Positions 1-46,397 of a DNA stretch of 46,397 nucleotides are shown piece by piece. The position numbers and the translations under genes were made by a program. The notes under the pieces are model-generated. The model made no database searches and was not told where the DNA came from. It saw nothing but the letters and a program-made list of their open reading frames with translations. This DNA is from a virus, in the IMG/VR virus record IMGVR_UViG_3300020470_000030, positions 1-46,397 of that record; one strand, given 5' to 3'. Each line of letters opens with the position of its first letter. Positions within the stretch are counted from its first letter, which is position 1.

Positions 1-211
1 ATCTTTCAAACTGTGGTTGTTCTAATACAGAGTAATAATCCAAATGATATAGTTCATCAGAGTTAGGATTAGCAAGATCAGGCATAAACTCTCTTGCTCC
101 ACCTTTACTCTTAATCTTATCAACTTCCTCCATAACATGTGCTTTCATTTGCTCATGAAATGGACATGGTATAATTGCTACTGGTTGTGGTAATATAGGA
201 ATTACATTCAT
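1..211 (-). CDS. Partial protein, possibly a 2OG-Fe(II) oxygenase (C-terminus beyond window)
   Basis: This is an open frame from an ATG at 211 to the window edge, about 70 codons with no stop. Its start overlaps the stop of the next upstream gene by the four bases ATGA, the usual translational coupling in this phage. The N-terminus (MNVIPILPQPVAIIPCPF) has the short strand-plus-proline pattern seen at the start of phage proteins of the TIGR02466 oxygenase type, and the neighbouring genes are oxygenases of that superfamily. No catalytic residues lie within the visible part, so the assignment is inferred from position and N-terminal style only. Confidence 0.5.
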   Translation of the reverse strand, partial: MNVIPILPQPVAIIPCPFHEQMKAHVMEEVDKIKSKGGAREFMPDLANPNSDELYHLDYYSVLEQPQFER

Positions 212-873
212 GGTATAGGATGATTTTGCCTTTCTTCAAAAGATTCATCACCATATTTACCATGATAATCACCTTTAACTTTTGCTAATCTCTGTTCATC
301 CATATACTCCATTGGGAAAGGTACAGTATTAAAACTAACAGTTACTCTATCACTTTCAGTGTTATTGAGTCTACTACCATGTTCTAACCATGATGGAAAG
401 ATATACAAATGATTCTCTTTAATAGGTACATCAAACTCATACTGAGTGTACTGAGTTTGTATTAAGTGCATCTCACACATTTTATATGGAGTTAATGGCG
501 AAATCATGTACAAGTTACCTACATCACCTTCAGGTAATTCTACATAGAATGCTCCACTTAAGGGCGAACCTTCATGTCTATGTCTATGTGTAAATCCGCC
601 AGGTGGTAATATATTGTACCAAGCACCACTTAACATACTGGGGAAATATCCAGTCTTATCTGAATAATCATCCAAACATTGTTGAAATGCAAATAACATT
701 GGATGTGCAATTTCATCTCTTAGTGGATCCCATCCACCATGAGAACTAACACCATTGACTGCTAATGAGTGTGGATTAGTTTTACCATTCTCTTTAATAT
801 GTTTCTTCCAAGTATCAAGATCTGGATGATTACTTAGATCATATTGTTCAATTAGTGTTGGAAATATGTCCAT
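208..873 (-). CDS. 2OG-Fe(II) oxygenase, TIGR02466-like
   Basis: A 221-residue protein with the double-stranded beta-helix signature of 2-oxoglutarate/Fe(II)-dependent oxygenases. A His-rich iron site motif (H96-R-H98-R-H100) is followed by the SGAFYVELPEGD strand, then FPSWLEH with H165 as the distal iron ligand, and R176 in the SDRVTVSFN strand, where 2OG is normally bound. Such enzymes hydroxylate protein side chains or small molecules using O2 and 2OG; the substrate here is unknown. It overlaps the genes on both sides by 1-4 nt and lies in the same transcription unit as the endonuclease gene. Family assignment is good; the biological role is not known. Confidence 0.85.
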   Translation of the reverse strand: MDIFPTLIEQYDLSNHPDLDTWKKHIKENGKTNPHSLAVNGVSSHGGWDPLRDEIAHPMLFAFQQCLDDYSDKTGYFPSMLSGAWYNILPPGGFTHRHRHEGSPLSGAFYVELPEGDVGNLYMISPLTPYKMCEMHLIQTQYTQYEFDVPIKENHLYIFPSWLEHGSRLNNTESDRVTVSFNTVPFPMEYMDEQRLAKVKGDYHGKYGDESFEERQNHPIP

Positions 874-1373
874 TACAAATACACTATGTTACATACAATT
901 CTTCGGTCAGCATCAGTACAAGATGAACCCGCATGTTTATACGTGCCTGGGAACTTTATCGCTCTGTTTGCTTTACTTTGTACCTTTTGTCCGTCCTCAA
1001 AGTATGTATAACCATCACAATCATTGAAATATATTATACATATCTTTACTTCTTCAGGTGTATCTCCATCAGGTGTAGTTACATCATAATGTAATGGTTT
1101 CTCTACTATATCTGTTGTCCTTGTTGTAGCATTGACTTTAATTCTATGCAACCCAAGTGGATTTACTCCTACCAATACTGGTCTTATTTCACTATAATGT
1201 GGTGACACTGGTTCACAATTAAGGTAGAAAGTATGTGACCATTGTGGACATCCATCATCTTCATATACTGTACCACTATTAAAGAACCATGGCATATTCT
1301 CACCAAGTAGAAACTTACTTACATTATTATAGAGATCTTGTGGTAAGAAATCATCATAAACTTCTACACTCAT
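873..1373 (-). CDS. 2OG-Fe(II) oxygenase-like protein
   Basis: A compact 166-residue protein with H95-Y-D97 as the HxD iron motif, a central IIYFND strand, H147 as the second histidine, and R157/R158 before the final CNIVYL strand. The order and spacing fit a minimal 2OG-Fe(II) oxygenase domain. The 159-residue protein at 37904-38383 has the same architecture with HxD at the same residue numbers (H95, D97), so the two look like paralogues about 36 kb apart. Its stop overlaps the start of the next gene (TAATG) and its start overlaps the end of the endonuclease gene by 4 nt. Substrate unknown. Confidence 0.75.
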   Translation of the reverse strand: MSVEVYDDFLPQDLYNNVSKFLLGENMPWFFNSGTVYEDDGCPQWSHTFYLNCEPVSPHYSEIRPVLVGVNPLGLHRIKVNATTRTTDIVEKPLHYDVTTPDGDTPEEVKICIIYFNDCDGYTYFEDGQKVQSKANRAIKFPGTYKHAGSSCTDADRRIVCNIVYL

Positions 1374-1900
1374 GGTAATACAACTAACCCATTCTTTGTG
1401 TTCTTATAGTATATAATAGGGTAGTCAATCGTCTCCTTCCCTGCTTCTATTGTTTTCTTATAAGTATGAGGTTTAATTGATACAAACTGTCCATCAACTA
1501 CACCATCAATTCCTTTACTTTCTTCATCTGGAGTTGCTAATCTATAATCACCAGTCTCAGATACCATCTCCAATATATCTAACTGAACTTGTAACCCTGC
1601 GAATGTCTTATCAATAACCAAATCCTTAGTCCAATCATATACATCATCACGATTAAGTTCATCCAAGTTCTTCTTAATCTTCAGAACATACTCCCATATC
1701 TTATCAGCAGCAACATCAATCTTATCAAGTCCTTGTTTCTCATCATAGAAGGACTGCCACCCATCCTGTGAAGGATTAGGTGTAGATTCTCTATACTCTT
1801 GGATGAGATCACTACACTGACCCATATTGCGAGGTCGTGTTGCTTGTGAAAAAGAGTTCGCTAAGTTGATGACAGAACCAATGTAAGGAAGTTTAGTCAT
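1370..1900 (-). CDS. MjaI-family (CTAG-type) restriction endonuclease
   Basis: A 176-residue protein that I recognise as resembling the RE_MjaI family (founder R.MjaI of Methanocaldococcus, specificity CTAG). Resemblance is along the whole length: an N-terminal INLANSFSQATRP block followed by a Gly-Gln and SDLIQE, a central DLVIDKTFAGLQ, and a C-terminal RLATPDEESKGIDG block followed by VSIKPHTYKK. The last block fits a PD-(D/E)xK-type active site (D132 with K143 in S-I-K). The ATG at 1900 is preferred because a longer frame from 1948 needs a TTG start and would overlap the upstream gene. No partner methyltransferase is visible in the window. I found no CTAG in the entire window, which matches the expected specificity. 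Specificity is inferred from family, not shown. Confidence 0.72.
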   Translation of the reverse strand: MTKLPYIGSVINLANSFSQATRPRNMGQCSDLIQEYRESTPNPSQDGWQSFYDEKQGLDKIDVAADKIWEYVLKIKKNLDELNRDDVYDWTKDLVIDKTFAGLQVQLDILEMVSETGDYRLATPDEESKGIDGVVDGQFVSIKPHTYKKTIEAGKETIDYPIIYYKNTKNGLVVLP

Positions 1901-1928
1901 TAGTAATCTTATTTCTCTTAGATTACCA

Positions 1929-2108
1929 CTAATGACTACGATTGTCAATCACTGCTTGTGCCTCTTTGTAAACTGTCGGAGGTTCTACAGTAGAATTATC
2001 TTGTTTTTCCTCGTTATCTCTGTACTTTTTGTATAGTCTATCAGGATTCTTTGATTGATCTATAACTAAATCATCAAGTTCCTTCACTATTTCCTTCATT
2101 GTTTTCAT
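1929..2108 (-). CDS. Small hypothetical protein
   Basis: A 59-residue protein if it starts at the ATG at 2108; a second in-frame ATG at 2099 is nearly as good. It overlaps the end of the upstream coiled-coil gene and ends 28 nt before the endonuclease ATG. It is charged, with a helical N-terminus (EIVKELDDLVIDQ) and a disordered-looking Glu/Pro-rich middle. No family recognised. Its position directly upstream suggests co-transcription with the endonuclease, so an accessory or control role is possible but not supported by sequence. Confidence 0.5.
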   Translation of the reverse strand: MKTMKEIVKELDDLVIDQSKNPDRLYKKYRDNEEKQDNSTVEPPTVYKEAQAVIDNRSH

Positions 2109-2256
2109 TTTCAAGTACCTGTAACATTTCAAGTGCGCCTTGTAGTTTAAGATATTCTTCTTTCTTCAAATCAAATGATTTTTGTAAGTCAACTAATTCT
2201 TGTTGTATTTGATTAGATCTCTGAATAAGTTGTTCCTTATGATTAATATCAGTCAT
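2074..2256 (-). CDS. Small coiled-coil protein
   Basis: A 60-residue protein that is almost entirely one amphipathic helix (heptad-like pattern through QRSNQIQQELVDLQKSFDLKK), so a short coiled coil is likely. It is the first gene of the minus-strand run that contains the endonuclease. A TATAAT-like element lies about 20 nt upstream of the start in the divergent intergenic region at 2257-2330. Function unknown. Confidence 0.55.
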   Translation of the reverse strand: MTDINHKEQLIQRSNQIQQELVDLQKSFDLKKEEYLKLQGALEMLQVLENENNEGNSEGT

Positions 2257-2296
2257 AGTATGGTGGAAGTTCTCTCTATTATACCATATTTAGATC

Positions 2297-2304
2297 AATA
2301 AATA
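2297..2304 (+). promoter_or_regulatory. T4-type late promoter-like motif for adhesin gene
   Basis: AATAAATA, one base off the T4 late consensus TATAAATA and matching the relaxed NATAAATA form reported for cyanophages. It sits 26 nt upstream of the plus-strand ATG at 2331. The divergent region 2257-2330 also carries TATAAT on the minus strand facing the small genes and the endonuclease, without a clear -35 element. Confidence 0.5.
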
Positions 2305-2330
2305 CATGTGAGGTATAGTATCTACCGTAC

Positions 2331-3926
2331 ATGACTGACACCAACCATAGTTCCATTGCTGAACAGCAAGAGAACGATATGGTGATGAATCCTGATCTTC
2401 AACAGGCATCATTACCCATTGAAAAGTGGACAATAGAGTCCGAAACTCTTACCTACAAAACATTAGCAACTGTTGGTGACTTTGAGTGCAGAGTATTCTA
2501 TCGCAAAGAAGAATATAACCCTGATAGGTCATTTAATGGAGAGAAACCTGTTATATTAGTATGTTCTACATCATGGTTAGATGATGACGATGAGAACAAA
2601 CTGCACAGGTACATGGTACAAACAAGGGCAGTATATGTTAATGTACTTGTAAGATCAACAGGTGTACTATCAAGTAATAGAGACGTTAGAGACGCAGTAA
2701 GATACTTATCAGGTGAAGTTAAGAAATACAATGGTGACAATGGTAAGATACAAGTTGTTGATATAAATGACAACGATAAAGTATATGAAATGTCATATGA
2801 TGACATCAATCTATCACTTGATGTAACATCAGATACTTCTAACCCTCAAACATTGGGTCAAATGTATCCAGTGGATAGTTATACATCTAATGATGTAGGT
2901 GGCGGATCTATTAGTCTATCATATAACTCTATTTTTCAGAATGGCACAATAGCAATGTCTGAACTGAATAATAAATTAGGTGGTGGACATAGAATCAGTG
3001 GATATTATAGAGGCGGTAGTGCTGTTGCTAATGTAGGAAATAACAATAGTATTCCTACCAGTGGTACTATTAAGTTCAGTGATTTCCGTGGTATGACTGA
3101 TACCGTAAATGGTCATTGTAACGGTAACTTTGGTCACTTAAAGACACGATGGGATATATTCGGTGACAGTACATGGACATCTAACCTAAACAAAATGGTT
3201 AAAATGTCTGGACATTGTGGTGTTACTGACCCTAACCAACCTGCAATAAGATTTAATAACTCAGGTGGTGGTAATATTATAGGACTTGAGATGGTCGCAT
3301 CAGGTAGAATATGGGGATATTCAGGACAACCAGGCGGACAAGGTGGACTAACATCAGGTGGTAATGGTGGTTATGCAATACACATGGCAGTTCCCACTAA
3401 AATTTCAGACGGAGACTGGAATGACCGCATCAAAGGCGGTGGTGGAGGCGGCGGAGGCGGCGGTACTGGCGGTCAAGGTGGCGGTGGTGGTCACGGCGGT
3501 ACTAAGAGATGTAATAGTCGTTTCTGTTGGTCAACTAAACGAGTATGTTATAACAATGGTGGCGCAGGCGGTGCCGGCGGTGCTGGTGGACAAGGAGGTC
3601 ATGGTCATGGATATCAATGGGACGGTTCAGTCTGGATAGATACCCACGGAGCAGGATGGGGTGGCGGTAACGCAGGTGCTGGTGGTGCTGCTGGTGGAAC
3701 CAACGCAGGTGCTGGCGGACAAGGAGGCACAGGTGGTGGCGGTGGAGGTCACCAAAATAATGGTGGAACAGGTGGAACAGGAAATAGAGGAGCAGACGGT
3801 GGATCAGACAACCGAGGTTGTGGATACCACTCCAATAGATCTGGTCAGGATGGAACAGGTGGACATGGTGGCGGTTCTGCCCCAGGCAAACACACTACCA
3901 GTCACAATGGTGGTAGATATTCTTAA
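2331..3926 (+). CDS. Glycine-rich adhesin / tail fibre tip-like protein
   Basis: A 531-residue protein read against its neighbours. Residues 1 to about 200 form a globular head. From about 200 to 260 comes an SGTIKFSDFRG-type module common in marine phage fibres. From about residue 320 to the end the chain is dominated by Gly, with runs of up to nine and repeated GGxGG, GGQGG and GGHGG blocks interrupted by loops containing Cys, Trp and Tyr. This resembles the polyglycine motifs of gp38-type receptor-binding adhesins of T2/S16-like phages, which stack as polyglycine II helices with exposed recognition loops. A receptor-binding role is therefore plausible. The cysteines in CNSRFCWSTKRVC could form disulfides or bind metal. 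The gene starts 26 nt after a late-promoter-like motif. Confidence 0.7.
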   Translation: MTDTNHSSIAEQQENDMVMNPDLQQASLPIEKWTIESETLTYKTLATVGDFECRVFYRKEEYNPDRSFNGEKPVILVCSTSWLDDDDENKLHRYMVQTRAVYVNVLVRSTGVLSSNRDVRDAVRYLSGEVKKYNGDNGKIQVVDINDNDKVYEMSYDDINLSLDVTSDTSNPQTLGQMYPVDSYTSNDVGGGSISLSYNSIFQNGTIAMSELNNKLGGGHRISGYYRGGSAVANVGNNNSIPTSGTIKFSDFRGMTDTVNGHCNGNFGHLKTRWDIFGDSTWTSNLNKMVKMSGHCGVTDPNQPAIRFNNSGGGNIIGLEMVASGRIWGYSGQPGGQGGLTSGGNGGYAIHMAVPTKISDGDWNDRIKGGGGGGGGGGTGGQGGGGGHGGTKRCNSRFCWSTKRVCYNNGGAGGAGGAGGQGGHGHGYQWDGSVWIDTHGAGWGGGNAGAGGAAGGTNAGAGGQGGTGGGGGGHQNNGGTGGTGNRGADGGSDNRGCGYHSNRSGQDGTGGHGGGSAPGKHTTSHNGGRYS

Positions 3927-5002
3927 TCTCTCTCGTTATTAGTAGGTTGAGCACCACCTCTTGGTCCTGAGAAACCATACTGTAACTCTGTTGTGGTTCC
4001 TTCTTTAGTACCCCATATAACTACATCACCAAATACTGAGTGAATACTTTCACATCCTTCCCATGATGCCATTTGATCCTTCCAAGATGAAGGCAACCAA
4101 GTGGTGGCAGTAGTTGTGTCTTCAATTATCTTTGTAACTGCTCTATTATGTGAGTTTAACTTCTCAGTATATCTTCCATAGTTATCCATTGGTTGAGTAC
4201 CAGTAGGAGCATAAGCATGAGTATCTGGTGCAATCTCATATCCTATAGTCTTACTCAATCCTTTATCACTAAACTCAAAATGTAGAGTAGTAATTGCATC
4301 AAAATCAGTAACAAATCTACCTGCTATAATATCAGCAACTGCTTTAGTATTTGTATATGCTTTGGAGTTACCATTACCACATGTTGCTTTAATTATATTC
4401 TTCATCTCTACATCATCTACTGGATCCCAGTTCTTCCAAAGGGATAGACCAATAGTTCTATTCTTCTTACTAATATTAACTGAGGAGAATCCCCAATCAT
4501 GTCTCTCTGTAAGAATATTATCACAAATCTCAAGTAAATTCTTTAATGCAGAAGTGTCAGCGTTACCAGTAACTTCACTTGCTAACTGACAAAACGCTGT
4601 TATACTTGCTGACAATAATGGTGGTTCATCAAGAAAGTGATATAACTCAGAGGTTGGAGTTGTAGGATCATCAGCATCAAACCAGAATGCTTTAGTATCC
4701 TCTAAGTATCTAAAAAGAGTATTAGTGTAGATAGTTCCATCAAATGTCTGAATCTGATTAATTTCAGTAGGTATCTTAAATAAGAACGCATATTCAGTGG
4801 GTACTGATTTACCATCACTACGATGTGTCTTATTAAAATATACACCAGAGTCCCTACGTTGACTGCCAGGTTGATCCCATCCTAATTCAAATAGTGATGG
4901 GTTAGCATCAACAATCTTCCTAATATTAGTGATATCAGTATCACTCAGGAGATCAGGATGTGTATTTACTTGTTTAGTTAAACTGTCAAAATCTACAGAC
5001 AT
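3923..5002 (-). CDS. Hypothetical protein of 359 residues
   Basis: The ATG at 5002 follows the upstream stop by one base and has a GGGA Shine-Dalgarno element about 6 nt before it, so it is preferred over an in-frame start at 5035. The protein is soluble-looking with no signal peptide or membrane segment, rich in Trp/Asp/Thr, with alternating strands and helices through its length. It sits between the adhesin and an oxygenase and overlaps the adhesin stop by 4 nt tail to tail. I do not recognise a family. It could be the substrate or partner of the adjacent oxygenases, but nothing in the sequence shows this. Confidence 0.75.
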   Translation of the reverse strand: MSVDFDSLTKQVNTHPDLLSDTDITNIRKIVDANPSLFELGWDQPGSQRRDSGVYFNKTHRSDGKSVPTEYAFLFKIPTEINQIQTFDGTIYTNTLFRYLEDTKAFWFDADDPTTPTSELYHFLDEPPLLSASITAFCQLASEVTGNADTSALKNLLEICDNILTERHDWGFSSVNISKKNRTIGLSLWKNWDPVDDVEMKNIIKATCGNGNSKAYTNTKAVADIIAGRFVTDFDAITTLHFEFSDKGLSKTIGYEIAPDTHAYAPTGTQPMDNYGRYTEKLNSHNRAVTKIIEDTTTATTWLPSSWKDQMASWEGCESIHSVFGDVVIWGTKEGTTTELQYGFSGPRGGAQPTNNERD

Positions 5003-5003
5003 T

Positions 5004-5570
5004 TTATTCCCAGTTGTTTCCTTTTTGATACCCAAACCATACGATAACGGAGTATCTTACTCCCTTAGTGACAGGTTTTACTTCATGTGGATATAACATA
5101 TTGCTTGGATAAACATGCATTGAGTTAGCATGTTTAGGCATATCTGTATTACCCCAGAAGCAAACTTCCCCTCCTTCATAGTCATCATTAATATTAAATG
5201 ATGCAGTTATTGATGCAGCATCAGCATCACAATCAGTATGAATAGAGAGATGTCCACCTACATCATATTTACATAACCAGTATCCTGAGTATTTATCATA
5301 TAAAGGAGAATCTGGTGGATTTATCTCAGAATAATCAGTATATATCTTGGGCATTGTCTTCAACATACCCTTATGAATTAGATAATATATCTCATCATCT
5401 TGTTCTAATAATATCTCTCCTCTTTCACCAGTTAATTTATAATATGCCTCATTATTTCTATCATCTTGATCTCCAGTAGGAAACTGTGTGTTATTACATA
5501 ACTCCAACAGTCTACTATGGTCATGTTCACTTAATATATTATCATAAGTGAATATGTAATCATTAAGCAT
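5004..5570 (-). CDS. 2OG-Fe(II) oxygenase, prolyl-4-hydroxylase-like
   Basis: A 188-residue protein with the P4Hc layout: YDVGGHLSIHTD supplies H111 and D113, EGGEVCFWG is the strand between, H162 in the PHEVKPV motif is the distal iron ligand, and R172 in GVRYSVIVWFG is the 2OG anchor. PHEVxPVxxGxRYS is characteristic of phage and bacterial prolyl-4-hydroxylase-type enzymes. The ATG at 5570 overlaps the upstream gene by 8 nt; an earlier in-frame start at 5621 would add a tail overlapping that gene more deeply. Likely acts on a protein substrate; identity unknown. Confidence 0.88.
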   Translation of the reverse strand: MLNDYIFTYDNILSEHDHSRLLELCNNTQFPTGDQDDRNNEAYYKLTGERGEILLEQDDEIYYLIHKGMLKTMPKIYTDYSEINPPDSPLYDKYSGYWLCKYDVGGHLSIHTDCDADAASITASFNINDDYEGGEVCFWGNTDMPKHANSMHVYPSNMLYPHEVKPVTKGVRYSVIVWFGYQKGNNWE

Positions 5571-6354
5571 TAGGTCCGCCACTTCCACCAATAAAATAGT
5601 CCCAATGTATAAAACCAGCAAGACAAACTCTTGGAAAATCTTTATACATGCCTGGTTTAATTATGGCAGTATGCCATAAGTATGAAGGATATAATACTAA
5701 TCTATTAAACTTCATATCTATATGATGATACTCTTCATATACTGGTTCAATATTCTTAGTATCTAATTCTACTAAATCATTTCTTTTTTCTCTGTGGAAA
5801 TCATATAACCATTCCTTGTAATTCCAATACTGTTCTGATCTCCTAAATGTCTTATCTACATGTTCCATATTGGTCTCACCAGTATGTTCATGATTAAAGA
5901 ATGAAGTACCACCATGACAATCCTGTGGTGCATTTAAGTATAGAACATAAGCAAACATAGCAGGATCAATATGTGGTTGCACACTAATCCTTTCAGTCTG
6001 AACATCACTAAACATGACATTCAACTGATTAGATATATTTAAATTATCAGGATCATTTATTTCAAAGTCAGTATATTCATTAACAAAATGAGAGACCATT
6101 CTGCGAAACTCAAGCATCTCAAATCCAATAGTGGATGAGAAGCCTGGGAATACTACATCTTGGTCTTTAGGTTTATTTCTTTCTAATGGTTGTTTCTGTA
6201 CAACATTCTTCCAAAATCCTTCTGGATTAGCAAGAACATTATCAACAACTACAATGGGATGATTCTCATTCGGTCCTATTCTATACCCATCATAGTATAA
6301 ATCTTCCGATATCTTCAGATCATCCTGATTAACATAATTCAGTAATTCACTCAT
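5563..6354 (-). CDS. 2OG-Fe(II) oxygenase-like protein, DUF6445 type
   Basis: A 263-residue protein. The N-terminal part contains HPIVVVDNVLANPEGFWKN, typical of the DUF6445 group. The iron motif is H128-I-D130, followed by AYVLYLNAP and GGTSFFNH. The second His is H228 in LWHTA, and R242 precedes CLAGFIHWD. An AGG-type ribosome site lies upstream of the ATG at 6354, which is favoured over 6417 because the latter would overlap the upstream gene by 41 nt. It is larger than the minimal oxygenases nearby because of a long insertion (about 155-210) after the first metal motif. Substrate unknown. Confidence 0.78.
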   Translation of the reverse strand: MSELLNYVNQDDLKISEDLYYDGYRIGPNENHPIVVVDNVLANPEGFWKNVVQKQPLERNKPKDQDVVFPGFSSTIGFEMLEFRRMVSHFVNEYTDFEINDPDNLNISNQLNVMFSDVQTERISVQPHIDPAMFAYVLYLNAPQDCHGGTSFFNHEHTGETNMEHVDKTFRRSEQYWNYKEWLYDFHREKRNDLVELDTKNIEPVYEEYHHIDMKFNRLVLYPSYLWHTAIIKPGMYKDFPRVCLAGFIHWDYFIGGSGGPNA

Positions 6355-6376
6355 AATAATGCCTAACTCATAGTAT

Positions 6377-6598
6377 TTAGTCTGGGTGGTCAACCTCTGT
6401 AAAGGTATACTCTGCAATCATAGAGAACATTTTATTCCTAACATGTTCAAGGTATTGTCTCTCTTTACCATCAATAGTTTCCTCAGATAACTGAAGATAC
6501 TTCTCTAACATCTTATACATGGTTCTGGTTTCCCAGATACCCATGCGTGCTTCACAATACCATTCACCTTCTTGAAATTCCCTCTGATTATAGGACAT
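6377..6598 (-). CDS. Small hypothetical protein
   Basis: A 73-residue, mostly helical and acidic protein (EWYCEARMGIWETRTMYKML then an amphipathic helix). Its start shares TAATG with the stop of the giant tail-fibre gene, so it is translationally coupled to it. No family recognised. A small partner or trimerisation chaperone for the fibre would fit the position, but that is inference from context alone. Confidence 0.6.
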   Translation of the reverse strand: MSYNQREFQEGEWYCEARMGIWETRTMYKMLEKYLQLSEETIDGKERQYLEHVRNKMFSMIAEYTFTEVDHPD

Positions 6599-9500
6599 TA
6601 ACCTACCTTTAATCTATCTTGTTTTGTTTTCTTTAGATCATCAATCTCGCTCTTAAGTTCCTTGATAGACTCAATAAGTAGTGGAACTAACTTCTCATAC
6701 TGTACTGTTAGGTAGTCACCATTACCAGGCGCAGATTTAACTGCCTCAGGTAATACTTCCTGTACTGCTTGTGCAGATACACCAGCATTTCTTCCATCAT
6801 AGTTACCCTCTTTAGGTAATACTTCATCCTTAGCAAGTTGATTCCAACTGTAAGTAAATCCATCCAACTTACATACTTTAGCGACTGCATTATCAATCTG
6901 TTCAATACTTGTCTTGAGTCTAATATCAGACGCATATGCCTGAATGTCACCAGCACACTGTAGTGTACCACCAGAGTATTTGAGGTTAGATGTATTAGTT
7001 GTACTGTTAGTACCACTGTTATAAAGGATTGCACCACCGCCAGTTCCAGATACGGAAGAAGCAAGAGATGATGTACCAGAGTTACCATTAATACTACCAC
7101 TAATAGTATTACTTACCGATAGTCCCTGAACTGATAGTGTAGTTCCATTGAACGATAAGTTACTACTTGTAGTTGTATTATTTGTGGAATTGTTATAAAG
7201 AACTCTACCACCTGTACCCTCAACATGTTTTGCGAGAGTGGCGTTACTTGCGGTTCCTGTAATACCACTTGTGGCATTAATAGATCCAACTGTTAATGAA
7301 CCAGATACATCTGCGTTACCATTAACATCAAGAACTGTTCCAGTACCACCAATAGTTGCACCAGAGTCACAGTTGAGTGATCCACCAACGAATCCATTTG
7401 CAGTAATAACATTACCCTTAAATGAACCTGCAGCGGTTCTTGCAACAATACTTGCAGAGGACTGGTCATTTGCCTCAGCGTTCATTCCATCAAGTAAGTC
7501 AGCGTTCAGGTTAGCAACCTTAGTAGAAGACGATACAATGAATGGAGATACATTACTACCAGCAGATGCAGTAGACTTGAATCTATAAGACTCAACCATA
7601 CCAGTTGCACCAGCATCAATGGTCATAGACCTGTTACTACCAGCAGATAGTGCAGTAACAACACCAACATCAGCAAGAAGGATTGGAGTTGCAACACCCT
7701 TACCACCAGATGCCATGTTGATCCTCTCCATTGTCATGGCGTAACCAGTCAATGAAGTAACAACACCAGAGTTAACATTAACTCTAATCTCAGGTTGTCC
7801 GTTACCTGAAGCACCTCTACCACCGATATACTCACCAACCAATGATGTAACAACACCAGAGTTGATGTACATATCAGGACCGTAAAGGTCATCAGTAAAG
7901 TGCAAGTCAGTTGCGGTAACAGCAGCACCAGATATATTAGTAGACCAGATATTTGTACTGGTTACGTTAGTAACAACACCAGCAAGTGAATATAACTGAG
8001 GTGTAATAATATGGTTAGATGCTGATATCTGAGTTGCAATACCAGTGTAAACATTACTGGTTCCTACCCACTGAACACCAACATGTGACAGAGTTGTAAC
8101 ACCTACATCACTATAGTTTCTTGTAATAGATGCATCAGTTGCCTTGAAGTCTGTAACTATACCGTTAGTGGCATATAGATTCTTGTAAACTGATAGTGTA
8201 TCAATACCTGCATTAATACCTTCTAACTTATTAAAGGTAATAGAACCAACACCACAATTAAGATCTCCAACATTAAGTTGTCCATTAAATGTACTGATTC
8301 CTGCCCATGTGGAGTGCCATGAAGACTCTGCCTTAATATGTGCAGCAGGTTTGAAGGATACATAAGTACCAACAACTTCCATGTTGTTGAGTCTTGCAGT
8401 ACCACCTTCATCTACTATGGTGTAGTAACCGTATGTTTCCCAAGGAATACCCTGTTGAGATACACCACCAGATGTGTTATATCCCCAGAAGTTAGCAACC
8501 TTCTTAACAACCAATGTGTCATAAGACACACCAGCGAATGACTGGTTACTTGAGAATGTAACAATACCAGATACAAATAGGTCTTTAACCTTAACAACAC
8601 CATTAACTTCCAGTGAATCCTTGAAGTTAAATACACCAACATTAGACTGACCAATACCAATCTGATCAACTTTAATGAAGTTTCTATCTTTTTCCTGAGA
8701 AACTACACCAAATCGTCTCCACTCACCAGCAGCAAATATGTGTCCTAAGTAACCACCAGCATCAGGAATACCAGCAAATGAGATGTCACCACCTCTCTTA
8801 GTTCCTGTAGGAGTAGAAATACCAACTGTTAATAGTTTACCCTGTGGTGCATCACCACGGATATACATATTGATTGCTTCAATACCTTCTTCACTGTTAC
8901 TTGTTAGTTTCTCAGTAAAGTTAACAGGTCCGTAGAACTGTGATGTTCTATTGTTATTATCTCCACCCTCAACTGTGAGTGATTCTCTAACAAGAACTTC
9001 ATCAAATACACCAGATACTCTCTTAGTAGATTCTGCCTCTGCATCATCTCCAGTATAGGAGAATACAGGTGCCTCAATGACTTCTTCCTCACCAGTAATA
9101 GAAGATAATCTCTTATATCCAGTGTAGAAGTCACCAGAGTCATTCATACCAGTGTAAACAACAGTACCACCGTCTAACTCTTTCTTCTGAGCAGAAAGTG
9201 TTTCTGTATCTGATAGAACTCTATCTTGTTTCTGTGGTAATGAGGTTGAATAGTTACCTGAACCATATCCAAGATATTCAAATGTATGACCAGATGCACG
9301 AAGAATAGATGGTCTACGAAGTTCCATTGGTAGAACTTCTATCTTCTTAATGGTAGTACCAGTAATAGCAGAAAGAGATGATGTACCAAACTGACCACGA
9401 AGGATCTTGTTGATATTATCATTAACAAATCTAACAATCTCACCATTAATCATACAGTAGTCACCACGCATGAATCCTTCAGTGGATGTCAACGTAATGG

Positions 9501-12500
9501 TTGTATCTGTAGATGTTAATGGAGCAGCAGTTGTAGTGGATATACCAGCATAGAAGTATGCTGATCTTCCTGCAAGGTTATTCTCACCAAGACCTAATGT
9601 CTTACCATTAGCACTAATACCAGTACCAAACAGTACATTACTACCTGTATCATATGATGTTTGAATACCAGATGTAATGATACCTACACTACATACGATA
9701 CTTCTTAATGGAATGTCAGATTCTACACCATCAACTACAAGAGTTCTATCATCATATAATGGGTTACCTGTTCCCCAAACAGTAAATGCGTTACCAGAAA
9801 CAAGAGTATGGTTATGATCTGTTCTAATAGTTGCAATACCACTTGCACGATCAACATCAATATAGGTAATACCTACACCAACGTTTGCAAGAGTATATGT
9901 TGCCTGTCTCCTATCATCCCTTGCAATAAAGTAAGGAGATAATGTTCTTGATGTTCCTATCTCAACAGATACAGACTTAGCAGTTGGTACATCAACAATC
10001 TTAAATGTACCATTAAGTTCTGGAGTCTCAAATCCAGATAATGTTAGTCCATCTCCAGCATTTTGGAAAATAGAATCAACTCTAACTGTTGCATTTGTAG
10101 TGGGATTTCCTGCTGGGAAAGCAGAAATTGTCATGGTATTTCCTATACCATATGTTGAACCACCATCAATTAGTTTAACACCAGTAACAGTACCAGCAGC
10201 AGAAACAGTAACCTCTGCAGCACCATTCTTACCAGATAGTGCGTTATTCTCAAAGTTTGCAGAGTATATTACTGTTGCAATACCAGATCCATTGTTATAT
10301 CCAGATCCAGGCGATGTGAGACTAACTGTCTTGATTTGGTTAAAGTTATGCTCAACATCAGTATAAAGAGTAATAGTAGTATTACCCGTACCAGTAATAA
10401 CTGCACCCGTTACAGCGAAACCTACCTGCTGTCCTTGCATGAAGTAGGATAGTGCCTCACGAGTAACTGAGTTCTTCTTATCATTAGTAACAACTTGACC
10501 AACAACCGAAGCACTGGCATGTGTAATTGCAGGTTGTGGATCAGAGTTATAGTTATCTCTATCTTGTTGTGGATATAGGTTCCTTACGTCCTGAGAGAAC
10601 GACTTCATGGACACACCAAATCCAAGGTCTTTGTCCAGTGGAATCGACCCACAAACAACGGTTAGGTTATATACACCGTCTTGTCCAGATGTGCCTGGAA
10701 TATGTGGTCTTGCTTCTTGTACCCTATAAACAGAGAATGTATCACTTGCTTTAGATCTCTGTACTGTAGGTAGATCTTCAATCTGTTGTTGTGTAGTTCT
10801 CTGGTTAACCTGATTTAAGAAAGCGCCAGGATCAGTTGTTATACCTGCAACAGTAAATGATTTAGCAGTAACAACATCTGTAATGACATGTTCACCATTA
10901 TATCCTAAATTATATACTCCTGTACTATTATTGACACTATCAATATTCTTGACAGTTACCAAGTCACCTTTCTGTAACCTATGTTTCTTCTCAGTAGTGA
11001 ATGTAAGAGTAGAAGAATTAAATGATGCGTTCTTAATAATCTTGACGTTCTTAAGTTGAGTTGGGTTACTCAAGTCAGCAGTCAAGTATGATGCACTACT
11101 AATACCTACAGTCTTAGATTCTTGTAGAATATAACCAGGCTTAGGAGCACGAGCATTGATATGTTCTTTAGGTAATACATATCTCATTCTATAGAGTCTG
11201 TCAATTAATGACCTATTATCAACTCTACGTTTGATATATGTTGTACCAGTTTCCTTACCAATAACACCTACACCAATACTATTAAGTGCAGGGAATATAG
11301 TATTATATGTTGTACTTGGATGACCTAAGATATACCAACCACCTATAACAGATGTTGGTGTACCATCAATATAAACAGTATGATACGCATCGTCAAACTG
11401 TATTGGGTGGCCTGGATCGCCTGGATTCTTATCGGATACAGTAGATGTTATCTTTAACTTACCACCACCATTAGATAATCCTGTTAATGGTCTACGTGAA
11501 AGAGCATCATTATATGTTGATGCTAATTGTATTCTATCCGCAGCAAGAGTACCACCAGATATTGCATAGTATATCTTATCATTAACTATACCATTTGGTG
11601 TCTCACCAGTGTTAGAGAAGACTCTAATCTTCTCACCGTTAACCAACTGATGATTAGTCTTAAACTGAAGTACGTTAGAAATAATGGCGTTAACACCAGA
11701 GTTTCTAATAACCTCGTATTCTTTCTGTGATGATGTACCAATACCACTTGGAACCTGCATGAGAATTGGAGTCTCATAGGTTTCCTGTACTGCCTGACCA
11801 GATAGAGTATTAACTAAACTTAGATATAGTCTATCACCCTTCTGAGAACCAACTCTGAACGAGTCAACCTGTGCAGGTGGAATAACTTCCTCTGTATCAT
11901 AACTAAAGATATAAAGTCTATCAGTAACACCAATACCTGTTGATGATACAGTTCTCTCAACATCAAGTGTTAACCATGATGCTGTACTATCATCTTTTGT
12001 AAGTTCTCTTGGTGGAATAACATGAGTAATATAACCAACATCATCTCTATCAAATGATTCTGGTCTGAATCCTGATGCCTCAAGAGCAGTCTGACCAAAG
12101 TTAGAGTTAGAGTTCGTAATTGAAGCGTCACCACCTCTCTCTGCATGGAAGTGACGAGCATATGCAATAGCGAACACAGAAACCAACTGAACAACAGCGT
12201 TGTTCCTCACTCTCATGTGAGAGGTTTCATACGTTGGTTTGTATATTGCCTTAGAGTTGGAGTGTAGTGGTTTCTCCGCCTCTGATACAGTAGTTGTATC
12301 ATTAAAGATAGCAGTATCAGGGTTATAAAGGACAAACGCATTGTCATCCTTCTGAATAGAGATACCAGTGAACTGAGCACAGACCATAGATCTGAATCCA
12401 GTTGCTTTGTCTCCATCACAATCCAAACCGTTCATACCGTAAACAGAACGGAGTGAACAGTTGAAAACGTATGGTGATGCAGATCCTACAGTGTCAGACT

Positions 12501-13611
12501 CAACGATAACAGATGAGTTCTGAATTTCTTGTGCAGTTGGAAGGGCATTGCCTGGGGTTGATGGAGTAACAAACTGAAATCTTGTGTTACTAATAACTTC
12601 ATCAACAAGGAATGATCCATTATATGCACCAATACTTGTAGTAATACCAGCAATTAGAACGGGAGTATCCTTGAATAACCCGTGTGCTTTGTTAGTATCA
12701 ACAGTAATAGTAGTTGTAGGTGTATTACCATCACCTGCCTTAATACTTGTAATACCAACTGGGTCAGCAGACAAGTCACCAACAATTCTAAATTCGTCTA
12801 CGTTAGGTTCAAAGTCACTGAATGTTGGATAATCACCAAGAGGACGACCAGATGAATCTCCATAGGCCTTAGCAACCTTGAAGTAATACATATCAAGGTC
12901 AGTTAATCCACTATCTGATCCATCAATGATGACATTATTCATACCATCAGCGAATGAGAATGTCGCTAACTTATGGTGTGAAAATGTAGGTGATTTAGTA
13001 TTACTATCATAGTCATAGTATGCAGTCTTACCAATATCTGCATCAAAAATAGTAAAAGCAGTGAAGTAACAAGTACCAGTTACACGAAGTACACCACTGT
13101 ACTCCATGTTATCATTTTGTGGGTCTGGTACATATAATGGTCTTAGTTTAGTCTTACGAAGGTCAAAACCAATGATAGATGTACCACGAGGCATAATAGC
13201 ACCACCTTCGGTACTATTATACTTGTAGAGTTCATTATTAGGATCTAATACATCAAAGTTTGTTTCTGAAGTGAACTGACTGAGAGTTGCTGCTTGCCAT
13301 CCGGCATTCATTCTCTTCTTGTACTCAGCAGTACCACCATTATCCCTAATAGTATATCCAGGCCTGTTATCAATATAGTGTACGCCAGGATATGCTAAGA
13401 TAGTTGTCCTGTCTATCTTATCGTTATTTTGTCCGCTCTGATAAGAGAATCTTGCCGCCTCTATCAGTGCCCTCTGAATTGTCTTAAAAGGTCGTGTCTG
13501 AGAATTACCTTTGTTTTCGATACTATCGGTAGCGTCGAAATCACTTGGGTTAACATAAAGAATGTTACCCTCAGCATTCTTCAGAAAGTTTTCTAATCTT
13601 GATAGAGGCAT
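6598..13611 (-). CDS. Giant tail fibre with C-terminal S74 intramolecular chaperone
   Basis: At 2337 residues this is by far the largest gene here. The N-terminus (LENFLKNAEGNILYVNPSDFDATDS) and a pectate-lyase-like strand pattern (RPFKTIQRALIEAA) resemble large structural fibre proteins of cyanomyoviruses. The middle is beta-rich and Gly/Thr/Ser-rich, with repeated GVVTSL, GVGIT and TGxA units that suggest a long trimeric beta shaft. The last 110 residues form a peptidase S74 / endosialidase-chaperone domain: S2228-D-I-R-L-K, the GVSAQAVQEVLPEAV motif, and a terminal coiled coil (LIESIKELKSEIDDLKK). In that family the domain folds the trimer and then cuts itself off before the Ser. It probably forms part of the distal adsorption apparatus. 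Confidence 0.9.
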   Translation of the reverse strand: MPLSRLENFLKNAEGNILYVNPSDFDATDSIENKGNSQTRPFKTIQRALIEAARFSYQSGQNNDKIDRTTILAYPGVHYIDNRPGYTIRDNGGTAEYKKRMNAGWQAATLSQFTSETNFDVLDPNNELYKYNSTEGGAIMPRGTSIIGFDLRKTKLRPLYVPDPQNDNMEYSGVLRVTGTCYFTAFTIFDADIGKTAYYDYDSNTKSPTFSHHKLATFSFADGMNNVIIDGSDSGLTDLDMYYFKVAKAYGDSSGRPLGDYPTFSDFEPNVDEFRIVGDLSADPVGITSIKAGDGNTPTTTITVDTNKAHGLFKDTPVLIAGITTSIGAYNGSFLVDEVISNTRFQFVTPSTPGNALPTAQEIQNSSVIVESDTVGSASPYVFNCSLRSVYGMNGLDCDGDKATGFRSMVCAQFTGISIQKDDNAFVLYNPDTAIFNDTTTVSEAEKPLHSNSKAIYKPTYETSHMRVRNNAVVQLVSVFAIAYARHFHAERGGDASITNSNSNFGQTALEASGFRPESFDRDDVGYITHVIPPRELTKDDSTASWLTLDVERTVSSTGIGVTDRLYIFSYDTEEVIPPAQVDSFRVGSQKGDRLYLSLVNTLSGQAVQETYETPILMQVPSGIGTSSQKEYEVIRNSGVNAIISNVLQFKTNHQLVNGEKIRVFSNTGETPNGIVNDKIYYAISGGTLAADRIQLASTYNDALSRRPLTGLSNGGGKLKITSTVSDKNPGDPGHPIQFDDAYHTVYIDGTPTSVIGGWYILGHPSTTYNTIFPALNSIGVGVIGKETGTTYIKRRVDNRSLIDRLYRMRYVLPKEHINARAPKPGYILQESKTVGISSASYLTADLSNPTQLKNVKIIKNASFNSSTLTFTTEKKHRLQKGDLVTVKNIDSVNNSTGVYNLGYNGEHVITDVVTAKSFTVAGITTDPGAFLNQVNQRTTQQQIEDLPTVQRSKASDTFSVYRVQEARPHIPGTSGQDGVYNLTVVCGSIPLDKDLGFGVSMKSFSQDVRNLYPQQDRDNYNSDPQPAITHASASVVGQVVTNDKKNSVTREALSYFMQGQQVGFAVTGAVITGTGNTTITLYTDVEHNFNQIKTVSLTSPGSGYNNGSGIATVIYSANFENNALSGKNGAAEVTVSAAGTVTGVKLIDGGSTYGIGNTMTISAFPAGNPTTNATVRVDSIFQNAGDGLTLSGFETPELNGTFKIVDVPTAKSVSVEIGTSRTLSPYFIARDDRRQATYTLANVGVGITYIDVDRASGIATIRTDHNHTLVSGNAFTVWGTGNPLYDDRTLVVDGVESDIPLRSIVCSVGIITSGIQTSYDTGSNVLFGTGISANGKTLGLGENNLAGRSAYFYAGISTTTAAPLTSTDTTITLTSTEGFMRGDYCMINGEIVRFVNDNINKILRGQFGTSSLSAITGTTIKKIEVLPMELRRPSILRASGHTFEYLGYGSGNYSTSLPQKQDRVLSDTETLSAQKKELDGGTVVYTGMNDSGDFYTGYKRLSSITGEEEVIEAPVFSYTGDDAEAESTKRVSGVFDEVLVRESLTVEGGDNNNRTSQFYGPVNFTEKLTSNSEEGIEAINMYIRGDAPQGKLLTVGISTPTGTKRGGDISFAGIPDAGGYLGHIFAAGEWRRFGVVSQEKDRNFIKVDQIGIGQSNVGVFNFKDSLEVNGVVKVKDLFVSGIVTFSSNQSFAGVSYDTLVVKKVANFWGYNTSGGVSQQGIPWETYGYYTIVDEGGTARLNNMEVVGTYVSFKPAAHIKAESSWHSTWAGISTFNGQLNVGDLNCGVGSITFNKLEGINAGIDTLSVYKNLYATNGIVTDFKATDASITRNYSDVGVTTLSHVGVQWVGTSNVYTGIATQISASNHIITPQLYSLAGVVTNVTSTNIWSTNISGAAVTATDLHFTDDLYGPDMYINSGVVTSLVGEYIGGRGASGNGQPEIRVNVNSGVVTSLTGYAMTMERINMASGGKGVATPILLADVGVVTALSAGSNRSMTIDAGATGMVESYRFKSTASAGSNVSPFIVSSSTKVANLNADLLDGMNAEANDQSSASIVARTAAGSFKGNVITANGFVGGSLNCDSGATIGGTGTVLDVNGNADVSGSLTVGSINATSGITGTASNATLAKHVEGTGGRVLYNNSTNNTTTSSNLSFNGTTLSVQGLSVSNTISGSINGNSGTSSLASSVSGTGGGAILYNSGTNSTTNTSNLKYSGGTLQCAGDIQAYASDIRLKTSIEQIDNAVAKVCKLDGFTYSWNQLAKDEVLPKEGNYDGRNAGVSAQAVQEVLPEAVKSAPGNGDYLTVQYEKLVPLLIESIKELKSEIDDLKKTKQDRLKVG

Positions 13612-13642
13612 TGACCTTCAACCTATAGTATTTCTTCTAAGG

Positions 13643-13650
13643 TTATTTAG
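13643..13650 (-). promoter_or_regulatory. Late promoter-like motif upstream of tail fibre
   Basis: CTAAATAA on the minus strand, about 32 nt upstream of the fibre ATG at 13611, in the 55-nt gap after the upstream gene. It differs from the T4 late TATAAATA by few bases. The same CTAAATAA element recurs at similar distances before gp26 and before gp4, which makes it more credible than one occurrence alone. Confidence 0.45.
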
Positions 13651-13666
13651 ACATGCAAATAAATCT

Positions 13667-14386
13667 TTAGATATATAATAGTTGCGTCATCCTTGAAAAA
13701 TCAGGATATGAGCCTGGATATAGTTCGTCTTGATGTAATACTTGGGTCTGAAATAATATAGCACGATTATACATCATAGGAAATGCGTGTTCAGACTTCC
13801 ATGCAAATGAACTCCTTATACTCATCTCCATATTCTTTACATCTTTCTCGGTTTGATACTGAGCAAAGTTAGGTCTTGGTATAGTCATCTCACCTAAGAA
13901 ACTGTATAGATCAGTACCACCACCAGACATTTTAATCTCTTCCTTGGTATTCAAATACACTGTAAGTAGGAATTGATAAGGTCGAGGAGCAAATGGATAA
14001 CTATCCTGATATGGTACAAGTCCCCAAGGTTTATCAACTAACATACTACCAAGAGTATAATTAAAGATACATCCTTTATTCTTCCATCCTTCTTCTATAT
14101 CTTCTTTATTAACAGGTACACCCCATAGATTCTCATCATATACAAACTGATCGAATAGTGGTTTTAATTGAAATGTTAACTCCTTAGAAGGAACTGCAAA
14201 TCTCTTACCCACGCCAGGTTGTCCTGTTGGTATAGTTTCTGCTTTTAATTCATTCTCACGACCAAACCTTCTTACCTTCTCTGGATCTTTGTAGAAATTG
14301 TCAATAATTAGTGCAGATATATTCTTACTGGGTCCGATCTCTGTGACCGCAGTAATTTCCATCTTGTCTTGATCAAGTTCAAACAT
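13667..14386 (-). CDS. DUF6445-like oxygenase-fold protein, first iron His replaced
   Basis: A 239-residue protein. NISALIIDNFYKDPEKVRRF near the start is the DUF6445 hallmark shared with the protein at 5563-6354. Where an HxD iron motif is expected there is Y126-Q-D128 in VPYQDSYPFAP, so the first histidine is absent. H218 in VLHQDELYPG and R232 remain at the expected downstream positions. The strands QFLLTVYLN and GGGTDLYSF correspond to the conserved core. It may be a catalytically altered or non-enzymatic member. It overlaps the upstream small gene by 8 nt. Confidence 0.7.
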   Translation of the reverse strand: MFELDQDKMEITAVTEIGPSKNISALIIDNFYKDPEKVRRFGRENELKAETIPTGQPGVGKRFAVPSKELTFQLKPLFDQFVYDENLWGVPVNKEDIEEGWKNKGCIFNYTLGSMLVDKPWGLVPYQDSYPFAPRPYQFLLTVYLNTKEEIKMSGGGTDLYSFLGEMTIPRPNFAQYQTEKDVKNMEMSIRSSFAWKSEHAFPMMYNRAILFQTQVLHQDELYPGSYPDFSRMTQLLYI

Positions 14387-14555
14387 CGTTAACTAATGAT
14401 TCCACTTTAGTTTTCACATTTTCCATACATGTTGTCACATCCTTATGGGATCCTGTTATTTGATAGGAGTCTTTACCATCAGGTGAATATCTTCTTGTAA
14501 ATAGTGACCATCTCCACTCATCCATGTCAGCGGAGTACCAGATGTGAACACGCAT
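14379..14555 (-). CDS. Small hypothetical protein
   Basis: A 58-residue protein if it starts at the ATG at 14555; an in-frame GTG at 14591 would run into the 3' end of the tmRNA and is less likely. It contains a Trp/Tyr-rich beta-strand pattern (RVHIWYSADMDEWRWSLFTR) and a helical C-terminus. A TATAAATG element lies just upstream (14564-14571), perhaps too close to drive this exact start. No family recognised. Confidence 0.5.
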   Translation of the reverse strand: MRVHIWYSADMDEWRWSLFTRRYSPDGKDSYQITGSHKDVTTCMENVKTKVESLVNDV

Positions 14556-14563
14556 TTGCTTTA

Positions 14564-14571
14564 CATTTATA
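14564..14571 (-). promoter_or_regulatory. Late promoter-like TATAAATG
   Basis: TATAAATG on the minus strand, one base from the T4 late consensus TATAAATA, between the end of the tmRNA and the small gene at 14555. It could drive the small gene and the DUF6445-like gene, although it lies only 8 nt before the ATG chosen for the former. Confidence 0.35.
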
Positions 14572-14591
14572 TAGGGGCATTTCACCCCCAC

Positions 14592-14879
14592 GGATCAGTT
14601 GGGTAACAAGGTTGATCTAAACCCCGATCTCACCTTAGGCAGGAACCATTTCGGTTCTGCGTGAGAATTCTCTCGACATGATGCGAGAGAACGCTACGAT
14701 GTTATTCGCAGCAGTGTCAGATGGTTTTGCATCTGTGGTTTGCTCATCCGAGCAGGTTTCAGTCATGTTCCTTGTACCCTGTCGAAACCTTGGCACCCCC
14801 TTGCAAAGGTGGAGGTGAGGGGAGTCGAACCCCTGTCCAGAATATAGGTGACACCACCTACATGCCTTTTAAAGTCATG
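14592..14879 (-). ncRNA. ssrA: Circularly permuted (two-piece type) tmRNA
   Basis: Transfer-messenger RNA that rescues stalled ribosomes by adding a degradation tag. The acceptor piece comes first: a T-arm AGGGG-TTCGACT-CCCCT at 14818-14836 (minus), then CACCTCC (14811-14817) and ACC. A short spacer follows, then the coding piece starting GGGGGTG (14794-14800), which pairs with CACCTCC to form the acceptor stem, followed by the tmRNA hallmark GGTTTCGAC. This 3'-before-5' order is the permuted form of marine picocyanobacteria. The tag frame runs 14709 to 14635: it begins ANNIVAFSR, as cyanobacterial tags do, is 24 residues long, and ends RTEMVPA then TAA. A hairpin with loop GAAAT (helix 5-like) precedes the stop. 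Outer ends are approximate; the gene fills the gap between two proteins. Confidence 0.88.
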
Positions 14880-15422
14880 CTAAGGACTGAGATATACATT
14901 ACCAGCAATTGTACTACCTTTTCCACCACTCAGGACAAAATGTTCAACAAATGATGGAAAAATTATTATATCACCAGTATGTAGTTCGGGTCTCCAATCC
15001 AGACCAAAAAACTCTGGATTGGATGCGAAGAGGTGTCCGTAAACCTCCATCTGTGATTCTACACGATATCTGTAAGGATTCAAGAAAACCGTGCGAGATA
15101 TGTCCACATCCTCATAAACGATAAAACTCCACTGAGAACCACAGTGTTGATGTGGGTCTTGGAAGTCGGCATCACTAACATAAGTATTCCTCCATATATC
15201 ATCTATCCTTGCGGCAGAGTATGGGATACCTAATGTATCAATATTCTTAGAAATAACTTGTGATAAGTGGTTGATCGTACCTTCACTTACTGTCCTTGGA
15301 CATCCAAAACTTGAATAGATACCAGATCTAAAGTTAGGTTTCTGTTCTTCTTCAACAATACTTATCTGTTTGAGGTCTACCTTATCAGTAAAAAATGGAA
15401 TAGCAAAGAAACTATGCTTCAT
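14880..15422 (-). CDS. 2OG-Fe(II) oxygenase-like protein (paralogue of 15805-16365)
   Basis: A 180-residue protein with ARIDDIWRNTYV, then H91-Q-H93 followed by SQWSFIVYED, an RPELHTGDIIIFPSF strand, and H161 in FPSFVEH. This is the TIGR02466-type jelly-roll order: iron ligands on the H-x-H strand and in FPSxxxH. The final strand reads TIAGNVYLSP with no Arg where 2OG is usually anchored, a change shared with its paralogue, so co-substrate binding may differ. The ATG at 15422 overlaps the upstream 49-codon gene by 11 nt. Its stop abuts the tmRNA. Confidence 0.8.
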   Translation of the reverse strand: MKHSFFAIPFFTDKVDLKQISIVEEEQKPNFRSGIYSSFGCPRTVSEGTINHLSQVISKNIDTLGIPYSAARIDDIWRNTYVSDADFQDPHQHCGSQWSFIVYEDVDISRTVFLNPYRYRVESQMEVYGHLFASNPEFFGLDWRPELHTGDIIIFPSFVEHFVLSGGKGSTIAGNVYLSP

Positions 15423-15561
15423 CCTTTTTAACTGGTTTCTCATTCAATACTGGTTTACCAGTCTGTTTAGCAATAAAGGCAGCAAGTTCTGGAGTTTCTT
15501 CCCATTCCCAAATGGTCTTACGTCCCTTCTTATCTACTTGTTCCCAAGTTCTTTTAACCAT
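15412..15561 (-). CDS. Small Trp/Lys-rich protein
   Basis: A 49-residue open frame from the ATG at 15561, overlapping its upstream neighbour by 8 nt and its downstream neighbour by 11 nt, which fits the coupled arrangement of the region. The protein starts MVKRTWEQVDKKGRKTIWEW and continues with a helix ELAAFIAKQTG and a basic tail. Function not recognised. Its clean fit between two genes is the main support. Confidence 0.6.
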   Translation of the reverse strand: MVKRTWEQVDKKGRKTIWEWEETPELAAFIAKQTGKPVLNEKPVKKDEA

Positions 15562-15802
15562 TGTCTCGCTCCCTGTAGAGTTCATTAAGTCCCTGTTTCA
15601 ACGTATCTATCTCATTCAATGCCATATCATACTTACCTTCAAGTTGTTTAACTCTATGGTGCATGTCAGCAATTGCTTGTCCAAAGACTTCTATATTATT
15701 GAGTAGATATGAGTTACCAGACTGTTCTGATGTACCTATAGAGTCTATCGCATCTATGTTATCTTGTAAATGCTTTGGTAAATCTTCTTTATTAAGTGCC
15801 AT
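15554..15802 (-). CDS. Small coiled-coil protein
   Basis: An 82-residue protein. The C-terminal half (from about residue 37, VFGQAIADMHHRVKQLEGKY, to LNELYRERD) has a clear heptad pattern predicting a coiled coil. The N-terminal half is acidic and polar. It starts 2 nt after the stop of the upstream oxygenase. A structural linker or assembly-factor role would suit its location among tail genes, but no family is recognised. Confidence 0.65.
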   Translation of the reverse strand: MALNKEDLPKHLQDNIDAIDSIGTSEQSGNSYLLNNIEVFGQAIADMHHRVKQLEGKYDMALNEIDTLKQGLNELYRERDNG

Positions 15803-15804
15803 AA

Positions 15805-16365
15805 TTATTCAATGAATTGATCGTCTGGGTGTTGGTGGTACTTCATGTATATATTACCAGAAATTGTAGTACCTTCATTTCCGGCATTAACCTGATGCAT
15901 TATAAATGATGGGAATATAATTATATGGCCTGGTGGTAGTTCAGGTTTATAATCTAAGGGAAAATCACCCAAACCACTTGAGATTTGATTCTGAATCAAT
16001 CCCATATTGGGGTTTATAAATGAAGTCTTAGAAGTTACACTCTCATATACAATGAAACTCCACTGAGAATGTGGATGCAAATGTACATCTTGATAATGAT
16101 GTTTTTGATATCTATTTCTCCATACATGACCTACCTTTGCATCATGACCAAGTAATCCTGCAGGACCTAAGTTCCTTTGAATTACTAACTCAAGTTCATT
16201 CCATGCTTCATCAGGTAACATTAACTGTGTACTGAAAGTAGATGGAACACCAGCATCCCATGTAGGTTCAAGTTCTGATGGATCCTCTTCTGGAATATTA
16301 AATCTATCCAGATCTATTTCATCCTCAAATATAGGAATACCAAAAATATACTTACGGTTCATCAC
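15805..16365 (-). CDS. 2OG-Fe(II) oxygenase-like protein (paralogue of 14880-15422)
   Basis: A 186-residue protein that aligns over its length with the protein at 14880-15422: xFxIPxFxDxIDL at the N-terminus, GHVWRNRY, then H95-L-H97-P-H99 with SQWSFIVYES, PELPPGHIIIFPSF, and H157 in FPSFIMH. The last strand reads TTISGNIYMKY, again lacking the expected Arg. The pair probably arose by local duplication, with the coiled-coil gene, the 49-codon gene and possibly the tmRNA between or beside the copies. Substrate unknown. Confidence 0.8.
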   Translation of the reverse strand: MMNRKYIFGIPIFEDEIDLDRFNIPEEDPSELEPTWDAGVPSTFSTQLMLPDEAWNELELVIQRNLGPAGLLGHDAKVGHVWRNRYQKHHYQDVHLHPHSQWSFIVYESVTSKTSFINPNMGLIQNQISSGLGDFPLDYKPELPPGHIIIFPSFIMHQVNAGNEGTTISGNIYMKYHQHPDDQFIE

Positions 16366-16397
16366 TCATTCCCCAATCCCATAATGCTTTCAAAAAT

Positions 16398-17102
16398 TCA
16401 AGTATCCTTTTCATTTGGTGGTAATGGCACTTTCCTCATAAATTTATAAACTAACGTCGCTCTAAGACCACGATAGGTTTCATTAGGAGGATTACCATGA
16501 TGAGGTATATTTCCTTTAAAGAAACATACTCTGCCAGGTTTAGGAGGTACTTCTATCCACTCATCATTGAGTAAAATCTTTGTACTTCCACCCCAGTCAT
16601 CATACCATGTTTTGTTGACATAGTAAACAAAACTTAATCCGTTATCACACGGACAGTCTTGATGTGGAAATGTATGGTGAATCCACTGTTGTCCATTCAC
16701 TAAGATCTCACCTATCTCCATATCAAAATCAATACTGTTTATCACAGCATCCATTATCATTTTGAAACATCCATCATTAGAATGAGGAGATTTGCCAGGA
16801 AAAATTTGTTGTTTTAATGCAGCAACCTCTTTCCATTCTGGATCTGCACCTATATCATGTCCATCTGTTGGATAATTACTGGTATGTCCATAGAACCACC
16901 CGTAACTATTCATGATTAGATCATCAACATAATGTATGAAATAATCAGGAAATAGATTATCAATCACAAAGACTTGATCCTCAGCAAGATTATACTGAGA
17001 GAAATCGAGTTCTTGAGTATGGAGATCAATGTAATTCATTTTCACTAATACCGAAGGATTCGATGCATTAATTTCTGTAGAAGAATGTAGTCTTGATACC
17101 AT
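16398..17102 (-). CDS. 2OG-Fe(II) oxygenase, prolyl-hydroxylase-like
   Basis: A 234-residue protein with FPHQD (H147, D149) as the iron motif, NGLSFVYYVN, WGGSTKI, PGRVCFFKGNIPHHG with H201/H202 as the distal ligand, and R214 in RGLRATLVYKF as the 2OG anchor. This is a complete catalytic set. The ATG at 17102 shares TAATG with the stop of the 543-residue structural gene, so it is probably translated from the same late mRNA; an internal ATG at 17039 is possible. The tight coupling to a virion gene suggests that it may modify a tail protein, which is inference. Confidence 0.85.
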   Translation of the reverse strand: MVSRLHSSTEINASNPSVLVKMNYIDLHTQELDFSQYNLAEDQVFVIDNLFPDYFIHYVDDLIMNSYGWFYGHTSNYPTDGHDIGADPEWKEVAALKQQIFPGKSPHSNDGCFKMIMDAVINSIDFDMEIGEILVNGQQWIHHTFPHQDCPCDNGLSFVYYVNKTWYDDWGGSTKILLNDEWIEVPPKPGRVCFFKGNIPHHGNPPNETYRGLRATLVYKFMRKVPLPPNEKDT

Positions 17103-18733
17103 TATGTGATCTCTTTCCAGTTAAAGTCGCTGACTGAGTTTGCTCTGGTTTCTAAATCCGCTCTCTTTTGGTTTATATAACCAATACCTTGCATATATCC
17201 CCAGGCCTGTGTCTCATCTTCATTTCTAATTTCTCTTAATGATGCAGCACCATTTATATAATGGTTAATCTTAGGTGTAGAAAGGGCAATCTGATTATTC
17301 ATCTCCTCTTCTGCTGTAGCAATGGCAGTATCATAAGTACCACAATCGCCTGGAATACTACCACTTGGAGGAACATTCTCATATCCCATAGTAGTGTTGG
17401 CAGTTCCACCAATAGCAGTAATAATTTGATGACCTTCTGCAGCATATATTGGTTGTACTGCACCACCACCTGCATTAAATGGCCAATATACTGGCCAGTT
17501 GGTAGTACCAACCCAATACTCGACTTTACCGGCGCCTACTGCGGGTTCGGGTTCTTGTTTAACTTCACTCCACTGGGCAACAATATCAGGTTGTTTATTA
17601 TTAATCAAGACAAGTTTATGTCCTTTACCTATATTAGAACCCTTAGCAATGCCTATCTCTACTGGGTCTACAGGATTCTTAGTTGATTCAAATGTAATGT
17701 CACCAGTCTCAGGTGGTCTAACCACAAGGAAAGAACTACTAAGACCTGTCTGTGAAGGTTGTTTATCAAGTGCTGCAAAATAATATGTTGATACAATACC
17801 AACATAGAAAGTATGACCAACAGTTGCAGCAATACCAGATGTTAAGGGTTTATCTATATCTGCATAACTTAATACAATACTTGTACTACTTTGAATACCA
17901 TTCTGAGTGGTAAAACTAACAATACCTATAGCAGTTCCAAACCCAGTTATCTTAGTGTCAGGTGCAATATAACCTTGTCCACTCCTATCTGCAGCACCAT
18001 AAACGTAGTCACCAACACTAAAGTTAGTGATGAATCCTATATTACCATCCTCATATATTCTTGTTGTACCAGCAGTACCAAAACCACTAACAGCGTATGC
18101 TTTGCCTGGATATGAAGTAGTACCAAGTCCAACAACTGTTGGAGTATTACCTAACTGGAATATCAAAGCATCTTGTAAAGCATCAGTAATATAATCACCA
18201 GTACTGATACCAGCAACTACACCAGTAGTGAAACCAGTTAGTGTCTCAGCATCAGAATCATATATTATTAATGCACCACTACCTACATTAGCATCTGCAT
18301 TATCAATAATCTCTACTACGTTAGATCCATACTCTCTATTCTTAGGATACTTCCAATACTTTGCACCATAATATCCTATGTCTTGGTAGGTATCAGGATC
18401 CTTCATAACCTCCCATACATTTATATTCATATTGCCACCGCCGCCACGACGAAGGCTCTTCGTTTCTTTAAGTATCCACTTCAAATCACTACGACATCCA
18501 TGAGAAATTCTGGCACGATATGCAGTCTCAACTGCCTTAATCTTAGTATTGATAGGTTCAATAAGAGGAGGTATCTTTACATCCAACTTATTAATTAACT
18601 CATCATACTCATCAATTACAGCATCAACTATTGTAAGTTGTTCCTCTAATTGTTTAACTTGATCGAGCTTCTGAACACGATCATCTCTAAGTCTTTTAGC
18701 AATCTTATTTGCTTTGTCTTCTGCTGCACTCAT
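17102..18733 (-). CDS. Virion structural protein with N-terminal coiled coil
   Basis: A 543-residue protein. Residues 1-70 are a long amphipathic helix (KIAKRLRDDRVQKLDQVKQLEEQ and onward), and residues 130-430 are beta-rich with Gly/Thr/Ile repeats of the GIGTT and GVVAGISTGD kind, as in cyanophage fibre and baseplate-periphery proteins. A helical C-terminus returns after about 460. This gene type is common near the baseplate genes of T4-like cyanophages. It overlaps its neighbours by 1 nt on both sides. Probably a short fibre or fibre-connecting component; exact position in the particle is unknown. Confidence 0.7.
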   Translation of the reverse strand: MSAAEDKANKIAKRLRDDRVQKLDQVKQLEEQLTIVDAVIDEYDELINKLDVKIPPLIEPINTKIKAVETAYRARISHGCRSDLKWILKETKSLRRGGGGNMNINVWEVMKDPDTYQDIGYYGAKYWKYPKNREYGSNVVEIIDNADANVGSGALIIYDSDAETLTGFTTGVVAGISTGDYITDALQDALIFQLGNTPTVVGLGTTSYPGKAYAVSGFGTAGTTRIYEDGNIGFITNFSVGDYVYGAADRSGQGYIAPDTKITGFGTAIGIVSFTTQNGIQSSTSIVLSYADIDKPLTSGIAATVGHTFYVGIVSTYYFAALDKQPSQTGLSSSFLVVRPPETGDITFESTKNPVDPVEIGIAKGSNIGKGHKLVLINNKQPDIVAQWSEVKQEPEPAVGAGKVEYWVGTTNWPVYWPFNAGGGAVQPIYAAEGHQIITAIGGTANTTMGYENVPPSGSIPGDCGTYDTAIATAEEEMNNQIALSTPKINHYINGAASLREIRNEDETQAWGYMQGIGYINQKRADLETRANSVSDFNWKEIT

Positions 18734-19686
18734 TATGATGCCTCACGAATTCCAATGATATCATCCATCTTTAAGGATGACTCACCTATGTCTTTACCAG
18801 GCAATGGGTATATATCATTCATTTGTAAGAAATCCTCGCCAGGATAATCTTTTGAAGAAGTACCTTCATACTCAGTAATAAGTGGTTCTAAATCTTTTCT
18901 CATAGCATGAATAAGATAACTACAGTTAATTGCACCACCCAAGTTATTCTTAACTTCTACCTTGGTTCCCCAATGAACAAGTTCATAAGATAACTCTTGA
19001 TAATGACTATCGGATGTTAACTGTACTGTAATTGTATCAGGATCTACTAAATCTTTCCAGTAGTCTGGTAACTGAATGACACCTTTACCTTCAAGTTTAC
19101 CCCTAACATACACACCCAACTCTGGACCTTCAACACATCCATATCTTAGACGATAACCATCTCTGGAAGGATGAGGTATATCAAATGACTTACCAGGCAA
19201 TGCTCTTGCAGTTGCCAATTGACCACTTAACCAAGCACAAGATATGGAACCACCAACAGTAAGAACACCACCAATAGTGACAAGTCCTGCAACATTTAGG
19301 TTACCATTAAGTTGTGTTTGTGCATTTCCTAAGTTAAGAGCATTCTTAATATTAACACCTGAAGTCTGACTAAGAGCATTTCTGATTGTTGCACCAAATT
19401 TGGTGGTCAAACCCCAAAAATTACTAACAGCAAAAACATTTTTGATACCATTAATCTGAGTAATACCATCAACTCTAAGAGATAATGGTGCAGATATACC
19501 TATAGGAGGACCAATCATCACTGCTGCAGTAGGTATGCCTGGTGATATTGCCGTACCAAAATAACAAGGACCATTGGCAACTAAAGTGCCAGGGAACAAT
19601 CTTGTAGATGGACTCAAGAACGACATGTCAAGAGCACCAATAACTAACTTATCTCCTACGTAAGATATTGAACTATGAAATGCCAT
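18733..19686 (-). CDS. Phage structural protein with IPHP...EGPE...VYVRG domain
   Basis: A 317-residue protein. Residues 1-150 are Gly/Ala/Val-rich beta repeats (NLNVAGLVTIGGVLTVGGS) like a fibre stem. The second half carries the motif chain SFDIPHPSRDGYRLRYGCVEGPE followed by VYVRGKLEGKGVIQLPDYW, a domain found in many marine phage tail and structural proteins. It lies in the late operon directly after the spike-like gene and probably belongs to the baseplate or a fibre. Its start shares one base with the upstream stop. Confidence 0.75.
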   Translation of the reverse strand: MAFHSSISYVGDKLVIGALDMSFLSPSTRLFPGTLVANGPCYFGTAISPGIPTAAVMIGPPIGISAPLSLRVDGITQINGIKNVFAVSNFWGLTTKFGATIRNALSQTSGVNIKNALNLGNAQTQLNGNLNVAGLVTIGGVLTVGGSISCAWLSGQLATARALPGKSFDIPHPSRDGYRLRYGCVEGPELGVYVRGKLEGKGVIQLPDYWKDLVDPDTITVQLTSDSHYQELSYELVHWGTKVEVKNNLGGAINCSYLIHAMRKDLEPLITEYEGTSSKDYPGEDFLQMNDIYPLPGKDIGESSLKMDDIIGIREAS

Positions 19687-20270
19687 TATAAGAAATCTCC
19701 AAACTTATCCAACCATTTAAATATCTTACCAAGGAAATTACCTTGGAACATATCTGATTGAGTTCCTGCTTCTACGCCCACTCCACCTGTCAATTCTATA
19801 AAGTTAGCACCTAAAGTTAAATCTTTAGTTGCAAGGACATTAATATTAGTACCACGAATGTTAGTAATAGATCCAGTGATATAGACATGTTTGTTACTGT
19901 CTAATGTTATCTCAGAATCTGCATCCCATGCTTCAAGTCTTATGTTTCTACCCTTTAGTATTACGTCACCATCTTTGGCATCCAACATAATATGACCATT
20001 TGATGCTGAAATTATCTTAGCATAATCCTTTTCATCAAGATCATTACCACAAGTCTCATAAGAAGTTCCATTTACTACTAAACGATGTAATCCATCATCA
20101 TAGAATCCAATTCCTTGTCTGTTATCAGTATAAAGTGAAAGATCTACTACCTTACCTTTCAAGGCACCTTTCTGTACTTTATTACCAGAAGTTATTCTAA
20201 AGCCAGGGTAATTTGCGTAATACTCTTTGGTATCTACCTGTTGTACGTCTTCGGGAAGTTTATCTGCCAT
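19686..20270 (-). CDS. Beta-helical baseplate spike-like protein (gp5 C-terminus-like)
   Basis: A 194-residue protein. From about residue 85 to 170 it shows short repeating strands (GHIMLDAKDGDVILKGRNI, SEITLDSNKHVYIT, LATKDLTLGANFIEL) typical of the triple-stranded beta-helix that forms the T4 gp5 membrane-piercing spike and related spike tips. It starts 1 nt after the stop of the gp5-like OB-fold gene, so in this phage the spike appears as a separate polypeptide. The hydrophobic C-terminus (GKIFKWLDKFGDFL) is unusual for a spike end. Role inferred from repeat pattern and position. Confidence 0.65.
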   Translation of the reverse strand: MADKLPEDVQQVDTKEYYANYPGFRITSGNKVQKGALKGKVVDLSLYTDNRQGIGFYDDGLHRLVVNGTSYETCGNDLDEKDYAKIISASNGHIMLDAKDGDVILKGRNIRLEAWDADSEITLDSNKHVYITGSITNIRGTNINVLATKDLTLGANFIELTGGVGVEAGTQSDMFQGNFLGKIFKWLDKFGDFL

Positions 20271-20271
20271 G

Positions 20272-22851
20272 TTACTCCCTCGTTAATGGTTTACCAACAC
20301 AATCAATAACATCGACAACCAATGGTCTACCATCGGCTCCCGTGATTGGGTTTCCATCAGAATCAACACGATCTGGTCTTTCTCCAATATCTTGAACAAA
20401 GTCTGGACTGTAAGATATTACTGGAATTAACTCCGCTCCTATTCCTGTATTAGTCAAGATATTAACTGTTGGTTTTACCTTATGTTTATCCTTACATATA
20501 ATATTCTTGATACCAACAATAGATCCAGCAGCAGTAAGTACCAATTCAAAGGAACACTGTCCTACCTGACCAATATCTCCTGATGTATAACCTATTCCAG
20601 GCTTATGAGGTATAAGAGTCGTTACTATACCTACTGGTTCACTACCAATACCTGCAACACCTCTTGTAGTAAAGTTATAAGTATCAGTCTTTGCAATACC
20701 AGTAAAGGATTGACCAGCATAATCTCTAAGAGATCCTTCAGTCATTTTAACATAATACTCTGTATTATGTTTTAAGTCAAGATTTGGATCTACCTTTATA
20801 ATTCTATCAGACAAGAAAGTAACTCTCTTATCACCTACAGGAATCATCTCATGAGTCTGATTAGTTGCAGATTCAATAATAGTAATATCACCTGCTCCCT
20901 TAATAACAGGTTCACTGAATGTCATTGATATTGATACAGATGTCTGAACACCAACTGCATTATCAGCGGGAGTAGTAAATGTAATGAATGGAGGAGGATC
21001 GTCTCCTTCATGATCAGGACCTTCAGTAACAGGATACTTAGGAGGAACTACACCAGTTGTTGGACAATAACCACTACCACCATTAATCATATATGTCTGA
21101 GTTATCTCTCCTTTATCATTGATGACAGCTCTGGCAAATGCACCACCACCATGATTAGTCTTATCAATAATACTAATTCTTGGAGGAACCTCATACCCAT
21201 AGCCAGGTTGAATTACAACCAGAGTAAGAATACTACCATCTATAGACGATATTATAGGTAATAACTGTGCTGGTTTGACATTCTCTCCAAATACTTCTAC
21301 CTTTGGAGGAATACACTTACCATAAACAAATCCATCTGGAATACTATTTGATAAATCGTCTTGAGTTTGTGGATTATTTGTCTTCTCATTACAATCAAAC
21401 CATTGACTGAAATCTCCACCCATCATACTCAAGAATGAAAGACTTCCATCTCCAGCAGCATAATCTAAATCATCTAATATCTGTATATTATCAAGTACAG
21501 ACTTCATACTACCAGCATTCTTGGTAGATAATCCCATTCCTTGTGACCAATCATCATAATCCTTACACTGTAGAGAATCACAAGACAAGAAACTCATAAT
21601 CATATTCATGTAAGAACTAATCTTCATGAATAAACCACTAACATTATTAAGCATACCCGTCAACCAATCTAATCCGTCCAGAATTGGTTTAAGAGCAGAA
21701 GTTATTGCATCAAATAATTTTCCTAAGATTGCAGCGACTGCCTGTTCAATAGCACAAACAGTTGCATTAATTGTATTACCAATCAAATCCTTAAGCAACC
21801 CCTTAATAAATCCCAAAATATCAAAACCAGCCTTCTCGAAGAGACAGAAAATCAAATCCATGATTCTCTTGAAGGCCTGGATGATAGGAGATTTTTGTGG
21901 TTCAGGTACAATTAATCCAACAAGATTTCTGAATATCTTACCAAGAAACTTCATTACCTTATCACGAATCATACGAATGATCTGTTTAATTGCACCCAGT
22001 ATCATTCGAGAAACCTTATTAATCAGTTTCTTAATATCAGCAACCATATTCCTTGCTGCATCAATATAGGCTTCACCAAATTGTGTAAGGGAATTAACGG
22101 TCTTAACGAAACTACCTATAGCATGTGTAATCTTAGAAATTGCATCATTCTCACACACATTAGGTCCAGTATGAGGTCCATGATCATTTGGTCCATCAGT
22201 CGTTCCTCCATCGGATGCAGTATGTCTCCGCAATCCTTCCTTACTCATATCACCATCTAACGTTCCATGCTTCGCTGCTTCATTACCTGTAGGTGTTCCT
22301 GAATCATTACGTGCGCTCTGAGGAGGATGAACTCTATCTGTTACTGATGTTCCTCCTTTTGCTGGTGGTAGTGTTGTTGGGCCATCTCCTCCAGCATCTC
22401 TTCCTGATCTGGTGGCAAATGCATTAGCCTCTATACCTTTTGATGAATCTCGAAGATTCAATACATTAGTAGGTGCATTGGAAGGACCATGTTCACTTAC
22501 GGTCCTTGCTAATGCACCAAAAACAACTGGCTGTTGTCCTTCCTCTCCATCCATGAAGAAACCGAAGACTGTTTCTCCACCAACCATTCTGGTACTCTCG
22601 CCAAAACATGATTGACCAGAACCAGAGGTTGCATCTACCATGACATGAGCCCAAGGTAGATCTTTATCTTCAAGCATTGATTCATCAAAAGGATGATAAC
22701 CAATGATCCTTACTTTACAACGATAAGCCCAACCTGCCTCTAAATCAGATGCTGCCTGTTTCCAATATTTTGCAGGAGCAACTTTACCGATCCACCAAAC
22801 GAATCCGTCTCGGCCTAAAAAATTGGTCTTAAGTAAGGAATTATCAATCAT
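20272..22851 (-). CDS. Baseplate hub protein, gp5-like OB fold without lysozyme
   Basis: An 859-residue protein. The first ~115 residues match the T4 gp5 OB-fold domain: FVWWIGKVAPAK, YRCKVRIIGYHPFDE, LPWAHVMVDATSGSG, VFGFFMDGEEGQQPVVFGAL. No lysozyme signature follows. Instead there is a Gly/Thr/Asp/His-rich linker (about 120-230), a long helical region with amphipathic stretches and several cysteines (about 235-440), and a beta-rich part ending in an Ig-like Big_5 domain (TFTTPADNAVGVQTSVSISM through about residue 740). The protein sits between the gp27-like hub gene and the beta-helix gene, the T4 order around gp5. A distinctly enlarged hub protein. Confidence 0.82.
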   Translation of the reverse strand: MIDNSLLKTNFLGRDGFVWWIGKVAPAKYWKQAASDLEAGWAYRCKVRIIGYHPFDESMLEDKDLPWAHVMVDATSGSGQSCFGESTRMVGGETVFGFFMDGEEGQQPVVFGALARTVSEHGPSNAPTNVLNLRDSSKGIEANAFATRSGRDAGGDGPTTLPPAKGGTSVTDRVHPPQSARNDSGTPTGNEAAKHGTLDGDMSKEGLRRHTASDGGTTDGPNDHGPHTGPNVCENDAISKITHAIGSFVKTVNSLTQFGEAYIDAARNMVADIKKLINKVSRMILGAIKQIIRMIRDKVMKFLGKIFRNLVGLIVPEPQKSPIIQAFKRIMDLIFCLFEKAGFDILGFIKGLLKDLIGNTINATVCAIEQAVAAILGKLFDAITSALKPILDGLDWLTGMLNNVSGLFMKISSYMNMIMSFLSCDSLQCKDYDDWSQGMGLSTKNAGSMKSVLDNIQILDDLDYAAGDGSLSFLSMMGGDFSQWFDCNEKTNNPQTQDDLSNSIPDGFVYGKCIPPKVEVFGENVKPAQLLPIISSIDGSILTLVVIQPGYGYEVPPRISIIDKTNHGGGAFARAVINDKGEITQTYMINGGSGYCPTTGVVPPKYPVTEGPDHEGDDPPPFITFTTPADNAVGVQTSVSISMTFSEPVIKGAGDITIIESATNQTHEMIPVGDKRVTFLSDRIIKVDPNLDLKHNTEYYVKMTEGSLRDYAGQSFTGIAKTDTYNFTTRGVAGIGSEPVGIVTTLIPHKPGIGYTSGDIGQVGQCSFELVLTAAGSIVGIKNIICKDKHKVKPTVNILTNTGIGAELIPVISYSPDFVQDIGERPDRVDSDGNPITGADGRPLVVDVIDCVGKPLTRE

Positions 22852-23117
22852 TCGTCGTATACTCTACACTCCAATGCGTCTGGATGATTATCACAATAAA
22901 CTTCTAACTTGGTATCTTGATGTCTGGTATGCCAGTCATTTATCTTACCATCGCCAGGATTGGCTTCATTCTCATCATGATCGTGAAAAGCATCATTGTG
23001 CATTTCTAAATCTGCTTCTGTATATTCAATCATACCATGATTGACATGTTCTTTATGATCCTTTGGATCAATATAAACTTCATGATTTAAATCATGTTCT
23101 GGGATTTTTGTGGTCAT
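22848..23117 (-). CDS. Small His/Asp-rich protein
   Basis: An 89-residue protein, rich in His, Asp and Glu (EHVNHGMIEYTEADLEMHND, FHDHDEN), which suggests metal binding or simply an acidic hub partner. The ATG at 23117 is used because the in-frame start at 23150 would overlap the upstream stop by 14 nt without benefit. It overlaps the gp5-like start by 4 nt. Located between the gp27-like and gp5-like genes, so probably a hub component or assembly factor; no family recognised. Confidence 0.55.
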   Translation of the reverse strand: MTTKIPEHDLNHEVYIDPKDHKEHVNHGMIEYTEADLEMHNDAFHDHDENEANPGDGKINDWHTRHQDTKLEVYCDNHPDALECRVYDE

Positions 23118-23136
23118 AATAGTTACCGTCTGAAAG

Positions 23137-24558
23137 TTAAGATAGACCATAAGAATCTCTAACGAGATTCAATGATGTAGTGTTCTGTCCTCCAGAAATC
23201 TCAAAATGATGTCTAAGACATCTAATCAGATAATATCCACTGGATTCATTGTCAGCAGGTTTTGCATCCCCGACAGGCGCTGGTCCAACAGATGGTAGGA
23301 CAACTTTAATTATACCACCAACACGCATGTTTGTGTTAATTGGTATCACTATATTTAGTGACTGTTGGAAGAGCAAATTGTATCTTGAAAAGGATTTTGC
23401 CATGTCTGCTGGATCCCTACCAGAGTCTCCAAGATCACCATCTTGATCCTTAAGTAGACTATCATCCTTCATTCCAGTATCACCCAATCTAACCAATATC
23501 CTTGAAGCATCATTAACAAGATCCTTTGGTATAGGGGTTCTTCCACCAAGCATATTCAATTTTGGAGAAAGATCTGATGTACCCTTCATCTGATCATCAA
23601 GAGATAAATTATCAGTATTATTATCAATCTCTTCCTGCATCCTATAATGAATAGCATCTATCTCCCAACTCAAAGGTTCAAAAAAGTATGTGAGATTAGC
23701 ATACAAACCTATCCTTAAATTCTTCTGGATATGCGTATTTGCAGACATATATGAGTGAATTATCTGTCTGTCCGTGGCTTCTCTCTCAGTTATACTACTT
23801 GAAACATATTCAGGAACTTTACCATCCTCTGCACCACTTTGAACAGCATCCAACATCTTTTCCATAGATCTAAAATGGAATCCATCATAATCTTCATAGA
23901 AAAAGAATCCGGCAGTACCTTTAGCTCGTGATAATTTACCCTTACCCGCTTTTCCTTGTGCTCCTTCAAATATTGGTACTGATTTTGGAGCTAACCATGT
24001 ACAAGTATAAAAAGGTTTCTTAAAATTACCAAGGAAATCAAAAGAAAACATTGTTTCTTCTATTGTTTTTATCCTATCTTCTTTTACATCAAGAGTATTT
24101 TCCAATATATCACGTACATGTTGGTGAATTGGTACTCTTCTATATCTTTTATAACATCTTGAAGTCTCATTATTAAAACTTTCTTGAGTAGCCAACTGCA
24201 TTGTAAATGTTTCCGATCCTTCAGATTGAATCAGATCTTGTACACCTACAACATAAAATGGTTTCTCATCAGTATATTCAAAATCACCATAAGCAGTTCC
24301 AATAACCAGATCTAATCTCTCATTACCTCTTATTGGAGCACTATTATATAAATTTGCAGTATCAGATATCTTAAGATAACAAGATACTGATGGAGAAAGA
24401 ATATCTTCAAAATAATCAACAGCCGTTATTGCTTTCTCAATACCAATACCTGCTGCTTCCGTATCTAAATCAGGAGAAACAGTAGAGTCATTCCCAGATT
24501 TATTTCTGTCAGGCGTAAGAATTGCCTTTTTTATAACTATATTCTCTAAGGATGACAT
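23137..24558 (-). CDS. Baseplate hub subunit, gp27-like
   Basis: A 473-residue protein in the place where T4-like cyanophages carry the central hub ring gp27. The N-terminal part (AITAVDYFEDILSPSVSCYLKIS, GNERLDLVIGT) and FYVVGVQDLIQSEGSETFTMQLA form paired tube-type beta domains. The C-terminal VVLPSVGPAP...SGYYLIRCLRHHFEISGG matches the final domain of hub proteins of the gp27/gpD class. In T4, gp27 is the trimeric ring linking the tube to gp5. Assignment rests on these patterns and the gene order. Confidence 0.7.
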   Translation of the reverse strand: MSSLENIVIKKAILTPDRNKSGNDSTVSPDLDTEAAGIGIEKAITAVDYFEDILSPSVSCYLKISDTANLYNSAPIRGNERLDLVIGTAYGDFEYTDEKPFYVVGVQDLIQSEGSETFTMQLATQESFNNETSRCYKRYRRVPIHQHVRDILENTLDVKEDRIKTIEETMFSFDFLGNFKKPFYTCTWLAPKSVPIFEGAQGKAGKGKLSRAKGTAGFFFYEDYDGFHFRSMEKMLDAVQSGAEDGKVPEYVSSSITEREATDRQIIHSYMSANTHIQKNLRIGLYANLTYFFEPLSWEIDAIHYRMQEEIDNNTDNLSLDDQMKGTSDLSPKLNMLGGRTPIPKDLVNDASRILVRLGDTGMKDDSLLKDQDGDLGDSGRDPADMAKSFSRYNLLFQQSLNIVIPINTNMRVGGIIKVVLPSVGPAPVGDAKPADNESSGYYLIRCLRHHFEISGGQNTTSLNLVRDSYGLS

Positions 24559-24559
24559 A

Positions 24560-26275
24560 TTAACCAGTAAGTGATGTTAATAAAATATGGTTTCCCACTT
24601 CATCAGCAGATGCCCTAACATGTATTGGGATAAGGGAAGGGTTAACCACTACTCCTCCTGCAGTTATAGTAGCAGCCATATCTTTTCGTCTCTCTGGTGG
24701 AGACATCTGCATTTGAATTACAGTATTATTTACACTACCACGTTGATTGTAAGATGGATACTGAGATGGAGGAAGAGCAGCCTGATCGCCTGGAACCTTA
24801 ACTTGATTCTCTCTTAATCCCTGTAAGATCTCATCATAACGTGCTTTAGTATCAGTAGTAGTTTGCTTTGTTTGTCCATAATATGTTCCAAAACTTGCCC
24901 ATTCCTTTTGAAGAACATCAAAGTCTTCCTTAGTTAATTCTTTAGAAGGATCTATTCCTCTCTTTCTCTTAGCAAGATCCATCAACAATTCATTCTGCAC
25001 ATTCTGATCAAATTTTATTTTAGTAGGATCAAACTCTCTACCTTGAGCCTCATACATCTCTTTAACCTGAGTCAAAGGATCCATAAATTGACCAACACCT
25101 ACAGCAGCAGAACTTACATCTTTACCATTAACTTTATAAGTAGTCTCTCCAGATTTCATTCTCTTTGTCTGTTCATCATATACCTCTTGAAGAGTCATGT
25201 TAGTCATATCCATTTCATCTCTACCACCGAACCATCTACTATAGGCTTTATCACCCTCAGTACCTTCAAGTTCTCTGGTAAGTTGTACAAAGGCTTGCTC
25301 CTCTAAACTCCCTGATCCTCCTGCCATTGGAGGACCAGCAACTAAAGTTTCATTAGGAGGCATCCACTTATCTCTCTGTACCGTAGTAGTGGACTGTATT
25401 ATTTCTTTTGAATCCTTATACTCTACTTTAACTTTCTTTAATTTATTTTCATCAATAACACCATCTGCACGAGGTATCCCATCATCATCTACTGTTTCTT
25501 CTGGTGTATTCTTCTTATCGAAATCAAACATATTTCCCGTTAAGAAGTCTGCGAAACCAGCAACACCTCTCTTGGTTCCTTCAATAACCTTTCCACCAAC
25601 ATCCTTAACAAGATTAACTACACTACTCAAGAATCCTGGCTTCATTGCATTTTCAATTGCTTTACTATCAACGATAGTTTTGAATCCTTTAACTCCTTTA
25701 TGGAACCTCTCAACATCTATCTTATTCTTTTTATGAATCTCCTCCTGCATCTGCTCGGCTCTATCACCTTTATCAAGAGTAGTCTTACCTTCTGTTGGAG
25801 TTACTTTACTCTTTTCAAGATGATCGATCTGTTTGTCAATCTCTTCGTTTTTACCTTCTGATGACTCTGTAGCAGCCTCTGCACCCTCTTTTGCTTTATC
25901 TTTCTCTTTCTTTAAATCAGCAATCATCTTTTGTTTATCACCACCATACTCATCATTAAGTACCTGATTAGTCTTAGCCTCAACACTATCGGTAGGCATG
26001 AAAGTCATAGTACCCATAGTGAGAATTGCAGCACCAGCAGCAAGTTTCAAGAACTTATTATCAGCACCACCACCTTTACCCTTGCCAGGATTCCAATTTT
26101 TTATAAACTTCTCAGCTTTTGAAATATCACTTTTCTTTGGTAATTTGGTTCTTTTAAGAATAGTTGTCTTACCACCAAGAAACTTAGTAAACTTCGCTAT
26201 AGTATTTTCAGACTGTTCAACAGCCTTCTTTGTGGTATCAACTACCTTATTAATGGCGGTATTAGTTTCTGCCAT
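24560..26275 (-). CDS. Tail/hub protein with lysozyme-like muralytic domain
   Basis: A 571-residue protein. Residues 77-93 form a hydrophobic segment in an otherwise charged N-terminal half rich in Lys and Glu. From about 325 to 495 there is a muramidase/transglycosylase-like region: a candidate catalytic Glu in RELEGTEGDKAYSRWFGG, and SSAAVGVGQFMDP, which corresponds to the SxAxGxYQF motif of phage lysozymes. The hub OB-fold protein in this phage lacks the T4 gp5 lysozyme insertion, so this neighbour probably supplies the wall-degrading activity during infection. Family placement is by motif only. Confidence 0.6.
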   Translation of the reverse strand: MAETNTAINKVVDTTKKAVEQSENTIAKFTKFLGGKTTILKRTKLPKKSDISKAEKFIKNWNPGKGKGGGADNKFLKLAAGAAILTMGTMTFMPTDSVEAKTNQVLNDEYGGDKQKMIADLKKEKDKAKEGAEAATESSEGKNEEIDKQIDHLEKSKVTPTEGKTTLDKGDRAEQMQEEIHKKNKIDVERFHKGVKGFKTIVDSKAIENAMKPGFLSSVVNLVKDVGGKVIEGTKRGVAGFADFLTGNMFDFDKKNTPEETVDDDGIPRADGVIDENKLKKVKVEYKDSKEIIQSTTTVQRDKWMPPNETLVAGPPMAGGSGSLEEQAFVQLTRELEGTEGDKAYSRWFGGRDEMDMTNMTLQEVYDEQTKRMKSGETTYKVNGKDVSSAAVGVGQFMDPLTQVKEMYEAQGREFDPTKIKFDQNVQNELLMDLAKRKRGIDPSKELTKEDFDVLQKEWASFGTYYGQTKQTTTDTKARYDEILQGLRENQVKVPGDQAALPPSQYPSYNQRGSVNNTVIQMQMSPPERRKDMAATITAGGVVVNPSLIPIHVRASADEVGNHILLTSLTG

Positions 26276-27882
26276 TAACTTGATACTATATTAAAGGTTT
26301 GTTTAGAATGAGCCAAATGAATATTAGAAGTATCAAATGGCATAAGGAAAGGAATATTACCTGATTGACCTGTAGTTACATCAGATGCACCCATCTTAGT
26401 CCTTCCTGCATCACCAGTCTGACCGCCTGGTTGACCTTGTGTATTTAAAGGAAGAACAGTTGTATTGGTAGTAGGTTGATCCGTTTCTGGTGCTTGTGCT
26501 ACTGCTTGAGATGCATTTAACTTAGCTTCTTTAAGTTCTGGGGAAGCCTCTGCAGTAGTAGGTGTTACTTGTTCACCATCTACAGTTGCAGTCTCAGGTT
26601 TAACCTCTTTAGTTTCTTTTACATTATTAATAATATTCTTGGCACCATCAACTATATTACCACGACCATCCAAATCTAATTGATCACCACTAAGGAAATC
26701 AACAGTTCCTGCCAACCAACCCATAGGTCCTCTGGCACCTTTTGCACCTTCAGTACCCTTCTTACCAGTTGCTCCTGATATACCATCTTGAGGAGTTGCT
26801 ACAGTCTCAGCCTTACTGCCATCTCCTTGTTGATCAAAATCAGTACGACCTCCTGTTATTGCATCTACACCACCAGCAAGCCATCTCTTTACACCCTCTG
26901 GTTTCTTCTTAGCTTCCTTCTTCTCATCAACTTTCTTCTTAAATTTCTTAACTTTATCTGTTACTGGATCAACCTTAGTATCTGTTTCTACAGTTTTTTT
27001 AGTTTCTTCCGTACCACCAACGATTACATCAATACCCTCTGGTACATCTTCACCAGCAATCAATGCAGTCTGTTTCGTACCAACTAAACTGGACTCCTTT
27101 TCCTTCTCTTTCTTCTCTTCTTTCTCTTCCTCTTTCTTCTCTTCTTCTTCCTTTGGTTTCTTATTCTTACCTTTAAGTTGTGCTTGTAAAGCCTTAATAG
27201 CTTTATCAAAGGATTTAATAGTTTTATTGAACTTCTCAGTTTCCTTAGCAGTCAACTGATCTCCCATTTCCTCTTGGAATGTTCCAGCGGGACCAGCAGT
27301 AGTTCCATCTTCACCTACTACTGTAGATTCACCTTTCTTCTTACCTCCACCAAGCATCTTACTGATGCCCCATCCAGTGAAAGCTACAAGTCCTAAAGTT
27401 GCAGCACCCTTCAGTATACTCTTAAGTAAACCACCTTTACCGCCACCTCCCTTGGCAACTTTTGCCTTGGAAAGTTTTTTAATAAAATCAGTAAATAATT
27501 TCTTACTCTTCTCAAGAAACTTAAACGTCTTCTCAAATGGTTTCTTGAAAGCTTCTAAACCAGCAGCAAAACTTGTTAATTGATTTAATCCACCACCAAA
27601 TATCTTCTGCAACATCTCTGTTGGATCAAACCCAGCTGGTCCTTTTAACTGCTGAGTGATATTCTTAACATGTTTAGTGACCTGATTATTAACCAGTTTT
27701 GTTATTGGATTTACTGATTGAATACCATCTTCTTGGCCTGGAACCTGAGCAATAGTCTTTGCTGCAGATCTAAGAGGAGATCCAGCTCCCCGTACCATAC
27801 TAAGACCTTTTCGAGCACGACGACCTATCCCTCGCTTTGCAAGGATACTTCCTCTTTTAAGTATTGAACGTCCTATTGCCAT
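26275..27882 (-). CDS. Tail or hub protein with low-complexity acidic/Lys region
   Basis: A 535-residue protein. The N-terminus is very basic (LKRGSILAKRGIGRRARKGL). Helical segments follow at 85-150, then a hydrophobic stretch near 160-178 (KGAATLGLVAFTGWGISKML), and a long Glu/Lys run centred on residue 250. The C-terminus is Thr/Gln/Pro-rich and ends in PFLMPFDTSNIHLAHSKQTF. It occupies the slot between the gp51-like small protein and the lysozyme-like protein. Tape-measure-like or hub-assembly functions are possible; T4 gp29 or gp28 would be the positional equivalents, but I cannot align them. Confidence 0.6.
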   Translation of the reverse strand: MAIGRSILKRGSILAKRGIGRRARKGLSMVRGAGSPLRSAAKTIAQVPGQEDGIQSVNPITKLVNNQVTKHVKNITQQLKGPAGFDPTEMLQKIFGGGLNQLTSFAAGLEAFKKPFEKTFKFLEKSKKLFTDFIKKLSKAKVAKGGGGKGGLLKSILKGAATLGLVAFTGWGISKMLGGGKKKGESTVVGEDGTTAGPAGTFQEEMGDQLTAKETEKFNKTIKSFDKAIKALQAQLKGKNKKPKEEEEKKEEEKEEKKEKEKESSLVGTKQTALIAGEDVPEGIDVIVGGTEETKKTVETDTKVDPVTDKVKKFKKKVDEKKEAKKKPEGVKRWLAGGVDAITGGRTDFDQQGDGSKAETVATPQDGISGATGKKGTEGAKGARGPMGWLAGTVDFLSGDQLDLDGRGNIVDGAKNIINNVKETKEVKPETATVDGEQVTPTTAEASPELKEAKLNASQAVAQAPETDQPTTNTTVLPLNTQGQPGGQTGDAGRTKMGASDVTTGQSGNIPFLMPFDTSNIHLAHSKQTFNIVSS

Positions 27883-28070
27883 TAACTTTTTGCAGCTGCT
27901 GCTCTTTGTTGTGCTTTAAGGTTCTCTTCGTCAATATGTGCTCTTAAAAGACCAACATAAATGTCTCTTTCCCAAGAGACCATATTCTCAATTTCAGTCA
28001 AAGAATATTTATGGAACTGCATTAAAGCGAAGTTAATTCTGAAGTAGGTCTCCATGTCAATGTGTGACAT
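27882..28070 (-). CDS. Small baseplate assembly protein, gp51-like candidate
   Basis: A 62-residue helical protein with FALMQFHKYSLTEIENMVSWERDIYVGLL. The pattern of a short helix, a 'sit-like' motif and WER-x-IY is found in the small proteins that follow gp26 in T4-like cyanophages, where the gene is often annotated as the hub assembly catalyst gp51. It starts 2 nt after gp26 ends and shares one base with the next gene. Assignment is positional plus pattern. Confidence 0.55.
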   Translation of the reverse strand: MSHIDMETYFRINFALMQFHKYSLTEIENMVSWERDIYVGLLRAHIDEENLKAQQRAAAAKS

Positions 28071-28072
28071 GG

Positions 28073-28798
28073 TTAACCGAAAAAATCCGACAATCCCTCC
28101 AATGTGACGGTATTTTCTTTCTTAGTATTTGGATTCTTCACCTTAATATCACAAGTCAACTTAGGCATAGTATCAAAGAAGGTTTCAATCTTCTTAAATT
28201 GTTCTGAAGTTAAAGACTCCACCCATTCAACGAGTTCTTTCTTAGTACAATCAGAAGCAGCCCACATATCTTCATCATTATATACCATCTCAATAGACGA
28301 AGCGATTATATCAAAAGATCTATCAACCTCATTTACATCATCCTCATCAGATCCAAAATTAACCTCAATAAATTGACTTAGCGATGGATACTTCATTTTT
28401 AATTTGTATCCTTCACCCAATATAATCTCTGATGTATGATTAGGATCAGTCTTAACTTCTACCTCATCTATATGAACAGTTGTCTTAACTTGAGTGACAC
28501 CATCATCACCACAAGTAACAATAAGTTCAATAGATTCTCCAACAGACTTACCTCTTATATTAAGAAAGAGATATTCAATATCAAAACTTGGAAGATTATC
28601 AATCTTCACTCCTCTGGTTAAAACACATTCCTTTAAAACTTGTTTAACCGCATTGGTAATTTGTCTCTGATCTTTAGATTCAAGAGCAAGAATTAGAACT
28701 TTCTCTTCTTTAACTAAAAATGGTCTATATTTAACAGTCTTCCCTGTGGAAGGCAATTTCAACTCGTACTGAGATGTCGTAATTTTTGGTAAAGGCAT
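28073..28798 (-). CDS. 26: Baseplate hub subunit gp26-like (T4_baseplate family)
   Basis: A 241-residue protein whose N-terminus (MPLPKITTSQYELKLPSTGK, YRPFLVKEEKVLILALESKD) is the conserved head of the T4 gp26 / T4_baseplate family. The helical C-terminal half contains FDIIASSIEMVYNDEDMW and a TSEQFKKIETFFDTMPKL segment, which in related phages binds short tail-assembly partners. Acts in assembly of the central baseplate hub. A late-promoter-like CTAAATAA lies 23 nt upstream, and the small gp51-like gene follows by 2 nt. Confidence 0.85.
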   Translation of the reverse strand: MPLPKITTSQYELKLPSTGKTVKYRPFLVKEEKVLILALESKDQRQITNAVKQVLKECVLTRGVKIDNLPSFDIEYLFLNIRGKSVGESIELIVTCGDDGVTQVKTTVHIDEVEVKTDPNHTSEIILGEGYKLKMKYPSLSQFIEVNFGSDEDDVNEVDRSFDIIASSIEMVYNDEDMWAASDCTKKELVEWVESLTSEQFKKIETFFDTMPKLTCDIKVKNPNTKKENTVTLEGLSDFFG

Positions 28799-28821
28799 GA
28801 TATGTAATCAAGTCATCGTAG

Positions 28822-28829
28822 TTATTTAG
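28822..28829 (-). promoter_or_regulatory. Late promoter-like motif upstream of gp26
   Basis: CTAAATAA on the minus strand, 23 nt before the gp26 ATG and just inside the short gap after the 75-residue gene. It has the same sequence and similar spacing as the elements upstream of the tail fibre and of gp4. Confidence 0.45.
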
Positions 28830-28834
28830 AGGGG

Positions 28835-29062
28835 TTATTGATACTTCTTAATACTTTGCTCCCATTCTTGAAGCGATGAAGAACAATCAGGTGGTTCGGG
28901 ATCTTTATAACCTTTCATCTTTTTCCATTTATTATGCAATGCACCCATCATCCATGACTGGGCAAGACTATGTGGTCCATTCTCAAGAAGATCCAACTCA
29001 TACCTACTGGAGGTATAACCCTTATACTCTTCTCTCCAATTGGAGTCATCATAATCCTTCAT
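28835..29062 (-). CDS. Small hypothetical tail-region protein
   Basis: A 75-residue protein (DDSNWREEYKGYTSSRYELD, then HSLAQSWMMGALHNKWKKMK). Its start overlaps the gp54 stop by the four bases ATGA. It has a Trp-rich helix and no membrane segment. It lies in the baseplate operon between the tube-initiator gp54 and gp26, so an assembly role is possible; no known family recognised. Confidence 0.6.
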   Translation of the reverse strand: MKDYDDSNWREEYKGYTSSRYELDLLENGPHSLAQSWMMGALHNKWKKMKGYKDPEPPDCSSSLQEWEQSIKKYQ

Positions 29063-30012
29063 TGTGTTTCTCTAACAATCGTCTGATTGGTTATATCCTC
29101 TCCACTTGATATATCATTCCTTAACGTCTGACCCTGTTGAGTTAACCAATCAGTAGAATCACTAATAGTATTGTTGTTAGCACCACTATCCTTCGGACCT
29201 GACTTATTCAACTGTGTTACATAGAACCTATCATACTTAAGATTAACAGTACACTGAACTATCTGTGCATCATCATATGATAAAGGAATGGCTTCCATAG
29301 TATCTGGAAAGGCATTAACCATATTATACTCTATTGCATCTACATCTGCAACATTCCTTCCTTCATCCATATGAAAATCAGCATACCCATAACTTCTTTC
29401 AAACTTAGTGACAGTTATCTCTCTCTTATAACTATCAGGATATCTCATCCTTGTGAATCCAGATCTTGCGTTCTGTGATATTTGTCCTCTTGGTGATGAA
29501 TCTATATTCCTGTTATCAGTATAAGTTGGGTTAATAAAATTAATCCACTCCTGAAATAGTCTAATAGCTTTATAATCAGAAGAAACATAAAATCTTAATT
29601 GAAGATCAGTGTATGATCTCATTTGTGGAAAAGATTCTGTGATTCCCTGTCTACTTCCTGTTTCTTCAAAAGACATAAAGTTTGATCCAGGCAAACTGGC
29701 TTCAGAACACAAGAAATCAAATCTTGCAGTTCCTCCAGAATACTTGTCACCAAAAACTCCAGCTTTAGCAATCCACGTATTTACATCATTCTTTGCAGAA
29801 CCAGTTCCAGTATTACCAAAATTTAATGATACTCTATATTGATTAGATAAAGAAGGTGAATTAAGAGAAGCCTGAAACGACTGAGCATCTGCACGAGTAT
29901 AGTGTAACCCCTTTTGCCAAAAGATAGATTTATCTTTTGAAGCACTCGGTTTTTCTATCCACTCGTTAGTAACTTGAGCTGATGAAGTGGTCGCAGGAGA
30001 GTAGTCTGGCAT
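29059..30012 (-). CDS. 54: Baseplate tail-tube initiator, gp54-like
   Basis: A 317-residue protein, the same size as T4 gp54 (about 320). The core has the tail-tube fold pattern: FLCSEASLPGSNFMSFEETG, then TESFPQMRSYTDLQLRFYVS, FQEWINFINP, KREITVTKFER, NAFPDTMEAIPLSYDDAQIV with a closing VNLKYDRFYV strand. This order is shared by tube proteins gp19 and gp54 and their relatives. It probably sits at the top of the baseplate, where tube polymerisation starts, together with gp48, which is encoded just beyond on the other strand. Confidence 0.78.
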   Translation of the reverse strand: MPDYSPATTSSAQVTNEWIEKPSASKDKSIFWQKGLHYTRADAQSFQASLNSPSLSNQYRVSLNFGNTGTGSAKNDVNTWIAKAGVFGDKYSGGTARFDFLCSEASLPGSNFMSFEETGSRQGITESFPQMRSYTDLQLRFYVSSDYKAIRLFQEWINFINPTYTDNRNIDSSPRGQISQNARSGFTRMRYPDSYKREITVTKFERSYGYADFHMDEGRNVADVDAIEYNMVNAFPDTMEAIPLSYDDAQIVQCTVNLKYDRFYVTQLNKSGPKDSGANNNTISDSTDWLTQQGQTLRNDISSGEDITNQTIVRETQ

Positions 30013-30020
30013 CTAAATAA
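30013..30020 (+). promoter_or_regulatory. Late promoter-like motif for the gp4-gp53 unit
   Basis: CTAAATAA on the plus strand, 26 nt upstream of the gp4 ATG at 30046, inside the 33-nt divergent gap with gp54. It is the only candidate promoter for the plus-strand block that ends at the terminator at 33451. Confidence 0.5.
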
Positions 30021-30045
30021 ACTATGATCCTCACATACTATGTAT

Positions 30046-30486
30046 ATGGCTTATAAGGGGAAATACAAACCACGTAATACCAAAAAATACAAAGGTGACC
30101 CCACTGGAATCATTTATAGGTCTCTTTGGGAAAGAAAATTCATGGAATACTGTGATTTAACTGAGAATATAAGTCAATGGCAATCAGAAGAATTTTGGAT
30201 ACCATATAAGAACCCCTTAGATAATAGAACACATCGTTACTTTCCTGACTTCTTTATCAAATACAAGGATGCAAAAGGGAAGACAAGGAATGTAGTCATT
30301 GAAGTAAAACCTAAAAAACAACTAAAAGAACCAAAAAGAAACCCTAAGAAAAGAACTAAAGCATGGGCATATGAAGTTCAAACATGGGTTGTTAATCAGG
30401 CAAAATGGGAAGCAGCAAAATCCTATTGTAATGACAGAAAGTATGAATTTAAAATCATGACCGAAAAAGAACTGGGGATAGCATGA
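30046..30486 (+). CDS. 4: Head completion protein gp4, nuclease-fold
   Basis: A 146-residue protein that aligns with T4 gp4 from the first residues (MAYKGKYKPRNTKKYKGDP), then IYRSLWERKFMEYCD, HRYFPDFFIKYK, VVIEVKPKKQ, and AYEVQTWVVNQAKWEAAK. P-D-F with E-V-K in the middle is the PD-(D/E)xK-like core. In T4, gp4 (gp50) is needed to finish heads so that tails can attach. The ATG at 30046 is chosen over 30040 because T4 relatives start at MAY. It overlaps the next gene by 4 nt. Confidence 0.9.
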   Translation: MAYKGKYKPRNTKKYKGDPTGIIYRSLWERKFMEYCDLTENISQWQSEEFWIPYKNPLDNRTHRYFPDFFIKYKDAKGKTRNVVIEVKPKKQLKEPKRNPKKRTKAWAYEVQTWVVNQAKWEAAKSYCNDRKYEFKIMTEKELGIA

Positions 30487-30983
30487 TTGGAGAAGAAATA
30501 ATACAAAAAGCTGGTAAGAAACGCAGAAGTGGAGACTGGTATATAAACGAATTAGAAGCAGCCTTATTACCTCTGCAAAATAGAGATATCAGTACCAGTG
30601 ATACAGATTTCATTGAAGTTGGTAGACTATTCTTCTTCTCATATGGTGCAGCATACCCAGAAAATTATGAATTTTGGGATCTACAACCACTATCATTTGC
30701 TCTCAGATTTTATAAAGATGGTTTCTTAGGAGCGAACTTACACTACATAAATCCCGATTATAGAGACGCAGTTGCAATAAGCCTACTAAATAGCGGTAGT
30801 GCGGGTTCTACAACTGTACCTAAAAACAGTTTACACAAATACCTATACAGTGGTATAGGAAACCTATATCAAGTTCCAAGGACTGAAGATTGGGATGTAA
30901 TATCAAAACTTCCAACTGAAAAATTTATAGCAAGAAATGGAATGAAGTACCCTAAACATAAAGCATTTAACTGGAGAAAATGA
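30483..30983 (+). CDS. Conserved phage protein of unknown function
   Basis: A 166-residue protein starting within the gp4 stop. It contains GRLFFFSYGAAYPENYEFWDL followed by LSFALRFYKDGFLGANLHYI, a strand-rich pattern with a G-x-N-x-H-Y motif that I associate with tail-region proteins of T4-like phages, though I cannot give it a T4 number. Placement between gp4 and gp48 and ATGA overlaps on both sides indicate a structural or assembly role. Confidence 0.65.
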   Translation: MIGEEIIQKAGKKRRSGDWYINELEAALLPLQNRDISTSDTDFIEVGRLFFFSYGAAYPENYEFWDLQPLSFALRFYKDGFLGANLHYINPDYRDAVAISLLNSGSAGSTTVPKNSLHKYLYSGIGNLYQVPRTEDWDVISKLPTEKFIARNGMKYPKHKAFNWRK

Positions 30984-32698
30984 CTGCAGAAATAGGGACA
31001 ACGGGGACCATCCTCAACAGACAAGAAGTAGATCCAGAGGTCACTACCAACGGCCAAGAGGGGATATATCTCTATAGCAAAGCAACAGGTCAAGCACAAA
31101 GATATAAAGTATTTTATTTTCATGACCAGAAGACAGCACAAGTTCTTCCTGTAGATGATAGTGGTCAGGTTCTTATTAATGCTAAACCCATATACACTAA
31201 TGGAGTATGGGACAAATCGTTATTCGAGGCAGATAATCCACAAGTTCCATTTGATGCTGAAACACAAAGATATGTACATGGCAGAATACAATTAGGCGTA
31301 AGGAATCATGTACAAAACACCTTTACGATTAAACCATCAGGAATAATGCTTCTTAAAACTGGTGGTCAAGTACCCCAGTGGGCATCAAAGGAGATGCAAG
31401 GAAAGGATGTATCCGATGTACAAAACGTTGGTACTTTACCAATGTATGAAGGTGCTGGTACTGGTGAAGGTACAAAATGGAACAAATATGCTGGAAATGC
31501 AACTAATGAAAGAGTTGTTCAGGTTGATGATGATAAATGGTTTATTGAAGAAGTGATTACCAAAGGTCCACTTCATGTTATTAATAAATCAGGTGTTCAA
31601 GGTGGAGGATTTGATCAAATAGGGGACAATATGTTCAATAAGATCATAACCTATCCTATGGATCTTGATACTGCTCAAGACTACATGATGATTCAATGTT
31701 ATGCATATAGACCACCATACAATGCATCATTAGGAAAAGATTTTGGTACTAAACAAGATGATACAAGTCTTGGATATGGACTATCAAGACAATCTCCATT
31801 TAGAAAAAAACTTGGTGCAGGTATAAAACTACCTATGCCCAATGGGATGTCTGATAGAAACTCAGCAAGTTGGGTTGAAGATAGTATGACAACTATGAGT
31901 CTTGGTGCTCTACAAAATATAAACAAGAACGCAACTCAAAAGGCAGTAACAGGAGGTATATTCAACTTCCTTGGATTAGGTAATCTTGGTGACAGTATCA
32001 ATAGTTTCTTCACCAATGCAGCATTAACAACAGCTGTAGGAGGAACAAAAGCAGGTAGAACTGAGATTGGTGCAGGTTTGATGAGTCAACTTGCAGAGGC
32101 AAATGGATTTGATATAACTCCAGAAGCTATCTTAAGTAGATCTGGTGGTATTGTTGCTAACGCAAACACAGAACTCATGTTCTCTGGAGTTAAAATGAGA
32201 ACATTCCAGTTCTCTTGGAGAATGAGTCCAAGATCTCCCGAAGAGGCTGGAAAAATTAGAATGATCATTCGTGCAATGAAACAATGGTCAGCACCAAGAA
32301 AAATTGCAAAAGTTAGTTCTGGGCCTGGATCTACTGCATTAGGAGCAGCTGGATCACCATCATACTTCTTAGCAACACCAAATATATTCAGACTTCGTTA
32401 TATGTCGGGTTCAAAGAATATTCTTGGAGTTAATAAATTCAAACCATGTGCTCTTACAGCTATATCTGTAAACTATACTCCAGATCAAGTATGGCAAGCA
32501 TATGAGGGAGGTCAACCAGTATCAGTCATAATGGACTGTGAATTTGCAGAACTTGAGCCAATATATAATACTGATTATCTGGGAGAAGTAGCTAAAGGAA
32601 GAGCATTTGACGAGGATGATCCAGAATCCCTTGGTGATCTATACCCAATCAGTATGATTAATGAGAATGATCCATCAACCGCAGACGTAGGATACTAA
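30980..32698 (+). CDS. 48: Baseplate tail-tube cap, gp48-like
   Basis: A 572-residue protein. The C-terminal ~250 residues carry the tube-type fold shared with gp54 and gp19: FSWRMSPRSPEEAGKIRMII with a following helix, IFRLRYMSGSKNILGVNKFK, ALTAISVNYTPDQVW, and PVSVIMDCEFAELEPIY. The N-terminal third is extra relative to T4 gp48 (364 residues), as in other cyanophages. In T4, gp48 caps the baseplate and with gp54 starts tube growth. It starts inside the previous stop and ends 1 nt before gp53. Confidence 0.78.
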   Translation: MTAEIGTTGTILNRQEVDPEVTTNGQEGIYLYSKATGQAQRYKVFYFHDQKTAQVLPVDDSGQVLINAKPIYTNGVWDKSLFEADNPQVPFDAETQRYVHGRIQLGVRNHVQNTFTIKPSGIMLLKTGGQVPQWASKEMQGKDVSDVQNVGTLPMYEGAGTGEGTKWNKYAGNATNERVVQVDDDKWFIEEVITKGPLHVINKSGVQGGGFDQIGDNMFNKIITYPMDLDTAQDYMMIQCYAYRPPYNASLGKDFGTKQDDTSLGYGLSRQSPFRKKLGAGIKLPMPNGMSDRNSASWVEDSMTTMSLGALQNINKNATQKAVTGGIFNFLGLGNLGDSINSFFTNAALTTAVGGTKAGRTEIGAGLMSQLAEANGFDITPEAILSRSGGIVANANTELMFSGVKMRTFQFSWRMSPRSPEEAGKIRMIIRAMKQWSAPRKIAKVSSGPGSTALGAAGSPSYFLATPNIFRLRYMSGSKNILGVNKFKPCALTAISVNYTPDQVWQAYEGGQPVSVIMDCEFAELEPIYNTDYLGEVAKGRAFDEDDPESLGDLYPISMINENDPSTADVGY

Positions 32699-32699
32699 G

Positions 32700-33452
32700 A
32701 TGCAAGGTTATTTCAGTTTTTTACCAAATATTAAATACGTCTCAAGGACTACCGATAGGAGTGCTAATGATGAATTTATTGCAGTAAAAAATATTTTCAG
32801 AAGAGCAAGATTACGTGATGACCTTGCATCTGTAGCTACTGCATTTAATGATTATGTAATAGCAGAAGACCTAAGACCAGAACAAGTAGCACAAGAATTG
32901 TATGGTGATCCAAGATTCGACTGGGTAGTTCTTGTTGCAAATAACATCACCAACATTAGAAATGAATGGCCTCTGAATAATAATGACTTCCAAAAATACA
33001 TATTAGAAAAATATGGTAGTGAAGATGAATTAGCAAAAGTACATCATTATAAAACTACTCCACATTATGATGATTATAGAAGAATAGTAATACCAAATGG
33101 AATAAAAGTTGATTCCAATTTTGATATGTCATACTTAAAAATGACACCACAAGCCCAAGTAGAAGTCTCATATAGTGGTGGTACTTTACCTACAGCAACT
33201 ACTGTAGATAGTGCTGGAACAGCAAGAGATGCAAGTGGTAACGTAATCCAAAATGGAAATATCACAGCAGTATCAAACTATGAATACGAAGTAGATGTTA
33301 ATGATGCTAAGAGAAGAATTGCAGTCGTAAAACCAAGTTACTTAGATACAATGTTGAGTGATCTTAAGAGGGTAATGACTTACAAACGATCCACTCAATT
33401 TATCAATAGAAGACTGAAATCAGCACATAACCCAAGACTTAGTGGGGCATAA
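32700..33452 (+). CDS. 53: Baseplate wedge subunit gp53
   Basis: A 250-residue protein with the gp53 order: MQGYFSFLPNIKYVSR, FNDYVIAEDLRPEQVAQELY, PRFDWVVLVANNITNIRNEW, an HHYKTTPHYDDYRRIV strand, and the C-terminal RRIAVVKPSYLDTMLSDLKR helix. T4 gp53 is a LysM-like wedge protein holding neighbouring wedges together. An insertion rich in Ala/Gly/Thr (about 160-190) is not in T4. The gene ends 2 nt into a bidirectional terminator. Confidence 0.88.
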   Translation: MQGYFSFLPNIKYVSRTTDRSANDEFIAVKNIFRRARLRDDLASVATAFNDYVIAEDLRPEQVAQELYGDPRFDWVVLVANNITNIRNEWPLNNNDFQKYILEKYGSEDELAKVHHYKTTPHYDDYRRIVIPNGIKVDSNFDMSYLKMTPQAQVEVSYSGGTLPTATTVDSAGTARDASGNVIQNGNITAVSNYEYEVDVNDAKRRIAVVKPSYLDTMLSDLKRVMTYKRSTQFINRRLKSAHNPRLSGA

Positions 33453-33482
33453 AAAAAGGGGTCGTAAGACCCCTTTCTTATT
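33451..33482. terminator. Bidirectional terminator between gp53 and gp32
   Basis: A perfect 9-bp stem AAAGGGGTC/GACCCCTTT with a GTAA tetraloop (33455-33476), flanked by A and T runs, so it can end transcription from both converging units. It separates the plus-strand gp4-gp53 block from the minus-strand gp32 gene. Confidence 0.9.
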
Positions 33483-33484
33483 GT

Positions 33485-34402
33485 TTAATCTTCAGCGAGT
33501 TTCTGAAAATAACTCAGTGCATCATCTTCCTCTTCCGTATCAGCGGCAGGAGTTGCAGCAGCAGTGAGTTTAGCAAGTTCCTCATCAACAGGAGCAACCA
33601 CCTCACGATGATTATCCTCATCAGCAATCTCTGGATCCTGATAACGTAATGAACCAGTTGGTAACTTAGTACCAAGAACTGTATCTAAACGCTTCTTCAG
33701 ATCTTCATAAGACTTGAACTGATTATCAGCAGTAAACTCATTTAGATCATATAAACCATCATAGATTTTCTCAAGTGCTTCATCATCCTTAAGTAAAGCT
33801 TCTACCTTACCAAACTCTGAACTATCATAGTTCCAGAATCCACCAACCTGTTTAATCTTCAACTTGAAGTTAGCACCCTTCCAGAAATCAAAAGGATTAA
33901 TTGGTTCTTCATCTTCAAACTCAGGCTGCATAGAAGCAGTAATCTTGTCAAAGATCTTCTTACCAAACTTATAAAGGAAAGTTTTACCTTCATTTTCAGG
34001 ATTAGAAGAATCCTTCACAACATAGATGTTTGCATAGTAAGAAAGTTTACGCTTTTGCTTACGTGCAATATCCTTATCTGATTCTCTACCACTATTCCAA
34101 AGACTCCTGTTAAGCTCACCAACAGGATCATCCTTACCAACTGTGGTAAGTGAATTCTCTATGTACCATCCTCCTGGCCCTTGGAAAGCATGACTCCATA
34201 CTTGTGCCCAAGGTAGGTCACAGTTAGGATGAGCAGGAAGGAATCTGATTACTGCGTAACCATTACCTGCTTTGTCAACTGCTGGTTTCCAAAGTCGTTC
34301 GTCTGTATTATTACCTTTCTCATTCAGTTTCTCTACCTTCTTCATCAACCTTTCGGTGAGAGATCCTGCACGAGACTGCTTTTTAAGGTCTGCAAAAGAC
34401 AT
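33485..34402 (-). CDS. 32: Single-stranded DNA-binding protein gp32
   Basis: A 305-residue protein matching T4 gp32: basic N-terminal LAST-type region (LKKQSRAGSLTERLMKKVEK), OB-fold blocks YAVIRFLPAHP, VWSHAFQGPGGWYIENSLTT, KRKLSYYANIYVVKD, NPENEGKTFLYKFGKKIFDK and FKLKIKQVGGFWNYD, and an acidic C-terminal tail (EEEDD then SYFQKLAED) used by T4 gp32 to contact partner proteins. The histidine equivalent to T4 H64 is kept, but the three zinc cysteines (T4 C77, C87, C90) are absent. Transcribed from a strong sigma70-type promoter upstream and ended by the terminator at 33451. Confidence 0.93.
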   Translation of the reverse strand: MSFADLKKQSRAGSLTERLMKKVEKLNEKGNNTDERLWKPAVDKAGNGYAVIRFLPAHPNCDLPWAQVWSHAFQGPGGWYIENSLTTVGKDDPVGELNRSLWNSGRESDKDIARKQKRKLSYYANIYVVKDSSNPENEGKTFLYKFGKKIFDKITASMQPEFEDEEPINPFDFWKGANFKLKIKQVGGFWNYDSSEFGKVEALLKDDEALEKIYDGLYDLNEFTADNQFKSYEDLKKRLDTVLGTKLPTGSLRYQDPEIADEDNHREVVAPVDEELAKLTAAATPAADTEEEDDALSYFQKLAED

Positions 34403-34443
34403 GTGTTATTCTCCGTATTGTTGTATTTGTTTGGATTGTTTAT

Positions 34444-34472
34444 ATTATAGGGGACTTGGACTGAAAAGTCAA
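34444..34472 (-). promoter_or_regulatory. Sigma70-type promoter for gp32
   Basis: TTGACT (34467-34472) and TATAAT (34444-34449) on the minus strand, with exactly 17 bp between them, near-consensus for the bacterial housekeeping sigma factor. The -10 lies 42 nt before the gp32 ATG, and the -35 overlaps the last codon of the DUF1825 gene. Indicates expression of gp32 by unmodified host RNA polymerase early in infection. Confidence 0.85.
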
Positions 34473-34822
34473 TCCTCTTTATATTCTTTTGGTATTTGTG
34501 ATTCCAACCGTTCTAATGTCGCCCGTAGGTTATCAAAGAATTTATTGATATCCTCATTGGGTTTCAAGCCAAGGAATTTAGCAGATTCTAAAATCTGTTT
34601 TTTCATTGCAATAGCTTCCTTATCCTCTTTTTCAAGAGATAACCTAAACATGAAATTCTTTTGTTTCTCCACAAGCTTCTTCATTGTGGCAATATGACTT
34701 GAACTAACAGGCGAATAAGGATTGAACCCCTTAGAAGCCATTATTTGCATCAAATCTTCTTGCAACTCATTGATTTCGGCCATTGCGGATCTAACCACAG
34801 GTGAATTAAAAAATGAACTCAT
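34469..34822 (-). CDS. DUF1825 family protein
   Basis: A 117-residue helical protein with the DUF1825 pattern: FFNSPVVRSAMAEINELQEDL at the start, then IATMKKLVEKQKNFMFRLSL, and a closing NKFFDNLRATLERLESQI. This family of unknown function is found essentially in cyanobacteria and their phages, which supports the host inference. It has its own perfect late promoter motif upstream and a gp32 promoter at its 3' end. Function unknown. Confidence 0.8.
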   Translation of the reverse strand: MSSFFNSPVVRSAMAEINELQEDLMQIMASKGFNPYSPVSSSHIATMKKLVEKQKNFMFRLSLEKEDKEAIAMKKQILESAKFLGLKPNEDINKFFDNLRATLERLESQIPKEYKED

Positions 34823-34850
34823 CGTTCTGTCACTTTCTCCTTAACACTAC

Positions 34851-34858
34851 TATTTATA
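34851..34858 (-). promoter_or_regulatory. T4 late promoter (TATAAATA)
   Basis: An exact TATAAATA on the minus strand, 29 nt upstream of the DUF1825 ATG, in a 41-nt intergenic gap. It is the best match to the T4 late consensus in the window and fits the presence of the late co-activator gp33 a few genes upstream. Confidence 0.75.
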
Positions 34859-34863
34859 AGGGT

Positions 34864-35148
34864 TTAGCGTCTTTTTATCCATCTTGGAAGGTAGAATATT
34901 CCGAAGGAAAGACCCCAAAAAATAGCTAACATTATTATATGGAATATTCTATTAGAGTTTACAATTAAACCACAGGTTACGAATGATATCCATAACCAGT
35001 CTATAGTACCATGAAGTCTGTACCAGATGTTATCACCAAATCTTTTGATAAAACCATCTCGTTTTTTTGCGAACCACGGTGATACATGGCGCATCATAAC
35101 AAAACCCTCATTAAAAAACATGAGAGTGAAACCAATCCAAAAAATCAT
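34864..35148 (-). CDS. Small membrane protein
   Basis: A 94-residue protein with hydrophobic segments at about 1-18 (MIFWIGFTLMFFNEGFVMM) and 51-85 (two adjoining spans, LWISFVTCGLIVN and FHIIMLAIFWGLSFGIFYL), a basic loop between them and a basic C-terminus. It overlaps gp33 by 4 nt. Two or three membrane spans are likely. No family recognised. Confidence 0.65.
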   Translation of the reverse strand: MIFWIGFTLMFFNEGFVMMRHVSPWFAKKRDGFIKRFGDNIWYRLHGTIDWLWISFVTCGLIVNSNRIFHIIMLAIFWGLSFGIFYLPRWIKRR

Positions 35149-35399
35149 ATCGGTAGTTTAGATCTTGTAGTTCTTTTCAGATAATTTAATTCTGTAGCTT
35201 CTGCTTTAAGTTTCTCTTTAAGTGGTTTAGAAATTAACTTTCCAACAGATTCAAACTCAATGTTATTATCTTCACAATAACTTATAATTGCTTCAATATA
35301 ATTAAGCTCAGACTGTCCTACAAGAATTTCAATATCACTTGTAAACTTATTCTGACAAAGAAATTTCTCTTTGAGTAGTTCGTTAACGTCTTTCTCCAT
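35145..35399 (-). CDS. 33: Late transcription co-activator gp33
   Basis: An 84-residue protein from the ATG at 35399 (a longer frame from 35480 lies inside the exonuclease gene). The pattern NYIEAIISYCEDNNIEFESV then GKLISKPLKEKLK matches gp33-type late promoter accessory proteins, which bridge the sliding clamp and host RNA polymerase for late transcription. Its presence fits the TATAAATA-type elements in the window. It overlaps the exonuclease by 17 nt and the membrane protein by 4 nt. Confidence 0.8.
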   Translation of the reverse strand: MEKDVNELLKEKFLCQNKFTSDIEILVGQSELNYIEAIISYCEDNNIEFESVGKLISKPLKEKLKAEATELNYLKRTTRSKLPI

Positions 35400-36066
35400 A
35401 CTCCTCGAGCTTACTTGTGACAAATTCGCGGATATATTCTGTAAGAAGTTTAATATAGTCACGCTTGTTTCTTTTTTCATAAACTTTCACATCGCCATTT
35501 TCGGCGACCATAATGGTTACAATTTTTTCAACAACCTCACCCGTCATCTCATAATACATGCAGGCATAAGCGGTCTCCTGTACAAAGTACTGTTGGATCC
35601 ACTTTTCAGGTTTTATCTTCTTAGATGTCTTGAAATCTATAACAGCTAACTCGCCATTATATTCTGCAATACAGTCAACTCTTCCCGCAATCCCAAAGTA
35701 TTCAGAATACAGTGGTTTCTCTAAAGCATGTATGTTATTTATATTGTCTAAAGATTCTTTTGCCGCAAGGAAAAGAGCCTTAGTAGAAGGAAGTGTATCC
35801 TTTGGAATCTCTTTGTTTAACAGATATTGTTCTACTAAATCATGAAAACGAGTTCCACGTTCAGTAGAGACTTTAGTTATCTTATTAGCTTCTTCGACTC
35901 CAACTTTCTTCCTCCAATTCGCAAATATAGCACGATTATAATGGGAAGTTACAGAAGTTATAGAAGGGGCTTTCTTACCGTTAGGAAGAGTATAGTACCT
36001 CACCCCATCTACAGTATTGGCTTCTAACTCAAAATCACCAAGTTTATTCAAATGAACAAATGTCAT
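35383..36066 (-). CDS. PD-(D/E)xK exonuclease (RecB/MGME1-like)
   Basis: A 227-residue nuclease. H75 in GTRFHDLVEQY, D131 in GIAGRVDCIAEY, and D144-F-K146 in LAVIDFKTSKK form the RecB-type nuclease active site, followed by QYFVQETAYACMYYE (QxxxY motif). Such phage exonucleases act in DNA recombination and processing. It overlaps phoH by 4 nt and gp33 by 17 nt, placing it with replication and transcription genes. Confidence 0.85.
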   Translation of the reverse strand: MTFVHLNKLGDFELEANTVDGVRYYTLPNGKKAPSITSVTSHYNRAIFANWRKKVGVEEANKITKVSTERGTRFHDLVEQYLLNKEIPKDTLPSTKALFLAAKESLDNINNIHALEKPLYSEYFGIAGRVDCIAEYNGELAVIDFKTSKKIKPEKWIQQYFVQETAYACMYYEMTGEVVEKIVTIMVAENGDVKVYEKRNKRDYIKLLTEYIREFVTSKLEEYGERR

Positions 36067-36818
36067 AAAGAAAGAGCAAGTTTAGTAACCAAATAGTTTC
36101 TTACTAATCCAGACCGAACAATATCATCTATACCGAATTCAACAACACCAAAATCTTCTTCCATTATTTCGATGATCCTTTTGAAATCTAAGATGCCATT
36201 CTTCTCATTGGACTTTGTAAGATCCGTTTGAGTAGAGTCTCCACAAAACATAATTTTGCAGTTATCCCCTACTCTTGTTATTATACTATCAAGTTCGTGA
36301 AAATTCAAGTTTTGCATTTCATCAACGATAACAATGCAATTATCAAGTGTTGTACCCCTTATAAATGATGTACTCCAGAATTTTATTGTCTCCTGTGCTT
36401 TAAGATTTCCGTAGAGCATCTCAAAGTCTGCATCTGTAGGCATCTCAAACATATATTTTACCATATGTTTGTAAGGTATTTGATAAAGCCAGGACTTGTC
36501 TTCATGATCGCCAGGAAGAAACCCAATTTCACGAGTGCTAACAAGAGACCTAACAATATATACTCTTTCGTAAGGCGTATTTTCATCTAAAACGTCCTGT
36601 AGTGCAAGGTACAAACTAACAAATGTTTTGCCTGTTCCGGCAGCACCATAGGCAAAGATGTTTTTGCCTTCTTTATATTGATCAAATAAAATCTTCTGAT
36701 TATCAGTAATAGGATCTACATCCACCATCAAATCAGTGTTAATTGGTTTCTTGCGACGCATCTGTTTCGCAGTCATTCCTACACCAATTGGATCGGGAGT
36801 TCTCTTTTTTCTTGGCAT
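36063..36818 (-). CDS. phoH: PhoH-like ATPase
   Basis: A 251-residue P-loop ATPase with Walker A GAAGTGKT (58-65), Walker B IVIVDEMQ (162-169) and the PhoH-specific SLVSTREIGFLPGDHEDK block. The ATG at 36818 has GAGG upstream at a spacing of about 12 nt. PhoH is common in marine phages; its exact role (RNA metabolism, possibly phosphate-linked) is not settled. It overlaps the exonuclease by 4 nt. Confidence 0.92.
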   Translation of the reverse strand: MPRKKRTPDPIGVGMTAKQMRRKKPINTDLMVDVDPITDNQKILFDQYKEGKNIFAYGAAGTGKTFVSLYLALQDVLDENTPYERVYIVRSLVSTREIGFLPGDHEDKSWLYQIPYKHMVKYMFEMPTDADFEMLYGNLKAQETIKFWSTSFIRGTTLDNCIVIVDEMQNLNFHELDSIITRVGDNCKIMFCGDSTQTDLTKSNEKNGILDFKRIIEIMEEDFGVVEFGIDDIVRSGLVRNYLVTKLALSL

Positions 36819-36819
36819 A

Positions 36820-37083
36820 TTAAGTGATACCTCGGTTTGCAAGTCGTCCCTGTATACCAGCAGACTTTTCAGATTTCTTTAATATTGAATTCCACGATGG
36901 GTGTTTATTGTGGAGTTTATCTCTCCACTCTCCAACTTCTCCTACGCCAGGACATGTGCTTGGATCGGAAAAGTCACGAGTCCATTCAGGATTGTCAGCT
37001 TTCCACTGATCCCAATCATGAACACTCATCACTACCTCTTTAGTCTCTCCAGTTTCTGTATTAATAACAGGGTACGTTGCCAT
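36820..37083 (-). CDS. Conserved small protein (FmdB-like N-terminus)
   Basis: An 87-residue protein whose ATG at 37083 shares TAATG with the ThyX stop. It starts MATYPVINTETGETKEVVMS, the beginning of phage proteins related to FmdB zinc ribbons, but it has only one cysteine, so it cannot form the usual ribbon. A Trp-rich middle (VHDWDQWKADNPEWTRDF) and a CPGVGEVGEW segment follow. Common in cyanophages beside thyX and phoH; function unknown. Confidence 0.7.
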   Translation of the reverse strand: MATYPVINTETGETKEVVMSVHDWDQWKADNPEWTRDFSDPSTCPGVGEVGEWRDKLHNKHPSWNSILKKSEKSAGIQGRLANRGIT

Positions 37084-37733
37084 TAAGCGTCCTCCTCTTG
37101 TGTTAACCAACCAAGTGCTTCTGAAACTATCGGGAACTGTTCTATGAAAACATCTTTGCACTCATTCGCAATAATCATATGTTCCTTCTGTGTTCCATGT
37201 CCACTACGTAAGTTTATATAGTGAACCCATGATCGACAGGATCCAGTCATATAGATCTTAGTAGGAGTTGCAAGTGGTAGTACCATTCTGGCACATTCTT
37301 TAGCAACACCTTCTGACAACATCTGTTCATATAATGCAGTAGCAGAACTAAACAGGGTCTTAGTTTGTTTCTCTATAACTCCTTTGACAAATGGATCTAA
37401 ATCATCTGTGGAATTCTGACGATTCTTTGTATCCTGTCTCCTATACTCTGGAATAGGTATATCACCTAACTTTGTACTATCAGCATATCTCTGAGAAAAC
37501 TCTTGAAATGTAAATGACCTATGACGTAGTATCTGTGCTGCAATTGCACGATTCGTCTCTATTTCCAAGGTCATTGAGGACTGTTCAAACACACTCCAAT
37601 GGTTATGTTTAATACAGTATCCCAGAAGTCCTGCAAATTTTTCATTTTCCTGATTGGAGGGATTAGAAACACGGGCAATATAAGCCATCGTCTTCTCCGC
37701 ATCAGGAGTAACACTAACAAGTTGTACAGTCAT
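37083..37733 (-). CDS. thyX: Flavin-dependent thymidylate synthase ThyX
   Basis: A 216-residue protein with the ThyX signature R70-H-R-S-F-T-F-Q-E-F-S-Q-R-Y83, the N-terminal EKTMAYIARVSN block, HWSVFEQSSMTLEIETNRA, and a C-terminal SWVHYINLRSG. It makes dTMP from dUMP using methylene-tetrahydrofolate, NADPH and FAD, supplying nucleotides for phage replication. Complete by motif and length. Confidence 0.95.
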   Translation of the reverse strand: MTVQLVSVTPDAEKTMAYIARVSNPSNQENEKFAGLLGYCIKHNHWSVFEQSSMTLEIETNRAIAAQILRHRSFTFQEFSQRYADSTKLGDIPIPEYRRQDTKNRQNSTDDLDPFVKGVIEKQTKTLFSSATALYEQMLSEGVAKECARMVLPLATPTKIYMTGSCRSWVHYINLRSGHGTQKEHMIIANECKDVFIEQFPIVSEALGWLTQEEDA

Positions 37734-37736
37734 AAG

Positions 37737-37901
37737 TTAATCGGGAACCCCGTCATCATCATCGTATTCTGGTGAATATTCAGCCCCTTTAAAAGCAACT
37801 GAGTTACGGTAGGCATCTACATCAGAATATACTTCCGATTCTAACACATCTACCAGAGATTTCAAGTTTTTGACAATCTCCTTTAAATTTTGTTTTTCCA
37901 T
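37737..37901 (-). CDS. Small acidic protein
   Basis: A 54-residue frame from the ATG at 37901, 3 nt before ThyX and 2 nt after the upstream oxygenase. The sequence starts MEKQNLKEIVKNLKSLVDVL, a short amphipathic helix, and ends in an Asp-rich tail (YDDDDGVPD). It fills the gap between two real genes exactly. Function unknown. Confidence 0.6.
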   Translation of the reverse strand: MEKQNLKEIVKNLKSLVDVLESEVYSDVDAYRNSVAFKGAEYSPEYDDDDGVPD

Positions 37902-37903
37902 TA

Positions 37904-38383
37904 TTATATGAAGTAGTTGAAGTTAATCAAACACCTTCTGGCAGTATCGGTAGTGGTAATCCCATGATGCTTCTCGTTTGAATCGAAAATAATCATTCGG
38001 TTTTCCACACTGTCTACTTCCAGTCCACTTTCAAATACTGTCTTACCGTTATTGGTATTAAGATAAAAGATTGAAGTAATACAATCATCAACATCCTTAT
38101 GAAAGGAGCTACTTACAGGTTGAGGTGTTTTCATATTTAGATTAGCCTTAACCCTGACAATTGCAATTGGATCTATTTTATTAAAAATAGGAGTCAAACT
38201 ATTAAAGAATGGACTCGTAGGTTGATAGTCTGAGTATAACACATGAACGAACTGATATCCACCATCGCCTGGCATAACTATACCATCAATACAGTTCCAA
38301 GCGATTTTCATACCTAAAAAAACATCTTGGACTGACTTTAATTCATCAGGTTCCAAGAAGTTATCAATCAGTTCATATTTCAT
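37904..38383 (-). CDS. 2OG-Fe(II) oxygenase-like protein (paralogue of 873-1373)
   Basis: A 159-residue minimal oxygenase domain: FHKD supplies H95 and D97, TSIFYLNTNNGKTVF is the core strand pair, H139/H140 in EKHHG is the distal ligand, and R149/R150 precede CLINFNYF. Length and residue numbering match the protein at 873-1373. It is the only oxygenase in the replication half of the window and overlaps the upstream gene by 11 nt. Substrate unknown. Confidence 0.78.
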   Translation of the reverse strand: MKYELIDNFLEPDELKSVQDVFLGMKIAWNCIDGIVMPGDGGYQFVHVLYSDYQPTSPFFNSLTPIFNKIDPIAIVRVKANLNMKTPQPVSSSFHKDVDDCITSIFYLNTNNGKTVFESGLEVDSVENRMIIFDSNEKHHGITTTDTARRCLINFNYFI

Positions 38384-38621
38384 CTTGTGCTTCTTCTGCC
38401 TCTTTAAGTAGTTCTGATACTACTTGTTCAGTTCCATCCATCATTTTAACTTGAAAAATAGAAGACTTCATATATTTCTTAATCTTTTTATATTGTTTCA
38501 ATACCTTCTTATACTCTTCTGCATTGACATTGACTTTACCTTGTTTGGCATCACCACTGAACTTACTTCCAGCAACGTTTCTGCCATCTCCCATAGGAGA
38601 AGATCCTGAAAATTCACCCAT
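38373..38621 (-). CDS. Small hypothetical protein with helical core
   Basis: An 82-residue protein. The N-terminal 25 residues are Gly/Ser-rich and probably flexible; the rest is a Lys-rich helix (NAEEYKKVLKQYKKIKKYMK) and an acidic end. It overlaps both neighbours by 8-11 nt. Not recognised. Confidence 0.6.
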   Translation of the reverse strand: MGEFSGSSPMGDGRNVAGSKFSGDAKQGKVNVNAEEYKKVLKQYKKIKKYMKSSIFQVKMMDGTEQVVSELLKEAEEAQDEI

Positions 38622-38829
38622 TAATCTCCTCCTTTACCTTAACAGTTATTTCAATACTATCATCATCCATTTCCCATTCTTCATCTATCTCTAACTTCCT
38701 TTCCTTGATAGCTTCATGGACAGCTTCTCTGGCATCCTGCTGAGATTCTATGCTGGATTTAAACAGTAATCTACCCAAAGCATCTTTCACAGTACCATCA
38801 GGACTAATAGCGAAACGGATAATCTCCAT
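38614..38829 (-). CDS. Small hypothetical protein
   Basis: A 71-residue protein with a strand-helix-strand pattern: MEIIRFAISPDGTVKDALGR, a helix with QQDAREAVHEAIKER, and IEITVKVKEEI. It has some resemblance to the DUF2997 protein at 44773-44988 in its opening (IxPDGTV), but it lacks the rest of that family's signature. It starts inside the stop of the upstream gene. Confidence 0.6.
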   Translation of the reverse strand: MEIIRFAISPDGTVKDALGRLLFKSSIESQQDAREAVHEAIKERKLEIDEEWEMDDDSIEITVKVKEEING

Positions 38830-39134
38830 TACTTCTCCTCCTTGTCATCAGGTTTGTGATTCTTCTTTTTAGTTCTTTCTTTTTTGGGTGGTTGTTTCTG
38901 AATCATATTTTCATTCCACCTTCCAGGCGCTAATGTCCCTTTAGATTGAGTCCACTTAATTAATCCTTCTTTATACTTATCCCAATAGTAATCAAACATA
39001 TCAGACTGTTTGTTCGCCATTGCGACATCATAATGAGATCCACCATCCTTCACATATTCTACAAGATATGCAGTATATGGAAGTTGTCTATCTTCTGCGA
39101 GTTTAGGATCGCAATCCTCATGAATGATTTTCAA
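38829..39134 (-). CDS. Conserved cyanophage hypothetical protein
   Basis: A 101-residue protein. The central block (PYTAYLVEYVKDGGSHYDVA, then NKQSDMFDYYWDKYKEG) looks like a compact fold, followed by a strongly basic Lys/Pro tail. I recall similar small proteins in T4-like cyanophages next to the DUF6433 gene, without known function. It overlaps its neighbours by 1-4 nt. Confidence 0.6.
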   Translation of the reverse strand: MKIIHEDCDPKLAEDRQLPYTAYLVEYVKDGGSHYDVAMANKQSDMFDYYWDKYKEGLIKWTQSKGTLAPGRWNENMIQKQPPKKERTKKKNHKPDDKEEK

Positions 39135-39694
39135 CTTCTATTACCCCATGTAATTTCTGGATATGCTTCTTGTACCAATTCCTTTGTTATATTGTACTTC
39201 GTTTGAAGTCTTTTATCTTTAGTAAGAATAAGAATTTCAGCTTCCTCTTGTGGTAGAGTCTCAAGTAAGTTAATAAACATACTTTCTCTCTTTATCTTAT
39301 TAAGTTGATCATCACCGCCTTTGACAAAACGATAGAACTGTCTTGCTGCATTACGAATAGTAGTTCTTTGTGGAAGTCCCTGATCTTTTGATGCCTGAAC
39401 ATCACCCTCTACAGGTTGATAAGGAACTGGACCTTCTGGAAGCATAGAGACTACACTTGGATCGAAGTTCCAAACAAATAACATTTTAAGAGAATCATCC
39501 CCATGTGTCTTGAGAAGACTTACCTTTTTGGCTTTTATTCTCTCAGAACCAACCGCCTCTAATAGTTCATGAACCATTGGATTTGGTGGCAGTTCTCTCT
39601 TCTTAACCGCCACTGTTCTTGGTTTACGGGTTGTAGCAGACTTTTTGCGAGTTGTAGTTTTACTCCTCGTCGTCTTCTTCGCTGTCGGACTCAT
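39131..39694 (-). CDS. DUF6433 family protein
   Basis: A 187-residue protein. A very basic Thr/Lys/Arg N-terminus (about 1-35) precedes a folded region with VHELLEAVGSERIKAKKVSL, MLFVWNFDPSVVSMLPEGPV, FINLLETLPQEEAEIL, and the closing VQEAYPEITWGNRS. This order is typical of DUF6433 proteins of T4-like phages. Function unknown; the basic tail suggests nucleic-acid contact. The ATG at 39694 is used, not the TTG at 39703, and it overlaps the upstream gene by 35 nt. Confidence 0.75.
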   Translation of the reverse strand: MSPTAKKTTRSKTTTRKKSATTRKPRTVAVKKRELPPNPMVHELLEAVGSERIKAKKVSLLKTHGDDSLKMLFVWNFDPSVVSMLPEGPVPYQPVEGDVQASKDQGLPQRTTIRNAARQFYRFVKGGDDQLNKIKRESMFINLLETLPQEEAEILILTKDKRLQTKYNITKELVQEAYPEITWGNRS

Positions 39695-39893
39695 TTTGTT
39701 CAAACCTCAGTGCTAAAATTTCATCAGGAATTAAATTACCATTTTCATCAAACATCTCTGGATGTACATAAGCGACTTGTTGATTTGCTTGATAGAAAAG
39801 ATTGTTTTGTTGGGCTAACCAGCCAATTATACCACCTATTAACAAAAATGTCACGCATAACATGGACATAATAACAAGAACTGAAGCTTCCAT
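39660..39893 (-). CDS. Small membrane protein
   Basis: A 77-residue protein with one N-terminal membrane span (residues 5-26, VLVIMSMLCVTFLLIGGIIG), then an AYVHPEMFDENGNLIPDEIL motif and a strongly acidic C-terminus. Single-span proteins with this motif are common in T4-like cyanophages. Function unknown. Confidence 0.65.
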   Translation of the reverse strand: MEASVLVIMSMLCVTFLLIGGIIGWLAQQNNLFYQANQQVAYVHPEMFDENGNLIPDEILALRFEQNESDSEEDDEE

Positions 39894-39913
39894 CTTTCTA
39901 CCTCCACGGTTAG

Positions 39914-40063
39914 TTATTTTTTCTTTATGTCAAATGATAGGTGTATTTCTCTATTAAAAAAATCGAACCTCATTTCAAAGGTTTTCTTTCTTTCTGGTTT
40001 CTTTGGATCTCCTTTTAGAAGTAATTCAACGCCCTTATTTATGTCTATGTCTCCAAGTGCCAC
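39914..40063 (-). CDS. Short hypothetical protein (GTG start)
   Basis: A 49-codon frame from a GTG at 40063, directly after the glutaredoxin stop (TGA-T-GTG); the nearby ATG frame at 40065 stops after six codons. The product (ALGDIDINKGVELLLKGDPK, then a basic stretch and FDFFNREIHLSFDI) has a strand-rich C-terminus. Supported by fit between neighbours only. Confidence 0.5.
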   Translation of the reverse strand: MALGDIDINKGVELLLKGDPKKPERKKTFEMRFDFFNREIHLSFDIKKK

Positions 40064-40064
40064 A

Positions 40065-40298
40065 TCAAATTACCCGATGTTCTTTAAGGTAATTGATAGT
40101 CCCGTTACAGTCCCCAATATACTTGTCACCTAACATGACTTGAGGTACTGATAACTTATTTGGGAAGAGTGATTCAAACTGTTCCTCTGTATAATCTGGA
40201 CCAAGTACCTTATACTCATAGTCTTGACCTACCATATCAAAGACCATTTTGAGTTTGTTGCACATAGGGCATTCAGCCTTTCCATAAATTGTAAACAT
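40065..40298 (-). CDS. grx: Glutaredoxin
   Basis: A 77-residue thioredoxin-fold protein with the redox motif C-P-M-C near the start (TIYGKAECPMCNKLK), the cis-Pro strand LSVPQVMLG, and GDCNGTINYLKEH. It probably supplies reducing power to ribonucleotide reductase or other thiol enzymes. The frame is open for a further 96 codons upstream, without another ATG after residue 10 of that extension, so the start is uncertain. See the finding on 40299-40586. Confidence 0.85.
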   Translation of the reverse strand: MFTIYGKAECPMCNKLKMVFDMVGQDYEYKVLGPDYTEEQFESLFPNKLSVPQVMLGDKYIGDCNGTINYLKEHRVI

Positions 40299-40449
40299 AC
40301 TTTTATCCTCTACTTGACTAATGACCTCTACATCTTCCCATTGGTGTCTAAAAACTATAAGACCAGTTAAAGTCTCTTCGCTTATACAGACAGTAAAATA
40401 TTCGTCAAGGAGACACAGTATTCTCCCTTGAGTATATGATCCGTCATTA

Positions 40450-40671
40450 TCATATACTCTTACTACTGTGTCTTCTTTGACCTTTTTTGTTTTCGCAGTA
40501 TCTAAGAAAACTATCCTCGATTCCTTCGACGCTCTGGTTCCCCTGCGATACCCATTCATCGCAGAATTCATAGACGGATCGTACATAATCTAAGGTAAGG
40601 TAAGGTTTGAGTCTCAAAAACGCTTCCTGACGAAGTTTCATACGTTCGTCATTGTATCTCCAATCATCCAT
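40450..40671 (-). CDS. Small conserved hypothetical protein
   Basis: A 73-residue helical protein (KLRQEAFLRLKPYLTLDYV, then RSVYEFCDEWVSQGNQSVEG). It starts inside the stop region of talC (8-nt overlap). The last 10-15 residues after an A6 run look less protein-like than the rest, and a second frame shifted by one base continues with protein-like sequence into glutaredoxin. Confidence 0.55.
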   Translation of the reverse strand: MDDWRYNDERMKLRQEAFLRLKPYLTLDYVRSVYEFCDEWVSQGNQSVEGIEDSFLRYCENKKGQRRHSSKSI

Positions 40672-41332
40672 TGTCTGTTGGTTGATAGTTAGAAATGGAT
40701 TCCCAGTCTTTCTGGAAGAGATCTAATCCTTTATCAGTTAAAATGTGATTATACATCTTATCAAACACTGATGGAGGCATTGTTACTACGTCAGTACCAC
40801 CTGCAAAACAATCAGCAACACTCTTAACACCTCTTAGAGATGCAGCAAGTACCTGAGTTCTTACAAGTTGTTCCTTATATAACGCAGCAATATCTCTCAC
40901 TAATTTTACACCATCGAAGGAGTTATCTTCAACCCTTCCTACAAAAGGTGAAACATATGTAGCATCCGCCTTTGCTGCAAGAATTGCCTGTGCAACGTCA
41001 AAGATAAGAGTTACATTAACTGTAAATCCATCATTGGCAAGTGCCTTACAGGCTTTTAATCCCTCTCTTGTACATGGAACCTTAATGGTTACATTACTCA
41101 TCTCTTTAAACACCTGAGCCTGTTCTATCATCTCTGGGGCTTTATCTGCGACTACCTCTGCAGAAATGGACTCAAAGTGTGGGAAGTCCGTAGACAGTTG
41201 CCTAATGACTTCTACGGGGTCTCCGCCACTCTTAAGGATCAATGTAGGATTTGTAGTGATCCCGTCTATCAGGCCGGTTTCATTGCGTGTTGCAATGTCT
41301 TCATAAACGGCGGTATCTAAAAAGATTTTCAT
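40664..41332 (-). CDS. talC: Transaldolase TalC
   Basis: A 222-residue short-type transaldolase. Catalytic residues are visible: D6 (FLDTA), N28 (TTNPTL), and K84 in VTIKVP, which forms the Schiff base. The segments SPFVGRVEDNSFDG and VLAASLRG match the family. It interconverts pentose-phosphate-pathway sugars. Phage TalC is a hallmark of cyanomyoviruses and is thought to push host carbon flux from the Calvin cycle to the pentose phosphate pathway for NADPH and nucleotides. Confidence 0.95.
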   Translation of the reverse strand: MKIFLDTAVYEDIATRNETGLIDGITTNPTLILKSGGDPVEVIRQLSTDFPHFESISAEVVADKAPEMIEQAQVFKEMSNVTIKVPCTREGLKACKALANDGFTVNVTLIFDVAQAILAAKADATYVSPFVGRVEDNSFDGVKLVRDIAALYKEQLVRTQVLAASLRGVKSVADCFAGGTDVVTMPPSVFDKMYNHILTDKGLDLFQKDWESISNYQPTDNG

Positions 41333-41336
41333 AAAA

Positions 41337-41486
41337 TTAATCTGGTTTAGGTTTTTTGTTTTGTTTTTTAATTAACTTTGCGTACTGTACATCCGATTCT
41401 GTATACCAGTTTGGATGTTTCTTTGCCGATTTAATTAGCCTTTTCGCTGTCTTTCTAAGGTCTTTCCTCTGTAGCTCGTCTTGCAC
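41337..41486 (-). CDS. Small basic protein (GTG start)
   Basis: A 49-codon frame from a GTG at 41486, ending 4 nt before talC. The product (LRKTAKRLIKSAKKHPNWYT, then ESDVQYAKLIKKQNKKPKPD) is strongly basic and helical. I recall similar LRKxAKRLIKxxKKHPxWYTxxDVxYAK proteins in cyanophages. A stretch of 68 nt (41487-41554) upstream has no convincing gene, only a 30-codon frame. Confidence 0.55.
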   Translation of the reverse strand: MQDELQRKDLRKTAKRLIKSAKKHPNWYTESDVQYAKLIKKQNKKPKPD

Positions 41487-41554
41487 CTTTGTCTGTTTCC
41501 CTGTTGTGAACCTTAATATTTAGCATCTCATTTAAATTGAAATGCATACGAGGT

Positions 41555-41815
41555 TCATTGGGAATAGACTCCCTCAGAGCTCTCACTATCAAAAGTTGTC
41601 TTTCGAGCAGAGTCTGCATTAGACCTCCTTAAAGTGTGCAAGTAACGTAGGACTTCCTCTCGGACTTCCATCAGTTCATTATAACACTTTTGATTGTGAG
41701 CGCAACCCCTAAGTGCATGATCAGCTTTATGAACTGACTCAATAAAGAGGTCAAGTCCACGATTATATTTCTCCAATTTGGTTTCTTCAACCTCTATGGA
41801 TCCTTGATCTTTCAT
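41555..41815 (-). CDS. Small hypothetical protein
   Basis: An 86-residue helical protein (KLEKYNRGLDLFIESVHKAD, then a CAHNQKCYNELMEVREEVLR helix). Two cysteines flank HNQK. It overlaps the upstream membrane protein by 4 nt. No family recognised. Confidence 0.55.
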   Translation of the reverse strand: MKDQGSIEVEETKLEKYNRGLDLFIESVHKADHALRGCAHNQKCYNELMEVREEVLRYLHTLRRSNADSARKTTFDSESSEGVYSQ

Positions 41816-42084
41816 GAGTTGTACTTATCAGCGCCTGTGATCATTTTCATTTTTTCGATTTCCAACCATTGGTTTTCCATCTCTTTAGCTACATACATCA
41901 CTTTCTCATCAGAAATTTCAGCCTGTTCTAAAAGATAGGCTATAGTAGCTTGTAGTGTCTGACGATTACCTTCTCCATCCTTAAGATAGATCGAATAACC
42001 CGAACGAAATTTCCTTACCAAGTGAATTCTTAGAATTATGTATAATACTAAGTTACTGACAATAATCAAAAAGATATTCATCAT
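41812..42084 (-). CDS. Small membrane protein with helical tail
   Basis: A 90-residue protein with one N-terminal span (NIFLIIVSNLVLYIILRIHL), a basic stop-transfer segment (VRKFRSGYS), and a cytosolic helical tail. It overlaps the heme oxygenase stop by 4 nt. Function unknown. Confidence 0.6.
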   Translation of the reverse strand: MMNIFLIIVSNLVLYIILRIHLVRKFRSGYSIYLKDGEGNRQTLQATIAYLLEQAEISDEKVMYVAKEMENQWLEIEKMKMITGADKYNS

Positions 42085-42779
42085 GCACGCCAGTTATTAA
42101 TATACTGACTAATCCAATTCCAGAAAAGTTTTAAAAGAGATTTTGTTGCACTACCCTCCAACTCATTGAAGATATGCATGTTCAATCTAAATGCATTATT
42201 TGCTTCTTCAATGATATTGTCTTGTTGTTCTACTGTTAGTGGAAGAGTATCAAGTGAGGTTCTATAGGATTCTTTAAATCCTTTAGCATCACTAATTTCA
42301 TCAAATTCATAGAATGCCAGACCCTCCTTATCAAGTCCAAGGGCTTTCTGAGCTATTCCTTTAAGTATCTGTCCACCAGAAAGATCTCCAAGATATCTGG
42401 TATAATGATGTCCAACTAACAAATAAGAATTATCTACAGCAAGTTCTCTAATTCTGTTTACATATTCCTGTGTTGCATCTGATGGAATTATCATCTTTCT
42501 CCATTCAGAACCATAGAAATATTCACAATCTTTCTCAAGTGACTTCTCACGTTCTAAAGATCGAGAGTATAACTTCCCAACTATAGGATCATCTTTTAGT
42601 TTGTATACTTCCTCTTCTAAGGCTCTGTATACAAAGTAAAAGTTGGCAATAAGTGTCCTATATTGTTCTTTATTAACCACCCCACGAAGAAACCCTGCTA
42701 CAAATCCAGTGTTCTCAGCAGCAGAGTGGGACTTTTTAGTCCCTTCTTTAATCTGTTTGCTAAATCTCTCTACTTCCAT
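42081..42779 (-). CDS. ho1: Heme oxygenase
   Basis: A 232-residue heme oxygenase. H18 in KKSHSAAENTGF is the proximal heme ligand, and HHYTRYLGDLSGGQ (124-137) is the family signature over the distal pocket. It opens heme to biliverdin, the first step to phycobilin pigments. In cyanophages ho1 often occurs with other bilin genes (pebS, pcyA); none is visible in this window. A standard cyanophage auxiliary metabolic gene. Confidence 0.95.
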   Translation of the reverse strand: MEVERFSKQIKEGTKKSHSAAENTGFVAGFLRGVVNKEQYRTLIANFYFVYRALEEEVYKLKDDPIVGKLYSRSLEREKSLEKDCEYFYGSEWRKMIIPSDATQEYVNRIRELAVDNSYLLVGHHYTRYLGDLSGGQILKGIAQKALGLDKEGLAFYEFDEISDAKGFKESYRTSLDTLPLTVEQQDNIIEEANNAFRLNMHIFNELEGSATKSLLKLFWNWISQYINNWRA

Positions 42780-43081
42780 AATGTTTTATCGGAATTGGAG
42801 TCATCTTCCAATTGTACCACTTCATCTTTTATTTGTCCAGAAGCTGGTACAAAAGTGTACTCGTTCTTCCATCTATACGGCGTATTATTTAGCTCTGATT
42901 TAAAAACTGGTTTAGGATCTGCAATATCTATGTCGGTAGAATCACACCAACTATCAAGGGTACTAAGCATTTCCGTCATTTGACGTAATACATTAGAATC
43001 ATCCTCTGGTGCAGAATAACCAAGGGCCTTTCTAAGCTCTTGTTGAGCATTAGTCAGGTGCATCTTTGATACTGTGTTCAT
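42770..43081 (-). CDS. Small hypothetical protein
   Basis: A 103-residue acidic protein. The ATG at 43081 is preferred because GAGGAAAAAG lies directly upstream; an internal ATG at 43063 is the alternative. It starts with a helix (NAQQELRKALGYSAPED) and continues with a Trp-containing acidic stretch. It overlaps the deformylase by 32 nt and heme oxygenase by 10 nt. Unknown function. Confidence 0.55.
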   Translation of the reverse strand: MNTVSKMHLTNAQQELRKALGYSAPEDDSNVLRQMTEMLSTLDSWCDSTDIDIADPKPVFKSELNNTPYRWKNEYTFVPASGQIKDEVVQLEDDSNSDKTLWK

Positions 43082-43514
43082 CTTTTTCCTCTAAGTAGTC
43101 TACAAATAGGATCCCATCTAAATGGTCGATTTCGTGCTGCACCACACGGGCCAATAATCCATCAAGTCGCCAATGTTTGTACTTGCCTTTTATATTCTGA
43201 AACTTAACCTTAATTTCTTTTGGTCTGGATATTTCGCCGTGTTCGTCTGGAACACTTAAGCAAGCTTCATCAAATAAACATTCTTCTGTACTTCTCCAAG
43301 TTATCTTTGGGTTTACCATCATGAGAGCTTTTCCCTCTTCATCAATGGTGATAACTCTTTTATTAATGCCTATTTGTGGTGCAGCTAATCCGATCCCTTC
43401 ATATTTATACATTGCGATACTCATCGTATCATAAAGCTCACGAATAGAGTCGTCAACAGAAGTTACTTCTTCTGAAACAACTCTTAAACAATCATCACCA
43501 ATGAGTCTAATCAC
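43050..43514 (-). CDS. def: Peptide deformylase
   Basis: A 154-residue protein with all three metal motifs: G40-IGLAAPQ47, E83-A-C85-L-S87 (usually EGCLS), and H127-E-I-D-H131. It removes the formyl group from new proteins. Phage deformylases of this short type, lacking a C-terminal extension, are known from cyanophages, where they favour photosystem proteins such as D1. Complete. Confidence 0.92.
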   Translation of the reverse strand: MIRLIGDDCLRVVSEEVTSVDDSIRELYDTMSIAMYKYEGIGLAAPQIGINKRVITIDEEGKALMMVNPKITWRSTEECLFDEACLSVPDEHGEISRPKEIKVKFQNIKGKYKHWRLDGLLARVVQHEIDHLDGILFVDYLEEKDEHSIKDAPD

Positions 43515-44089
43515 TTTTTCTTAGATTTCTCTTCTGCCTCGTGTCTGGCTCTATCTAAAGCCATTCTAATTGCTTTTGCCCTTGTAATAGTCTCAATATC
43601 ATCATCAGGGTCTTTAGAATTCTTTACTAAGTTATCTGCCTGTGAAATAACTCTTCGGTTATCAGATGCATCGCCTGGATGTATCCTATGCCATCTATCT
43701 TTATATTTCTTTCTATTTTTCTGTCCGCTAATATGATCTACATCATGCTGTTGTCCAGTTTCCTTTGATTTCTTTTGAGCTTCAGATCTCTGTGCTCTCT
43801 TCCTTGCTCTCTCAATTTTCAATGCTGCTGCAGCAGTCTCTTTCCAATTAGGCTGAAGATTTCTCTTTCCATGATCTTCAAGTTCCTGTTTAGTGAGGGA
43901 TTTCATTACACTCCCTCTTCTTTTTGCTTGTCCTTTTCTCTTTTCTTTAGAAACAGGATGCCAATGTCCACCTCCCTTATTGCTTATAATCCAATCATCA
44001 GGATTATCTTTTTCCTGACGCATTTTTTCAGCGTCCTCTTTAGAACGTATCGTTCTTGCTTCGTGCAGAAATCGTTGAAAACTTTTCAT
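43511..44089 (-). CDS. HNH-like basic protein with capsid-targeting-like N-terminus
   Basis: A 192-residue, Lys/Arg-rich protein. The first residues MKSFQRFLHEA resemble the T4 capsid-targeting sequence (MKTYQEFIAEA), which directs proteins into the prohead and is cut after Glu by gp21 (L/I-x-E). The C-terminal part contains H115-D-V-D118-H119-I, WHRIHPGDASDNRRV and SQADN. H119, N144 and N153, with nine residues between the last two, fit an HNN variant of the HNH nuclease fold. A packaged, injected DNA-acting protein is therefore possible. Both readings are by pattern and unproven. Confidence 0.5.
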   Translation of the reverse strand: MKSFQRFLHEARTIRSKEDAEKMRQEKDNPDDWIISNKGGGHWHPVSKEKRKGQAKRRGSVMKSLTKQELEDHGKRNLQPNWKETAAAALKIERARKRAQRSEAQKKSKETGQQHDVDHISGQKNRKKYKDRWHRIHPGDASDNRRVISQADNLVKNSKDPDDDIETITRAKAIRMALDRARHEAEEKSKKK

Positions 44090-44097
44090 ACGATTAT

Positions 44098-44448
44098 TTA
44101 TGCTAAAACAGCAGCTCCTCCTTCATCATCATCATCTTCGTCTTCAATCTCTGTAGTACCTTCTTCATCCTTTAAAGTCTGTATACGATCCTGCATAGAC
44201 TTATATAATGGATCTTGAGGTTCTGGTTCTTTCTCAAAATTAACAACTAATAACTCATCCCCAGTCTTAACTTCTGCCATTTCTGGATGCATTGGTCTCT
44301 TTACTTCTACCTTACCAACTTCAAATTCTCCATTATATGATGAAGTTGATGTATTCATAGCTCCCCATCCTTTTGCCATTGTACGTATTGCCCATACCAA
44401 AAGGATAAACCACGATAATGTAAAAATTAAGTCAGTTATTGGATTCAT
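44098..44448 (-). CDS. Membrane-anchored cyanophage protein
   Basis: A 116-residue protein with an N-terminal span (LIFTLSWFILLVWAIRTM), a soluble part with the motif KRPMHPEMAEVKTGDELLVV, and a highly acidic C-terminus. The HPEM...GDELLVVNF block recurs in T4-like cyanophages. It overlaps the Ycf35-like gene by 4 nt. Function unknown. Confidence 0.65.
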   Translation of the reverse strand: MNPITDLIFTLSWFILLVWAIRTMAKGWGAMNTSTSSYNGEFEVGKVEVKRPMHPEMAEVKTGDELLVVNFEKEPEPQDPLYKSMQDRIQTLKDEEGTTEIEDEDDDDEGGAAVLA

Positions 44449-44828
44449 GTCCAGCGACTTACTACTAACTCTATATCATTATTAATTTTAGTCGATTCTG
44501 ACTCAATTGTAAAGCCTTTCTCCTCAATAGCAGCTTCTATTGTAACTTTAGCGTACTGTTGAGTAAGTTTTTCAATAAACCTATTTACTGGAACATCCAA
44601 ATCCCAAGCATCTAATTCAGCAACTAACTCATATGTCTCTGTTTCTTTATTCCGCTTAAATCCGACCTCATCATTAATGGCTACTTCAACCTGCCATTGC
44701 TTATGATCGTGGTTAGAAGGATTTTCTAATAATACATTTTCTTGAACTTCGTGTCCGAGCACATTTAGTGCTTTAATCAGAAACGGTCGCTCTTTGATCT
44801 TGGTCTTGATGCAAGTGAAGTGTGACAT
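44445..44828 (-). CDS. Ycf35-like protein (DUF1257)
   Basis: A 127-residue protein matching DUF1257: MSHFTCIKTKIKERPFLIKA, VAINDEVGFKRN, YELVAELDAWDLDVPVNRF, QQYAKVTIEAAIEEKGF, ELVVSRW. This family is encoded in cyanobacteria and in some plastids as ycf35, with unknown function. Directly upstream is a DUF2997 protein, the usual neighbour in cyanobacteria, so the pair appears to have been acquired together. The genes overlap by 56 nt. Confidence 0.82.
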   Translation of the reverse strand: MSHFTCIKTKIKERPFLIKALNVLGHEVQENVLLENPSNHDHKQWQVEVAINDEVGFKRNKETETYELVAELDAWDLDVPVNRFIEKLTQQYAKVTIEAAIEEKGFTIESESTKINNDIELVVSRWT

Positions 44829-44988
44829 TTTCGTAGTACTCTGGTTTATATGATCGGGACTCTACTTTACCCAATTTCTCCTCTATCTCTTCTGTTATCT
44901 TTAGACATTCACCCGATTTTGCACCAAGTACCTCTTCAATCACAGTACCATCCTGTTTAATGATAAATTTGATACTCTCTTGTGACAT
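44773..44988 (-). CDS. DUF2997 family protein
   Basis: A 71-residue protein with the DUF2997 order: IKFIIKQDGTVIEEVLGAKS, GECLKITEEIEEKLGKVESR, and the YKPEYYE ending. The last ~20 residues (LHLHQDQDQRATVSD) extend past the usual end into the start of the Ycf35-like gene, so the C-terminus differs from cyanobacterial relatives. An ATAAATAT element lies 18 nt upstream. Function unknown. Confidence 0.8.
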   Translation of the reverse strand: MSQESIKFIIKQDGTVIEEVLGAKSGECLKITEEIEEKLGKVESRSYKPEYYENVTLHLHQDQDQRATVSD

Positions 44989-45012
44989 TTTCGTTACATA
45001 AAGCCATATTTA

Positions 45013-45351
45013 TCATCTGCCAGGTATATATCTCTGCGCCTTCTGTGCCGTATCCTGAATCAGGGGCATCATATCATTTTCAACCTTTTCGATAACATCA
45101 TCTATAACGTTAACATCCAAATCCATGAATGGTGGGATGATTCCAAGGATTCTTAGTAAACCATCCAAAAATAACGCTAAACAAATAAACCCAAGAATCA
45201 TACTAATGATGGTTGCTTTGAAGTTGTGATCTGCCATCGATTTTTCATCAATAGCTCGTGCTTCTTCTAAAGCCTCTGCGATCATTTTATCAACTTCCGC
45301 CTTGGTATAGAAATCACCTATAATAGGGATATCGTGTCTATCTGGAGTCAT
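45013..45351 (-). CDS. Membrane protein with central span
   Basis: A 112-residue protein: soluble N-terminus with a helix (KAEVDKMIAEALEEARAID), one membrane hairpin or span at about 47-72 (ATIISMILGFICLALFLDGLL), then a helical C-terminus. The start overlaps a CTAAATAA element by proximity (4 nt), so that element is probably not its promoter. A bidirectional terminator lies just upstream. Function unknown. Confidence 0.65.
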   Translation of the reverse strand: MTPDRHDIPIIGDFYTKAEVDKMIAEALEEARAIDEKSMADHNFKATIISMILGFICLALFLDGLLRILGIIPPFMDLDVNVIDDVIEKVENDMMPLIQDTAQKAQRYIPGR

Positions 45352-45384
45352 GATGTTATTTAGAGCTGACCCTGTGGGTCAAAA

Positions 45385-45416
45385 AATAGCCTGAATTTTT
45401 ATTCGGGCTTTTTTGG
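45385..45416. terminator. Bidirectional terminator
   Basis: A stem AGCCTGAA/TTCGGGCT (45388-45395 with 45402-45409, one G-T pair) is followed by T6 on the plus strand and by A-T6 on the minus strand. A second short stem GACCC/GGGTC (45368-45380) lies next to it. It separates the small-gene group at 45437-46176 from the gene at 45351. Confidence 0.8.
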
Positions 45417-45436
45417 AAATAAAAGCTGAATTTCCC

Positions 45437-45583
45437 TCAGTATCTATGAGGGATCTTGTGATAATCAGTGGTTGAATCCTCATCCTCTGACTTAGTTTCC
45501 GTTTCCTCAATAAGACCTTCTTCTTTAAGTTTCTTATAGTTATAACAACCATCAAAAGAGGGTTTGAATTTAGGTTCAGTCAT
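45437..45583 (-). CDS. Small acidic protein
   Basis: A 48-residue frame from the ATG at 45583, overlapping the upstream 30-codon frame by ATGA and ending just before the terminator. The product starts MTEPKFKPSFDGCYNYKKLK and continues Glu/Thr/Asp-rich. Supported by coupling and position; function unknown. Confidence 0.55.
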   Translation of the reverse strand: MTEPKFKPSFDGCYNYKKLKEEGLIEETETKSEDEDSTTDYHKIPHRY

Positions 45584-45672
45584 GGATTAGCATGGGGATC
45601 ATAGTGGCGCATGTAAGCAGTGAACAACAGTGCTCCTGTTGCCATTGCAATGGGAATTAAAAATACTGGCAT
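45580..45672 (-). CDS. Tiny membrane protein
   Basis: A 30-residue frame: MPVFLIPIAMATGALLFTAY followed by MRHYDPHANP. It is essentially one membrane helix with a short cytosolic end and shares ATGA with the next gene. Tiny single-span proteins are common in cyanophages and in photosynthetic complexes, but no relation can be shown. Confidence 0.5.
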   Translation of the reverse strand: MPVFLIPIAMATGALLFTAYMRHYDPHANP

Positions 45673-45718
45673 ACTTCTGATGATTTACAATTCTATTGTA
45701 CCATCTGTCTCGTATTTG

Positions 45719-45874
45719 TCAATAATACGGATCATCATCGTAATCATCAAAGGGGTCTGGAAGTCCTTGAGTCTTAATATCTAACTGTTCCTCAAGAAAA
45801 AGAATCTGTTCTTTCAGTCTCTTAACCTCTGCTTCCAGATACCATATCTTATTCTGTTTGGTGTCCGTATCCAT
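45719..45874 (-). CDS. Small coiled-coil protein
   Basis: A 51-residue frame from the ATG at 45874: MDTDTKQNKIWYLEAEVKRL begins a clear coiled coil continuing through KEQILFLEEQLDI, followed by an Asp/Tyr-rich tail. It lies 40 nt downstream of the next terminator. Function unknown. Confidence 0.55.
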   Translation of the reverse strand: MDTDTKQNKIWYLEAEVKRLKEQILFLEEQLDIKTQGLPDPFDDYDDDPYY

Positions 45875-45911
45875 TATATCATAACAACTTTTAACTATTT
45901 ACCACAATATA

Positions 45912-45941
45912 AAACCCCGATTTTTGGTCGGGGTTTATTTT
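45912..45941. terminator. Bidirectional terminator
   Basis: A perfect 9-bp stem AAACCCCGA/TCGGGGTTT (45912-45920 with 45928-45936) with a 7-nt loop and T- or A-rich flanks on either side. It ends the unit containing the gene at 45994-46176. Confidence 0.85.
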
Positions 45942-45993
45942 AAACAGACGGGTTTACTATTTAATTTTTAGTATTAAATTTTTTTTACTTGGC

Positions 45994-46176
45994 TTATCCT
46001 GTGCGAAGTATTTCTCCACACACTCTTCTACACTGATTAGCATTGTCATCGCAATCAATTAGACAATCAAAATAGTCATCCATCAATTCATCCGTGTTGT
46101 TGAAATGCAACTCCGCAGACATATCTTCGTGATGTATCCATTCTGCCATCTGATTGTGTGACATTAGGTTTTTCAT
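45994..46176 (-). CDS. Small conserved-looking protein with Cys pairs
   Basis: A 60-residue protein with a strong GGAGGG ribosome site 5 nt before the ATG at 46176, which decides against a GTG start at 46188. It contains MAEWIHHEDMSAELHFNN and the acidic DYFDCLIDCDD, then NQCRRVCG, four cysteines in two pairs, possibly a small metal site. It is flanked by a terminator and by a region without a clear gene, so it is a monocistronic unit. Function unknown. Confidence 0.65.
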   Translation of the reverse strand: MKNLMSHNQMAEWIHHEDMSAELHFNNTDELMDDYFDCLIDCDDNANQCRRVCGEILRTG

Positions 46177-46188
46177 AGAACCCTCCAC

Positions 46189-46397
46189 CGAACGTTAGTT
46201 TGCATAATTTAGAGAATTTCAGTGCATCTTAGCCTCCGATATTCTACCACTATTTAGTCAGGAAAGCCTCACAAATGTGTTGAATTTAACATCTTGTAAA
46301 GGCGTAATAATACCCCAGTACTTGTACCTAAGTCTTTGGTGGGCAGTCGATCTGGAGGGTTCCTGTCATTGGTTGATGCATATGCTCAAGTAAATGA
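46189..46397. other. Intergenic region; possible end of an upstream gene
   Basis: No complete gene is seen. On the minus strand a frame entering from the window edge ends with TAG at 46328-46330 (last residues TGTLQIDCPPKT), which could be the C-terminus of the neighbouring gene. The rest (46189-46327) is a leader for the gene at 46176. It has A/T-rich elements such as CTAAATAG and TAGAAT but no consensus promoter. No tRNA fold found. Confidence 0.3.

Follow-up and report, generated by a model that had tools for sequence, protein, structure and literature searches.

We found that a virus of marine cyanobacteria carries a predicted CTAG-specific restriction endonuclease of the RE_MjaI family without a visible methyltransferase (MTase) partner and that its own DNA, in the 46,397-bp IMG/VR fragment analyzed here (the window), is devoid of CTAG, although about 106 copies would be expected. 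The same situation was encountered in the complete isolate Synechococcus phage S-SM2 and in a third lineage. These data most likely reflect an active solitary CTAG endonuclease that cuts host and/or competitor DNA, self being distinguished from non-self by the absence of sites instead of by methylation, although cleavage at CTAG and the target are inferred.

We first verified the gene itself. The open reading frame (ORF) at 1370-1900 on the minus strand starts with an ATG at 1900, ends with a TGA at 1372-1370, and encodes 176 aa. A longer TTG start would give 192 aa, but all relatives align from the ATG. Pfam assigned the protein to RE_MjaI (PF09568) with 157.7 bits (cut-off, 22.7; E 3e-46) over profile positions 3-164 of 164, PADLOC classified it as REase_II (E 4e-44), and PHROGs has it only as an unknown family, phrog_14722. 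No other domain scored above its cut-off, arguing against a homing endonuclease of the HNH, GIY-YIG, or LAGLIDADG type. A six-frame search of the record detected this gene and no second one, and among 14 control genomes only Methanocaldococcus jannaschii gave a signal. The presumed active site, ESKGIDG...VSIK, is encoded at 1472-1522 (minus strand), and residues E127, G130, D132, G133, and K143 were invariant in 50 phage, bacterial, and archaeal sequences, their catalytic role being inferred. An AlphaFold2 model built with 50 sequences reached a pLDDT of 94.6 and a pTM of 0.69. Foldseek found no significant match to this model, the top PDB hit being a restriction endonuclease-DNA complex (3ndh, E 0.81), while a viral Holliday junction resolvase reached a probability of 0.89, and a PDB sequence search gave nothing significant. 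This agrees with, but does not prove, a PD-(D/E)xK fold. The sequence-only reading, which had proposed a cyanophage MjaI-type endonuclease lacking a visible methyltransferase, was supported, but it had not considered CTAG content, which turned out to be the strongest evidence.

We then looked at the genomic surroundings. The endonuclease gene starts 28 bases after a small ORF of unknown function (1929-2132, minus strand), next to a second small ORF (2074-2256), and its stop overlaps the start (ATGA) of a 2OG-oxygenase-like gene (873-1373, minus strand), itself followed by a 2OG-Fe(II) oxygenase gene (208-873, minus strand; PF13759, E 1.2e-19). The assignment of 873-1373 is weak (PF13640, E 0.0065, below the cut-off), and PHROGs labels its product "DNA endonuclease V" (phrog_274, E 9e-45), a label that may be wrong. 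Many 2OG-Fe(II)-oxygenase-like genes surround the tail-fibre genes (208-6417, 13667-17102, and 37904-38383), at least four being supported by Pfam (208-873, 5004-5621, 873-1373 weakly, and DUF6445 at 5563-6417). Comparison with G018, a 55-kb syntenic sister phage, showed that the endonuclease and the 873-1373 gene form an inserted cassette (874-1928). In G018, the homologue of ORF 1929-2132 (44% identical), which is the left border of the cassette, is followed after about 10 bp by the homologue of ORF 208-873 (80% identical), which is the right border, with neither gene in between. A promoter scan around the cassette gave fewer sites than shuffled sequences and was uninformative.

We next addressed the question of the partner gene (METHYLTRANSFERASE). 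In isolates S-RIM32, S-H9-2, and S-CAM3, the orthologue (58 to 60% identical) is followed, with overlapping stop and start, by a 251-aa PF01555 DNA methylase, and most of 41 IMG/VR loci are paired in this way, the endonucleases of these phage-borne pairs being 58 to 88% identical to that of the window. In cells, 66 of 80 relatives (37 to 47% identity; Bacteroidota, Desulfobacterota, archaea, and many candidate phyla, but no cyanobacterium) have an MTase of this type within the flanks examined, indicating that the paired state is normal. The MjaI type II restriction-modification system of M. jannaschii also has an MTase, M.MjaI, which is listed as a homologue of CTAG 4mC MTases (PMC5867850). 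In contrast, no such MTase was found next to the endonuclease in the window, in G001/L002 (a contig and its locus, with a 98% identical endonuclease), in S-SM2, or in IMG/VR loci L011, L228 to L231, and L252. G007/L012, whose 1.7-kb overlap with the window is 99% identical, shows only the end of the gene but also has none. The window contains neither PF01555 nor PF02086. Since it represents about a quarter of a typical genome and separated restriction-modification genes are known in bacteria (PMC3488263), an MTase in the unseen part of this phage cannot be excluded. However, we consider such a split system unlikely, since complete S-SM2 (190,789 bp) has no relative of the cognate MTase, no PF01555, and no PF02086. 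In addition, an MTase would be pointless in a genome with no CTAG, and relatives that have one keep CTAG. The S-SM2 gene (SSM2_066, 75% identical) is annotated "restriction enzyme type II R/M system 1" and lies at another genomic site, next to uvsW, in a phage of another genus (Nilusvirus).

We then determined the CTAG content. The window holds no CTAG, while 105.6 are expected from its trinucleotides. Shuffling synonymous codons within 36 ORFs gave 86.2 ± 7.4 CTAG, with a minimum of 64 in 300 shuffles. CTAG was the only 4-mer with an O/E below 0.1 in the window and in S-SM2, the latter having 0 of 290 expected sites over its whole genome. No site was found in G007 (0/23) or in L066, which is 99.3% identical to window 35084-45104 (0/22). 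The third lineage, G008 (the L252 contig), had 0/29 in 32 kb, but here AGCT (0/53), GGCC (0/42), and CCAGG (0/20) were absent too, for unknown reasons. This contig also carries, just after the DNA polymerase gene, a 156-aa nuclease-like orphan ORF (L252, 13026-13496; SwaI-like, E 0.022), seen in only two near-identical contigs and in no phage record.

In order to verify that CTAG loss is linked to the gene, we analyzed cyanophages without it. Six isolates lacking PF09568 in their whole genomes (S-SM1, S-ShM2, Syn9, S-PM2, P-SSM2, and S-SSM7), sampled over 60 kb each, had O/E values of 0.97, 1.03, 1.02, 0.79, 0.91, and 0.88, respectively. Among loci of 8 kb or more without a visible gene, 48 around transaldolase (median of the whole set, 0.91; minimum, 0.58) and 40 around uvsW (median, 0.81; minimum, 0.47) included none with zero CTAG, although some of these loci are near-duplicates and a gene outside the stretch examined cannot be excluded. 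The best-matched control, G018, had 124 of 154 expected CTAG, and in 30.6 kb of aligned columns it had 65 while the window had 0, the sites being mostly replaced by one-base variants. Counting lineages, 3 of 3 solitary ones against 0 of 94 controls had zero CTAG (Fisher p 7e-6), a figure that is approximate since the controls are not fully independent.

These controls also bear on the possibility that the hosts carry a CTAG restriction system, that the phages purged CTAG to escape it, and that the phage enzyme is incidental. Site avoidance against host restriction is common in phages (Rusinov et al. 2018, PMC6286503), and other palindromes are missing without a known phage enzyme: CCGG is absent or nearly so in S-RIM32 (0/98), S-H9-2 (0/95), S-CAM3 (1/158), and the IMG/VR record G011 (0/31), where GGCC is strongly depleted as well. 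No RE_HpaII (PF09561) match was found that would account for this, and host restriction or another phage enzyme could be the cause. However, CTAG loss tracks the presence of the gene in three lineages, while phages without it have normal CTAG, including G018 and two contigs from the same metagenome as G001 (L088, 51/56; L142, 59/58). Moreover, an endonuclease alone gives no protection from host restriction. Host evasion thus appears unlikely, although host CTAG content was not available.

Relatives harboring both gene and MTase had reduced but non-zero CTAG in the larger records, with O/E values of 0.07 (S-RIM32), 0.08 (G011), 0.14 (S-H9-2), 0.19 (S-CAM3 and G010), 0.40 (G009), and 0.84 (G012), compared to about 0.5 to 1.2 without the gene and 0 with the gene alone. 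This graded effect fits selection by the phage's own enzyme even when methylation is present, followed by loss of the MTase once few or no sites remained, although this order of events is inferred. Another cyanophage restriction-modification pair, an annotated R.RsaI endonuclease beside a DNA methylase, is found in Synechococcus phage ACG-2014j (NC_062735.1, 50393-51175).

Some solitary contigs did, however, contain a few sites. G001 has 9 CTAG, all within 19853-22618 of the contig, inside the large tail-fibre-like gene, where identity to the window falls from 95 to 98% to 74 to 86% with sharp borders, while the rest of the contig has 0/93. A recent import or an assembly chimera both fit. The short contigs L228 and L230 (7.7 to 8.0 kb) have 2 CTAG each. 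Both sites of L230 lie in a region (4483-6969) with a PDDEXK_11-like ORF (E 0.0046), a 467-aa unknown ORF, and a Dam-like MTase (PF05869), possibly another phage restriction-modification module. A few sites may therefore be tolerated, or these genomes hold another protection.

We then investigated the evolution of the gene. A maximum-likelihood tree of 39 endonucleases separated phage from cell sequences (100/100). The solitary label needed 3 changes, and well-supported branches forced 3. The window/L002 pair was nested among paired relatives (98/94), and S-SM2 represents a separate MTase loss, but L252 sits on a long branch and its place is unsure, so that we infer at least two and probably three losses. 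The dN/dS in solitary lineages was 0.06 to 0.11, with 0.058 for window-L002, 0.075 for S-SM2-L230, and 0.096 for L228-L011, in the range of paired relatives (0.05 to 0.08), showing that the gene is kept under strong constraint without its MTase. The exceptions above could suggest that the enzyme is inactive or has another specificity or role, CTAG loss being a relic of a former pair. We consider this very unlikely, since the invariant residues are intact, dN/dS is as low as in paired relatives, and relaxed selection would let CTAG return by mutation, yet 190 kb of S-SM2 has none.

Taken together, these data support CTAG as the specificity, indicate that the enzyme is active, and show how the phage tolerates it. 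Most likely, the protein is made during infection and cuts CTAG in any DNA in the cell except that of the phage, from which selection has removed every site. It probably arose from a phage-borne CTAG restriction-modification pair in which imperfect methylation selected against CTAG until the MTase was dispensable. The targets would be the host chromosome (nucleotide supply, shutdown) and/or the DNA of co-infecting phages, the two roles already offered by the sequence-only reading, and the sequence does not choose between them. A use against host DNA would recall EndoII/EndoIV of T4, but there was no sequence match to those families, and in our case the phage's own DNA would be spared by the absence of sites. 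A precedent exists in PacI of Pseudomonas alcaligenes, a solitary enzyme whose bacterial host was reported to lack its sites (PMC3488263), whereas here hundreds of 4-bp sites had to be lost. Solitary REases were previously counted in phages (12 in 831 genomes), and for solitary REases in general, partners in trans or lack of expression were suggested (PMC4176335). We found no description, in the open-access literature searched, of CTAG loss tied to a phage MjaI enzyme. More tentatively, some lytic cyanophages could repeatedly have evolved, through a restriction-modification pair, site depletion, and MTase loss, the ability to deploy an unpaired restriction enzyme as a weapon against host DNA and co-infecting phages after deleting a short word from the whole genome, and this may extend to other words (AGCT, GGCC, and CCGG) and other phage enzymes.

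Restriction enzymes without their methylase are expected to be lethal or dead. Here is a naturally repeated case, including a cultured phage, in which a 4-bp site has been purged from a 190-kb genome, so that methylation is replaced by sequence avoidance. One missing palindrome also gives a computable signature for the specificity and activity of such enzymes. If the target is rival phage DNA, a typical cyanomyovirus without the enzyme, with about 2.3 to 2.6 CTAG per kb in the samples analyzed here, would be cut at several hundred places.

Follow-up and report, generated by a model that had tools for sequence, protein, structure and literature searches.

A doubly extended tag reading frame in a cyanobacterial-type tmRNA gene of a T4-like cyanophage

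What is to be made of a cyanophage tmRNA gene whose tag frame is nearly twice the length of those of picocyanobacteria and ends in Pro-Ala? The gene lies in an IMG/VR virus fragment from a T4-like cyanophage, here called the window, meaning the whole stretch of 46,397 nucleotides that was analysed. A preliminary description had called the tag unusually long, and this holds: picocyanobacterial tags have 16 residues, and the tag predicted here has 31.

ARAGORN and two Rfam models concur in a permuted, two-piece tmRNA gene of the cyanobacterial type (Table 1). RF01851 matches positions 14574-14895 with 129.6 bits (E 5e-35), above its gathering cut-off of 70 bits and over the whole model (1-288); RF04321 matches the locus with 84 bits. 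The sequence reads as an alanine-type acceptor stem, GGGGGUG/CACCUCC, with a G.U third pair and a TUCGA T-loop (GGGGUUCGACUCCCC). A third pair of this kind is a feature of alanine tRNAs and tmRNAs. The putative resume codon is an alanine codon, GCA at 14730, with A at position -4, and helix P5 encloses the tag end and stop codon, its basal helix being 100% paired with compensatory changes. The gene is a genuine, conserved variant of the cyanobacterial-type tmRNA in which the tag is doubly extended.

Table 1. Features of the tmRNA gene, in window coordinates
Feature	Position	Strand	Evidence
Permuted two-piece tmRNA gene	14544..14899	-	ARAGORN; RF01851; RF04321
Acceptor piece of the tRNA-like domain (T-arm and 3' acceptor strand CACCUCC), first in gene order	14811..14844	-	RF01851 alignment; sequence reading
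Short intervening sequence ACCTTTGCAA, acceptor piece to 5' piece	14801..14810	-	Comparison with relatives
5' piece of the tRNA-like domain (GGGGGUG...; third pair G.U)	14775..14800	-	Pairing in sequence
Pre-tag hairpin UGCUC/GAGCA, also in the RF01851 consensus; 10 nt ahead of the proposed resume codon	14741..14754	-	RF01851 alignment
Proposed complete tag frame, AKPSDTAANNIVAFSRIMSREFSRRTEMVPA and stop, 31 residues	14635..14730	-	ARAGORN; A at -4 in 59/59
N-terminal extension AKPSDTA, 7 codons	14710..14730	-	Relatives with ANNIDTA; indel-free in 52 distinct sequences
Hairpin H_up, AGAUG-CAAAAC-CAUCU, around the proposed resume codon	14719..14734	-	Covariation
Hairpin H_core, GCUGCGA/UCGUAGC, inside the ANNIVA codons	14693..14712	-	Paired in 52 distinct sequences; double synonymous changes
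Conserved core ANNIVAFSR	14683..14709	-	pN/pS 0.02; host tags
8-codon insert IMSREFSR with second copy of the FSR segment	14659..14682	-	Alignment of short-tag relatives; tree
Insert hairpin UUCUCUCG/CGAGAGAA (8-bp inverted repeat)	14668..14691	-	Conserved pairing; shuffle test
Helix P5, UCUCAC (second FSR copy) with GUGAGA just past the stop; apical hairpin over the last seven codons	14628..14666	-	Covariation
C-terminal segment RTEMVPA and stop codon TAA	14635..14658	-	Translation

Among isolates, the window is closest to the T4-like Synechococcus phages S-SSM7 and S-SSM6a, which are 81% identical to it across the tmRNA. Their tmRNAs share with it the gene position near a tail fiber gene, the 31-residue layout and the helices, but differ in the tag end, DELVTA, and in P5, UUGCCC/GGGCAA versus UCUCAC/GUGAGA. 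In both records the tmRNA is unannotated; the small hypothetical proteins CYVG_00208 and SSSM7_025, probably spurious, are annotated across it (L002:2590-2751 and L003:2533-2751, respectively). Upstream of the tmRNA in the window are three minus-strand genes (14880-15443, 15805-16365 and 16398-17102) that are 2OG-Fe(II) oxygenase-like by weak to moderate Pfam matches.

The picocyanobacterial two-piece tmRNA (RF01851, cyano_tmRNA; host tag, e.g., ANNIVRFSRQAAPVAA) is likewise permuted, and it has in common with the window gene the tRNA-like domain, the pre-tag hairpin, the A at -4, the ANNIV-FSR motif and a P5 across the stop codon. It differs in its 16-residue tag, with neither extension nor insert, in a P5 formed on the sole FSR copy, and in its VAA end. 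Could the long tag nevertheless occur in hosts? A sample independent of the tag was drawn by an RF01851 search of 201 genomes from the family of Synechococcus WH7803, 171 of which gave matches; 71 loci were fetched and ARAGORN made a call in 70, three calls being clearly false. All 70 readable tags are of the 16-residue ANNIV/ANKIV kind, sharing the core with the window as ANNIV/ANKIV-FSR, and 68 end in VAA, as had been stated for cyanobacteria at the outset; the other two end in GAA and VLA. Tags of 16 residues were also found in 115 hosts identified by pattern. A long tag in host ssrA, which the preliminary description had considered, is thus rejected for the hosts of both samples. A second RF01851 match in the WH7803 genome (862708-862935; 153.6 bits), with no ARAGORN call and part of the gene seemingly missing, may be a remnant that a mobile element left behind (L412).

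Pattern scans of IMG/VR and a phage collection yielded 129 phage tmRNAs of the cyano type; their tags are 14 to 32 residues long and come in 50 different sequences. When the window tag is aligned with those of other phages and hosts, the long frame appears in related phages: the same extended frame is present in about 30 records, S-SSM7 and S-SSM6a among them. It might be supposed that the frame and its VPA end are an assembly artefact or pseudogene drift, and VPA does occur on one contig only. This is scarcely credible given the recurrence of the frame in those records and two isolates, the preservation of the helices by compensatory changes, and the comparison with L043, the closest relative in our tree, whose tag is separated from that of the window by six substitutions, with no indel. 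The sequencing slip envisaged earlier is excluded and the long tag is real, because it is common to a whole lineage of ocean phages.

Where does the tag begin? The 24-residue frame first described, 14635-14709 on the minus strand, is present, its translation is ANNIVAFSRIMSREFSRRTEMVPA, and it ends in VPA; its start, however, most likely lies further upstream, at 14730. ARAGORN picks as resume codon a GCA seven codons upstream of the GCG in the ANNIV frame, which gives the layout AKPSDTA-ANNIVAFSR-IMSREFSR-RTEMVPA. The A four bases before the resume codon is a nearly invariant frame determinant, and mutating it abolishes activity (PMC2481249). Among 59 distinct extended phage sequences, an A at -4 precedes the upstream GCN in all 59, GCU in 20 and GCG in none (34 T, 25 C); in the 11 phages that lack the extension it always precedes the ANNIV codon, as it does in 115 of 115 hosts. 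The spacing from the pre-tag hairpin is 10 nt to the upstream codon in the window versus about 11 nt in hosts. Since the -4 pattern and the spacing both fit the upstream codon, we infer that the tag is very probably AKPSDTAANNIVAFSRIMSREFSRRTEMVPA, with GCA at 14730 as resume codon. For S-SSM7, tag peptides beginning AKSSDTAANNIV are predicted if the tag has 31 residues.

Two observations speak against this start. The H_up hairpin surrounds the proposed resume codon and would need opening, and a helix at the resume codon has been suggested as inhibitory in the E. coli A86C mutant (PMC2481249). Also, codons 2-6 of the extension lack constraint at the peptide level (pN/pS 0.97 over all extended phages). 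Both would suit a functional tmRNA that resumes at the GCG (or GCU) by ANNIV, the conserved beginning of host tags, with a tag of 24 or 25 residues and a heptad that serves only as a covarying RNA hairpin. We regard that reading as improbable, since neither stop codon nor frame change occurs across 52 distinct sequences, ARAGORN chooses the upstream codon, relatives carry ANNIDTA upstream as a second copy of the tag start, and the -4 base favours the upstream GCN throughout.

With the upstream start preferred, the tag carries two additions. The first, the N-terminal heptad, is found in 109 of the 129 phage tmRNAs, with no indels in 52 distinct sequences. In several relatives ANNIDTA stands directly ahead of ANNIVAF, and so the tag start was probably duplicated in tandem long ago to give the heptad. 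Phages S-CAM1, S-CAM3, Sf-FS3 and AG-345-P14 share the heptad and the ANNIV core with the window but are without the second addition, their tags having 21 or 23 residues and a VAA or ATA end.

The second addition is the 8-codon insert, which duplicates the FSR/P5 strand, occurs in about 30 records counting the window, and is absent from short-tag cyanophage tmRNAs (AFSR-ILTREFAR-TDELVTA versus AFSR-TRELATA). In a tree built from the tmRNA parts outside the tag, all insert carriers form one clade (23 rows, SH-aLRT 96), with rows L017 and L022, whose TREFATA tags have no insert, left out of the long class. The earlier suggestion that the inverted repeat marks an inserted sequence is thereby borne out. 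Because the insert defines one ocean-phage clade that includes S-SSM7, the length cannot be put down to a sequencing error or to inheritance from the host; by these comparisons the long tag is a lineage feature of ocean phages, and a private anomaly is excluded. Four other loci (L040, L065, L068 and L047) have different insertions of 5 to 8 codons at the same tag site (e.g., PFSKVAKRDLVAV and PVSPVRTRELALA), apparently independent of that of the long clade, with tags of 28-31 residues.

How do these additions fit the folding of the RNA? The coding stretch (117 nt) folds into four hairpins at -45.9 kcal/mol, z -6.15 versus dinucleotide shuffles. H_up is kept as AGAUG/CAUCU or AUCUG/CAGAU, and as a shifted GAUG/CAUC in the ANNIDTA and AKDIDTA groups. 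H_core is 100% paired in 52 distinct sequences, an invariance that is partly a sampling effect because most sequences were found by a pattern fixing part of the hairpin; the varying ones came from other patterns. In 13 sequences GCU..GUA is replaced by GCA..GUU, a covarying pair that is synonymous on both sides. The 8-bp inverted repeat described earlier is exact (arms 14668-14675 and 14684-14691). When the bases of the tag are shuffled, 1.4% of the shuffles contain a repeat like it, and when the codon order is shuffled 2.4% do, which is weak evidence taken alone. Across 16 distinct related sequences 91% of cells in this insert hairpin are paired; compensatory changes are absent, so that its support is one of conservation.

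In P5 the FSR codons pair with bases past the stop codon, and all long-clade sequences use the second FSR copy. The long clade has three versions, UCUCAC/GUGAGA, UUGCCC/GGGCAA and UCUCCC/GGGAGA, 100% paired and with three double-changed pairs; five versions occur across all phages. Judged from this covariation, P5 is relocated to the second FSR copy with its pairing kept.

Selection on the peptide is uneven along the frame. The pN/pS ratio is 0.02 for ANNIVAFSR over all extended phages, and 0.34 for the insert and 0.76 for the C-terminal segment in the long clade, ratios that are rough because base pairing also constrains these codons. Variation in codons 7-13 is almost purely synonymous. On these figures the ANNIVAFSR core is maintained for its peptide, and the last codons seem to be shaped largely by P5.

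The gene's other variable region is its intervening sequence. In 22 related phage tmRNA genes it holds a complete tRNA gene, tRNA-Tyr(GUA) in 15 and tRNA-Asn(GUU) in seven. The window's nearest relative, L043, has a nested tRNA-Asn at L043:2703-2778 on the minus strand; the other loci are L031, L035, L036, L042, L046, L064, L082, L084, L085, L350, L351, L355, L370, L371, L379, L387, L390, L394, L395, L406 and L407. No nested tRNA was found in 114 plus 70 host tmRNA genes. For a 2025 tmRNA database of 97,179 sequences one nested tRNA is reported and described as unique, a tRNA-Ala from a nominally archaeal genome (PMC11915505). Processing of the nested tRNA may be what cuts the two tmRNA pieces apart; the window's ACCTTTGCAA could be the remnant of such a tRNA, since lost, or the state preceding its gain.

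What would the altered ending do? VPA occurs once among the 129 phage tmRNAs, on the window contig; L043 has VTA. The window tag thus lacks the C-terminal Ala-Ala of the ClpX degron. The same insert occurs in relatives together with the ends VTA, ATA or VAA, and tag length and ending are therefore separate matters. In the E. coli tag, substitution of the final or the penultimate alanine increases KM for ClpXP and leaves Vmax almost the same (PMC7652416), and by analogy VPA and VTA tags would probably bind ClpX more weakly. In a group of viral contigs (L318-L347; e.g., L318, L320, L319 and L322) the cyano-type tmRNAs lack the extension and the tags end in ALV, VSV or VLV, so that even the last residue is not the host alanine.

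The preliminary description had suggested that the altered end could stabilise tagged proteins or send them to another protease. Tagged proteins may indeed escape ClpXP or be diverted, giving rescue without degradation or a fate chosen by the phage, but we think this less likely than not. It is compatible with our preferred reading, which concerns the nature of the RNA, and has some points in its favour, as the host VAA has become VPA here and VTA, ATA, ATV, ALV or VAV in relatives, the E. coli data point the same way, and long mycoplasma tags are degraded via Lon instead (PMC9382460). However, many phage tags, some of them in the long clade, still end in VAA, and length is not tied to loss of the ending. 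The extended tags of Mycoplasma and Mesoplasma resemble the present one in being longer than usual with an altered end, but their NYAFA motif and their use of Lon are not applicable to the window: its tag end, EMVPA, lacks the motif, and, Lon being absent from most cyanobacteria (PMC7966870), recourse to that protease is unlikely.

Neither SmpB nor ClpP was detected in four complete relative phages or in the window, and the lack of a phage ClpP counts against diversion. Both proteins would then be supplied by the host, or, as the window is a fragment, possibly be encoded elsewhere in the phage. Other marine phages such as Melnitz also carry a permuted ssrA, but one of the alphaproteobacterial type (PMC9004378).

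On the whole, we think it likely that the gene is a working phage copy of the host two-piece tmRNA, with a 31-residue tag that grew by two additions, used together with host SmpB and ClpXP. During infection of Synechococcus, alanine would be loaded onto the phage tmRNA, host SmpB would accompany it into stalled ribosomes, and the tag would be appended starting from GCA at 14730. The tag would have grown in frame by the N-terminal heptad and by the 8-codon duplication of the FSR/P5 strand, each bringing a small hairpin, and P5 would have re-formed on the second FSR copy. ANNIVAFSR would be held by peptide selection, and much of the C-terminal variation, the VPA change included, would fall within a helix that must stay paired. 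The tagged protein would probably still go to host ClpXP, perhaps with lower affinity than one bearing a VAA tag. A bolder proposal, which we hold to be rather doubtful, is that cyanophages lengthened their tags by duplication and retuned the ends away from Ala-Ala so as to keep rescue while escaping or slowing host ClpXP, bringing trans-translation under phage control.

Host tags are nearly constant, whereas the phages vary length and ending freely and keep ANNIVAFSR and the helices. The phages thereby offer an example of a coding stretch that grows by duplication with base pairing retained. The annotation of phage records misses or shortens such tmRNAs and their tags. Together the tags of these genes, from 14 to 32 residues in length and with the endings VAA, ATA, VTA, VPA, ATV or ALV, are a natural set for testing the role of the tag during infection.
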